NCBI RefSeq assembly: GCF_907164915.1
Contig: NC_061862.1
Span: 35,775,522-35,839,521, forward strand
Direction: 5' to 3'
Origin: Impatiens glandulifera
Lineage: Eukaryota; Streptophyta; Magnoliopsida; Ericales; Balsaminaceae
Length of the DNA stretch: 64,000 nt
Within the stretch, counting starts at the first letter, position 1. Every line of letters starts with the position of its first letter. Positions 1 to 64,000 of the stretch are shown piece after piece. A program made the translations under genes and the position numbers. Below the pieces are notes generated by a model that ran no database searches, had not been told where the DNA came from, and saw only the letters and a list, made by a program, of their open reading frames with translations.

Positions 1-663
1 AACATATATAGGACTCATCGGTTCCTTGCTATATGTAACTGCTAGCAGGCCAGACATTCAATTTGTTGTTGGTGTCTGTGGCAGATTTCAGGCTGATCCT
101 AAACTCTCTCATTTTACTACTGCTAAGCGTATTCTTAAATATTTGAAGGAACTCAAAATATGGGACTGTGGTATCCGAAGGATTCCAGTTTCAATTTAAC
201 TAGTTTCTCAGATGCAGATTATGCAGGATGCAAAATCGATAGAAAAAGCACAAGTGGAACTTGCCAGTTCCTTGGAGATCATCTAATCACATGGTTCAGC
301 AAGAAACAGACATCAGTCGCAACTTCAATAGCAAAAGCAGAGTATCTTGCAGCTGGTAGTTGCTGTTCTCAAGTTTTGTGGATTCAACAACAGCTTAGAG
401 ACTATGGAATTGAGGCTGATGAATCTCCAATTTTCTACGACAACACAGGTGCTATCGCAATATCCTATAACCTTGTTCTGCATTCTCGGACAAAGCATAT
501 TGAAATCAGGCATCATTTCATCCGAGAACACGTCAATCAGAAGTAAATCCGTCTTGAACATGTTCCTACAGATCAACAAATTGTAGACATCTTCACGAAA
601 CCTCTGCCGGAAGCTAAGTTTTCTCATTTTAGAAACATGTTAGGTCTTATTGATCTTGATTGA
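1..663 (+). pseudogene. Copia retrotransposon pol tail (end of RT and RNase H), broken
   Basis: This is the 3' end of a Ty1/copia polyprotein; its upstream part lies outside the window. From base 2 the text reads a typical end-of-RT block (SLLYVTASRPDI), and after a frameshift near 150 it continues in another frame from 160. RNase H motifs are clear: SDADYAG, KSTSG, AEYLAA, YDNTGAI and HSRTKHIEIRHHFIRE. A TAA at 544-546 interrupts the frame; beyond it the expected tail (DIFTKPLPEAKF) runs to a TGA at 661-663. At least two lesions make it non-functional. In a live element this domain removes the RNA template during reverse transcription. The Sirevirus-like placing rests on the neighbouring LTR and extra ORF. 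Confidence 0.9.
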
Positions 664-1451
664 CGTAATTATGTGCATAAATTGAGGGGGAACGTATTGT
701 TCAAAACAAAACTGATCAGATATGAAAGACAGAGGTCTTATCTTGTCCTAAGGATTTAGAGTTTGAGAAACACATCTACTTAGACGAACATCTCCCTTAG
801 CAGATTCATCTTTATATGAAATCATTGTCTTGGTTATTTTAACCTGCTTGGTTAGACGAATGCATCTATTAGACGGACACGTCTAATAGACGTTAGACGC
901 TTTTACGTCATGAGCAAGAGGATGCTCACTTCTAATCAGACACGCGTGTCTCACGTGCTGTTGTAGCATAATTAGACGTACACGTCTAATAGACTGATTT
1001 TCAAAAAGAAGTTGAAAATGTGAAAAGGAGAATAAAACGTCTAACTACTAGTGTAATTAGACTTTTCATCTTCTGGCATTTAGGACAGCTGTCCTTTAAT
1101 GATGTTTGTTTAAGTTCTCCTTCCCACCGAAAAATAAATCAGTCATTCCTCAAAAGAATTGAAGACACGTGTCTCACAATATACAAGAAATGACTAAAAT
1201 TTCTGACAACTTTTGCTTGTACATTTAGCATTAAACGTTCTATTTCATGCTAACATTAAATGCTGTTTATTGAGAACTGTCTTTTGAAATTCTTGACGGT
1301 AGAAACAATCATTAGTTTTCTTCTTCATGATTAAAACCTCAATATTAATAGGTTCATTCACTCTAAAAGATAGAAGATCCTTGAAATCTCTCTTTCTCTC
1401 TTTAGAAGTCGAATCCTTTGAATCTTTCAAATCCTTGTTCATCAAATCAAT
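664..1451 (+). other. Non-coding spacer between pol and accessory ORF, with a purine tract
   Basis: There is no coding signal. A purine-rich stretch (TTGAGGGGGAA, 682-692) soon after the pol stop resembles a polypurine tract and may be an internal plus-strand primer. Between about 850 and 1060 the TTAGACG/CGTCTAA words that fill the downstream LTR already occur several times, so the same motif is present on both sides of the accessory ORF. Confidence 0.5.
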
Positions 1452-2209
1452 ATGCTGCCTTTCCTACCAAAATCGATTCAAGTGGACTTTCAATCCGTAT
1501 CCACTCTTGAATCTCCGGGCATGCAAAGGATGTTCGATTCTCTAAAAGCTTCAGGGCTGAGAAGATTCCTCACCCCTTATGAAACTTATCATGAACAACT
1601 TGTCAACGAATTCTTTCAAATCGCTAGCTTCTATCAAGATAATGTTATTGCTGGTGCTGTAATGGGTCAGATGGTATGGCTCACAGAATAATCTTTTTGT
1701 GAGTTCTTTCATCTCCCAACAGAAGGTATGGATGACTTCTCCACCACTCAACCTAACTTGATGATTACGATGATAAAAGTCTTTTCCGATTCCCCTGAAG
1801 TAGATATTCATGGAAAGAAAAACCTTCTAAAGGTTGAATATGCTCTATAAGCGATATCATTTCGAAATCTCTTTTGTCTAAAGAAACTTCCTACAAGTAT
1901 TGTACAAAGGTCTTTCAGATAATGGTGGCTATCACTAGGGGTGTTCCGGTGAACTGGACAAGCTTCCTCTTTGGGAATCTTGTCAGAATGGTTGTAGCTA
2001 GAAAGAAGATCTTCGGCTTTGACGGTCCTCTCAGTTCTTTTCTCTGTCATCGTTTGAACGAACCTGGTAAGAGTTTCTCCCTCCCTTCTAAGATCCTAAA
2101 CTACCAGAAAGTGGTAGATTACATTCAAAGGGTGGAAACGCTCAAGTCTAAGAAACGAAAAAGTGAAGACTCCAACTCCCCTCTAACTACAGTCTTAGAG
2201 ACATCTTAG
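1452..2209 (+). pseudogene. Accessory ORF of the copia element (plant-transposon-protein-like), broken
   Basis: Two open pieces, 1452-1691 and 1874-2209, belong to one reading. From the ATG at 1452 the protein starts MLPFLPKSIQVDFQSV and has FDSLKASGLRRFL. After an in-frame TAA (1689-1691) it continues with FHLPTEGMDDF, meets another stop near 1848, and resumes in a shifted frame with IMVAITRGVPVNW, ending in a Lys/Arg-rich tail. From memory this layout (IQVDFxSV, LPTEGM, ITxGxxVNW) matches a poorly characterised family called 'putative plant transposon protein', common in some asterid genomes. It lies between pol and the 3' LTR, where some Sireviruses carry an extra ORF. Its role is unknown. 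Stops and a frameshift mean this copy is dead. Confidence 0.65.
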
Positions 2210-2374
2210 GTTGAAGTCTATCCTATCTAGAAGTTATGACCAGGAAGAAGAAGAAGACTAATGATTAAATGTCCTTTTGTATTTATTTTGAATGCATGTC
2301 TTGTTATATGTTTGTTTATTTATTGGATGAATGCATGTCTTGTTATATGTATGCAGGTTTGCAATTTCTTCATC

Positions 2375-2388
2375 AAAAAAGGGGAAAT
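2375..2388 (+). other. Polypurine tract before 3' LTR
   Basis: A run of A followed by GGGGAAA lies immediately before the inferred LTR start, the position of the plus-strand primer in LTR retrotransposons. Element orientation is plus. Confidence 0.7.
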
Positions 2389-2548
2389 TATTGGGTCAAA
2401 TTATTTTGACTAAGTGTTGAAATAATTTACCCACTGATATTTTAATGATGAAATAATTTATAAGTTTCAATACAGGTGTATTGAGACAACATGTCTCTAG
2501 ACTTGGATCTAATGAGGGGCATTAGACCGATTTTGATTTTCATTCGCA

Positions 2549-3059
2549 TAAGAATTAGACTCACAGTCTAACTCATCGGAGTTAGACGTGTAGTCTAATA
2601 GACGTGTAAATTATACGTAAGTCTAATGGAATTAGACGTGAGTCTAATAGAATTAGACGTATAGTCTAACTCATCGGAGTTAGACGTGTAAGTATAATAG
2701 ATGTGTAAAGAATTAGACAGATGGTCTAATGAATACACTGAATTAGACGTAAGTCTAATGGAATTAGACGTGAGTCTAATAGAATTAGACGTACAGTCTA
2801 ACTCATCGGAGTTAGACGTGTAAGTCTAATAGATGTGTAAAGAATTAGACGAATGGTCTAATGAATACACGGAATTAGACGTAAGTCTAATGGAATTAGA
2901 CGTGAGTCTAATAGAATTAGACGTACAGTCTAACTCATCGGAGTTAGACGTGTAAGTCTAATAGATGTGTAAAAAATTAGACGGATGGTCTAATGAATAC
3001 ACAGAATTAGACGTACAGTCTAACTCATCGGAGTTAGACGTGTAAGTCTAATAGTTATG
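2549..3059 (+). repeat. 132-bp tandem repeat of TTAGAC palindromes inside LTR
   Basis: The landmark GTCTAATGGA recurs at about 2621, 2753 and 2885, a period of 132 bp. Each unit is made of smaller inverted pairs such as GTTAGACGTG facing GTCTAAC, so it is dense in short potential hairpins. Confidence 0.85.
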
Positions 3060-3730
3060 TAAATTAGACGGATTGTCTAATTAGTGAAAGTTAAACGTGA
3101 GTCTAACTCCTTCAGATTAGTCTGAAGTAGAACCAGAATTAGACGTAGCATTCTAACTCAGTGGAGTTAGACGTGCCGGTTTAATGGTTATTATAATTAG
3201 ACGGGTTGTCTAATTAGTGAAAGTTAGACGTGAGTCTAACTCCTTCAGATTAGTCTGAGGTAGAACCGGAATTAGACGTAGCAGTCTAACTTAGTGGAGT
3301 TAGACGTGCCGGTCTAATGGTTATTATAATTAGACGGGTTGTCTAATTAGTGAAAATTAGACGTGAGTCTAACTCCTTCAGATTAGTCTGAGATAGAACC
3401 GGACTTAGACGTAGCAGTCTAACTCAGTGGAGTTAGACGTGCCGGTCTAATGGTTATTATAATTAGACGGGTTGTCTAATTAGTGAAAGTTAGACGTGAG
3501 TCTAACTCCTTCAGATTAGTCTGAGGTAGAACCGGAATTAGACGTAGCAGTCTAACTCAGTGGAGTTAGACGTGCCGGTCTAATGGTTATTATAATTAGA
3601 CGGGTTGTCTAATTAGTGAAAGTTAGACGTGAGTCTAACTCCTTCAGATATTAGTCTGAGGTAGAACCGGAATTAGACGTGGTAGTCTAACTCAGTGGAG
3701 TTAGACGTACCCGTCTAATGGTTATGTAAA
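3060..3730 (+). repeat. 133-bp tandem repeat, second TTAGAC type, inside LTR
   Basis: TAGAACC recurs at about 3128, 3261, 3394, 3527 and 3662: five units of 133-135 bp. Each unit has perfect small palindromes (ATTAGAC-GGGTT-GTCTAAT and AGTTAGAC-GTGA-GTCTAACT). It differs from the preceding 132-bp unit but is built from the same word, so both probably arose from one founder motif. Confidence 0.88.
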
Positions 3731-4726
3731 TTAGACGCGAGTCTAATTATATTAGACCAGGCGGTCTAATAGACGTTTTTCAATAGAAGGAGTTGACTTA
3801 TTTCATTAGACTGATTTTTTCAAATCCGTCTAACTGAAATACGTATAATGCTCTGTTCAAGCAGTACGCTTGAATCTAGCATTTCTCCTACCCACGTGCT
3901 ATAGTTGTACCCTAATCCTGCTCCACTTTCCAGTGAAGATTAGTACAATAGCTATATGCATCCAATCAAGGAATGCCACGTAAGAGAATTTTCCTCACAT
4001 TACCTGTTTCGCATGTACATCCCTGAAGGAATATTCGGCGCACTACCAGTTCGGTACGGCCACGATCCTTGTGCTCAGAACCTGTTGTGTACAAATGAGG
4101 TTTTCCAATGGAGGAGCGCCACGTTTCATTCTTGAAGATTCGACCGTTAGTCCCTGCTCAGTACTTAAGCAATCCTAAGGACAACGGACAATCTTCCTCA
4201 ACCAATCTTACGAACAAGCAATCTGATTTTGCAGAGAGAGACTACTCAATCATCTTGCTTACTGAATTTACTCTTTGAAGCTTCTTTCTGATTTTACTGT
4301 GTGTGAATCGAGAAAGAGAGCTAAAATCAAAACACCATTAGCTGAGTGATATTCTTTATCTTCTTGTAATTGAACAGAAAGTGTTCTGTTCAATAGTGAA
4401 CTAAGTGTGTGTGCAAACTGTATTTGATTCTCATCATATTATAGTGAATTCTTCCGGTGGTTGGAAGAAGGGATGACGTAAGAGAGTTTCTCTGAACATC
4501 CATAAACAAACTGCTGTGTTCTTCATTTCTGTCATCTTTTCATATTTCATCTTGTGCTTCAAACCCAAGTAAACAATTCCGCCTTGAATCTGTTTCAAGT
4601 GTTTACACAAGTTTGCGTAGAATAGAAAGAGATATTAATCACTAACAGAATTTCTATCAAACCGTTTTTCATAAGCCTTCATCATTAGCTAGACCCATGT
4701 CTCTATTGATAAAGTCGATCCTATCA

Positions 4727-5145
4727 AACTTGTTTCAAAAGTACTAGAAAATCTTAATGCGAATAACGTATAAAATATGTAGTGGAATGAATTAAACTGA
4801 TCTCTCTATTATTGCATTGACATGATTTTTTTTTATACTCACATTCTATTGAATAGTTGTATTTATTTAGTTCCTCTTTTTAATATACAACTATTGACAC
4901 CTTTATGTTTTAATCTCAGATCATGAAGGTGAATCAAATGAGAGACGTAAATATATCGGATATTGCTGCCATAGTGTAGAGGCGCTTATCGGCCCATACA
5001 TGTATAAAAATTCTATAATTCTATAATTCTATTTATCTTTTTATTGTGTTTATTATATATAATTGTTTGATTAATACTATATAATATATTTTAATTGCAG
5101 GATTCCTTCATTATATATCACCGTTTGAACTGTTTATGAGTTCAA
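4727..5145 (+). pseudogene. PEX5: PEX5 fragment copy 1 (exons e and f only)
   Basis: This is the 3' part of a unit; everything upstream was lost at, or lies beyond, the copia insertion. Exon e (4920-5000) follows a CTCAG acceptor and reads VNQMRDVNISDIAAI, matching the PEX5 stretch of type SQMRxxxxxxIAAMEQTR. It is then interrupted by a TAG where Gln is expected. Exon f (5101-5145) lies between TTGCAG and GTAAGT and reads FLHYIS before further change, like PEX5 FLQFVSKMS. Splice signals are intact but the reading frame is not, so no protein is expected. Confidence 0.75.
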
Positions 5146-7200
5146 GTAAGTTATTTTTATCCTACTTAAATTTATATTATCATATTTTTATTTTAGAGCA
5201 TGATAGGTTTGTTTTTTAAAGTCATTTTTTTTATGCATTTTATATTTTAAAAATTATTAGAATTTGAATTTAAATAATCCATGTTTATTTGAAAATAAAT
5301 AAACATATATCATATACTAAGTTTAACTTTGTAAATGTTAAAAATATTAATAAATTTATTAAAATATTATTTTTTATATAAATATAATTTCTTATTAAAT
5401 TTAATTTTTTTATTAAATATTTTTTTATTAAATTTAAATTTGTATTCAACAAATACAAAAGGCATGTTTTCTATTTAATTTGCATTTAACTTACTTTTAT
5501 TAAATTTTAAATTTACATTTAACATATGTATTAAATTTTATTTCGTTTTATACTTATAAATTTCTTAAGGATATTATTCTTTTTTTTTAATATTCTTATT
5601 ATATTTATAAATAATTTTAAATTAAACTTAATTTTATCATTAATTCATAAAAAAAACTTTTATATCTTGCATTCAATAAATTTTTCATTAAATTTAAATT
5701 TGTATTAAACTTATGAAAATTACATTTTTTTAATTTAATCTAATATAATATAATTTTGAATTAAACTTATTTTTTATTAAATTTAATTTTACATTAAACT
5801 TATTTAAAACATGTTTTGCATTCAATTTTATTTAGTTTTTTTACTTATATATTTATTTTTACATTAATCTTATAATCGCTATAAATAATTTAAAATTTTG
5901 ACTTAAATTTAAATTTATTACTAATTCATAAATAAATTTTATATTTTACATTAAATATATTTAATTAAATTTATATATGTATTAAACATATTAAAATTGC
6001 ATTTTTTCTATAAATATAATATAATTTATATTTATATTAAGCTTTTTATAATTATATTTTTTCTTTTTAATATAATATATATTAAATTTAATATTTGTAT
6101 TAAACTTATTTAAAATAAATTTTACATTTTATTTAATTTAGTTTTTTACATATTTATTTCTTATATTAAGAATATTACTTGTTTTTTTAAATATTCTTAT
6201 AATGTTTATAATTAATTTTAAATTAAAATGTTTTTTAAAAATATTTTATAATGTCTATATATAAATTTTAATTTTTCAATTAAAGTTATTTTAAATCATT
6301 AATTCATAAAAACACATTTATATTTTTATAAAATTAAATTTTCTTTTATTAAATTTATTAAAATTACATTTCTTTTTTATTTAATCAAATATAATTTTAA
6401 TTTAATTTAAATTTTGTATTAAACTGATTTTCATTAAATTTGAATTTGTATTAATTTTTTTTTAAATCATATTCTGAATTATATTTTGTTTAGTTTTTTA
6501 CTTATATATTTATTAAATTATATAAGAATATTATTTGTTTTTAAAATATTCTTATAATATTTATAAATAATTTTTAATTTTTAATTAAACTTATATTTAT
6601 TATTAATTCTTAAACAAATTTTTATATTTTACATTATTATTAATCATATTAAAATTTCATTTTTTTCATTTAATCTAATATAATTTAAATTTTGTATTAA
6701 ACTTACTTTTATAAAATTTAAATTAAACTTATTAAAAATATATTTTGTATTAAATTTTATTTAGATTTTTACATATATATTTTTTATATTAAGAATATTA
6801 TTTATTCTTAAATATTCTTATTTATAATGTTTATAAATAATTTTGAATTCATCTTATATTTATCATTAATTCATAAACAAAATTTTCTATTTTACATTAA
6901 ACTATATAATTAAATTATATAAATATTGTGTTATTTCTATATATTCTAATATAATTTAAATTTTGCATGAAACCTATTTTTATTAAATTTAAATTTGTAT
7001 TAAATCTATTCAAAATGTATTTTTGTATTATAGTTTTTAGTTTTTTACTTATATATTTTTTATATTAAGAATATAAATTATTTTTCTATATATTATTTTA
7101 ATGTTTATAAATAATTTTAAATTAAACTTATATGTATCACTAACTCATAAACTAACTTGTATATTTTGTATATTCTTATTAAATTTAAATTTTGCATTAG
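5146..7200. repeat. A/T block 1, internally repetitive
   Basis: The block is almost entirely A and T. The motif AAGAATATT...AATATTCTT followed by TTTATAAATAATTTT recurs at about 5568, 6169, 6526, 6794 and 7066, as do ATTAATTCATAAA and TTAAATTTAAATTTGTATTAAAC. It is therefore a degenerate tandem repeat of roughly 270-360 bp lying in intron position after exon f. No coding potential. Confidence 0.8.
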
Positions 7201-9325
7201 TATTAAATAAAAACCAATATTTGAGAAAAGATCAGAATTTGAACACATTACCATTTACTGCTTGATTATGCGAAAAATTCAAAACAATTGAAAGAAGATT
7301 TTTCGGAAATCTCCAAGAACATTGTGTAAGTAGAGGTATGAGGAATTTTTGCATTACAATAATAGTGAAGGTCTCAGAATGCACATACCACATACCGGGT
7401 GAAACTATTTAAATAAATTTATGAAACAATAACCTAGTTGGATCAATACTAAGGTGAAGTGTGTGGCTCAGAATGCCTGGTTACGGTTACGAACTACTAA
7501 TGAATATCAAGGTAAAGTTTGTTGTCTAAAATTTTGAGTAAAAATTTGAACATAAAGAAAAAAGAAAATATAGTTTTTTTAATTTACAGGGTTTTTTCAA
7601 AGAGATTACAGTTGTCATAATGTCATCAAAGAATGTATTGGATCGATTGACAGGTAAAAATTATTGATTGATTATTTTTTCTATGAACTAATCAACCGTT
7701 ACTTCTGATGGTAACTTCTATCAAGCCAATAATGATCCTCTAAATTTCTTATTTGAATCGAAGTTTTGTTATCATCTTCTACCTCCTAGTACCTATGTCT
7801 CATCTTATCTTTTTTGTCTATAATCTTTTGTCGATAAAATTTTCTAAAATTATTTTTTGACATTTATGCATTTGATTATCAGGGATCAAAATTCATTAGA
7901 GGGTTTTAGCTCTACTGATTAGAATAGACTAGCAACCGACACCAAACATTCAAGTTATTGGCTATATATCGAATGTTAATGGACCTTTGAGAACACAATT
8001 GAATGGTAAACTCTCCATATGAAGGCTTCTGCATTCGCTAAATTATTTTTTATTAGGTAAAGTAGACCTAATTAAAAATTTAAATTTGTTTTCAAGTTTC
8101 TGATTTTGTTCGACTTTGATAAATTGTTTTGATACATTTCTCACGATATTATTTTACACTTTTGAATATTAGTGTGATGAAAAAGTGAACTTTTTTCTTT
8201 CTTGTTGTGTTTCAGGACTGCCCATTTTCAAAGGATTTTTAGTTAATATTCTACATCAATATCAGTATGCTATTAGCAGTGTGTTCCTTTTCATCATTTG
8301 CCTCTTCTAGCAGTATACGTGATCATAGCAACATGAATCATGGGTTAGACACTTATTTATAAATAAAAACATAGAATTCATTAATGCATAGGTGCGCTCC
8401 ATATTTTCTATGAAATCTAAATTTTGAAACTATTGATACATTTCCTTTTAGTTTCTAATTTTATAATGTGTCATGGTCCATCCAAACTATAGTTTTGTCT
8501 AGGTTTTATATTATACAATTTCTATTCATTTTTATTATTTACAAATTCATATGTAGTATGTTGTTTGTCAGGTAATATTGATGGATATGTCAAAGCTAGA
8601 TACCCTGACTTTGAAAGATTCTGTGAATTGGAGGGATATTGAAATAACTCTCAAATTATTTAGAGAGTTGGCCCTAAGGCAGCTAATGGTTGGGTTGACA
8701 AATTTGTTCAACACAAAATAAATCATGGTAATCCAAATTCTTTGGAGAGGCAATTTGGTGTTAGTGGTTGGAATTCTAAATTTTAGCGGGTAGAGCAATT
8801 TACTAAAATTGAATGATGTAAGATTAACTTGGTTTTGTGATACTCTCTATATATTTACAGAGTTTTAATTATTTTTATTTTATCATTTTTTGGAAATTGT
8901 TTCAAAAGCACTAGATAATCTAAATGCGAAAAACGTGTAAAACATCTAGTGGAATGAATTAAACTGATATCTCTATTATTGTATTTATATGATTTTTTTT
9001 ATACTCACATTCTATTGAATGGTTGTAATTTGTTGTATTTATTTAGTTCCTCTTTTTAATATACAGCTATTGACACCTTTATGTTTTATATGTTAAACAA
9101 GATTAATCTCAAATCATGAAGGTGAATCAAATGAGAGATGTAAATATATCGGATATTGCTGTCATTGAGTAGAGGCGCATAAGTATCCATACATGTAAAA
9201 TAATTCAAATTTTCTTTTTATTGTGTTTATTATATATAATAGTTTGATTAACACTGTACAATATATTTTAATTGCATGATTTCTTTATTATATATGACCG
9301 TTTATGAGTTCGTTTATGAGTTCAA
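7201..9325 (+). pseudogene. PEX5: PEX5 fragment copy 2
   Basis: PEX5 is the cytosolic receptor for PTS1 peroxisomal proteins; only its disordered N-terminal half is represented here. Segments: a 7590-7653, a2 7699-7796, b 7883-8005, c 8216-8391, d 8572-8817, e 9113-9194, f 9278-9325. Exon d is the clearest: FERFCELEGYWNNSQ, then GWVDKFVQHK (a WxxxF, PEX14-binding type motif), and here uniquely in frame LERQFGVSGW. Exon c has the shared frame break. A TAG falls after NNSQII in d, the e acceptor has become CTCAA, the f acceptor TTGCAT and the f donor AATAAGT. Dead. Confidence 0.8.
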
Positions 9326-11300
9326 ATAAGTTATTTTATTGAACTACTTAAATTTATATTATCATATTTCTATTTTAGAGCATGATAGGTTTGATTTTAA
9401 AAGTCATTTTTTTATACATTATAGATTTTAAAAATTATTAGAATTCGAATTTAAATAATCTATATTTATTTGGAAATAAATAAACATATATCATAGGCTA
9501 TGTTTAACTTTGTAAATGTTAAAAATATTAATAAATTTATTAAAATATTATTTTTTATATAAATTTAATTTTTTTTATTAAATATATTTTTATTAAATTT
9601 AAATTTGTATTTCACTCATACAAAAAAGATGTTTTCTATTTAATCTGCATTTAACTTACTTTTATTAAATTTTAAATTTACATTTAATATATTTTGTATT
9701 AAATTTTATTTGGTTTTATACTTATATATTTCTAAAGAATATTAATTTTTTTTTTAAATATTCTTATTATATTTATAAATATTTTTAAATTTTGAATTAA
9801 ACTTACTTTTATTATTAATTCATAAACAAACTTTTATATCTTGAATTAAATATATTTTTATTAAATTTAAATTTGTATCAAACTTATAAAATTATATTTT
9901 TTTTAATTTAATCTAATATAATATAATTTTGAATTAAACTTATTTTTTATTAAATTTAATTTTACATTAAACCTATTTAAAACATATTTTGCATTCAATT
10001 ATATTTAGTTTTTTAATTACATATTTCTTTTATTAAATATAATATTTATTTTTCAATTAATCTCGTTATAAATAATTTAAAATTTTGACTTAAATTTAAA
10101 TTTATTATTAATTCATAAATAAATTTTATATTTTAAATTAAACATAATCAATTAAATTTATATATGTATTAAACATATTAAAATTGCATTTTTTCTATAA
10201 ATATAATATAATTTAAATTTATATTTATATTAAGCTTTTTATAATTATTTTTTTTAATATAATATAATGAAATTTAATATTTATATTAAACTTATGAAAA
10301 ATAAATTTTACATTTTATTTAATTTAGTTTTTTACTTATTTATTTCCTATATTAAGAATATTACATGTTTTTTTAATTATTCTTATAATTTTTATAAATA
10401 GTTTTAAATTTTAAATTAAAGTTTTTTTAAAAATATTTTGTAATATTTATAAATAATTTTTCATTTTCAATTAAAGTTATTTTAAATCATTAATTATGAA
10501 AACACTTTTATATTTTTATAAAATTAATTTTTCTTTTATTAAATTTATTAAAAAAAAAATCTCTATTTAATCAAATATTATTTTAATTTAAATTAAATAT
10601 AAATTTTGTATTAAACTGGTTTTCATTAAATTTGAATTTGTATTAAATTTTTTAAAAAACATATTTTGAATTAAATTTTGTTTAATTTTTTATTTATATA
10701 TTTATTGTATTATATAAGAATATTATGTATTTTTAAAATATTATTTATTAATAATTTTTATTTTTTTATTAAACTAATAGTTATTATTAATTCATAAACA
10801 GATTTTTATATTTTGCATTATTATTAATCATATTAAAATTGTATTTTTTCCATTTATTCTAATATAATTTAAATTTTGTATTAAACTTACTTTTATAAAA
10901 TTTAAATTTAGATTAAGATCATTAAAGATATATTTTGTATTAAATTTTATTTAAATTTTTACATATATATTTCTTATATTAAGAATATTATTTATTCTTA
11001 TTATATTTATAAATAATTTTGAATTCAACTTATATTTATCATTAATTCATAAAAAAAAATTCTATTTTGCATTAAACTTATAAATATTGTATTATTTCTA
11101 TTTATTCTAATATAATTTAAATTTTGCATAAAACTTATTTTCATTAAATTGAAATTTGTATTAAATCTATTAAAATATTTTTATATTAAACTTTTTTTAG
11201 TTTTTAAATTAAACTTATATTTATATCTAATTCATAAACTAATTTGTATATTTTGTATAATTTTTATTAAATTTAAAATTTTCATTAATATTAAATAAAA
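9326..11300. repeat. A/T block 2
   Basis: Close copy of A/T block 1 in the same position after exon f, with the same order of sub-motifs (for example TCATTAAATTTGAATTTGTATT) and many small indels. No coding potential. Confidence 0.8.
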
Positions 11301-13370
11301 AAACCAATATTTGAGAAAAGATTAGAATTCGAACAAATTATCACCATTTTGTGCTTGATTATGCGAAAAATTCAAGACAACTAGAAAAAGATTTTTCGGA
11401 AATCTCCAAGAACATTGTGTAAGTAGAGGTATGAGGAATTTTCGCATTACAATAATAATGAAAGTTTGAGAATGCACATACCACGTACCGCATTAAACTA
11501 TTTAATTAAATTCAAGAAATTATAATCTAGTTGGATCAATAGTAAGGTAAAGTGTGTTGCCCGAAATGTCTGGTTACGAACTACTAATGAAGATCAAGGA
11601 AAAGTTTGTTGTCTAAAATTTTGAACATAGAGAGAAAAGAAAATATAATTTTTTTAATTTACAGGTTCTTCCAAAGAGATTACAGTTGTGATAATGTTAT
11701 CAAAAATGTATTAGATCAATTGACAGGTAAAAGTTATTGATTGATTGTTATTTCTATGAACTAATAGACCGTTACTTCTGATGGTAACTTCTACCAAGCC
11801 AATAATGGTCCTCTAAATTTTTTATTTGAATCGTAGCTTGGTCATCATCTTCTACCTACTACTACCCATGTCTCATCTTATCTTTCTGTCTATAATCTTT
11901 TGTCAATAAATTTTTCTGAAGTTATTTCTTAACATTTATGTATTTGATTATCAGGGATCAGAATTCCTAGGAGGGTTTTAGGTCTACTAATTAGAATAGA
12001 CTTGCAACTGACACCAAACATTCAAGTTATTGGCTATATATCGAATGTTAATGGACATTTGAAAACACAATTGAATGGTAAACTCTCCATATGAAGGCTT
12101 CTGTATTCTCAAGTTATTTTCTATAAAGTAAAGTAGACCTAATTAAAATTTTAAATTTGTTTTCATGTTTTTGATTTTGTTCGAATTTGATAATTTATTT
12201 TGATACATTTCTCACAATATTGTTTTACACTTTTGAATATTAATGTGATGAAAAAGTGAGTTGTTTGTTTCTTATTGTGTTTCAGGACTGTCCTCATTCA
12301 AAGGATTTTTAGTAAATCTTCTACATCATTTTTCTATTAGCACTGTGTTCCTTTTCATCATTTTCCTCCTCTAGTTTTAGGCTTGACACAAGGTAACAAA
12401 CAACACAGTATATGTGATCATAGCAACATAAATCATGGGCTAGACACTTTCTTTATCGATAAAAGTAAAGAATTCATTAATGCACAGGTTGCGTTTCATA
12501 TTCTCTGTGAAATCTAAATTTTGAAATTATTAATACATTTTCTTTTAGTTTCTACTTTTAGCATACAAGCATAATCTGTCATGGTTTATCCAAACTATAG
12601 TTCTGTCTGGGGTTTATATTTTACAAATTCTATGCATTTTCATTATTTGCAAATTCACATGTAGTATGTTATTTGTTAGGTAATATTGATGAAGATGTCA
12701 AAGTTAAATACCATCACCTTCAACACAAAATAGATCATAGTAATCTGAATTCTTTGGTTGTGTTTGGAGGGGCAATCTGGTGCTTTTGGTTGGACTTCTG
12801 AATTTGAGCGGGTAGAGCAATTTACTAAAATTAAATAATGTTATAGCTTAATTTGGTTCTGTGATGCTCTCTATATATTTAGAGAGTTTTAATTATTTTA
12901 ACTTTATTATTATTTTGGAACTTGTTTCAAAATCACTAGAAAATTTAAACACGAAAAACGTGTAAAATATCTAGTGGAATGAACTAAACTAATCTCTATT
13001 ATTGCATTGACATGATTTTTTTATACTCACATTCTTTTTAATGGTTGTAACTTGATGTATTTATTAAGTTTTTTTTTTAATATACATTATTGACACATTT
13101 ATGTTTTGTATGTTAAACATGATTAATCTCATATCACGAAGGTGAATCAAATGAGAGACGTATAAATATCGGATATTGCTGCCATAGAGTAGAGGCGCTT
13201 GTTGGTCCATACATGTATAATAATTCTATTTATCTTTGTTGGTCCATACATGTATAATAATTATAAATATATTTTTATTGTGTTTATTATATATAATTGT
13301 TTGATTAACACTATACAATATATTTTAATTGCAGGATTCCTTGATTATATATCACCATTTATGAGTTCAA
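11301..13370 (+). pseudogene. PEX5: PEX5 fragment copy 3
   Basis: Segments: a 11665-11726, a2 11772-11869, b 11955-12077, c 12286-12487, d 12680-12840, e 13133-13214, f 13335-13370. Exon b begins GSEFLGGF, exon c carries LGLTQGNKQHS, and f reads FLDYISPFMSSSK between TTGCAG and GTAAGT. Exon d has lost its centre: CATCACCTT joins directly to CAACACAAAATAG, removing the WxxxF block GWVDKF. The e acceptor is CTCAT, and e has the TAG shared with copies 1 and 2. A local duplication of about 42 bp (13202-13262) repeats GTTGGTCCATACATG. Dead. Confidence 0.78.
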
Positions 13371-15450
13371 GTAAGTTATTTTCATCCTACTTAAATTTAT
13401 ATTATCATATTTCTATTTTAGAGCATGATATGTTTGTTTTTAAATGAATGAGTAATTTTTTTTATGCATTATAAATTTTAAAAATTATTCGAATTCGAAT
13501 TTAAATAATCTATATTTATTTAGAAATAAATCAACTTATATCATATACTAAGTTTAACTTTCTAAATGTTAAAAATATTATTAGGTGTATTAAAATATTA
13601 TTTTTTGTATAAATATAATTTCTTATTTAATTTAAAATTTTCATAAAATTTAAATTTGTATTCACCTCATACAAAAGACAGTTTTCTATTTAATTTGCAT
13701 TTAACATACTTTTATTAAATTTAAATTTACATTTAACATATTTTGCATTAAATTTTATTTCGTTTTATACTTATATATTTCTTAAGAATATTTTTATTTT
13801 TTAAATATTCTTATTATATTTATAAATAATTTTAAACTTTGAATTAAACTTATTTTTATCATTCATTCATAAACAAACTTTCATATTTTGCATTAAAAAT
13901 ATTTTTCATTAAATTTAAATTTGTATTAACCTTATAAAAATGGAATCTTTTCAATTTAATCTAATATAATTTAATTTTGAATTAAAATTATTTTTTATTA
14001 AATTTAATTTTACATTTAACCTATTTAAAACATATTTTGCATTCAATTTATTTAATTTTTTATTTATATATTTTTTATATTAAAAACAATATTTATTTTT
14101 AAATTAATCTTATAATCATTATAAATAATTTAAAATTTTGACTTAAATTTAAATTTATTATTAATTCATAAATAAATTTTCTATTTTACATTAAATATAT
14201 TAATTAAATTTAAATTTGTATTAAAAATATTAAAATTTCATTTTTTCTATAAATATAATATAATTTAAATTTATATTCATATTAAGCTTTTTATAATTAT
14301 ATTTTTTTTTAAATTTAATATTTATATTAAACTTATTAAAAATAAATTTTACATTTTATTTTATTTAGATTTTTACTTGTATATTTCTTATATTAAGAAT
14401 ATTACTTATTTTTTAAATATTCAAATAATGTTTATAACTAATTTTAAATTTTAAATTTTAAATTCAAGTTTTTTATATATATTTTATAATGTTTATAAAT
14501 AATTTTAGTTTTCAATTAAATTTATATTAAATCACTAATTCATAAAAAAAACTTTTATATTTTTATAAAATTAATTTATTTTTATTAAATTTTATAAAAT
14601 TAATTTTTTATTTATTTAATCAAATATAATTTTAATTTTACTTAAATTTAAATTTTTTTATTAAACTGATTCTCATTAAATTTGAATTTATATTAAAATT
14701 TTAAAAACATATATTTTGAATTATTTTTTGTTTAATTTTTTTACTTAAATATTTATTATATTATATAAGAATATTATTTATTTTTAAAATATTCTTATAA
14801 TATTTATAAATAATTTTTAATTTTTAATTAAACTTATATTTATTATTAATTCATAAACAAATTTTTATATTTTTCATTAGTATTAATCATATTAGAATTG
14901 TATTTTTTTATTTTATCTAATATAATTTAAATTTTGTATTAAACATACTTTTATAAAATTTAAATTTAGATTAATCTAATTAAAAATATATTTTGTACTA
15001 AATTTTATTTATATTTTTACATATATATTTCTTATATTAAGAATATTATTTCTTCTTAAATATTCTTATTATATTTATAAATAATTTTGAATTCAACTTA
15101 TATTTATCATTAATTCATAAATAAAAATTTTCTATTTTTCATTAAACTTATAAATATTGTATTATTTTTATTTATTCTATTATAATTTAAATTTTGCATG
15201 AAACCTATTTTCATGAAATTTAAATTTGTATTGAATCTATTGAAAAACGTATTTTTTTATTAAAGTTTTTTTTTGTTTTTTTACTTATATAATTTTTAAA
15301 TTAAGAATATAATTTATTTTTAAATTTATTATAATGTTTATAAATAATTTTAAGTTAAACTTATATTTATCACTAATTCATAAACTAATATTTATATTTT
15401 ATATATTTTTTTATTAAATTAAAATTTTTCATTAGTATTAAATAAAAAAC
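13371..15450. repeat. A/T block 3
   Basis: Third copy of the roughly 2-kb A/T block, collinear with blocks 1 and 2. Confidence 0.8.
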
Positions 15451-17507
15451 TAATTTTTGTGAAAAGATTAGAATTCGAACACATGGTCATTTTGTGCTTG
15501 ATTATGGGAAAAATTCAAGACAACTAAAAGAAGATTTTTCAGAAATCTCCAAGAACATTGTGTAAGTAGAGGTATGAGGAATTTTCGCATTACAATAATA
15601 GTGAAAGTCCGAGAATGAACATACCACGTATCGAGTGAAATTATTTAAATAAATTCAAGAAACGATAATCTAGTTGGATCAATACTAAGGTGAAGTGTGT
15701 TGTCTGGAATGTCTGGTTACGAACTACTAATGAAGATCAAGGTAAAGTTTGTTATCTAAAATTTTTTAAAACTTGAACATAAAGAGAAAAAAATAATTTT
15801 TTTAATTTTACGGAGTTCTTCCAAAGAGATTACAGTTGTGATAATGTCATCAAAGAATGTATTAGATCGATTGACAGGTAAAAATTATTGATTGATTATT
15901 TTTTCTATGAACTAATCAACCGTTATTTCTGATGGTAACTTTAACAAGCCAATAATGTTTCTCTAAATTTCTTATATTAATCGGAGTTGGTCATCATCTT
16001 CTAACTACTACTACTACCGATGTCTCATCTTATCTTTCTGTCTATAATCTTTTGTCAATAAACTTTTCTGAAGTTATTTCTTGATATTTATGCATTTGAT
16101 TATTAGAGATCAGAATTCCTTGGAGGGTTTTAGCTCTACTAATTAGAATAGACTAGAAACCGACACTAAACATTCAAGTTATAGGCTATATATCGAATGT
16201 TAATGGACCTTTGAAAATACAATTGAATGGTAAACTCTCCATATGAAGGTTTCTGCATTCGCTCAAGTTATTTTCTATAAGGTAAAGAAGACCTAATTAA
16301 AATTTTAAATTTTTTTTCAAGTTTTTGATTTTGTTCGAATTTGATAAATTGTTTTGATACATTTTTTAAGATATTGTTTTACACTTTTGAATATTAGTGT
16401 GATGAAAAGGTGAGCTGTTTGTTTTTGGTGTGTTTCAGGACTGCCCTCATATAAAAGGTTTTTTTTTGTAAATCTTCTACATCAATTTGTTAATAGCAGT
16501 CAAGCTAGTGTTCCATTTCATCCTTTGCCTCTTTTAGTTTTAGGCGTGTCAGAAGGTGACAAACAATACATTATACATGATTGTAGCGACATGAATCATA
16601 GGCTAGAGACTTAATGTGTCATGGTCCTACCAAACTATGATTCTACCTAGGTTTTATATTTTACAATTTTTTATGCATTTTCATTATTTTCAAATTCTTA
16701 AGTACTATGTTACTTGTTAAGTAAAATTGATGGAGATGTCAAAGCTAGATACCCTCACCTTGAGAGATTCCATAAATTGTAAGGATATTGGAATAAGTCT
16801 TAAAATATTCAAAGAGATGGTCCTAAGGAAGCTAATGGTTGGGTTGACAAATTTGTTCAACACAAAATAGATCATGGTGATCCATTTTTTGTCTATCTTT
16901 GGAGAGGCAATCTGGTGCTAGTGGTTGTACTTCTGGATTAGAACGAGTTGAACAATTTACTGAAAATGAATGATGTGATGCTCTATATATTTATAGACTT
17001 TAATTATTTTAATTTTTTCATTCTTTTGGAACTAGTTTCAAAAGAACAAGAAAATCTAAATGCGGAAAACGTGTAAAACATCTAGTGGAATGAACTTAAA
17101 TGATCTCTCTATTATTATTATATTGACATGATGTTTTTTTATACTCACACTATATTGAATGGTTGTATCTTTATGTATTTATTTAGTTTCTTTTTTTAAT
17201 TAGAGTGAATGGTTGTATCTTTATGTATTTATTTAGTTTCTTTTTTTAATTGACACCTTCATGTTTTTTTACGTTAAACAGGATTAATCTCAGATCATGA
17301 ATGTGAATCAAATTAGAGACGTAAATATATCGGATATTGCTGCCATGGAGCGGAGCAGCTTGTTGGTCCATACATATATAATAATTCTATTTATCGTTTT
17401 AATGAGTTTACTCTATATAATTGTTTGAATAACACTATACAATAATTTTTAATTGCAGGATATTATTAGAATCCTTATTCATTATATATTAGCGTTTTTG
17501 TGTTTAA
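15451..17507 (+). pseudogene. PEX5: PEX5 fragment copy 4
   Basis: Segments: a 15814-15877, a2 15923-16022, b 16107-16229, c 16439-16612 (3' end and donor deleted, joined to intron sequence at GAGACTTAATGTG), d 16721-16973, e 17294-17374, f 17459-17507. Exon e (AAMERSSLLVHT) lacks the TAG seen in copies 1-3. Exon f carries an extra ATATTATTAGAATCC at its start that copies 1-3 lack. The acceptors of a (TTACGG) and d (GTTAA) are mutated. A duplication of about 50 bp lies in the d-e intron (17157-17250). Dead. Confidence 0.78.
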
Positions 17508-19445
17508 GTAAGTTTTCTTTCCTATTTAAATTTATATTATCATATTTTATTTTAGATACATGTTATGTTTTTATGCATTATAGGTTTAGTTTTAGATGCA
17601 TGATATAATTTTAATTTTTTTAAGGCATTATAGATTTTAAAAATTATATGAATTCAAATTTAATAATTCAATTTTTAATTTGGTAATAAATAAACTTATA
17701 TCTTATCTTTTGTTTTAATGTAAATGTTAAAAATATTATAATAATTTATATTAGATTTATTAAAATCTTATTTTACATTTTTTCTAATTTAATTTTTAAA
17801 TACATCATATTTAAATCAAAATTATTATTTTATTTAATTTTATTTTTAACATAATAATAATTATTTTTTTATATAAATTTGATTTTTCATTAAATTTAAA
17901 TTTTATATTAAACATATTTTTATTAAATTTAAATTTTTATTTAACTTATAAAAAAAATTTCTATTTTATCTAATATTATATAAATTTTACATTTAACTTA
18001 TTTTTATTAAATATAAATTTGCATTCAACAAATTTGGATTCAATTTTATTTAATTTTACTTATATATTTTTTAAGAATATATTTTTTTTAAATATTCTTA
18101 TAATTTATTATTTTTATGAATAATTTTAAATTTTGAATTAAACTTATTTTTATCATTAATTAATAAAACAATTATAGTTTAAATTAAACATATTTTGTAT
18201 TAAACTTATAAAAATTGTATTCTTTTCAGTTTAATCTAATTAAACCTATTTAAAAAATATTTTGCATTTAATTTTTATTTAGATTTACTAATATATTTCT
18301 TATATTAAAAATAATTATTATTTTTGTGAACAATCTTATAATTTTTATAAATAATTTAAAATTTTGACTTAAATTGAAACTTATTATTAATTCATAATTA
18401 AATTTTATATTTTACATTAAATTTAAATTTGCATTAAAATTATTAAAATTGCATTTTTTTTATATAAATATAATATAATTTAAATTATTTTTTAAATAAT
18501 ATTTTATATTCTTATAATCTAATATAATTTAAATTTTTTTTTATTAAACTTATTAATTTTTTTCATTATATTTTATTTAATTTTTTACTTATATATTTCT
18601 TATATTAAGAATATTACTTGTTTTAAATATTCTTATAATGTTTATAAACAATTTTCAATTTTCATTTAAACTTATATTATATTATTAATTCATAACATTT
18701 TAATATTTTTATAAAATTAAATTTGTATTAAATTTATTAAAAAAAATTTATTTAATCAAATTTAAATAAATTTTCATATAATAATTAGAAATTATTTTAA
18801 AATTTTAATTAAACTCATATTATCATTAATTCATAAACATATTTTCATATTTTGCACTAAATGTATTTTTATTAAATTTAAATTTCATTAAACTTATTAA
18901 AATTACATTTTTTTATTTAATCTAATATAATTTAAATTTGGTATGAAACTTACTTTCATTAAATTTAAATTTGAATCAAGCTTATTAAAATCATATTTTG
19001 TATTAAATTTTTACTTATATATTTCTTTTATTAAGAATATTTATTTATTTTTTAAATACTCTTACTATGTTTATAAATAATTTTAAATTTAACTTATATT
19101 TATCATTAAATCATAAACAAACTTTTATATTTTGCATTAAACTTATAAAAATTATATTATTTCTAATTAATATAATAAAATTTAAATTTTTTAATAAATA
19201 TATTTTTATTAAATTTAAATTTGTATTAAATCTATTAAACACAAATTTTGCATTAATGTTTATTTACTTTTTTTACTTATATATTTGTTATATTATGAAT
19301 ATTATTTATTTTTTAAAATATTCTTATTATGTTTATAAATAATTTTAAAATAATCTTATATTTATCACAAATTCATAAACAAACTTTTATATTTGGTATA
19401 TTTATGTTAAATTTAAATTTTGCATTATTATTAAAAAACAAAAAA
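17508..19445. repeat. A/T block 4
   Basis: Fourth A/T block. It begins with extra copies of ATGCATTATAG-type sequence and shares the variant start found in block 5. Short ORFs around 19067-19535 lie in this sequence and are not genes. Confidence 0.78.
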
Positions 19446-21316
19446 AAATTGAGAAAAGAGACTATAATTCGAATACGCTATCGTTTTGTGCTTGATAATG
19501 CGAAAGATTCAAGACAACTAAAAGGAGATCTTTAATAAATCTCTTAGAGCATTGTGTAAGTAGAGGTATGAGGTTTTTTATATTACAATAATAGTGAAGG
19601 TACGAGAATGCACATACCACGTACAAAGTAAATCAATTTAAATAAATTCAAGAAACGATAATTTACTTGGATCAATACCAAAATGAATTGTGTTGCCCGG
19701 AACAAACTACTCATGAAGATCAATGTAATGTTTATTGTCTAAAATTTTGAGTAAAAATTTGAACAGAAAGAAAAAATATAATTCTTAAATTTGCAGGGTT
19801 CTTCCAAATTTAGAGAGATCAAGTTGTGGTAATGGCATCAAAGAATATATTTGATCAAATTGACAGGTAAAAAATATTAATTGATTGTTTTTTCTATGAA
19901 CTAATCAACCGTTACAACTGATGGTAATTCTACCAAGCCAATAATGATCCTCTAAATTCCTTATTTAGATCGGAGCTTGATCATCATCTTCTACCTACTA
20001 CTACCCATGTCTCATTTTATCTTTTTGTCTATGATCTTTTGTCAATAAACTTTTCTGATGTTATTTCTTAACATCTATGCATTTGATTATCAGGTATCAG
20101 AATTCTTTGGAGGGTAATAGCTCTACTAATCAGAATAGACTGCATTCCAGTTATTGGCTATATATCGAATGTTAATGGAACTTTGAAAATACAAGTGGAT
20201 GGTAAACTCACGCTTATGCATTCACTCAACTTATTTTCTATAAGGTAAATAAAGTAGACCTAATTAAAATTTGAAATTTGTTTTCAAGTTTCTGATTTTG
20301 TTTGAATTTGATAAATTATTTTGATACATTTCTCACGATATTATTTTTTGATCATTCAAATAGTTTTTAGTAAATCTTCTACATCAATTTGATAATATCA
20401 GTCAAGATTGTGTTCCATTTCTTGCCTCTTCTAGCTATAGGCTTGTCACCACAATAAATGTTCGTCGAAACATGAATCATGGGCTAGACACTACTTTGCC
20501 TATAAAAACAAATAATTCAATAATGCACAAGTTGCGCTCCATATTCTTTATGAAATCTAAAATTTTAAACTATTGATACATTTTCTTTTAGTTTCTATTT
20601 TTCATAATGTATCATGGTCCTTCCAAACTATTTTATGTCTAGATTTTTTATTTTACAATTTCTATGCATTTTCAATATTTGCAAATTTATATGTACTATG
20701 TTACTGGTTAGGTAAAATTGATGGAGATGTCAAAGCTAGATGCCCTCACCTTGAGAGATAGATTCCGTAAATTGTATGGATATTGGAATAACTCTCAAAT
20801 TATTTAGAGAGTTATTCCTAAGGCAACTAATGGTTGGGTTGACAAATTTGTTCAACACAAAATAGATCATGGTGATCCAAATTCTTTAGTTGTCTTTGGA
20901 GAGACAGTCTGGTGCTAGTGGTAGTGGTTGGACTTTTGAGCTAGTAAAACAATTTACTAATATTGAAATATTGAATGATGTAAGCTTAACATAGTTTTGT
21001 GATGCTCTCTTTATTTACAGAGTTTTAATTATTTTAATTTATCATTATTTTGGAAATTGTTTCAAAAGCACGAAAAAATCTAAATGTGAAAAACGTTTAA
21101 AACATTTAGTGGAATGAACTAAAATAATCTCTCTATTGCCATGGAGCAGAGCCGATTATTGGTCATACATGTATAATAATTTTATTTATCATTTTAATGT
21201 GTTTACTATATATATGTTTATATATATGTTTGTTTGAATAACACTATACATTATATTTTAATTGCAGGATATTATTAAAATCCACATCCATTATATATTA
21301 ACGTTTATGAGGTCAA
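19446..21316 (+). pseudogene. PEX5: PEX5 fragment copy 5
   Basis: Segments: a 19797-19866, a2 19909-20008, b 20094-20201, c 20351-20530 (acceptor and 5' end deleted), d 20712-20979, e remnant 21138-21170, f 21268-21316. Exon d opens GKIDGDVKARCPHLER, close to the PEX5 stretch before RFRELxxYWN, and later keeps GWVDKFVQHKIDHGDPN. A deletion removes most of the d-e intron and the start of exon e (CTCTATTG joins CCATGGAGCAG), leaving AMEQSRLL, the copy closest to the expected AMEQTR. Dead. Confidence 0.78.
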
Positions 21317-22146
21317 GTAAGTTTTCTTTTGACCATACTTAAATTTGTATTATCATATTTCTATTTTAGATGCATGATATGTTTTTATGCATTATATATT
21401 TATTTTAAGATGCATGAAATAATTTTTATTTTTGTTATGCATTATAGATTTTAAGACTTATAAGAATTCAAATTTAAATAATCCAATTTTTAGTTTAGAA
21501 ATAAATAAACCTGTATCTTATTATTAGTTTTATTTTAAATTTGTAAAATGTTAAAAATATTATAAGAATTTCTATTAGATTTAATAAAATCTTATTTTAT
21601 ATTTTTTAAATTTAATTTTTAAATACTTCAAATTTAAACCAAAATTATTATTTTATTTAATTTTATTTTTAACATAATAATAATAATTATTTTTTATATA
21701 AATTTGATTTCTCATTAAATCTAAATTTTTTTCATTAAACATATTTTTATTAATTTAAACTTACATTTAAATTATAAAAAATTACATTTTTCTATTTAAT
21801 CTAATAATATATAAATTTTACATTTAACTTATTTTTATTAAATTTGAATTTGCATCTAACTTATATATTTCTTAAGAATTATTACATATATAATTCTTAA
21901 GAATATTTTTGTAAATATTATTGTTATTTATTTTTTTATAAATAATTTTAAATTTGGAATTAAACTTAATTTATCATTAATTCATAAACAAATTTTTATA
22001 TTTTGCATTAAACTTATAAAAATTATTTTTCAGTTTAATTTAATCTAATATAATTTAAATTTTATATTAAATTTATTTTCATTAAATTTAAATTTGCATT
22101 AAAACTATTTAAAACGTATTTTATATTTAATATTTATTTAGATTTA

Positions 22147-22189
<43 letters not shown>

Positions 22190-23100
22190 CAAATAATAAT
22201 CTTATAATGTTAATAAATAATTTAAATTTTTGACTAAATTTTAATTTATTATTAATTCATAAATAAAAATTATATTTTATATTGAATGTATTTAATTAAA
22301 TTTAAATTTGCATTAAACTTATAAAAATTTCATATTTTCTATAAATATAATATAATTTTAATTAGTATTAATTTTTTATAATTATTTTTTAATAATCAAA
22401 TATAATTTAAACATTCACATAAAATTTTTTAAGTATTCTTATAATATTTATAAATAATTTTAAAATTTTAATTAAACTCATATTATCATTCATTCATAAA
22501 CACATTTACATATTTTTGAACTAATTGTATTTTCATTACATTTAAATTTATATTAAACTTATTAATATTGCATTTTTTATATTTAATCTAATATAATTTA
22601 AATTTTGTATTAAACTTACTTTAATTAAATTTAATTTTGGATCAAGCTTATTATAAACATATTTTGTATTAAATTTTAAATTTTTACTTTTATAATTATT
22701 ATGTTAAGAATATTATTTATTTTTTTAAATAGTCTTACTATTTTTATAAATAATTTTGAATTAAACTTATATTTATCATTAAATCATAAACAAACTTTTA
22801 TATTTTTTATATATAAATTATAAAAATTGTATTAATTCTATTTAATCTAATATAATTTAAATTTTTTAATAAACCTATTTTTATTAAATTTAAATTTGTA
22901 TTAAATCTATTAAACATATATTTTGCATTAATGTTTATTTATATATTTTTTACTTATATATTTGTTATTTTATTTATTTTTTTAAATATTCTTATTATAA
23001 TTATAAATAATTTTAAATTAATCTTATATTTATCAAAAATTCATAAACAAACTTGTATATTTTTATTGAAATTAAATTTATATTATTATTAAATAATAAA
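21317..23100. repeat. A/T block 5 with a TA microsatellite
   Basis: Fifth A/T block, slightly shorter. It includes a pure TA run at 22149-22188 that the other blocks lack. Confidence 0.78.
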
Positions 23101-25301
23101 CCAACATATGATAAAAATAAACCATAATTCGAACACGCTACCGTTTTGTGCTTCATAATGAAAGATTCAAGACGGCTAAAAGGAGATCTTTAGGAAATGT
23201 CCTAGAACATTTTGTAAGTAGAGGTAGGAGGTATTTTCGCATTACAATAATAGTGAAGGTCGAGAATGCACATACCACGTACCAGGTGAAACAATTTAAA
23301 TAAATTCAAGAAATAATAATCTAGTTGGATCAATACCAAGATGAAGTGTGTTGCCCGGAATGTCCGGTTACAAACTACTCATGAAGATCAATGTAAGGTA
23401 TGTTGTCTAAAATTTTGAGTAAAAATTTTAATAGAAAGAGTAAAAAAAAATATTTTTTTTTTCAATTTGGAGTATTCTTTCAAATATAGAGAGATTCCCG
23501 TTGAGATAATGTCATCAAAGAAGGTATATGATCGAATTGACAGACAAATATTATTAATTAATTGTTTTTTATGAACTAAGCAATCGTTACTTCTTATGGT
23601 AACTTCTATAAAGTTAGTCATTAATGATCCTCTAAATTCCTTATTTGGATCGGAGCTTGGTCATCATCTTCTACCTACTAGTACCCATGCTCCATCTCAT
23701 TTTTTTGTCTATGATTTTTTGTCAATAAATCTTTTTGAAGTTATTTCCTGACATCTATGCATTTGATTATTAGGGATCAGAATTCCTTGGAGGGTTTTAA
23801 CTCTACTAATTAGAATAGACTAGCAATCGACACTAAACATTCTAGTTATTGGTTATATATTGAATGTTAATGGACCTTTGAAAATACAATTGGATGGTAA
23901 ACTCCCCATTTGAAGGTTTCTGTATTCGCTCAAGTTATTTTCTTGAGCGGTAAAATAGACCTAATTAAAATTTGAAATTTATTTTCCAGTTTTTGATTTT
24001 GTTTGAATTTGATAAATTGTTATGATACATTTCTCACGACATTGTTTCACAATTTTCAATATTAGTCTGATGAAAAAGTGAGTTGTTTGTTACTCGTTGG
24101 GTTTCATAAATTCCTTCATTCAAAGGATTTTATTAAATTTTCTAAATCTATTTGTTAGTAGTAGTTAAGTTAGTATTCATTTTCATCCTTTACCTCTTTC
24201 AGTTTTGGGCATTAAACGTGATTGTAGCAACATGCATCATGGGTTAGACACTTCTTTGCCGATAAAAGCAAATAATTTATTAATGCACAGTTGCGCTCCA
24301 TATTCTCTATGAAATCTAAATTTTAAAACTATTGATACATTTTAGTTTAGTTTCTACTTTTAGAATACAAGGTTAATGTGTCATGGTCCTTCCAAAATAT
24401 AGTTATGTCTAGGTTCTATATTTTAAAATTTCTATGTGTTTTCATTATTTACAAATTCATATGTAGTATGTTACTTGTCAGGTAAAATTGATAGAGAAGT
24501 CAAAGCTAGAGACCTCATCATGAGAGATTCCGTGAATTGGAGGGATATTGGAATAACTCTCAAATTATTCAAAGAGTTGGTCTTAATGTAGTTAATGGTT
24601 GGGCTTACAAATTTTTTCAACACATAATAAATCATGGTGATCCAAATTCTTTGGATGTCTTTAAAGAGGCAATATGGTGCTAGTGGTTGGAATTCTGAAT
24701 TTGAGCGGGTAAAACAATTTACTAAAATTGAATGATGTAAGTTTAACTTGTTCCGTGATTCTCTCTACATATTTACAAAGTTTTAATGATTTTAATTTTA
24801 TCATCCTTTTAGAACCTTTTTCAAAAGCACGAGAAAAAATAAATGCGGAAAACTTGTAAACATCTAGTGGAATGAATTAAAATGATCTCTCTATTATTCC
24901 ATTGACATGATTTTTTTTATACTCACACTCTATTGAATGGTGTAACTTGATGTATTTATTTAGTTCCTTTTTTTAATATACAACTATTGACACTTTTATG
25001 GTTTGTATGTTAAATATGATTAATCTGAGACCATGAATGTGAATCAAATGAGAGACGTACATATATAGGATATTGCTGCCATGAAACAGAACCCGCTTGT
25101 TTGTCCATACAGGTATAATAATTCTGTTTTATCTTTTTAATGATTTTTCTATATATAATTGTTTAAATAACACTATACAATGTATTTTTAATAACAGGAT
25201 ATTATTAGAATCCTCCTTCATTATATTATATATGAGCGTTTAAAAATACTAGGATATTATTAGAATTCACCCTCATTATATATGAGTGTTTATGAATTCA
25301 G
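23101..25301 (+). pseudogene. PEX5: PEX5 fragment copy 6
   Basis: Segments: a 23471-23543 (donor GT changed to AC), a2 23586-23688, b 23774-23896, c 24108-24290, d 24482-24736, e 25030-25112, f 25198-25301. Exon c in one frame reads RHFFADKSK, a stop, then FINAQ, which is nearly the PEX5 core RHFFADRxxEFINSQ. The GLSQGDKQ stretch before it is deleted. Exon f is locally duplicated (GGATATTATTAGAAT occurs twice). Like copies 4 and 5, it has the longer f start. Dead. Confidence 0.8.
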
Positions 25302-25925
25302 GTAAGTTTTCTTTTCATCCCATTATAATTTATATAATCACATTTATATTTTATATGTATTATATATTTGTATGCATTGATTTATTTTGGATGCATGATA
25401 TAATTTTTTTTTGTTATGTATTATAAATTTAAAAATTTATAAGATTTAAATTTAAATAATTCAGGTTTAGTTTAAAAATAATAAATTTATATGATATCCT
25501 TAGTTTTAGTGTAATTTTGTAAATGTTAAAAATATTAATAGAATTTGTATTTGATTTATTAAAATCTTATTTAACATTTTCTATATTTAATCATATATAA
25601 TTTAAATTTTAAATAAATCAAATTTAAATCAAAACTATTACTTAATTTAATTTTATTTTTAACGTAAAATTATTATTTTTTATATAAATTTATATTCTCA
25701 TTAAATTTTAATTTTGCATTAAACATATTTTTATAAAATTTAAATTTATGTTTAACTTATAAAATATACATGTTTACTATTTAATCTAATATAATATAAA
25801 TTTTGAATTTTTTTATTTAAATTTAAATATACATTTAACATATTTTGTATTAAATTTTATTTCATTTTAACTTATATATTTTTTATGAATATATTTTTTA
25901 AATAATTTTAAATTTTGAATTAAAT
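25302..25925. repeat. A/T block 6, truncated
   Basis: Only the first 600 bp of the A/T block remain. Near 25925 it joins directly to the intron before exon c, so the rest of the block and segments a, a2 and b are missing from the last unit. Confidence 0.75.
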
Positions 25926-27031
25926 TTGTTTTCTAGTTTCTAATTTTGTTTGAATTTGATAAATTGTTTTGAAACGTTTATCACGACATTGTTTCACACT
26001 ATTGAATATTAGTGTGATGAAAAAAAAAAGCAATTTGTTTCTCATTGTGTTTTATTAGGACTTCCCTCATTCAAAGGGTTTTTAGTAAATTTCTACACCA
26101 GTTTGTTAATAGCAGTCAAGCTAGTGTTCCTTTTCATCTTTTCATCATTTGCCTCTTCTAGTTTTAGGTTGTCAATAGGTGATAAACAACACAATATACG
26201 TGATCGTAGCAACATGCATCATGGGCTAGACACTTATTTGTCGATAAAAGAAAAGAATTCATTAATGCATAGGTTACGCTCCATATTCTCTATGAAATCT
26301 AAATTTTAAAACTCTTGATACATTTCATTTTAGTTTCTACTTTTAGCATAAAAGGATAATGTGTCATGGTCAATCTAAACTACGGTTCTTTCTAGGTTTT
26401 ATATTTTACAATTAGTATGCATTTTTATTATTTGAAAATTCATATGTAGTATGTTATTTGTTAGGTAAAATTGATAGAGATGTCAGAGCTAGAGGCCCTC
26501 ATCTTGAGAGATTCCCTGAATTGGAGGGATATTGGAATAACTCTCAAATTATTTAGAGAGTTGGTCCTATGGCAGCTATGGTTAGACAACACATAATCGA
26601 TCCTGGTAATCCCAATTCTTTGGATGTCTTTGGAGAGGCAATATGGTGCTAGTGGTTGGACTTCTGAAATTGAGCGGGTAGAACAATTTACTGAAATTGA
26701 ATTATGTAAGCTTAACTTGGTTATGTAATGCTCTTTACATATTTACAAAGTCTTAATAATTTTAATTTTATCATCCTTTTGGAACCTGTTTCGAAAGCAC
26801 GCGAAAAACTAAATGTAAAAAACTTGTAAAACATTTAGTGAATGAACTAAAATGATCAATCTATTATTGCATTGACATGATTTTTTTATACTCACATTCT
26901 ATTAAATAGTTTTAACTTGATATATTTATTTAGTTCATTTTTTTAATATACAACTATTGAAACTTTTATGGTTTGTATGTTAAATATGATTAATCTCAGA
27001 TCATGAAGGTGAATCAAATGAGAGACGTAAA
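25926..27031 (+). pseudogene. PEX5: PEX5 fragment copy 7, cut by an LTR retrotransposon
   Basis: Segments: c 26059-26272, d 26465-26705, e 27000-27031. Exon c reads IGDKQHNIRDRSNMHHGLDT, matching PEX5 SDKQCIRDRSSIM. The expected ARHFFAD then lies in another frame because of the extra bases shared by all copies. Exon d has FPELEGYWNNSQII and a stop. Exon e is interrupted after AGAGACGTAAA by an LTR beginning TGTTAG at 27032; the rest of the exon is absent. Dead. Confidence 0.82.
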
Positions 27032-28296
27032 TGTTAGATAAAATTAGACCGGTTCACATAAGCCTAACTTAAATAAACCTTGCATGCAGGAACAAGGAAC
27101 CGGACCGGACAAACAAAAGAACCGGCTAAAGAAAACTAGCCGGTCAAGTCACTAAACCGACCAGGAACACTTGGAACATGACCGCACAAAGAAAGGATCG
27201 GCCAAAGCTTAAAACCGAAAACATCAGACAGCCGATCAGCCACAAGGTAGAGGAATAACCGGAAGAAGTCCGGTTATACCACTCACACCGGAAGCCATCC
27301 GGTTAAGTCAAATGACCGACCAGTACAAGAAGACAATTCGGGTATCTGTTGAGTATGATACCAAAGGAACAGACTGAACACTTCCATATCTATACAAGTC
27401 TGAGGAAAGTCTGCATGCTGCAGAAGACAGTCCTACAGGATCTTTCCACTTCGGGATAAGTCAGAAAGGAGATCTTTCAAGTACAGACAACTGTCTAATA
27501 GACAATGTCCACATTGAGTAAAAGACAAACCTAGCAGGTTTGTCTTACACACCGGAAGAACAGACTGCCAAGTCTGCGAGATTGACCGTCAGACGACCGC
27601 ATGGTTTGAAACACTGAATCACTGAACCTCTGCTCAGCCAATCAGATTCAAGGAAGTGAAATATGACCGTTGGCATACTTTACCTATAAAAGGAGCAGTT
27701 GAAGAAGAGTAAATGCGGGACAAGTGAGAAATTCTAAGGGCATTTTAATTTACAAGTGAAAACAGTGCGTTCTATCTCTAGAGAAAGCCTGAGTGCTAGT
27801 GTGTGTATTTTACAATTCCGGTGTAAATTGTAAGAGTGTTATCGAGCATAAAATAAGTCTCGATCGGATTGTATTTGTATTCCTTAGTGAATATCCTTCT
27901 CGCGGTTTCGAGAGGAAGGGGTGACGTAGGAGTTTTATCTCCGAACATCCATAAAATCGCTTTTTTCATTTACTTTCTGCCGGTTCCATTTTCTAACCGA
28001 CCCATATCGCTATAACCGACTTAACTCTATTCAAGCCGAATCACCAGGTTACCGAAACCGACCCATCAATTTTCAAACCTTCATCATCCGAAACCGGTTC
28101 TGCCTATCATACAAGTGTGCTGCTTCAACCTGAAAGCAAACCTCTTCCGCGCTTGAACCTAGTTTAAGAGTTTGTGACAGGTTGTGTAGTATTGAAACCC
28201 CGGTGTTAATCTCTAATCGGATTAACCACCACCCTTCGAGTGAGAACCGCTAACCGGTCCAACCCCGGTCCTCCAGCGGCTACCTAGATCCTAACA
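27032..28296 (+). mobile_element. 5' LTR (1265 bp) of a Sirevirus-like copia element
   Basis: It starts TGTTAG and ends CTAACA, a 6-bp inverted pair, and is followed after two bases by a primer site. It interrupts PEX5 exon e. The sequence is markedly less AT-rich than the array and full of ACCGG/CCGGTT words. It contains a TATA box and a GGGGTGACGTAGGAG leader block shared with the LTRs ending at 4726 and 56071. No matching 3' LTR is present. Confidence 0.9.
27684..27692 (+). promoter_or_regulatory. TATA box of the 1265-bp LTR
   Basis: CTATAAAAG lies about 650 bp into the LTR with no competing motif nearby. It would place transcription start near 27715-27725. Confidence 0.7.
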
Positions 28297-28298
28297 AT

Positions 28299-28310
28299 TG
28301 GTATCAGAGC
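28299..28310 (+). other. Primer binding site (initiator Met tRNA)
   Basis: TGGTATCAGAGC is the exact complement of the 3' end of plant initiator Met tRNA, two bases after the LTR. It fixes the LTR end and the orientation. Confidence 0.92.
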
Positions 28311-28335
28311 AGTTAGTTTCAATACTCAAGCAAGC

Positions 28336-28791
28336 ATGTCTTTCGATAGGCCTCCAATGCTAGAAGGTGATGACTTTGCCAACTGGAAGGCTCGTTTGCA
28401 CCTACACTTAATCACCTTGGATGATGAGATGGAGTCCATTCTGACCGAAGGACCGATATTCATTGATAAGGACAGAAAGGAATGGACGGCTGAAGATAGA
28501 AGAAGAAACAACCTGGACAACCACGCTAGAAACCGGATCTCCAACAGTGTGGACAGAAACACATACTGCAAGATCAGAGACTGCAAAACCGCGAAGGAGA
28601 CATGGAACACGGTCATTCAGATCTTTGAGGGAAATGAAAGAACAAAGGAAAACAAGATAATGGTGGCTACACAGAAGTTTGAAAGCATCAAAATGAAACC
28701 GGGAGAAACAATGAAGGAGTACAGTGACCGGTTCACTGGTGTGTTAAATGAGCTAGCAACTCTTGGCAAGAGTGATAGAAAAATTAAGTAG
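28336..28791 (+). pseudogene. Copia gag, N-terminal part
   Basis: An ORF of 151 codons from ATG 28336. Gag forms the virus-like particle that houses reverse transcription. The text matches copia gag of the Sirevirus/UBN2 type: MSFDRPPMLEGDDFANW at the start, WTAEDRRRNNLDN, CKTAKETWNTVIQIFEGNE, and KMKPGETMKEYSDRF (residues about 120-135). It is open with no early stop but ends by truncation at residue 151, where the family continues to 400-500 residues with a zinc knuckle and coiled coil. The sequence changes to unrelated DNA about 15 bp before the stop. Confidence 0.88.
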
Positions 28792-28825
28792 ATTAAGGGT
28801 TTGTCACGCAATCTAGATAAGAAGA

Positions 28826-29058
28826 ATGTTGAAGGAGATAAGTTTGTTAGAGAAAGAAGCAACCACAAATTTTGTCGACAACAAATCTGCTCAAGCTCTA
28901 GCAAAGAATCATCTTTTTTATGATCGAAGTAAACACATCGATACACGTTATCACTTCATCCGAGAGAGTATTACGAATAAAGAGATCAGACTTGAATATG
29001 TAAATATGTTGATCAAGTTGCAGATACTTTTACGAAGTTTTTGGTGTGGAGTTTTTCA
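28826..29058 (+). pseudogene. RNase H tail of a different copia family
   Basis: This reads FVDNKSAQALAKN, DRSKHIDTRYHFIRE and TNKEIRLEYV, the standard end of copia RNase H, then loses frame where TKPL is expected. Its 3' LTR (296 bp) is a different family from the 1265-bp LTR upstream. This fragment and the gag above it therefore come from two elements, joined within about 35 bp (28791-28826). Confidence 0.85.
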
Positions 29059-29126
29059 GTAAAATGAGAATCAGTAAAATGAGAAGTATGTTTGGAATCA
29101 CGAAGAAAAATAATTTTATGGGAGAG

Positions 29127-29422
29127 TGTTGAAAATAAAATTAATTAAGAAATTGAAGAGTCATCTAGAAGCTTAAAGGTCTATTTAATAGTAGAGTCAT
29201 TATATTTTTGTTTAAAAAGTTTCCTAATAAGCATTAATTCTGACAATTCAAGAGTTATGGAGGTTTTAGAAGTTTAAAAGTTTATGTCCTATTATAAATA
29301 AAATAGTTGCACGTGCAAAAAGAAGATGAAAATGAAATAAAATTAATTCCCCTTTCTTTTGAATCTTATTACCTTGAGCTTGTGAGAGAATATGTCGATT
29401 GCCCACTATAACGTTTCCAACA
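29127..29422 (+). mobile_element. 3' LTR (296 bp) of the RNase H fragment
   Basis: It starts TGTTGAAAAT directly after a purine-rich ATGGGAGAG and ends TTTCCAACA, with TGTTG/CAACA inverted ends. A TATA-like TATAAATA lies at 29293-29300. Its 5' partner is absent. Confidence 0.8.
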
Positions 29423-30367
29423 AAATAACAAAATAACATGTAAATAATTTCTAAAATGATGCATAACTGCTAGATAACAGATGACTTAATCTGATCCAAT
29501 AATATGTATAAGTAATTTTCATTTATGATTAATTGTTCAAGGGGATCCAATAATATTATGTGATATATATAAATCTGTTTTAATGTTACCATATGGTGAA
29601 AATAGATCAAATGAAGGGGAAGAAGAACACGATGAATAACTGGGATGCAAAAGGTATTAGTAGCAGCAGCTGCTAATATCCTTGTATGGATGTTCCAATA
29701 TTGAAGTTTATCAGCTCTTGAATGAAAGTAAATAAACATTTCTTTTCTTCCTATCATATTATAGTAATACTGATAGTCAATAAACATGAACAACAAACAA
29801 ACATCGACTATCTTGTTTCTTTTACAATTAGCAGGATGCTGTTAAAAAATTGTAGATCTAGAACACTTCGGTACTGCTGCAAAGCGACCAAAAATATTTA
29901 TCATGAGTAAATGATGAGGCATCAAATAAATTATACTTTCATATTGTCACTTCAGTTTCAACAAATACAAAGAAATTGATGTGTATCAACAAAATAAACT
30001 AAAAAGCTTAAAATATTTTTCAGTTCAAGAAGCACAATTATACTTAATAATATAGTACATCAATTATATCTAAATCATATAAATTACCATATATGCAACA
30101 TTATGCAATGGACATAGCCAAACAAAACTATGCCATTAGAAATGATAACATTTTGTAAATATGGCAATGACGATAAGTAAAAAATATTTTTCTGAAATGA
30201 GATTCATAATATTAGCTCTACTTTTCTATCATAAGTATGCCATGGTGATATCTGATAGCAGCATGTCAACCTAATGGTCTTTTAACTTATCTTTTGAAAA
30301 AATAGATTTACTTCAAACCCTAGTGGAGTTTAAATCGTTCATTACTAAAGCTTTCTCATTTCATTGA
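29423..30367. other. AT-rich DNA, nothing recognised
   Basis: I see no protein homology, RNA gene or clear repeat. The 108-codon minus-strand reading at 29470-29796 and a 62-codon plus reading have no recognisable motif and look like chance. Confidence 0.4.
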
Positions 30368-31889
30368 TGTTAGATTTTTGAGTCTAAATCTTTAATTCTT
30401 AAATCTATAATATTTATACTCTATGTCGATAAATTTAGATAAACTATAATTGCGGAAACATATCTGAATCTGAAATGAAGAACGGTTCATTAAGTCGTTC
30501 TTCATTTTTCTTCGGATTTTTTCTCGATCTTGGATCTCCTAATTCTAGATCTAGATCTGGACAGAATATTTGATGTGGGTGAAGTTTATGTTTTTCAACC
30601 ATCTATCGATAACCATTGAGTGTTCTTGAGAGATGAAAAATATATATTTTTTGACTGATTAGAGAAACATAATAGGTAGGCTATCTATATGGTTAGTAAA
30701 CTAGCCCTAATATACCAATTTATTATTCAACTCATCAACGAAATAATAAATGATATTTCTGCTTCTACACAAATATGTCCCCATATTTATTATATATGTC
30801 TAAATAATCCCATAACCTTTATACTTTAATAGATCACTTTAATTTGACTTTAATATTCATATGGTAACAATTAATATACAATTACTAAATAATATATTAC
30901 CCAAATGTTGGAATTATTTCCTAAAATCTCCCACTTAGGTCATATATATATTTCTTTCAATTGCATATTATAACCTTAAGAGCTAAAAATAATATTATCA
31001 TTTCTAAATACATCTATATCAATCTCGTCCATCAATTATATCAATATAGGATTAAAGCAATTTTTGTTACATTAGTTCATAATTAAACCCTTAATATTCA
31101 CATATGTTAATACAGTCAAATTACATAGATTAAAGATGAGTGTGTTAACATGTCTAATATCAACTAGTCATTCTTTATTCCTTATAGAGATCCATCTGAA
31201 TAATTTTATAATCTTAATTTCTTTAAAATTGAATCTTTAATTTTTTTAAAAATTGAATCTTTAATGTCCATATAAATTCCAAATTATATATATACAAACA
31301 TCACAATACAAACTTCCACTAAAACTGTATATCATATAAATATGCAATATTCATATGAACAATATGTTTATGAAAGACCTCAGATAACAAGTATTTAGAG
31401 AACTGCTCCGAAATTTTAGAGTTTGTCCAAACATGCTCAATAGATAACCAAACATTCTGAATTCTTTATCTTCCAAATAGTTCGATTTAGTCGAACTCAT
31501 ATTACTCTTAAAGTAAAAAAGTTATAGATTATTGTCACATAATATCTTTAGTGGTCTTTCTATAACATTCATAATTTGCAACATCGTGACAAAATTTTGC
31601 AGTCAGATTCTTTAATTGGATGTCATAAAACACATAATAAATTATTCCATCATGTGGAAATAATTCGAGTGTTTATTTAACATTCTTATAAGAGTTAATT
31701 CTTTAAATTAATAATTAAACTAAAATTACGTGGCACAAATTTCCAACTATTTTGGTATCTAAAAATATCGAATCAAAATACTGAATGATCTTTATCCAAT
31801 TCGATTTCACTATATAAGTATGCAATGTTTTATTCTTAAAATGTTACATTACTTATTTTGTTGCTTTCTAATGATCCAAACTAGGATCA
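30368..31889 (-). mobile_element. Family D LTR element, truncated copy (minus strand)
   Basis: 30368-30925 matches the LTRs at 49791 and 54509, starting TGTTAGATTTTTGAGTCTAAA with the shared block CTCTATGTCGATAAAT. On the minus strand it is preceded by the polypurine tract AAGTGGGAGAT (30926-30936). From there to 31889 it matches the internal DNA of the complete D element (50380-51363), including the same decayed RNase H. It stops abruptly at 31889 where the LTR of element F begins. More diverged than the complete copy. Confidence 0.85.
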
Positions 31890-32245
31890 TGTTGAGTTAT
31901 GGAGCCTACACTTATAATTAACCTTACAATTGTTAATTAAAGTTTATTGGATTTGTAATTCATTTTGGGTTTGGGTCTGACCAAGTTTTGTTTAGGTTTT
32001 ATTACCTGAATATTTACCTTATAAATATGTGATTATTAAGGGTTTACATAAAAAAGACAGAATTTTAGAGAGATAAAGTGTGAGGCAAAAGTTATGTATT
32101 CCTTATTCTTCTTCTTTATAGTGAAATCTGGTGGCGGCTGAAGTAGACGTAGCTCAATTTGAGTGAACCACTATAAATATGTGTCTTCTTGTATTTTTAT
32201 AGATTGTTTCAAGAAGATCAGATTTGGGAGATACAAATCCTAACA
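31890..32245 (+). mobile_element. 5' LTR (356 bp) of copia element F
   Basis: It starts TGTTGAGTTATGG and ends AAATCCTAACA, followed two bases later by a primer site. TTATAAATA near 32020 is a plausible TATA box. It directly abuts the truncated D copy and may have inserted into it, but no 3' LTR is found to confirm this. Confidence 0.82.
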
Positions 32246-32247
32246 AC

Positions 32248-32258
32248 TGGTATCAGAG
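32248..32258 (+). other. Primer binding site of element F
   Basis: TGGTATCAGAG, complementary to the initiator Met tRNA 3' end, two bases after the LTR. Confidence 0.85.
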
Positions 32259-32289
32259 AAGCTAGGCTAGATCTGGGCATTAGAAACGA

Positions 32290-33060
32290 TGACAATCAAA
32301 AACAGTATATGACATGGGATTGGAAGATTCAATGGGACAGATTATGCCTTCTAGAGGATGCAGATTGAAGATTATCTCTATGGAAAGAAGCTTCATGTTC
32401 CTTTGAGTGAGAAACTAGAGAAGATGGATGAAGCTGAATGGAAACTCCTTGATAGAAAAGTTTTAGGAGTTGTCCGATTGATGCTAGCCAAGACGATTGC
32501 TCACAATGTAGCAAAGAAGAAGACCACCATGGGTCTGATGAAATCTTTTTGTGATATGTATGAGAAACTATCTGCTAACAACAAGACACACTTAATGAAA
32601 ATATTCTTTTACTTAAGAATGTTTGATGGTACTTCTGTCACTACTCATTTGAATGAATTTAATACAATTGTGAATCCACTGCTATCTGTTGAGATTGATT
32701 TTTAGGACGAAGTTAGTGCCTTGATTTTGTTAGAATCTCTACCAAATAGTTGGGAACCTATGAGGGCAACAATTAGTAATTCAGTTGGAAATGCTAAACT
32801 GAAATTTGTTGAAATTAGAGATCGTATTCTTGCAGAAGAGGTTCATAAAATTGATTCTGATGAAACATTTAAATATTTTACTCTGAATGTGGAAAATAGG
32901 GGTAGAGGTAGTGATAAAAATTTCAACCGAGGTAAGAGCAGATCTATGTCGAGGAGCATGAGGAGTCAGTCCAAGTCTGGGATGACATTTGAGTGATAGA
33001 ATTATGGTAAACAAGGTCATTTGAAGAGGAACTGCAAAGCACCGAAGAGAAACGGTGATG
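32290..33060 (+). pseudogene. Copia gag of element F, broken
   Basis: Reads GRFNGTDYAF (with a stop after it), MQIEDYLYGKKLHVPL and DGTSVTTHLNEF, then stops at 32703-32705 and continues as LILLESLPNSW and RDRILAEE. This is the gag of the common non-Sirevirus copia type. The zinc knuckle that binds RNA is destroyed: the expected CxNC reads TGA-TAG-N-Y, followed by an intact GKQGHLKRNC. Multiple stops. Confidence 0.85.
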
Positions 33061-33617
33061 ATAAAAATGATGCAGTCAACATTGTTACAGAAATTGTCAC
33101 TGATGCGTTACTTCTATCTGTTGATAGCCCGATAGATTCATGGGTTTTAAACTCAAGAACGTCTTTCCACACCACTGCCCACAATGAATTAATGGATAAT
33201 TATGTGACTAGAAACTTTGAGAAAGTTTATATTGTAGAGGGTGAGCCCTTAAATATTGTTGGCATGGGGGACATCAAATTGAAGATGACAAATGGTTCTA
33301 TTTGGAAGATTAACAAGGTGAGACACATTTCAGGTTTAATGTACAATCTGATTTCTGTTACACAACTTGATAAAGAATGTCACAATTTTAGTTGTGGAAA
33401 TGGTGTGTGGAAGGTGACTAAAGGAGAAATATTTGTTGTTCGAGGTCACAAAACTGGAACATTGTACACGACTTCAATTTGTAGAGAAACAGTTGCTACT
33501 ATAGTTGATGACTCGAAAAATAGGATGAAAATTCTTTTGAAGAATGGACAGATTCCAGAACTGAAGTCTGTTAAACATCAGTTATGTAAAAACTGCATTA
33601 TTAGAAAACAGAAATGA
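33061..33617 (+). pseudogene. Copia protease and pre-integrase region of element F
   Basis: The aspartic protease signature is present but mutated: the usual SWVLDSGAS reads SWVLNSRTS, so the catalytic Asp has become Asn. Downstream ISGLMYNLISVTQLD and HQLCKNCIIRKQK mark the protease flank and the GAG-pre-integrase zinc region. The frame is open from 33021 to 33617 but the enzyme would be inactive. Confidence 0.85.
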
Positions 33618-34503
33618 GTGAGTTTCTTATAGATTGAGAAAGAGCTCAAGAAAAAAAGGCTAGAGTTGGTACACACTGATGTGTGGGGACTTGCACCTCT
33701 TTCTTCTATTGGAAGATCACACTAGTACGTGACGTTTATTGATGATTCGACGAGAAAGGTATGGGTATATTTTATGAAGAAGAAATCTAATGTATTTGTG
33801 GTTTTCAAAAAATTGAAGACTTTGGTTGAAAATGAAACAAATCAGAAGGTTAAATGCTTGAGATCCGACAATGGAGGCGAGTACATCAGTTCAAATTTCA
33901 AAGAATAATGTGATGTAAATGGGATCAGTATGGTGAAGACTGTTCCCCCGAACGCCTCAAGAGGATGGAGTAGCTGAACGGATGAATCAAACATTGAATG
34001 AACGTTCTAGGAACATGAGATTACATGTAGGGCTGCCTAAAACCTTCTGGGAAGAAACTATCAATATTGCTGCCTACTTGATAAATAGGGGACTCTTTGT
34101 TCCTCTTGAATTCAGAATTCATGAAGAAGTCTGGAACAATAAAAAGGTAAACATTTCTTATTTAAAAGTGTTTGGTTGTTTATCATATGTTCATATTAAT
34201 GAATGTGATAGGAGAAAGATTGATCCAAAGTCTAATAAATATTTCTTCATTGGTTATGGTGATATCGAGTTTGGTTATTATTTCTGAGATAATTAAAATC
34301 AGAAGATCATTCGTAACAAAAATATTATCTTGTATGAACAGATTCTCTACAAAAATTGTGTTAGGAAGATATCAGATAGTGATTCCATGTTGGAAGAGAC
34401 TGGTACAGTCGATTTGAGAGAATTTTCATCTGAATATATACCGACTATCGAAGAAGACCAGTGTGTTGTTGAAGACAAAATCATTAAGAACATACATCTC
34501 TGA
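33618..34503 (+). pseudogene. Copia integrase of element F, broken and truncated
   Basis: LELVHTDVWG, YVTFIDDSTRKVWVYF and LRSDNGGEY are the integrase core with its first two acidic residues. A stop follows at FKE, and a frameshift near 33960 precedes MNQTLNERSRNMRL and LPKTFWEE, which contain the third acidic region. The C-terminal VFGCLSYVHI and FFIGYG follow before further stops. Similarity ends near 34503; no RT, RNase H or 3' LTR follows. Confidence 0.85.
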
Positions 34504-36878
34504 GTTTTCCGTAATTGAATACTATCCAAATACTTGATTTTCTATCTTTAGTTATTTTGATGCATGTTTAGATCGGTAATGTGACATTTATTTCGATTAT
34601 GAGAGATGTCTTTTCTTTGAAAAATGTGACATCCATTTTTATTACTGGGCCAATATTCTTTACTATTCTTCTCTTAATTCTTCTGTAGTTAGTCTCTATG
34701 TAAGACTTGAATCTGCATCCAAATGGGTGTTTTTGTCAAATCAATATCTTAAATCATGTCATCTTTACCTCATTTCTGTGTTATCATCAGTTGGTTGTTG
34801 ATCTCCCATGTAGATTTGTGTATAAAGTTGTTTTAATCATCTCTTTATTGAGAGTGAAAGAGAATATGTTGTCTTCTCTTTTTTGGATCACAAAACTGTT
34901 GTGTTTCCATTTGCCTTCTATAATCGTCCATACAAATGATTATTTTATATTTTTTGTTGCAATAACTTTCTCGACTGCATTGGAAACTATTCATGGTTGT
35001 TATATTATCAAAGTATTGTTTGATTTTTCCATACTTAATTGATTAGATCACTAATGAAATCTTCAGAAGAGTTCACTAGAGAAAAAGTCTCATAATATAT
35101 TGTAACGGTCAATTAGTCACGACAATTCTAGAGAGAAATAAAGTAAAGATAAAAAATCCTCCCAATAGCTTAATTGTTAAAATTTATAATATTTTAAGTG
35201 TCAAAATTTTAACGTCGTTTAAAATTTATGTCATTTTAAATAAATTGAACACTTTTTACCAAATTTGGACATATAAATAGAATTTTAATACTTAATAAAT
35301 AAATTTGACACTTTAATTCAACTTTGTGCAAGTAAAATTGGCTTTCTTCCCAATTATTATTTGTTTATAAATTTATATTATCAATATATTTTTATCAATT
35401 TATCAAAATGATAGAACACAATATATTTTATCAATTTTGTTTTTTATATTTGAACAAAAAATACATAATAAATTTATATTTTGTTTTATAATTTAACATG
35501 CGAATCAATCTGCGGATCAAAAGTTTAATAACAAAATATATATTAATACGCAAAATTATAATCAAAATTCAAAAATCACAAGTGGTTTAATGATTAAATG
35601 TTTACATTTTACACTTAACTATGATTCAAATCATGTTTATTGGATTTATTAGTTATTTTATAATTTGAGATTGATACACAAAATTTAAATTTTATACCGA
35701 AATTGCTGACCTCGTGGTAGGTTTTGTCTCATTTTTATTTTTTATATTTGAACAAAAAAATACATAACAATTTATATTTGTAATGTCCTAAAAATGCGAT
35801 CCTTGTCACTACGTGCTTACATATCTTGAATCTCATAAATGGAATACAAAAATGTGATGCTCCTCGGAAGTCGTCTCATAATAAAAAATGAGACGGGATA
35901 AAAATAGGGCTCAATTTAAGCTAAAGCTGATTTTAATTTGTAAGGGTCGCTACTTGATTTTCTCCATTAGAAACTGTGAAAGAAATGATACGCGTTTTGG
36001 AAACGCAAATAACAGAGATCTCGATTAGTTTGGTGTTTGGTTACAATCGAGAAAATTCTGGTGCTATGTCCATTGTATTTGTCTCTCGAGGTCTCTACTA
36101 TTAATCTTTGATCATTTCATAAAAAAATCGATATTGATATTTTATTTCATAAGTTATCTACCCAATATCTATCATGTATCTAAAAGTTAATCTTTTCAAT
36201 CCTATCATTAACCAAGTCTTGTAACAATTTATTCATAGTCATGCGCCTAAATATAGTTATGGGTCGAATAAAACGAAAAGTAGTATAAGTATAAATCATA
36301 CCTATTAGCAAAATGGTACCGGAAATTCTAAAATCCAAAGTTAGTTATCAAACCAACCTTCAATGAAGAAACAACTTTTCAACCCCTTTTTTCAGTTTTT
36401 TGTCGGTTTAGAGTTTGAATATTAAAAATATTTGTGAACGAAACTTGTAGAACATGGTGTGCACTACTCACTTTCCAAAAAATGAGATCATTTGGAGCCA
36501 TAATTAATTTAATTATCAATTATCCAAGAAAAATGCAACCCACATAATGTCAATACTTTTAGATTTTCAACAATATTATTGATTTAGGAACATGAATATG
36601 AACCAATATTGTACATATATGAGTTAAGTCTAATTCAAAATCGTTTGTCAAAGATCACATGATTTCTAAATTTTCATTTTTTAAGAATTACTAAAATCTT
36701 TTGGATTTCACTTGGTATTTTAAAATTGACCATAAACCATTCGAGACATCATACGATTCATACCAATTGGCATCAATTTGACATGCCGATTTAAAAATTA
36801 ACTTAAGCCAAATTATAAAATTTTTAAATAATAGATTAGAGTATAAAATCAACCAAACCATATCAAGAATATTGCAAA
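34504..36878. other. AT-rich DNA with faint repeat remnants
   Basis: No gene recognised; the 111-codon reading at 34707-35042 has no family motif. A phrase (TTTTTTATATTTGAACAAAA) occurs at about 35440 and again at 35739, so a segment of about 300 bp is loosely duplicated. A more GC-rich stretch at about 35780-36110 (AAGGGTCGCTACTTG, TTTGGTGTTTGGTTAC) resembles a repeat widespread in plant genomes, but I cannot name it. Confidence 0.4.
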
Positions 36879-37396
36879 TGTTGGGATGTTCGACCCATTG
36901 AACTTGCCATAATAATATAATATAATATAATATAATATTATATAATATAATATATATTTTATAATAAGCAGAAAGGTTTCCGATTAAAATAGTTTATCAA
37001 GACGAAGGCGTGCGTGAGGAAGAAAAACTTTTATCTCCAACTATTTTTTCTTCTCTAGATACCTGGGTCTATGTATTTCTACCATTTGTAAAGATGTATG
37101 TGTCATCCTTAACGATGACGAGGTTCTTAAAAATTTAGGTAATATGTTAGATTGTAAACCTTATTTTGTAAGAACTTCGTGTAATCCATTATTAGCGATA
37201 TTATAGTGGGTAATTTAAGTGGCCTAAGGGTCCTGTGATTTTTTACACTTGTTAAAGGGTTTTCCACGCTGAAGCTCGTATTTTTTTATTTATGTTACTT
37301 GTTTGGTTGAATGAAAATTGATATGTTATAAACAGAGTACTAAAACAAAAGAATATTTGACGCATTATCTTTTTCTGAGATTTTTTTTTATCAACA
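36879..37396 (+). mobile_element. 5' LTR (518 bp) of copia element A1
   Basis: It starts TGTTGGGATG and ends TTTTATCAACA. It is collinear with, but clearly diverged from, the LTR at 61721-62275: both carry AAGCAG...TTTCC, GTGTCAT...TTAACGATGA, GTGGCCTAAG/GCGGCCTAAG and TACTTGTTTGGTTGAATGA. A short TAATA microsatellite (36911-36957) lies near its start. Confidence 0.82.
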
Positions 37397-37398
37397 AG

Positions 37399-37410
37399 TG
37401 GTAATAGAGT
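37399..37410 (+). other. Degenerate primer binding site of element A1
   Basis: TGGTAATAGAGT in the expected place two bases after the LTR; the canonical site is TGGTATCAGAGC. Confidence 0.7.
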
Positions 37411-37440
37411 GAGATTGTAGTCCTTGTGATGTTTATAATA

Positions 37441-38246
37441 ATGGAGAGTAATACGAGCAGAATGATTACTCTTAATGGCTCTAACTATCATATGTGGAAA
37501 GAGAAGATGGAAGATCTTCTTTACGTCAATTATTTACTTGTGTTTGCTAATGAAAAACTAGAAGATAAAACGGATGAGATTGAGTCAGCGTTAGGTGTGT
37601 GGCTACATTAGGCAATGGGTGGATGATAATATCCTCAACCATGTTAGTGAAGAGTTATACGTGAATGGTCTGTGGAGAAAACTCGAAGAGTTATATGCTC
37701 GGAAGACTAGTAACAATAAATTGTTTCTAATCAAGCAGATGATGGGCTTAAAGTATCAAGATGGAAAACCATGTCTGATCACATAAATACGTTTAAGAGG
37801 ATTATTAATCAATTAGTTGGAATGAGAATCAAGTTTGATGATAAAGTGAAAGGGTTATGGCTTCTTGGTACATTGTCATATTCATGGGAGACATTCAGAA
37901 TATCGTTGTCTAACTTTGTCACTAATGGTATTTGTATTATGGAGGTGGTAAAGAGTAGTGTCCTCAATGAAGAGATGAGAAAAAAAATCACAAGGTTCTT
38001 CTTCGTATTCTGATATCCTACTTAGTGAAAGAAGATGGAAGACTAAGAGTAGATGTTCGAATGAGCATATCTGATAACAATATTAATACTAAGTGTTATC
38101 ATTGTCACAAAAAGGGGGATATCAATAAATTTTTTCGAACAATCCTAAGAGAGAATAAAAATACAAATAATAAAGAAAGGAAAATCAATGATAATGACAA
38201 ACATGAGAGAGTCAAAGTGGCCACTGATAATTTCTTTAGTTTGTAA
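37441..38246 (+). pseudogene. Copia gag of element A1, broken
   Basis: From ATG 37441 it reads [20 protein letters not shown], then shifts frame near 37600 to WRKLEELYARKTSNNKLFL and again to MSDHINTFKRIINQL. It ends in a degenerate zinc knuckle, CYHCHKKGDINKF (the expected His and last Cys are lost). This is the standard copia UBN2-type gag. At least two frameshifts and several stops. Confidence 0.85.
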
Positions 38247-39700
38247 GATGGTGATGTTAATCTCTCTTATTAGGAGACTAGTTGAGTGATTGATAGCAAC
38301 ACTTCAATACATGTCACATCGTAGAGAGTTTTTTTCACATCATGTACTTCCAATGGTTGTGGAAGTGTTATAATGGGTAACAATGACATACCCAAAGTTA
38401 TTAGTTTTTGGAATGTATACCTAAAGCTTGAATTTGGCAACACATTAGTTTAGAAGAATGTGAAACACATCCCTAACATTCCTAACATCCATATGAATTT
38501 GATCTCCACTAGCAAGCTCGATGATAAAGGTTTTTGCAATACTTTTTGTGATGGGAAATGAAAGCTTAAAAGTTCTCCTCATTGTATATGATGCGGGAAA
38601 CGATTACAGATTCTTTATTCTATTCAATTGTTGATGAAGAAAACGTTCATCTTTTGGCACAATAGACTTAGTCATATGAGCAAGAAAGGTTTGATGATAT
38701 TGGCTAAGAAAAGACTTCTATCTGGAATAAAGATTGATTCTTTGAAAAAGTGTGCTCATTATTAGTGGGGAAGTAGACTAGAGTTGCCTTCAAGAATGTT
38801 TCTCACTCGCGAAAACCAAATATACTTGATTTAGTATATTCTAATGTGTGTGGTCCTATGAAAACAAAGATACTTGGTAGTGTCTTATATTTTGTGACTT
38901 TTATTGATACCATTTAAGGAATAATTGATTATATACATTAAATTCTAAAGATCAAGTGTTAGATGTTTTCAAACAATTTCATGCTTTTGTGGAAAGGAAA
39001 ACTAGCGAAAAATTGAAGTGTGTTCAGACGTATAATGGTGGTGAGTATCGTGGTCCTTTTGATTAGTATTGCAGGAAGCATCAAAAAATACCTCCAAAGA
39101 CACATCATTTAAGTGGTTTAACTAAGAGGATAAATCAAACACTAGTTGAAAGGGTGGGATGTTTTCTTTCGCAATCACATCTTCCGAAATCATTTTGGGA
39201 TGAGGCTTTAAATACATTGGTACATGTATTGAATCTCACATCGTGCGTTCCTTTGGATTTTGAGGTGCCAAACAAAATATGATCGGGAAAGAAAGTTTCT
39301 TATGACCATTTATGTGTCATCGAGCACAAGCCTTTTGTTCACATTCCAAAAGATGAACAATCGAAACTTGATGAGAAAACGAGACAGTGTGTGTTAATCG
39401 GGTATGAATTGGATGAGTTTGGTTATAGATTCTATGATCTGATTTTAAAAAAGCTCATTAAAAGTCGAGATGTTATGTTTATCGAAAATCAGAACATAAC
39501 ATATATTGATAAAATAGAATAAGCTAAGAAAAATAGCGATGATTCTATTGAGTTGGATCCATTTCCTACCTATGCTACGCATCATAATCAAGGGGGAGAT
39601 TTGTTAAATGATAGTGATGGTATTGCTAATGATGAAATTTTACCGAGTAATGATGTTGATCCAACAAAAAAATGTTGATGAAGAAGTTCAAGATTAACTT
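38247..39700 (+). pseudogene. Copia protease-integrase region of element A1, heavily decayed
   Basis: Stops occur throughout, but integrase landmarks survive: QVLDVFKQFHAFVER, YNGGEYRGPFD, RINQTLVERVGCFL, LPKSFWDEAL, and the C-terminal KLDEKTRQCVLIGYELDEFGY. The protease signature is not recognisable. It is the direct continuation of the A1 gag. Confidence 0.8.
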
Positions 39701-40340
39701 TCTTTGAGAAGATATGTTAGAGAGTTTCGTTCCTCGACGAGGTACTCTTTAGGTGAGTATGTGATGCTCACGGATGCAGGGGAGCTAGAAACTAACCAAA
39801 AGATAATTTTTATTGATGAGAAAAAGTTGTGATTTAAAGATCTAAAAGATGAGATTCAATCACTTAATGAGAACCACCCTTATGACTTAGTAAAGTTACC
39901 ATAAGGCAATAAGACTCTCAAGAATAGATAGATTTACAGGATTAAGACCGAAAATAAAAATTCACAACCCTAAATACCTTGTAGGCTCGGTTGGTTGTTA
40001 AAGATTTTGGTTAAATCAAAAGTATTGATTTTGAAGAGATATTCTCTCCGTTTGGGAAGATTTCCTCAATCTGAGCTGCTCTTGGTATAGTAGCGTGCTT
40101 GAACCTATAGATTAAACAACTTAATGTGATATGAAAACAACATTTTTTCATGGTGATTTGGAAGAAAAAATTATATTGAGCAATTAGAAAGATTCAAAAT
40201 TAATGGAAAAGAGCTTTTTGTGTACAAATTGAAAAAAAAACTTGTATGGTCTCAAACAAGCTTAAACGCAATGGTACAAAAAGTTTGACTCTTTCATGGT
40301 AAGTCATGTGTACAACAAGACAACGTTATATCATTGTGTG
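39701..40340 (+). pseudogene. Copia RT, 5' part, of element A1 (cut by B)
   Basis: Very decayed RT text: ARLVVKDFG, FEEIFSPF, AALGIVACLNL and a short run before the break, matching copia RT up to the region ahead of YVDD. It stops exactly at GTGTG (40336-40340), where insertion B begins, and resumes at 56072 with the repeated GTGTG followed by TTTGTCAAAAGG. Confidence 0.82.
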
Positions 40341-41941
40341 TGTTAGGAAAAGAGTGAACAATAGCAGGGGGTGACCGAGTATTGTTAACCGCATAAACCT
40401 TCACTTTTATATTATCTCTGTTAGAAGATAATATTTGTTTCTATTCTTTGCAAGTCATCACAAACTCTCGACAGGAATCAAGTGCGGAACTGTTTGTTTA
40501 AACTTGAAGCGACAGTTAAAGAGTAGGATAATGCAAAAATGAAAAGAACACAAGACACAGAGTTTGTTTCTGGATGTTTGGAGTAAACTCTCCTACGTAT
40601 TCTCAACCTTGAGAAGGATATTCACTAGAAAATTTGGTTTGATTACAACGCATACACAAACTCAGTCGGACAACCAGGACTTAGACACTGTCTGTTTCTA
40701 AACTCCTAGCACACAACACTTTGTTGAGCAGAAATAGATTCTATCAATTTACAATACTGAAAACTCACACAGAATGAAGAGTATGTAATACAGTTTTAAC
40801 AATCTAGCAAACTTGTAAACCCTTGGAACTTGAGAGCTTGAGTGCTTGATTACAGAAAATCTTGAAATTTGTAAGAAGTCGTTAGAATAACAGATGTGTA
40901 AATTGTCATCCAACTTCTTCTTCATTAGATAACAGCTCAACAGAAAATTTTTCTTCAAAGGACATATGTCCTATTTTGGTTGGATGAGTTTTAGGGTATT
41001 AAATCAGAGAATATGCGCTTTTGATCGTGGATGTACTGGATGAAGATAGTGCACCAAATATTCATTAATGGTATCGTGGTCTACTAGGAACGTACATCAC
41101 ATGGGATTTGAAATAGTTTGGCACGTGACAGTCTTCTATAGATTTAGCTCAGTTGTTGTGTCAAATTGCCAATAACATATGCTTGATCAAATACTGAATT
41201 GATCAAGTACCGGAAATGCTTATATAAAACCGAACTTGGTTGAATACTTACTAGAAGCGTTGATATAAAACCGAAGTTCTGGAAAAAGGAAACACTTCAT
41301 AAAACCAAATTTAATCAAATACCGAATTTGATTAAATACTAGAAGCGCCTTATATAACCGAACTGGTTAAATACCGGAAGCCTTGTATAAAACTGAACTG
41401 GTTAAATACCGAAAGGCTTGATATAAAACTGACATAATACCGGACGCGCTTCTGCAAAATATCGAACTCGATATAAAACCGGAAGTTCTCCTCTAAAACC
41501 AATCTGGACATAATATCAGGCGTGCTTCTACAAAATACCGAACTCGATATAAAACTGGAAGCGCTCCTCCAAAACTGATCTGGACATAATACCGAATGCG
41601 CTTTTGTAAAATACTGAACTCGATATTAAACCGGAAGCGCTCCTCCAAAACCGATCTGGACATAATACCGGACGCGCTTCTACAAAACTGAAGTCGAACA
41701 TAAAACCGGACGCGCATCTGTAGAATACCAAAGTTGATTAAATACCGAATTTGATCAACCACCAGATAGAAAAACCGAACGTGCATCTGCAGGATACCGA
41801 AGTTGATCAAATACCGAATTTGATCAACTACCGAACAACTTCCCAGTTTCGATTTTTTTTCACTTTAATCCTACAAATAATCAATGACACGACTCAGTTT
41901 TATTGATACACTTGTAATTAATCAAATACTTTAATTTAACA
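40341..41941 (-). mobile_element. Complete minus-strand LTR at the left end of B
   Basis: Read on the minus strand it begins TGTTAAATTAAAG at 41941 and ends CTTTTCCTAACA at 40341. 40341 to about 41045 is the inverted match of about 55370-56071, sharing blocks such as AGGATAATGC...AAAGAACACAAG and GAACTCCTAG/AAACTCCTAG. It includes the 76-bp repeat array. The purine tract on the minus strand lies just outside at 41942-41955, so this is a 3' LTR by position. Confidence 0.82.
41430..41690 (-). repeat. 76/77-bp tandem repeat inside the minus LTR
   Basis: CTGGACATAATA recurs at about 41503, 41580 and 41656; units contain ATACCGAACTCGATAT and CCGGAAGCGCTCCTCC. Looser ACCGAA/CCGG-rich copies extend the array to about 41190-41840. 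Minus-strand readings through it encode a repetitive peptide that is an artefact. Confidence 0.8.
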
Positions 41942-42005
41942 ATTTCTCTCTTTTTGATCATTTAAACTAAATTATCAAAACCCGGTAATTTTACAACGTT
42001 GATTA
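41942..42005 (-). other. Minus-strand polypurine tract and one 73-bp unit
   Basis: On the minus strand it reads GGTTTTGATAATTTAG, then GATCAAAAAGAGAGAAAT and the LTR start. It is one copy of the 73-bp purine-tract unit repeated at 44257-44640, here inverted. It proves that a piece of minus-strand internal DNA remains next to the minus LTR. Confidence 0.78.
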
Positions 42006-42009
42006 ATTG

Positions 42010-42217
42010 GGCATCCATAATTGGTACCCACATTTAATTATCTGTCGCTTCAATTTTAAACAAACATTTTCACATTTGATTCCGGTTAAGAGTTTGTGAC
42101 GACTTGCGAAGAATAGAAACATATATTATCTTCTAACAAAGATAATATTGAAGTGAAGGTTTTTGCGGTTAACAATACTCGGTCAACCCCCTGTTATTGT
42201 TGACTCCTTTCCTAACA
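42010..42217 (+). mobile_element. Plus-strand U5 end of a truncated 5' LTR in B
   Basis: It matches the last 200 bp of the LTR ending at 56071 in direct orientation (TCGCTTCAA, TATTATCTTCTAACA, GGTTAACAATACTCGGTCAA, CTTTCCTAACA). Only the 3' end of the LTR is present; the junction with minus-strand sequence is at about 42005-42012. Confidence 0.82.
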
Positions 42218-42219
42218 AG

Positions 42220-42231
42220 TGGTATTAGAGC
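42220..42231 (+). other. Primer binding site of B
   Basis: TGGTATTAGAGC, one mismatch from the initiator Met tRNA complement, two bases after the U5 end. Confidence 0.85.
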
Positions 42232-42265
42232 GAGGTTTTCTATTCTCAGGCAATCAGATATCATC

Positions 42266-43826
42266 ATGTCTTTCATTAACAAGCCTCTCATGTTCTACAT
42301 TGAAGAGTATGTTGATTGGAAGATTTGCATGGAGGTGCATCAGACCTCCCAAGATGATGATATGTGGTTCGTTATCACTAATGGTCCGATAAAAATTGAA
42401 AAGCCAATATGCGAGTGGACAGCTAAAGATAAAAGAAAGAACAACCTTCATAACCTGACCAAAAACACTCTGTACAAAACTCTTTATAAAAAAATGTTTG
42501 CAAAGATCAGAGCATGTTCTACCGCCAAAGAGATATGGGAGAAGATTATCCAACTTTGTGAGGGCAATGAGCAAACAAGAGAGAACAAGCTCATGATTGC
42601 CAGTCAAAAGTTTGATAGCATCAAGATGCGTCCAGGTGAGTCGATGAACGAGTTTGACGAACGCTTCACCAGCATTGTCATTGAACTTTCCACTCTTGGA
42701 AAGGTCTATGGCAACAAAGAAGTCATCGTCAAGGCATTGGAGGCTCTTCCTAATGCCTGGGACATCAAGTCAACGGTGATGATGGAGTCCAAAAACCTCC
42801 ACAAGATTGAGTTGCACGATTTTTCCGTTGATCTAAAAGTCTACGAGTTTGAGATGAACTCGAGAAATGAGGAGGATCCATCAACTTCCATCATCACTAA
42901 AGTCTTAGTGACTACTGAAGAGCCCTCTTCATCAACAACTGCAAAGACTGGTGAGTAAATCAGCGAAGATGCGATGTCATTATTTGTCAAGAAGTTTGGA
43001 AAATATATGAGGAAGAATCAATCTAACTCATCTTTCAATAATAACTCTAATGACTTTAAGGCTAATATACGGTATTTTAATTGTGATACTCTAGGTCACT
43101 ACAAGTCCGGATGCTGAAATCCAAGAAGAGACGACAAGAAACCTACTGATTAAAAATATAAGGAGTATCATAAAACATCCAAGCATAAGAAGGATCATAA
43201 GATATTGATGGTTGAAGAAAGCAAAAGAAAATGGGCCGAAAGTGATTCGGACTCAAGATCGTCCAGTGATAGTGATGATGAAAACATCAAATGCTTCATA
43301 GAAGATGATGAATACAAGGTACTTGATTTCACCTCTAATGAGTTAACCCGAGATGATCTAACTGCTTCACTCAATGACATGGTCATTGAGTACAGAAGAT
43401 TGTTAGACTTTGTTAATCAATTCATGTCAAAAAAACAAGTCTGATAGTTCAAGTTGTTCATCTCAAATCAATGAGGCTAATGTTTTAATAAATGGGCTCT
43501 CATCTGAGAATGAGAAGCTAAAGGAAATAATCAGAACTCTTTTTGCTGAAAACCAAAGATTGGAATATATGATTAAATCTTGGACAAGATCTGGAGATAC
43601 GGTCAGACTGATGATCAGTCATCAAAGACCTATTTGTCTAAAATCTAGTTTGGGATTGGACAATGCAAATCTAGATAAATCCAATAAAATATTGACTTCT
43701 GATAAATGCAAACTTAAATCTTTAAGCTTTGTCAAAGTAACGTCAACCAACACAGAATTCAATCCAAACTATGATGATTTGACTTCAAAGGATGAAATAA
43801 TTTATGTTAAACAAACTTCAAATTGA
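42266..43826 (+). pseudogene. Sirevirus-type copia gag in B, full span, broken
   Basis: The start ATG at 42266 gives MSFINKPLMFY. N-terminal gag blocks: EWTAKDKRKNNLHN, CSTAKEIWEKIIQLCEGNE, KMRPGESMNEFDERF, ELHDFSVDLKVYEFE. In-frame stops lie at 42956 (TAA), 43111 (TGA) and 43150 (TAA). The zinc knuckle reads YFNCDTLGHYKSGC, its first Cys replaced by Tyr. An acidic Ser/Asp stretch (SDSDSRSSSDSDDE, about 43245-43285) and, after a frameshift near 43432, a coiled-coil segment (SSENEKLKEIIRTLFAENQR) follow. This domain order is typical of Sirevirus gag and covers roughly its full length. Related to the gag at 28336. Confidence 0.88.
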
Positions 43827-44270
43827 CTGAAACCTAAGAGAAGGACAATCAGTTGGTATGGCAAGAAAAAACTTGACAGGAAGTCAAGAAATGTTTACTA
43901 AAAGTCATCCTTTAAAGCTAAAGAATCATTAATAGGCAGTAAGAGATCTGCCAAATTTACCACACACGCACACAATAGGAAATCCATAAGCATAATTAAG
44001 GTATGGATTCCCAAGGGACTAATCCATCATGGACCCAAAGAAAATGGGTATCGGATTTGTTATTGTCTATGAATACATATAAAAAAGGACTGCAAGGTAA
44101 AAGATTATGCATAAGATCTGGACAGCCGGCTATTGACGGACATAGCATATGACAGGCAACAAGCATGAAGTGACTAACATTTTCACGAAGTCACTTCCCG
44201 AGTCTAAGTTTTCTTACATTAGAAATATTTTAGGATTGTTAGATTACATTGTGATAATGCATAAACTAAT
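43827..44270 (+). pseudogene. Post-gag remnant joined to RNase H tail in B
   Basis: Reads RRTISWYGKKKLDRKS and KVWIPKGLIHHGPKENGY, the family's link between gag and protease. From about 44160 it jumps to KHEVTNIFTKSLPESKF, the last residues of RNase H. Almost all of pol (protease, integrase, RT and most of RNase H) is absent, so B is effectively gag-only. The junction lies at about 44090-44160. Confidence 0.8.
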
Positions 44271-44640
44271 TTAATTATAAACTCACCTGGTTTTAACAAT
44301 ATAGTTTAAACAATTAAAAAGGGAGAAATTGTTAGATTATAATTAAGTTATAAACTCACCCGGTTTTGATAATTTAGTTTAAATAATCAAAAAGGGAGAT
44401 ATTGTTAGATTATAATTAAGTTATGAATTCACCTGATTTTGATAATTTAGTTTAAATAATCGAAAAGGGAGAAATTGTTAGATTATAATTAAGTTATGAA
44501 CTCACCTGGTTTTGATAATTTAGTTTAAATAATCAAAAAGGGAGAAATTGTTAGATTATAATTAAGTTATGAACTCACTTGGTTTTGATAATTTAGTATA
44601 AATAATCAAAAAGAGAGAAATTATTAGATTATAATTGTTA
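44257..44640 (+). repeat. Five 73-bp units, each with a polypurine tract and LTR start
   Basis: TGTTAGATTATAATTAAG recurs at 44330, 44403, 44476, 44549 and (as TATTAG) 44622, exactly 73 bp apart. It is always preceded by AAAAAGGGAGAAAT or a close variant. Every unit therefore holds a purine tract followed by what looks like the first bases of the LTR. The true 3' LTR start could be the first or the last copy. Confidence 0.9.
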
Positions 44641-44681
44641 AGTCATATCAAATATATTAATAATTTTAAAGATAACAACAA

Positions 44682-44726
44682 GGTGTTGTAGTACAATGGT
44701 AAATACTCCCCCATATCACACGGGTG
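44682..44726 (+). pseudogene. tRNA-Asp-like 5' fragment
   Basis: GTTGTAGTAcAaTGGTAA, then TA, TCCC, TCAC and CGGGTG follow the order and spacing of the 5' two thirds of plant tRNA-Asp(GTC): acceptor start, D arm with A box, and anticodon arm. The anticodon position reads ATC rather than GTC. The T arm and acceptor 3' strand are missing. It may be a degraded tRNA copy or the head of a SINE. Confidence 0.5.
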
Positions 44727-45010
44727 CAAATAATAATTGGAATTTTATTATTTCAGGAAAGCGACTAAGCGGTCAGATGTCTAAAAAGCGTGTTTCGGCT
44801 GCGTTCGGTTGTGCTTGTCAGGCTCGACTAGATGTCTAGAATATTACCACGTAGGCACATCCGGCAATACCGAAATCATGAAAAGATGAACGGTTAAGCA
44901 AATACCGAAATTACCACACAAATGAATAACTGTCACGTATGCACTATTATTCAAATTAGAAATTATTAACATTCATACAAATTAGAAAGATATTTTTATT
45001 AATGAATTAT
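44727..45010. other. Remainder of the B plus-LTR start
   Basis: It contains ACATCCGGCAATACCGAAATC and AATACCGAAATTACC, the same ACCGAA words as the array in the minus LTR, which supports it being LTR U3. LTR-like composition ends near 44940 and AT-rich DNA follows. Confidence 0.5.
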
Positions 45011-45338
45011 TATTTCAGAAAAAATAAATTAATTTGTAAATCTAAATTAAATATATAATGTGAAAAATTAAAAATATATTATAATTTAATAGGATGGTAT
45101 TATAAAACTCTTATGATATAGGATTTTATATGTAATTGTTATCAATTCATTATATTGAATTGACAAAAGCTTATTGTTTCAGAAAAAATAAATTAATTTG
45201 TAAATCTAAATTGAATATATAATGTGAAAAATTAAAAATATATTATGATTTAATAAGATGGAATTATAAAACTCCTATGATATAGGATTTTATATGTAAT
45301 TGTTATCAATTCATTATATTGAATTGACAAAAGCTTGA
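45011..45338. repeat. 164-bp tandem duplication
   Basis: TTTCAGAAAAAATAAATTAA to GAATTGACAAAAGCTT occurs twice in a row (starts near 45013 and 45177) with only a few differences, so it is a recent duplication of non-coding DNA. Confidence 0.88.
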
Positions 45339-45843
45339 TTATAATTATAATATTCAATAATGTTGTTTTTTACATTTATATTTATGTAGAGACTGAGTGG
45401 GTAATTATTTTTTTTTGAAGATATCAATTATAAATGAAAAAATGTAAAAATAATTTTAATGTAAACTTTTTGAATAACATTTTAAATGTTAAAATTTTAA
45501 GTAAAAAGTGCATAGCTTGTATCATTTAGTGCCGAAAAAAGTAAGGTATATTTTCTACCCTCACCACACCACACATAAAATGAAAATTGAACTTAAAAAG
45601 AAAATTAATAACACCTGAATAATTTAATTTTATTTGATGTTAAACTTTACCTTAAGCGTTATTAAATGTTTAAAAAATGTTAATATCTAGTCATTTTAAA
45701 TTTCATTAACAAATAATAATCTATTTTTAATGTATTTTTTTAACATCTAATCATTCTTCAAATTTTAAAAGGCAACTTAAAATTTTAATATAATAATAAT
45801 AGAAGACATACTTACACTATATTAAAAGTAATATTTCTAGTTT
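45339..45843. other. AT-rich DNA, nothing recognised
   Basis: No ORF, RNA or repeat recognised between the duplication and the MITE. Confidence 0.4.
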
Positions 45844-45851
45844 GTCACAAC

Positions 45852-46361
45852 CAAGGCTGTCAAAATCGAGAGTTTACGTAAAATCGTTTTTTAGTTGTAA
45901 AATCGTAAAATCTAGAGTTTACATGAAATCGTAAGAGTTTAGTTTGAAAAAATAATTATTATTATTTATATATATAATTAAATATTTTATACTTATTTAA
46001 TTTTAAAAAATTATATATTTTAATATAAAACAAATTAAAAATAATAATAAGTAAATAACACTATAAAAAATTATACTTACAAAATTAATTATATTAATTA
46101 ATTAATTTAAATAAATAATAAATTTATTTTTAAATTTTTATATAAAAGTTTATTTATTTTAAGTAAAATCGTATAGAATCGTAAAATCGAAATTATTTAT
46201 AAACTCGAAAAATCGTAAAATCTTAATCTGGTAAATTTAAAATTGTAAGAGTTTACATATTTAAGAGTTTACTTAAAATCAGACTCGTTAGCATAATGTA
46301 AAATCGTAAAATCGTAAAATCGTAAGATTTTAAGAGTTAACTCGAGATTTTGACAGCCTTG
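45852..46361. mobile_element. hAT-type MITE, 510 bp, with 8-bp target duplication
   Basis: The ends are inverted: CAAGGCTGTCAAAATC at the left and GATTTTGACAGCCTTG at the right. GTCACAAC flanks both sides exactly (45844-45851 and 46362-46369). An 8-bp duplication and a CAAGGCTGTCAAA-type terminus fit the hAT superfamily. There is no transposase; the interior is AT-rich with repeated GTAAAATCGTAAAATC words that could pair with one another. Confidence 0.9.
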
Positions 46362-46493
46362 GTCACAACCCCTGGTTGAAAACTAATTGTATCATTGGTT
46401 TGATTTAATTCAATACTAACGAAAATAAAATTAAAATAAAAATTTAAGTTGAAAAAGATTTTTCATCATGAGCTATGTCGTAATGCTAAAATA

Positions 46494-46496
<3 letters not shown>

Positions 46497-46550
<54 letters not shown>
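46497..46550. repeat. TA microsatellite
   Basis: Pure TA dinucleotide run. The minus-strand 75-codon reading across it (Ile-Tyr repeats) is an artefact. Confidence 0.95.
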
Positions 46551-46552
<2 letters not shown>

Positions 46553-47043
46553 AATTGAAAGACAATATTATACAATCATTAATCAAAAATAAATTTCTAA
46601 CTTTAATAGTGTAATTTAAGATATCCAAACATATATCATTGAAAAATAATACATAGCTAAAAGATTGATCTTTTGCATAAAACTCCACAGACAATAACAC
46701 AAATATTACCCAATTTAGAAGGAAGTAGACATGTTAACTATATATATATATATATTCCATATAAGCTAAAAAAATGAATGTCAATAACCAACAAAAATGA
46801 TAAACTTACTAACCGAGAGTGTCCTATAAGTTTGTATGTTTTCATTGACAACTCATTCAAGAATGTTGTTTATCAGTTCACAATGCAATCATTTGAAAAT
46901 GGGAAGTTCATAAAAATTGTCCCAACAGAAGCACACAAAGAAGTCATATAAATAATAAAGAAACATGTAAAAATTTTAGAAAAAAATGTGATTACCTGAT
47001 CTCAACATTGTTAGTAAAATATAAGTGATTATATAATTTATAA

Positions 47044-47048
<5 letters not shown>
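46551..47048. other. AT-rich DNA, nothing recognised
   Basis: Contains a second short TA run near 46740-46757; no coding signal. Confidence 0.4.

Positions 47049-47122
<74 letters not shown>
47049..47122. repeat. TA microsatellite
   Basis: About 74 bp of TA repeat, the longest in the window. Confidence 0.95.
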
Positions 47123-47126
<4 letters not shown>

Positions 47127-47199
47127 TAAAAATTAGAAATTTATTAATAAAGAAAGTTATAAACCTTTCATGTTCTTATCATAATAAATAGGAAAATTT

Positions 47200-47560
47200 T
47201 GTTTAAACAAAAAAGTGCAAAGAAGAGAAAATTACCAACTTGAACGGATGCAAAATCATTATTTTTGAATCACCCTTTTGATTTTGGAAAAAAAAAAGGA
47301 TAAAAAATCAGATTTTTGTTCTAGAAATGGGGTGTAGACTTCATGGCAAAATAAGCTGAAACTGCAATGCCTTAAAATTTAGTATTCATTGCTTCATTTT
47401 AATTTATCAAACAAAAAAGTACAAAGAAGAGAAAATTACCAGCTTAGAAACCTTCTTCCAAAATGTGATGTAGGCTTCATGGAAAAATAAGCTCTCTACA
47501 ATGCCTACTCCTAGTCATCTTTCAACAACTCAATCACCCCATGACTTTCCTTTACTTCAT
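47200..47560. repeat. Loose duplication of about 200 bp upstream of the 978-bp repeat
   Basis: AACAAAAAAGTGCAAAGAAG and its near copy AACAAAAAAGTACAAAGAAG occur about 200 bp apart, both followed by GAGAAAATTACCA and, further on, CTTCATGG(C/A)AAAATAAGCT. Confidence 0.65.
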
Positions 47561-47601
47561 TCCTTTTCCTTTCAACCCCAATTGTTTTATAACTTCAATA
47601 T

Positions 47602-48579
47602 TAGTATATTATCCATCATTTGAGTCATTTGACCTCTCACCACATCTGCCAAAGAGACCGAATATTTTCCTTTTCTCTTATTTGCTTCACGAGGACTATT
47701 CTTCCTCTTGTCTATGCCTTTGTCTGCTCAAGAAGCAAGGCAAGTCTCCTCAGAATCAATTATGTTTTATTCATCACCATTTTCTTACATTAACATACTC
47801 ATTAGGAAGCGCTCTTATATGCTTGCTAAACACATTTGTATTCACATATCTAAGGTTTGTCCTCAAATCATAATATGAACCTGCATCTTATATAATAAAT
47901 GGATACTTAATTAACACTAACAAATAATCATGTGTACTTATCAAACAACATTCAGACTGTCATCATACCTCATAACCAATAATATCACAAATTCTCTTGG
48001 CCAGGTGCATAGAAAGTGGTGTTGTTATATTCACATATGCCCAAGAATACATCATCAAATCGTGTCAAGATGGAGCCTAAATATTGAAGAACCAGCTTAA
48101 TAATGCATTCCTTCATGTTGAGAAACTTTTCAAATGTACCTAGAGGTGAAATTTTAGGGGAATTCAAATAAAGAAAAAAGAGATAATCCTATAATGAGGA
48201 AAGTGAAAGGATTAAAAGAGTACTCACAGTTATGATCATTCAATTGTATATTCCTCTCTCGACCTTTCAGATACTTTTCATATATCTGAATCTTCTTGAA
48301 GATAAAGTGAGAAGGCAACACACTTTCTGCTTCGTTCACTTCGTACTCCATCACCCTGTGTAGATTGACCAAAGACGATTTGTCTTTTGACATCGAGAAG
48401 TCATAGAAAATATATATTTCTTTTGAGTGTGAGCTTAATAGAATATAATTAACATAACAACTTAATCTCCCCTTAGAAGAAATTAGTAATATGGAACACA
48501 ATTTTTTGTTGCTACCAAATTTTAAAATCACGTAATGCTTACATTTTCTACTTAAAATCAGAATTACAATAAGATGTAA
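47602..48579 (-). pseudogene. 978-bp unit 1: unrecognised exon-like sequence (minus strand)
   Basis: On the minus strand an ATG at 48351 opens an exon to 48228 (donor GTGAGT). A short intron ends CCTCTAG, a second exon runs 48139-47969 (donor GTATGA), and a third begins after GATGCAG at 47880. Spliced, the first two exons give MEYEVNEAESVLPSHF to TRFDDVFLGICEY, about 95 residues before a TGA inside exon 2. The third exon region, read without frame, is Lys/Arg-rich. I do not recognise the family. Good splice signals and order suggest a piece of a real spliced gene; the stop suggests a pseudogene. Confidence 0.45.
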
Positions 48580-49545
48580 TAGTATTTTATCCATCATTTG
48601 AGTAATTTGACTTCTCTCCACATCTGCCAAAGAGACTAGACATTTCCCTTTTCTCTTATTTGCTTCACGAGGACTCTTCTTCCTCTTGTCTTTGCCTTTG
48701 TCTACTGAAGAAGGGAGACAAGTCTCCTTATAATCAATTCTGGTTTATTCATCACCCTTTTTTTACATGAACATACTCGAAGCGCTCTTATCTTCTTGCT
48801 GAACGCATTTGTATTCACATATCTAAGGGTTGTCTTTAAATCATAATAGGGAACCCGCATCTTATATAATAAATGGATAATGAATTAACACTAACAAATA
48901 ATCATGTGTACTTATCAAACAACATTCAGACTATCATCATACCTCATGACCAGTAATATCACAAATTCTCTTGATCATGTGCATAGAAGGTGGTGTTGAT
49001 ATATTCACATCTGCCCAAGAATACAACATTAAAATGTGTCAAGATGGAGCCTAAATATTAAAAAACTAGCTTAATAATGCATTCCTTCATGTTGAGAAAC
49101 TTTTCAAATGTACCCGGAGGTGAAATTTTAGGGGAATTCAAATAAAGAAAAAAGAGAGAAATCCTATAATGAGGCAAGTGAAAGGATTAAAAGAGTACTC
49201 ATAATTAGGCTTATCCGGATGTTGATCCAATGTCTATTCCTCGCCTGGTCTTTCAGATATTTTTCATATATCTAAATCTTCTTGAAGCTAAGGTGAGAAG
49301 GAAACACAATTTCTACTTCATCACCTTGTGTAGATTCACCAAAGATGATTTATCTTTTGACATTGAGAATTCATTAAAAATATGGATTTCTTATGATTGT
49401 GAGCTTAATAGAATATATAACATAACATATGAATCACCCCTCGAAAAGAAATTAGTAATATGGAACACAATTTGGTGTGGCTACCAAATTTTAAAATCAC
49501 ATAATAATGTTGTTTTCTATTTAAAGTCAGAATTACAAAGAGATG
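48580..49545 (-). pseudogene. 978-bp unit 2: more degraded copy of unit 1
   Basis: Collinear with unit 1 from ATCCATCATTTGAG to GAATTACAAAGAGATG. The first exon start is disrupted (the Glu-rich start and Lys-Gly-Arg segment are changed). Exon 2 reads NMKECIIKLVF, a stop, YLGSILTHF, then the same TGA position as unit 1. The Lys-rich third segment is similar. Tandem head-to-tail arrangement. Confidence 0.5.
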
Positions 49546-49785
49546 TATGAACAGTTGTTCTCGCCAGCCTTGATGGAAAACCTAGGGACCGGCGGAGACA
49601 AAGTCTTGTACGAGGTTTTGGTGCACAATGCTTAAGGCGTGGAGTTTTTGGATGAACCTCATTATTTCTGCATTTAGGTCTTTAGATCTGTGGATCTTTG
49701 GCTGCTCTATTAAGAAGTCTTGGAGATCTTCGAGGAAGTACAATGGATTTCTCTTCATGATTCCCTCACCAAAAGCTTGTATGAA
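49546..49785. other. Flank of element D with a short direct repeat
   Basis: GATCTGTGGATCTTT to TTCCCTCACC (49687-49770) recurs beyond element D at 55075-55170. The two copies flank D but are not its target duplication. Confidence 0.6.
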
Positions 49786-49790
49786 CAGGG

Positions 49791-50379
49791 TGTTAGTTTC
49801 TTTAGTATAAATCTTTAATCCTTAAGTCTATAATCTGTATACTCTATGTCGATAAATCGAGATAAACTGTAATTGCGGAAAAGTACCTGGATCTTGAATG
49901 CAGAACGGTTCATTAAGCCGTTCTTCGTTATTCTCTTCTTCTTGATCTTCTCTTGATCTTGAATCTGGACCTGAATCTGAATGTGAATTTTCTTGTTCTG
50001 GATCTGGATCGGAATGTCAGATGTGGGTGGGGTTTAAGTCTTCCAACCCTATATCGATAGCCTTCTTCTTTAGTGTTCTTGAGAGATGAACATAAACCTT
50101 ATTGTTCGATGAGAGAAACAAATAGGTAGGCTATTTATATGGGTTGGGGACCTAGCCCTAATATACCCATTTATTATTCGGTCCATCAACGAAATAATAA
50201 ATGGTATTTCTGCTTCTACACAAATATATCCCCACATTTATTATAGATGTCTAAATAAGCCCCATAAGCTTTATACTTTAATAGATCACTTTAATTGGGC
50301 TTTAATCTTTATTATGATAACAACTAATATACAATTATTAAATAATATATGTACCCAAATATTGGAAATAATTCCAACA
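49791..50379 (-). mobile_element. 3' LTR of D (589 bp)
   Basis: It is TGTTGG...CTAACA on the minus strand. It holds a TATA-like CATATAAATAG on the minus strand (about 50131-50141) and a hairpin AGAACGG/CCGTTCT near 49902-49924. It retains a 28-bp segment (about 50055-50082) missing from the other LTR. Confidence 0.92.
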
Positions 50380-50390
50380 ATCTCCCAGGT
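50380..50390 (-). other. Polypurine tract of D
   Basis: Minus-strand CCTGGGAGATT directly before the 3' LTR; in the truncated copy the same place reads AAGTGGGAGAT. Confidence 0.8.
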
Positions 50391-50813
50391 CATATAATAT
50401 TTTCTTCAATTGTATATTATAACCTTAAGAGCTCAAAATATTGTTATCATTTCCAAATACATCTATATCAATCTCGTCCATCAATTATATCAACATAGGA
50501 TTAAAGCGATTTTTGTTACATTAGTTCGTAACTAAACCCTCAATAGTCACATATGTCAATACAATCAAATAACATAGATTAAACATGGGTGTGTAGTGTG
50601 GATTAACATGTAGTGTGATCTTTAACATGTCTAATACCAACTGGTCCTCCTTTATTCCTTATAGAGATCAATCTGAATAACTTTATAATCTTGATTTCTT
50701 TAAAAACTAAATCTTTAATTTCTTTAGAAACTGATTCTTTAATGTGCACATAAATTCCAAATTTTATCTATGCAAGCATCACAATACAAACTCCCACTAA
50801 AATTGTATATCAT

Positions 50814-51345
50814 CTAAATATGCAATATCCATATGAACAATATGTTCATGAAAGACTTCAGATAGCAAATATTTAGAGAACTGGTCTGTAATTTTAGAGT
50901 TTGTCCAAATATGCTCAATAGATAAGTAAACATTATGAATTCTTTATTTTCCAAGTAGTTCGGCTTAGTCGAACTCATATTACTCTTAAAGTAAAAGAAC
51001 TGCAAATTATTGTCACGTAATATCTTTAGTGGTCTTTCTATATCATTCATAATTTGCAACCCCGTGACAAAATTTTGCAGTCGGATTCTTTAATTGGATG
51101 CCACAAAACACCTAATAAATTCTGCCATCAACTTGAAATAATTCGAGTGTCTACTTAACACTCTTCCAAAAATTAATTCTTTAAACTAAAATGATGTGGG
51201 ACGAATTTTCGACTGTTTTAGTATCCAACAAAATTCGAATCAATATACCAAATGATCTCTATCCGATTCGATTTCACTATATGAGTATGTAATGTTTTGT
51301 TCTTAAAATATCACATTAGTTGTTTGGTTGCTTTCTTAATGATCC
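50814..51345 (-). pseudogene. RNase H remnant inside D
   Basis: Read on the minus strand across frame breaks: KKATKQLM (for WKAAKRVMRYL), YIDSNFVGY with NSRKF (for YSDSDFAG..SRKSTSG), then IERPLKILRDNN and MSSTKPNYLENKEF (for IERPLKIYCDNxAA and SSTKSKYIDIK). These are the signature blocks of copia RNase H, but the catalytic residues are mostly lost and stops are frequent. The truncated copy at 30926-31889 has the same decayed text. Confidence 0.75.
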
Positions 51346-51499
51346 AAACCAGGATCCTTCAAGTATTTGTCCAACATCATAAATATTCTTAATTTCTTGA
51401 TTCATATAATCTAGAGAATACATTAGACTCTTGTTTAAGGAGTCTTATGTATATATTTATTTTCAAGGCTGATCTTGAAGTACTTATGAGACTAAATTT

Positions 51500-51640
51500 G
51501 TCTCTAGATCTTTTAGAATATCCAATAATTAACATCTGATAAATTCTTTAGTCTAGTTTATTTTCTTTAGACCTATAAGGCCTGACCTTAACTGGACAAC
51601 CCCAAAAAGAATTTACTAGTTGTTTTAGTTGAATCTTTAT
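51500..51640 (-). pseudogene. Integrase C-terminal remnant inside D
   Basis: Minus strand reads GCPVKVRPYRSKENKLD, then RIYQMLIIGYSKRSR, matching the copia integrase end (WGCPxxVRPYxPxxKKLDxRTxxGYFIGY). Reverse transcriptase, which should lie between this and RNase H, is essentially missing. Confidence 0.7.
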
Positions 51641-54494
51641 TCCATATATAAGTTGTAATTCTTAACTCTTCCTTCTAAATGAATCAATTACATGAAGATA
51701 TTCCATAAATGTTGTTTCCAAATAAAAAAGTATCTAAAGTAGTTCTTTATTTCTTCATCTTTAATATGAATTGTCAATGCCCACGCCGATGTTTCTTTCA
51801 CCATCAATTGACTTTTGACAATTAACTCAACCGTACATCAACACATTTACTTTAGTAATACTGAAGTTACCATCAAATGTGTATGAGTACTGAAGTTAAA
51901 TTACTCTTAGAACAAACAAAACAAACTATAATATGTATTCTTTTATGCACCACTTTCTTTAGTAATTTTCTTATAAGTGCAATATCTGCAATTCTTACAA
52001 CTTTATTTCTTTATTATGTATTAAGGTATTTGCTAAGTGAACACTATTTATGTTATTTTTGTTTCAATCTTTTATTTTTCTTACACACAATTGATGTGAG
52101 TTCATATAGAGACTATGTCTCCCTTTAGACAATTACAATTCACATCAATTAACTTAAGTGTAAATAAGAAAATCCAAATTAGATGCATGAAAATACATTA
52201 TTGTAACTCTGACTTTAATGCATTACTTTTGAAACAAAATAAAACATATATTATTTATGAAATCTTTATTCTAATAATACCCTTAGCAATTTTAACCATT
52301 TTAGATATAATTCTTAAAAATACAACAAATTCTAAATATGTCTTAAAAATTATATTATATAAAATGAACTTAAGATGTTGACAAAAAAATAATCCGTATA
52401 AGCAGAAGTGTTAACTTGATTAGATAACAAAACAAATAAACAACCATACTCACAAAATTTTAATAATCACATAAATTCAAAATAATGGTACGTCTCATCA
52501 TAAGATACCAAACGCAATATTAATATTTAGTCTTTGGACATAAATATTAACTTGCAAACGGTACTCTTTTGTAGTAATCAAATATTAACAATAAGTCCTG
52601 TCAAATAATTGGTTATCTTTGGATATTCCAATTATTCACATGGCCCACCGAATAATTGTTACATATTTATTACCACATGTGCATAATGTTATTCTGACCA
52701 ATTATTTATCTTCCTTTGGGCCGATTAAATAGCATGAAATACATACACACTACCTTCTTAATTTATAAAACATATTAACCTTCACAAGATAGCCTACTTT
52801 GGTAGGATGTTGCTTCAATTAATTGATTTAATAAATTAATAAATTATGTACATACTTTAAGTGTGTAACTCGACCAATTATTAAACTTCCTTTTGTCCGA
52901 TTAATAATCGCATAGTTACAAACACAACCGTCTTAATCTTATAAAACAAATATGTTCTATAAATTAATAATTTGTACATTATTTAAATTTGTAATCCGAC
53001 CAATTATTAATCTTCCTTTGGGCCGATTAACAACCGCATAATTACAAATTTAAGTGGGCCTAAAATTATACCAAATTTTGAATGTGTTATTAATACCGAA
53101 AATCTGAATGTTGTTTTATGTATCAAAATTGCATAAATTCCATATGTGTTACACAAAACAAATAATTGTGATTTTACTAATTACTCAATTATTTCTTAAT
53201 ATCAATCAACACAATATATACATAAAGACCGAAATATGTATATATATTCGAATGTATAATATAACATGATTGATTATTCATTCAAATATAATAATAATAA
53301 TAAACAATTAAATAATCAATTACACAGATTACCCAAAATTCTAAATTTATCAATTATTAGGTTAATTGATTTCCTTAATTCTTGATAATTAACTTAATTC
53401 TTGATAAATAAGTTATTGATATTTATTTATTCTTTAATTATAAATTATTATTATTAATAAAATAATAATCTCTTTATTCTTGTCTTTTCTTAATTTCTGA
53501 ATATATTCTATACATTAATTACATTAATTAAGTCATAAATTAAATAGATTATTCATCCGTTTTTATAGGTATATATTAAAATTCCAGAATTTCATTCCAT
53601 ATTTTATTTATTCTTAATTGTATATAAATGTATTAATACAATAACAATTATTTGAGGAATAAATATTACTTCAATCTTTAACTAATTAAAATATTATTAC
53701 TATTATTTTAATTCCTTAAATTAATTATAATAATTAATTATTATTTCAAGAATTCCTTAATTCCTTATCTATTTATATAAACTTATATAATTAATATAAT
53801 TAGAATGATAATAAATTATTATTCTAAAATTCAAATTTCCTTAATTAATTCGTACTCAAAATATATATATATATATATATATAACCGAAATATATATAAT
53901 ATATTTATTAATATTTCTTTAATTTGAATTATTATTTTTAAATTAATAATTAAATCCAATTCTTGAAATAAAACTTTTCCATCTTCTTTATTCTTTATGA
54001 TTCTAAAACCGTTTATTCTTTATGATTTCTAAAAAATCGTTTAGATTTCTAGAGTCTTTAATTCTTTACTATAACATATACATCAAAATAATTTATTGTT
54101 TATAATTCAGTAAATAAAAACATATTTAATCAAGAACATTTATAAATGTCTATTCATATTATTTAATTAATAACAATTATATAACCTCAAATCAAATATA
54201 TATATATATATAATAGAATTAACTTATTCTTAATTATCTCTTTGTTTTATATATAATATTTAGTCTTATTTGACCCTAATTGTAAGTGAGAAACAAAAAT
54301 AAAACAAAATTAAACATGTTCAACTTCCTTATCCTTAAAATGAACATTCAATTCAATTTATTCAATTTCCTTATTCTGAATCTGTTTATTCAATGTGAAT
54401 ATACAGAAAATTTAATTGTTATTCATAATCTTGTTAACCAAATTCAACAATCTATCTTTATCCTTATTAAATCTCAATAAATCGACATAGAGAG
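51641..54494. other. Interior of D without recognisable coding sequence
   Basis: Very AT-rich, and both strands are full of stops. A block with GACCAATTATT and CTTCCTTTGGGCCGATTA recurs three times (52697, 52873, 52998) as degenerate repeats. A TA run lies at 53861-53882. Gag, protease and RT could not be found by eye. Confidence 0.6.
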
Positions 54495-54506
54495 GCTCTG
54501 ATACCA
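54495..54506 (-). other. Primer binding site of D
   Basis: GCTCTGATACCA on the plus strand, so TGGTATCAGAGC on the minus strand, two bases inside the 5' LTR. Perfect match to initiator Met tRNA. Confidence 0.93.
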
Positions 54507-54508
54507 AT

Positions 54509-55069
54509 TGTTAGTTTCTTTAGTCTAAATCTTTAATCCTTAAGTCTATAATCTGTATACTCTATGTCGATAAATCGAGATAAACTGTAATTGCGGAAAC
54601 GTACCTGGATCTTGAATGCAGAACGGTTCATTAAGCCGTTCTTCGTTATTCTCTTCTTCTTGATCTTCTCTTGATCTTGAATCTGGACCTGAATCTGAAT
54701 GTGGATTTTCTTGTTCTGGATCTGGATCGGAATGTCAGATGTGGGTGGGGTTTAAGTCTTCCAACCCTATATCGATAGCACATAAACCTTATTGTTCGAT
54801 GAGAGAAACAAATAGGTAGGCTATTTATATGGGTTGGGGACCTAGCCCTAATATACCCATTTATTATTCGGTCCATCAACGAAATAATAAATGGTATTTC
54901 TGCTTCTACTCAAATATATCCCCACATTTATTATAGATGTCTAAATAAGCCCCATAATCTTTATACTTTAATAGATCACTTTAATTGGGCTTTAATCTTT
55001 ATTATGATAACAACTAATATACAATTATTAAATAATATATGTACCCAAATATTGGAAATAATTCCAACA
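54509..55069 (-). mobile_element. 5' LTR of D (561 bp)
   Basis: Nearly identical to 49791-50379 but lacking 28 bp after ATCGATAGC. The 77-codon Arg/Ser-rich minus reading at 54646-54879 lies wholly in this LTR and is not a gene. Confidence 0.92.
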
Positions 55070-55074
55070 CAGGG

Positions 55075-55369
55075 ATCTGTGGATCTTTTACTACTATGTT
55101 AAGAAGTCTCGGAGATCTTCGAGGAATTACATATAACCTGACGATTCCTCTTCACGATTCCCTCACCAAAAACTAAAAAAAGGAAAGTGACATTACATAT
55201 AAATGGATGATTCCCTCACCAAATGCTCAAAAAGAAGACAATGACGCTACATATATCTGGAGCTCACAAGACCCACGAGATTTGAAAAATACTCGGATGA
55301 ACGTGGAAAGCGCGTATATGTCACCTCCAATTTTATTTCTTAAGCATTATTATATATATTGTCTTTCCA
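55075..55369. other. DNA between D and the B LTR end
   Basis: Begins with the second copy of GATCTGTGGATCTTT...CCCTCACC, which recurs partially again at 55207. No gene. Confidence 0.5.
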
Positions 55370-56071
55370 CTATCCAGTACACCACGATCTCATGAATATT
55401 CTCTGATGTACTAACCTGGAACTCATCCAACGGAAGGAGGACAAGTGTCCATTGAAGAAGATCTGAATGTTGTTGCGTCTTTGATATAAAAGAAGATCAA
55501 AGGAAAAACAGAAACAAGACTCGACTCCCTGGGTTCTCCTGAAAATTAAAAACTCTCTCTTTACAAATATATACTCAAGTTTTTGCCTTAGCATTTTCTG
55601 TGAGAGAAATTTCATACAAAGTATTGTATTAATCCTTACATCTGTGTGACTTCTGTAAGTTGAATATATAGTTTCTATTCAACAAATATTGTGTGAGCTA
55701 GGAGTTCAGAAACAGGAAGTGTTTAAGACCTGATTTCTGACTGGATTTGTGTAGAGGTGCTATTCAAATCAAATATTCTAGTGGAATCCTTCTCGAGGTC
55801 GATAAGAAGGGGTGACGTAGGAGAGTTTACTCCGAACATCCATAAACAAATTATGTGTCTTGTGTTCTTTTCATTTCGCATTATCCTACTCTTTATCTAT
55901 CGCTTCAAGTTTAAGCAAACAGTTCCGCACTTGATTTCGGTCAAGATTTTGTAACGACTTAGGAAGAATAGAAACATGTATTATCTTCTAACAGAGATAA
56001 TATCAAAGTGAAGGTTTTCGCGGTTAACAATACTCGGTCAACCCCTACTATTGTTGACTCCTTTCCTAATA
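55370..56071 (+). mobile_element. Right (3') LTR end of B
   Basis: The last 700 bp of the LTR, ending CCTTTCCTAATA (CTAACA with one change) against the target duplication GTGTG (56072-56076). It is the inverted counterpart of 40341 to about 41045 and the direct counterpart of about 42010-42217. It contains a TATA box and the GGGGTGACGTAGGAG leader block. Its U3 start is separated from it by inserted DNA including D. Confidence 0.85.
55485..55492 (+). promoter_or_regulatory. TATA box in the B LTR
   Basis: TATAAAAG with a GC-richer context, followed by a leader of about 580 bp to the LTR end. Confidence 0.65.
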
Positions 56072-56136
56072 GTGTGTTTGTCAAAAGGTACTCAAAAGAT
56101 GACTTCATTATTCTTCTTTTATATGTTGACGACTTG
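56072..56136 (+). pseudogene. Element A1 RT, continued after B
   Basis: After GTGTG it reads VCLSKGTQKMTSLFFFYMLTTC in the shifted frame; in the coding frame it gives CVFVKRYSKDDFIILLLYVDDL, ending at the YVDD active-site motif of RT. It is cut there by the LTR of element C. Confidence 0.82.
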
Positions 56137-56380
56137 TGTTAAAATTAATTTCTTGCAACCTCCACCATATTGATTAGATATTATTAGAAAATCTTAACAA
56201 TCAATTTCATTATTTTCTTATCTTTTTTTAAATCAATTATGAGTGAAACGTTAGAATTCTCATATTGATTAACAAAAAATTTCTAGCCTATATATTAAGA
56301 TTTTGTAATTCAATTCTAATAATCAAAACAATAATAAAATATTATTCTCTCTCAAAGTCTCTCTACAAAATATTTAAACA
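56137..56380 (+). mobile_element. 5' LTR (244 bp) of copia element C
   Basis: Starts TGTTAAAATT, ends TATTTAAACA, followed by a degenerate primer site (TTGTATTAGAGCC). It matches the truncated LTR at 60426. Confidence 0.82.
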
Positions 56381-56466
56381 TTTTGTATTAGAGCCTTCAG
56401 GTTCTACCTAATCCTCCAAGATATTTTCAATCCACAAAGCCTTCTACCAATCTATCCAAATTTATG

Positions 56467-57420
56467 GTCTTAACAAATATCAACCATCCCATTCTAGAGT
56501 TTAATGACGAAGATTATAGTTTCTAGTACGTGAAGATGAAGACTATCTTTCGATCTCTTAACCATTGGGAGATTATGGAGAATGGAGTGAATGAGCCAGA
56601 GGAAGAAACCGAACTCAATAAAGCAGACCTAAATGAACTAAAGCAGTCTCGTAAAGCTAACGCAAACACTCTTTCAATACTCCAAAGAACAGTCACTAAA
56701 ACAATATTTCCTACCGATACAACCAAAGAGGCATGGGAGATCTTGTAGAGTGAATTTCAATGAAATGTGAAAGTCAGATCAATTAAGCTCCAATCACTAC
56801 TTAGGGAATTCGAGAATGCCAAAAATGAAGGAGACAGAGACCCTGATGGAGTAATTGTCCAAAATCTTTGATTTGGTTAACCAGATGAAATCTTATGGTG
56901 AAGATGTCACAGACCAGAGAATGGTGCGAAAGATTCTCATATTCCTTCCTGAGAAATACAATCCCATCGTATCCATCATTGAAAAAATAAAGGATTTGTC
57001 AACACTCATAGTTCAAGAAGTGATGTCATCCTTAAAATCATTTGAGCAACGATTGTCTAGACACTCCTAAATGTCAATATAAAGTGCATTTCAGTAAAAA
57101 CTCAATACTAGTAACAACAAACGAGAGGATAACTCGAGTTCTAACTAGTCAAAAGGGGGAAGATGTTCAAGAGGACGAAGTGGACGTAGCTCAAAAGGCA
57201 AGTGAAAAGACAATACATCAATTTTCAATAACTGTAATAAGCCAAACCACTTAGAGAAGGACTATTGGTACAAAGGACAATCTAAATGCAACAAATATCA
57301 TTGATTTGGTCACCTCACCAAAGATTGCCGAAGTGGAAACACTCATCAAGCAAGTCAGTCTGAGGCAAATCAAAAAGCTCCGGAGACACACAGAACATTC
57401 TATGTGTGTCACATAGCTAG
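56467..57420 (+). pseudogene. Copia gag of element C, broken
   Basis: LNHWEIMENGVNEPEEE, TKEAWEIL (then a stop), IKLQSLLREFE, QRMVRKILIFLPEKY and a degraded zinc knuckle NNCNKPNHLEKDYW plus CNKYH, stop, FGHLTKDC. This is the gag of a second common copia lineage. At least three stops and one frameshift. Confidence 0.85.
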
Positions 57421-57740
57421 TGACAAAAAGAGAGGAGAATGGTTACTAGACAATAGATGCATCAACCACATGATGTCGACTTCAGAAATCTTCTCTGAGT
57501 TCGACAAAAGCATTAATGCCCTTATTTAGTTCGGGAAAAGAGAGCAAACAAAATTGAAAGGGCTTGCAAGGATCACCATCAAGACAAAGGAAGGGCCGAG
57601 CTATATTATCAATGTACTATGTGTGTCGAGCTTAAGCCAAAAACTACTCAGCCTTGGACAATTGGTGAAAATGGGTATAACCTCTACTTTAAAACAATGA
57701 GTGCATTACCTTTGATAGAAAAGATAATTCAAAGGTGTTC
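57421..57740 (+). pseudogene. Copia protease of element C, broken
   Basis: EWLLDNRCINHMMS stands where WLLDSGCSNHM is expected: the catalytic Asp is present but the DSG triad is DNR. KGLARITIKTKEG and VLCVSSLSQKLLSLGQL follow, as in copia proteases. Frame lost after about 57690. Confidence 0.8.
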
Positions 57741-58680
57741 ACCAAGATCAAAATGGTCAATCGAAGTTTCGCTCTTAACATCAATTATGTCGATTTAAAA
57801 GCTCATCGAGTTTCTACCTCGAATTACCGAACCTCAATGTTATGGCATCAACAACTTGGACATCTCAACTTCCAAAGTCTCAAGGAGTTGTCTGGCAAGA
57901 GTATGGTGAAAGGAATTCCTTGCATAGAAGAATAAACACATATATGAAGGATGTGCGTTCGGAAAGCACATTGACTTGTCCAAAAGGAGTATCATGTAGA
58001 GCTAAAGAAAAATTGGAACTTTTCCACACCGACGTTTGCGGACCAATGGACTCCCTTTCTCATGCTCAAAATATGTATTTTTCTATTCATCGATGACCAC
58101 ACTCGTATGACATAGGTCTATTTCATGAGACAAGAGTCCTAAGTATTTACGATATTTAAAAAGTTCAAGAGTCTCGTTAAAAACAAAGTAGATGCTTCAT
58201 CAAAACCCTACGAAGTGATAAAGACAATTAATACACTTCTAAGGAGTTTCACAAGTTTTGTGAAGAAAAATGAGTAAAATGAAAACTAACAGTAAGGTAC
58301 ACTCCTCAACAAAATGGTGTTACTAAGAGAAAAAATCAAACGATCATTGAAATGGCAAAATCAATTATTCACGAGAAAGGTTTATCCAAAACCTTCTGGG
58401 TTGAAGCAGTTTACACTACTATTTATCTATCCAATCGATATACAGCCATACCAAATAAGACTCCGTTTAAAGCATGAAGTGGTAGAAAACTATCGGTAAA
58501 CCGTTTCAAGATATTCGGAAGTATGTGCTATTCTTAAATCCCAAAAGTAAAACGAAGTTAATTTGACGAATTAAGCGAAAGATGTATTTTTGTTGGCTAT
58601 AGTACCATAAGAAAAGGCTATAGAGTGTTTAGCCTAAAATAATGTCAAGTTATTATCAATCGAGATGTTCAAGTTGATGA
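57741..58680 (+). pseudogene. Copia integrase of element C, broken
   Basis: MLWHQQLGHLNFQSLKEL gives the HHCC start. FHTDVCGPM (in frame as ELFHTDVCGPMDSLS), FIDDHTRMT, FKKFKSLVKNKV and, after several stops, LPKPSG-like text follow. The second acidic DNGGE block is lost. Decay is heavy. Confidence 0.8.
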
Positions 58681-60414
58681 AATTCTTTGTGGAATTGGGA
58701 AGAAAAAATAGTTGAGAAAAATGACGTTCTAATCAGCACTAACAATGATGAATGTATTTCATCAGTGCCAAGTACATCAGATCCGAGCTTAGATCAACTC
58801 AATGAAGAAACTCGTAAATCAACTGATCCGACTTCATCCCGAGTTCAACCTAGAGAGGTACAAATCAATAGACAATATATATGCTACGTGCAATTATTGT
58901 TCAATTGAGTCCGAAAACTTGGAAGAAGCAATCAAAGAAGAAATGTGGAGAAAAGCAATGGATGATGAAATCAGTGGGATCACGAAGAATCGGACATGGA
59001 AGCTTGTTGACAAACCAACCGACAAAGAAGTCATGGGTGTCAAATGGATCTACAATGTCAAACATAACACGGATGGATCTATTCAAAGGAATAAAGCAAG
59101 ACTCATTGGGAAAGGTTATTCTCAATAACCAGGAATTGACTACAGGGAGACATTTGTCCCAGTAGTTCGGCTAGACACAATCCGAGTTATAATTACATTC
59201 GCTGCTAGTAAAGGATGGAAGCTTTATCAGCTCGATGTCAAGTCGGCATTCCTCAATGACGAACTAAAAGAAGAAGTGTATGTAGATCAACCTCAAGGCT
59301 TCATTCTTAAAAGAAAAGAAGATAAGGTCTACGCTATATGAACTAAAACAAGCTCTTTGTGTTTGGTATAGTGAGATCGACAACTACTTCAACCGAACAA
59401 GATTTGAGAGGAGTAAGAGTGAAACAACCTTGTATGTCAAAAGACAAGGTATTAATATTCTTATAGTTACTCTGTATGTTGATGATCTAATTTTCACTAA
59501 AAACATCAAGAAGATGATCGAAGAGTTCAAAGATGACATAACTCAAAAGTATGAAATGAGCGATATGGGTCTACATCGACATTTCTTGGGCATGGAAATC
59601 TACCAAGAAGATACCATTTTATCTTCCAATAGATGTATGTAGAAAATATTTTGAAGAAATTCAACATGTTCGGATGTAATCACATCTCTACACCACTAAT
59701 TATGGGGGAGAAATTGAAGAAAGAAGATAGAGGAGAAGTAGTAGATGTCACTCATTACCGAAGCTTCATCAATAATCTATTATATCTTACAACAACCTAA
59801 CATGATCCTATGTATTTTGCAAGCCTACTCTCAAGATTTATTTAGAGCCCGAGTCATTTCTACCTCGGTGCAGCAAAACGTTTTTTTACTCTATGTCCAA
59901 GGAACAACCAACCTCGGTCTGAGCTTTCAGAAATATCATGCACTTAACCTTGTTGATTATTGTGATAGTGATCTTGGTGAATCATTAGACGACATGAAAA
60001 GCACATCGGGATACTATTTTTCTTTTGGATCAACAATGTTCTCATGGTTGTCCAAGAAACAACAAATTGTTGCACAATCATCCGCTGAAACTGAGTATGT
60101 CTTAGCATCACTAGCCACTTCACAAGCAATATGGCTTCGAAATTTTTTAGTTAATCTTGGTCATTATCAGAATGAAGGAGTCATGATGTACTACGACAAC
60201 AAGTCTGCAGTTGATATGGCTAAGAACCCAATTCACCACAGTCGAACTCGTTATATAGCACTCAAACATCATTTTATCTGACAAGCGATAGAAGAAAAAG
60301 AAATTCAACTTTAGTTTTGTCGATTTGAAGAATAGGTATCGGCCTTTCTCACAAAAGCACTTCCAAGAGAGAGGTTCCAACAACTCCGAGCTAAACTTGA
60401 AATCCGACAACACA
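58681..60414 (+). pseudogene. Copia RT and RNase H of element C, broken
   Basis: RT: EEMWRKAMDDEISGITKNRTW, GVKWIYNVKHNTDG, a stop after GKGYSQ, then GIDYRETFVPVVRLDTIR and QLDVKSAFLNDELKEEVYV. A frame break follows, then LYVDDLIFT (active-site YVDD intact) and MSDMGLHRHFLGMEI. RNase H: DYCDSDLGESLDDMKSTSGY, SAETEYVLAS, YYDNKSAVDMAKN, HSRTRYIALKHHFI and a stop; the tail FLTKALPRERF lies beyond. Best preserved part of C, but not functional. Confidence 0.88.
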
Positions 60415-60425
60415 TTAAGAGGGAG
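60415..60425 (+). other. Polypurine tract of C
   Basis: TAAGAGGGAG directly before the LTR start TGTTAAAATT. Confidence 0.8.
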
Positions 60426-60575
60426 TGTTAAAATTTATGTGGTGTAACCTCCATCATATTGATTAGTTATTAGAAAATCTTAACAATCAATTTCATTTTT
60501 TTCTTGTCTTTTATTTTAAATTAATTGTGAGTGAAACGTTAGAATCCTCATATTGATTAGCAAGATTTTTCATTT
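60426..60575 (+). mobile_element. 3' LTR of C, truncated
   Basis: The first 150 bp match 56137-56290 and then stop near ATTGATTAGCAAG. The remaining 95 bp of LTR are missing and A-type sequence begins at about 60585. Confidence 0.8.
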
Positions 60576-60584
60576 ATTTTCTAA

Positions 60585-61720
60585 GGGAAAAGAGCATTTG
60601 TGTACAAATTGAAAAAGAGTTTGTATGGTCTCAAACAATCTCCAAGACAATGGTACAAGAAGTTTGACTATTTTATGGTAAGTCTTGGCGTACAACAAGA
60701 CAGCGTCATATCGTTGTGTGTTTGTCAAAAGGTACTCAAAAGATGACTTCATTGTTCTTCTTTTATATGTTGACGACTTGTTAATCATCAGCCATGATAC
60801 TAGCAAGATTGATATACAGAACAGAGAGTTGAACAAATCTTTTGCGATGAAAGATTTGAGACCACTGAAGAAGATACTCGGCATGAATATTTCTCATGAT
60901 AAAAAAATGGGAAACTTTTGTTATCTCAAAAAGACTACATCGAGAAAGTTGCTAAAATATTCAACGTGAGTAAGGCCAAGACGGTTTGTTCTCCACTTAC
61001 ATGTCATTTCAAGCACACTTTTGAGCAATGTCCTAATAGTGAGAAAGAGGAAGCATAAATTAGTAGAGTTCCTTATTCGTCTGTTGTCGGCAGTTGATGT
61101 ACGCCATGATTTGTACCTGGACTAATATTGTTTATTATGTTTGAGTAGTTAGTCGTTTTCTCTTAAATCTTGGTAAAGAGCACTAGGAAGTTGTGAAATG
61201 AATATAAGATAACTGAGAGGTACTTCGAGAGTGTGCTTGTGTTTTGGTGGCAGTGATCCTATGCTATTTGGGTATACATATTCATATATGGCAGGTGATA
61301 TTGATTCCAATAAGTCTATTTTAGAATGTCTGATGACTTTTGTAGGGGATTTGTTTCATGGAAATCAAAATTGCAAAAATATGTTGTTGTGTTGCGTTGT
61401 CCACTACAGAAGTTGAGTACATTACAATCAATGAGAGTTGCAAATAAACTTTATGGCTGAAGAAATATCTCAAAAAGTTAAGTTGTGACAAAGAGAAATT
61501 TGTTATGTTTAGCAATAGCTAGAGCGCTAGCCACCTTACCAGCAAATCATCATTTCATATAAGGTAATAACATATTATGTGAGATATCACTGGATTCGGG
61601 ATATGTATGAAACAAAGCAATTGCACTCGGCAAAAGTGCACACCAGTGAGAACGAATTGGACATATAGACGAAGACTTTGTCAAGTGAAAAACTTGAGGT
61701 TTGTCGGCGAAGAGCGGACC
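60585..61720 (+). pseudogene. Element A2: RT 3' part and RNase H, broken
   Basis: A second copy of family A. It begins about 140 bp upstream of where A1 was cut by B, so 60585-60785 repeats A1 text (40205-40340 plus 56072-56136) with scattered differences. Reads LKKSLYGLKQSPRQWYKKF, LLLYVDDLLIISH, AMKDLRPLKKILGMNI, AGDIDSNKSILECLMTF, RYHWIRDMYETKQL and VHTSENELDI. Frameshifts and stops throughout. Confidence 0.85.
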
Positions 61721-62275
61721 TGTTGGAGCCCACCATATGAGACAGAGGTGGGGTTTATTAGGGTGTCCGGTCCATTAGGCTAAAACTAATAATATATTAT
61801 TTTAAATAAGCAGCAAGAGTTTCCAGTCAAGACAGACAATAAAAAAAACAAGAAACCAGACAAAGAGCAAGATGAAGGCAGGTGTCAAGAAGATTTTTTT
61901 TTTACTTTAACTACTTTCTTTCTCTTTCTAAATACATAAATTTAGATATTTTAACCATTAGTAGAGATACATTATATATAAATGTGTCATAATTAACGAT
62001 GATGATGTTTTTAAAAGTTTAGGTAATTTGTTAGAATGTAAATCTTATTTTTGTAAGAATTTTGTGTAACTCATTATAAATAATGTTATAAGATGATTTA
62101 AGCGGCCTAAGAGTCCTATGGTTTTGTACTCTTGTTGAAGGGTTTTTCACGCTAAAACTCGAGTCTATTTATATTACTTGTTTGGTTGAATGAAGATTGA
62201 TAGGGTTATAAACGGAGCACTAAAACAAAAAGAATATTTTCCAAATTACTTTTAATGAAGTTTTTTTTATCAACA
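61721..62275 (+). mobile_element. 3' LTR (555 bp) of element A2
   Basis: Starts TGTTGGAGCCC, ends TTTTATCAACA, and is collinear with the A1 LTR at 36879-37396 but diverged. The flanking 5-mers do not match those of A1 (GCAAA against ACAAG), fitting two separate insertions. Confidence 0.85.
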
Positions 62276-63147
62276 ACAAGAATAATAATTTGATTTTAAT
62301 TTTTCTTAGAATTTTGAAATCGAATATTTCAATTTTAACCAATTTGAATTGTTTTTATTAATAAATATATACTCAATGTTAATGTTGTATGTGAACTAAT
62401 ATGAATCACCAATTCAAGCCAAAAATAATTGTATACATGAGTTCAAAAATCTATTAGATTTATAAATCGAGTTTTATTAAATTGAAGTAGAAAACGTTTG
62501 AACGCAAACCTACAATCGATTTCTCTAACTTCAAAAACTCACTAATAGCAGTCTAGCAATCCCCAATTGGGTCCAAACAAGCTCTATCGATCAAACCCAA
62601 AAATTCGAGCAAAAGAACTCATTAATGGCAAAACTCAAAGTCTTTGAATGGACCATTTTAGATTTTTCCCAATTAGTTATAACTTATAATACCAAATTCG
62701 TGCAATCGGTTTGATGATTTCGGTTGAGGTCTTCCGAAAAATTATCATCGCTTAAATCAATAGTTGTCGGATCAAAAATTGTTTTTATGGAAAAAGTGTC
62801 ATTACCAAAGTCGTCATTTTGAGCTTGACTCCAAGACTCCGAAGGGATCCTAAACGACATGTTTCAGTTTCCTCTACTACGAAATTTCTTTCTTAGCTAT
62901 CGCTAATAAAAAAAATTGTTGTTTTAGAACCTAATATATATTTATTTCAACTCGTAAAACAAATCTAAATTATTATTTAATTTATTTATATTTCATTTAA
63001 TTTTTGTTTATCTTTCACTAGCCTTGGAGAAATAAATAAAATGAAATCAAGTAAAACAATGGTTAAAATAAACATAAATAAATATAATTTTAATAAAATG
63101 GTTTAGGAAAATATCTTGAAAAATGTAAACTTAAAGTAGTAGAGCAA
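62276..63147. other. AT-rich DNA, nothing recognised
   Basis: No protein or RNA signal. A candidate acceptor (GGTTTAG, about 63100-63107) precedes the short open stretch described next. Confidence 0.4.
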
Positions 63148-63230
63148 GTGTGTAAACCTCCTGAATCCAAAATTACTCGTCTTGTCTATGAAATTTATGA
63201 TCGAATGAATGTACTGAAGATCAAGGTCTG
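63108..63230 (+). other. Open stretch before the gap, unrecognised
   Basis: An open frame reads KCKLKVVEQVCKPPESK and ITRLVYEIYDRMNVLKIKV up to the Ns. Regular spacing of charged and hydrophobic residues makes it more protein-like than its surroundings, but I do not recognise it. It may be an exon or part of a retrotransposon accessory ORF. Confidence 0.35.
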
Positions 63231-63730
63231 NNNNNNNNNNNNNNNNNNNNNNNNNNNNNNNNNNNNNNNNNNNNNNNNNNNNNNNNNNNNNNNNNNNNNN
63301 NNNNNNNNNNNNNNNNNNNNNNNNNNNNNNNNNNNNNNNNNNNNNNNNNNNNNNNNNNNNNNNNNNNNNNNNNNNNNNNNNNNNNNNNNNNNNNNNNNNN
63401 NNNNNNNNNNNNNNNNNNNNNNNNNNNNNNNNNNNNNNNNNNNNNNNNNNNNNNNNNNNNNNNNNNNNNNNNNNNNNNNNNNNNNNNNNNNNNNNNNNNN
63501 NNNNNNNNNNNNNNNNNNNNNNNNNNNNNNNNNNNNNNNNNNNNNNNNNNNNNNNNNNNNNNNNNNNNNNNNNNNNNNNNNNNNNNNNNNNNNNNNNNNN
63601 NNNNNNNNNNNNNNNNNNNNNNNNNNNNNNNNNNNNNNNNNNNNNNNNNNNNNNNNNNNNNNNNNNNNNNNNNNNNNNNNNNNNNNNNNNNNNNNNNNNN
63701 NNNNNNNNNNNNNNNNNNNNNNNNNNNNNN
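63231..63730. other. Assembly gap of exactly 500 N
   Basis: A run of 500 N, a typical placeholder length, so the real distance is unknown. Readings that cross it are not supported. Confidence 0.99.
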
Positions 63731-63852
63731 TCAATACCATCACTATAGACATGATCTATAAGTGTATGTGTAGGATTAAGGAACGGTCTCCTCAGAACAC
63801 GATCGACAAGTGGTATGAAAGGAGGCTGGAAGGAGGATGGTTCACTGAATAA
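63731..63852 (+). CDS. C-terminal 40 codons of an unrecognised ORF
   Basis: The open frame NTITIDMIYKCMCRIKERS, then DKWYERRLEGGWFTE ends at TAA 63850-63852. Composition is more GC-balanced than neighbouring DNA. The following 148 bp contain CCGGTTT words like those in the 1265-bp LTR, so this could be the end of a retrotransposon accessory ORF. That is a guess from context only. Start and length are hidden by the gap. Confidence 0.35.
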
Positions 63853-64000
63853 ACCTTTTATTTTAATCTCTTTTCCGGTTTCTGGTCATTTTGTTGTACG
63901 ACCAGAACCGCTCCTATGTCTTTCTTCTCCTGCATTAATGAAATATTTTAGTTTTTCGGTTTTTCATCCTCATTATTTCATTCCGGTTTCTCAAACTCAT
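63853..64000. other. Downstream sequence, CCGGTTT-rich
   Basis: TTCCGGTTTCTGG and TTCCGGTTTCTC occur; no ORF or RNA recognised. Confidence 0.35.

Follow-up and report, generated by a model that had tools for sequence, protein, structure and literature searches.

A tandem array of a disabled, intron-bearing PEX5 fragment in Impatiens glandulifera

The window analysed here is a stretch of 64,000 nucleotides from the Impatiens glandulifera genome (contig NC_061862.1, positions 35,775,522 to 35,839,521 of the forward strand). Self-comparison of the window revealed a head-to-tail array of direct repeats, recurring about every 4 kb, that extends from position 4727 to approximately 27031, as proposed in a preliminary description of this DNA. 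That description counted seven copies; the array actually comprises five full-length units (3.76 to 4.17 kb), one unit from which about 2 kb has been deleted, and one 250-bp partial copy. With the array start taken as a unit border, the units, all on the + strand, are unit 1 (4727 to 8893; 4167 bp), unit 2 (8894 to 12918; 4025 bp), unit 3 (12919 to 17029; 4111 bp), unit 4 (17030 to 21053; 4024 bp), unit 5 (21054 to 24812; 3759 bp), unit 6 (24813 to 26782; 1970 bp), and partial unit 7 (26783 to 27032; 250 bp). Unit 1 reads, in order, intron D/E, exon E, an AT-rich block, an upstream block, and exons A, B, C, and D, so that the left edge of the array lies in the middle of a PEX5 intron. Unit 6 is without most of the AT-rich block, the upstream block, and exons A and B, and its deletion join is near 25915 to 25920.

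Long terminal repeats (LTRs) border the array on both sides. The left LTR (2392 to 4697, + strand, TGGGTC...GACCCA, with limits set by eye) is read as the 3' LTR of a copia-type element, and the reading frames of the left element (139 to 543 and 1838 to 2206) had no Pfam match. This LTR carries a minisatellite at 2609 to 3749, with 132- to 133-bp units, 94 to 96% matches, and a richness in TTAGAC/GTCTAA. Between the left LTR and the start of the array are 29 bp. An ungapped comparison of these 29 bp with the array gave at best 17 matches of 29, and the mean for shuffled sequence, taken at one seventh of the positions, was 17.2. On the right, the 5' LTR of another element (27032 to 28296, + strand, TGTTAG...CTAACA) is inserted in exon E of the seventh copy, which it cuts at 27031/27032; base 27032 can be assigned to either the unit or the LTR. 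The sequence directly after this LTR is presumably a typical primer-binding site, and an open frame farther on has a Pfam match to a copia-type gag. The right border of the array is an LTR insertion that interrupts it, and more of the array may lie past the element, outside the window. A search by pattern for the far junction of the right element returned two matches with three mismatches each, fewer than expected by chance.

Neither Rfam nor tRNA searches of the window gave a match. Other repeats in the window include a minisatellite at 41431 to 41832 (69- to 76-bp units, 82 to 88% matches), approximately five copies of a 73-bp repeat at 44267 to 44636 (92% matches), and a direct duplication of about 980 bp at 47599 to 49547, whose two adjacent copies are 85.8% alike. 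A direct repeat of about 1.5 kb, perhaps a pair of LTRs, is present at 30368 to 31888 and 49791 to 51356 (83% alike), and a third partial copy at 54509 to 55069 is 99% like the copy at 49791 to 51356. An assembly gap of 500 N lies at 63231 to 63730.

Five exon-derived stretches, A to E, recur in the array on the + strand and in the order of the gene. Their residue limits are given relative to P0065, an I. glandulifera PEX5 protein. Exon A (residues ~51 to 80) is at 7699 to 7788 in unit 1, with other copies at 11772 to 11861, 15923 to 16013, 19912 to 20000, and 23587 to 23680. Exon B (residues ~81 to 131) is at 7883 to 8006 in unit 1 and recurs at 11955 to 12078, 16107 to 16230, 20094 to 20202, and 23774 to 23897. 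Exon C (residues ~130 to 201) occupies 8216 to 8408 in unit 1, and its other copies are at 12286 to 12505, 16439 to 16610, 20353 to 20548, 24108 to 24307, and 26059 to 26290. Exon D (residues ~205 to 279), which holds the WxxxF/Y-like stretches, is at 8574 to 8789 in unit 1 and at 12682 to 12811 (partly deleted), 16723 to 16946, 20714 to 20943, 24484 to 24708, and 26467 to 26677; it is 130 nt long in one copy and 211 to 230 nt in the others. Exon E (residues ~280 to 310) is at 9101 to 9195, with further copies at 4910 to 5002, 13121 to 13215, 17282 to 17376, 21137 to 21171 (partial, 35 nt), 25018 to 25113, and 26988 to 27032 (cut, 45 nt). Over the seven segments of the array there are therefore five copies of exon A, five of B, six of C, six of D, and seven of E, and the count of seven stands for exon E alone.

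The introns have been kept. Stretches without a PEX5 match part the exons, and splice-like borders are present in many copies. Exon B is preceded by AG and followed by GT in five of five copies; AG precedes exon C in four of five copies and exon E in two of five. The AG/GT borders described earlier are thus found in many copies, though not in all. Two of the peptide texts described earlier were less general than they had seemed. Among the alignments RHFFADKSK is exact in one copy only (24246), and FLHYIS, which had been taken for an exon, is exact in one of six copies (near 5103), reads FLDYIS in another, and has no PEX5 match of its own.

The derivation of the array from PEX5 was evaluated with 120 of the 496 proteins found with an Arabidopsis query, many of them from named plants. 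All 120 proteins matched the window in tblastn, with 1193 matches at an E value of ≤1e-3, none of which fell outside 4700 to 27100 or on the - strand. There were no matches in the window for the 120 reversed proteins, and none when the reversed window was compared with the PEX5 proteins. The top match among the 120 was P0065 at 16471 to 16884 (E value of 6.5e-28). On the raw sequence P0065 also had the highest summed score (935.8 bits; 659.5 for the next of the 120 proteins), and the best single matches scored 112 for P0065, 109 for P0116, and 96.7 for the next protein. This ranking points to Impatiens or a relative as the probable host. P0065 and P0116 are both I. glandulifera PEX5 proteins and are 84% identical. 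The species thus has at least two such proteins, and the single-copy parent that had been assumed for the array is not supported.

The copies span approximately residues 51 to 310 of P0065. Searches of the window with the rest of the protein yielded chance-level results for residues 1 to 50 (best E value of 0.5), residues 314 to 450 (1.1), and the TPR half (4.1), so the absence of the TPR domain, which had also been proposed, is confirmed for the window. The exon E match in the first copy extends to residue 328 at 5048, an extension that we read as a chance run into the intron. In a FastTree analysis (249 columns, the same 120 of 496 proteins), the unit consensus grouped with P0065 (support of 0.97) inside the Impatiens pair (support of 1.0). 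The consensus query was a composite peptide drawn from several copies, and because the Impatiens alignment, with P0065, guided its assembly, both its identity of 72.8% and its position in the tree flatter the match somewhat; we treat the placement as supporting, not as independent evidence. The top rank of P0065 on the raw sequence is independent of the composite. A better relative may exist among the others of the 496 proteins. With exons A to E in gene order on the + strand and PEX5 matches confined to the array, the ancestry of the array in PEX5 is clear.

Each full unit also holds about 1.5 to 1.9 kb of sequence that is 91% AT, with limits set by eye. In unit 1 this AT-rich block is at 5345 to 7195, and its equivalents are at approximately 9520 to 11290, 13580 to 15440, 17740 to 19440, and 21560 to 23095. 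Tandem Repeats Finder reported periods of 248 to 299 bp inside the block, and no strong single period was found there by autocorrelation (peak of 0.47 to 0.49 versus 0.43 expected). Between the AT-rich block and exon A is an upstream block of about 450 bp (7215 to 7660 in unit 1, + strand). In units 1 to 5 it contains pieces that resemble exons, several of the copies also showing splice-like borders. The upstream block had no Pfam match with one peptide from each of three frames, and one frame compared with proteins gave no match; because that comparison reached proteins of ~62 to 196 residues, a longer source gene is possible. The block may come from a PEX5 intron, from the 5' part of PEX5, or from a different gene.

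Capture of a PEX5 fragment by a DNA transposon or Helitron, with subsequent insertion or replication of the element head to tail, could also account for a gene piece that retains its introns, as capture at the DNA level would, and for an array that begins in mid-intron. However, no Helitron 3' end was found on either strand of units 1 to 5 with a strict pattern (a perfect GC-rich hairpin plus CTRR) that degenerate ends could escape, and the upstream block matched no protein in the frames searched. We consider capture unlikely.

Every one of the seven segments contains stops or frameshifts. The five segments with exons A to E have 2 to 6 stops and 6 to 12 frameshifts each, which is an undercount because exon D was counted in part. 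Several lesions are common to the copies. In exon E, TAA replaces the Gln281 codon in six of the six copies in which the site remains, the site being gone from the seventh. All five copies of exon B carry two frameshifts and a missing stretch, and a further stop in this exon is common to four of the five, with CAG kept in one. In exon C, the stretch with a frame break before ARHFF is of equal length in all six copies; the frameshift itself was placed in five of the six, the alignment of segment S3 ending at that point.

By parsimony, with lesions common to all copies that keep the sites, the PEX5 fragment was most likely inactive before it multiplied, although later gene conversion among copies could mimic such a history. 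This order of events speaks against direct amplification of a working single-copy gene. A functional gene was rejected for the array, which has stops or frameshifts in every copy and matches the TPR half at chance level.

The gene-derived parts of the seven segments differ from one another by 9 to 20%. Over aligned bases, units 1 to 3 are 89 to 90% identical to each other (90.1% for unit 1 versus unit 2), units 4 and 5 are 85.6% identical, and units 1 to 3 are 82.5 to 84.6% identical to units 4 and 5. Unit 6 was left out of these whole-unit values, its raw values of ~70% reflecting misalignment around the deletion. The array had been called satellite-like. With about six copies in the window, 9 to 20% different, and units 1 to 5 on long branches of their own, this term is not supported, and a homogenised satellite was rejected for the window.

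Divergence in segments S1 to S6, with the short S0 left out, was 15.1% in exons (1271 of 8396 comparisons), 14.3% in introns (1375 of 9595), and 14.9% in the upstream block (661 of 4424). With exons and introns nearly equal, the copies show no trace of constraint at the protein level. Of the exon indels, 14 of 34 were multiples of three; the corresponding numbers were 4 of 33 for introns and 7 of 16 for the upstream block. The exon value lies close to one third, the proportion expected at random, but some earlier frame constraint may have existed. When singletons were polarised by majority, C-to-T and G-to-A changes were, per base, 8 and 4 times commoner than their reversals, and no effect of context on C-to-T change was seen (CG, 11 of 194; CHG, 11 of 190; CHH, 128 of 2260). 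By its retained introns, disabling lesions, and lack of visible constraint, the locus looks like an old array of unprocessed pseudogenes.

The same measurements bear on two further explanations. One is that the array remains active, for instance by giving rise to regulatory RNA for working PEX5 genes. Repetition of sequence related to a housekeeping gene is in keeping with this idea, for which there is nothing direct, but no constraint was seen among the copies, which are direct repeats, and continued activity is highly improbable. The other is that a single unit was assembled several times. The 500-N gap demonstrates that the assembly is not gap-free. However, copies that are 9 to 20% apart and have indels of their own argue against repeated assembly of one unit, an error that we regard as very improbable; they do not argue against a wrong number of units, which could still be present.

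Relationships among the copies provide some information on how the array grew. Units 4 and 5 grouped with support of 0.999 to 1.0 for the whole unit and for each of three parts. Grouping within units 1 to 3 shifted along the unit (supports of 0.74 to 0.96). For exons C to E, segments 5 and 6 grouped (0.99), as did segments 3 and 4 (0.85). Exchange among copies is weakly indicated. Terminal branches for the whole unit were 0.09 to 0.16. The groupings fit, without proving, an old stepwise unequal exchange with little homogenisation since.

We consider it likely that a dead PEX5 fragment was duplicated by unequal crossing-over and then decayed neutrally. The starting point would have been a genomic fragment (~residues 51 to 310, with introns and an AT-rich stretch) that was already inactivated. 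This fragment would then have been duplicated head to tail, probably through unequal crossing-over, the mechanism that we infer, aided by the AT-rich repeats. Growth to at least six units may have been followed by neutral decay with little homogenisation, and an LTR retrotransposon would later have cut the right end, another now adjoining the left end. Several points weigh against this explanation. The left edge lies in mid-intron and is followed outward by 29 bp of unrelated sequence, unlike the outcome of a simple in-place duplication within the gene. The weak indication of exchange among copies, the exon indels in multiples of three, and the lack of a strong single period in the AT-rich block are further such points.

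An arbitrary starting phase in the unit would be expected if an extrachromosomal circle carrying the fragment had formed a concatemer that then inserted. The left edge in intron D/E agrees with such an origin, as does a right edge that falls no more than about 250 bp from that phase. However, the LTR sets the right edge, so the near match in phase may be coincidence, and the presence of older and younger groups of units is what stepwise duplication gives. Insertion from a circle is accordingly improbable, and stepwise duplication by unequal crossing-over is the explanation that we favor.

If plant sequences change at about 7e-9 substitutions per site per year, the terminal branches correspond to the order of 10 to 20 million years, a rough figure only. 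PMC12598466 calibrates the split between I. noli-tangere and I. glandulifera at 8.47 to 27.21 million years. Considered together, the rough branch age and the date of this split suggest that some species may share the array. Two whole-genome duplications are also reported for I. noli-tangere in the same paper (PMC12598466). Such duplications could have been a source of spare PEX5 copies.

The array provides a clear case in which a fragment of a housekeeping gene became, together with its introns, a tandem repeat on the kilobase scale. Its sequence allows a likely order of events to be read: death, then amplification, decay, and retrotransposon insertion. The array could also lead gene predictors to annotate fragmentary PEX5 genes, and it has no shown bearing on peroxisome biology. 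Titles and abstract openings, among the matches listed, included no PEX5-derived or comparable plant array, which is weak evidence of absence.

Plant genomes hold tandemly duplicated pseudogenes and gene fragments. The PEX5 array is like these in being unprocessed, with introns kept, disabled, and arranged head to tail, and unlike them in that the repeated part is confined to the interior of the gene and each unit has an AT-rich block. Pack-MULE and Helitron capture moves gene pieces with introns, and the array likewise consists of a gene piece with introns; no Helitron 3' end was found in units 1 to 5 by the strict pattern. Drosophila Stellate and related casein-kinase-derived repeats are many, similar, and expressed. 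The PEX5 array shares with Stellate its birth from a housekeeping gene as tandem repeats, whereas its copies are few and diverged and their sequences give no sign of function. The human macrosatellites D4Z4 and RS447 consist of numerous homogenised copies, and reading frames are intact in some of them. Like them, the array has kilobase units in tandem that derive from or contain genes; unlike them, it has about six diverged, disabled copies. There is a small chance that the array is an early gene-derived macrosatellite, in which a dead PEX5 piece with AT-rich repeats forms a family at further Impatiens sites, between gene duplication and the birth of a satellite. Interest in the array would rise if the unit were a dispersed repeat family. 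Set beside these systems, the locus belongs with tandemly arrayed fragments of unprocessed pseudogenes and is moderately surprising.
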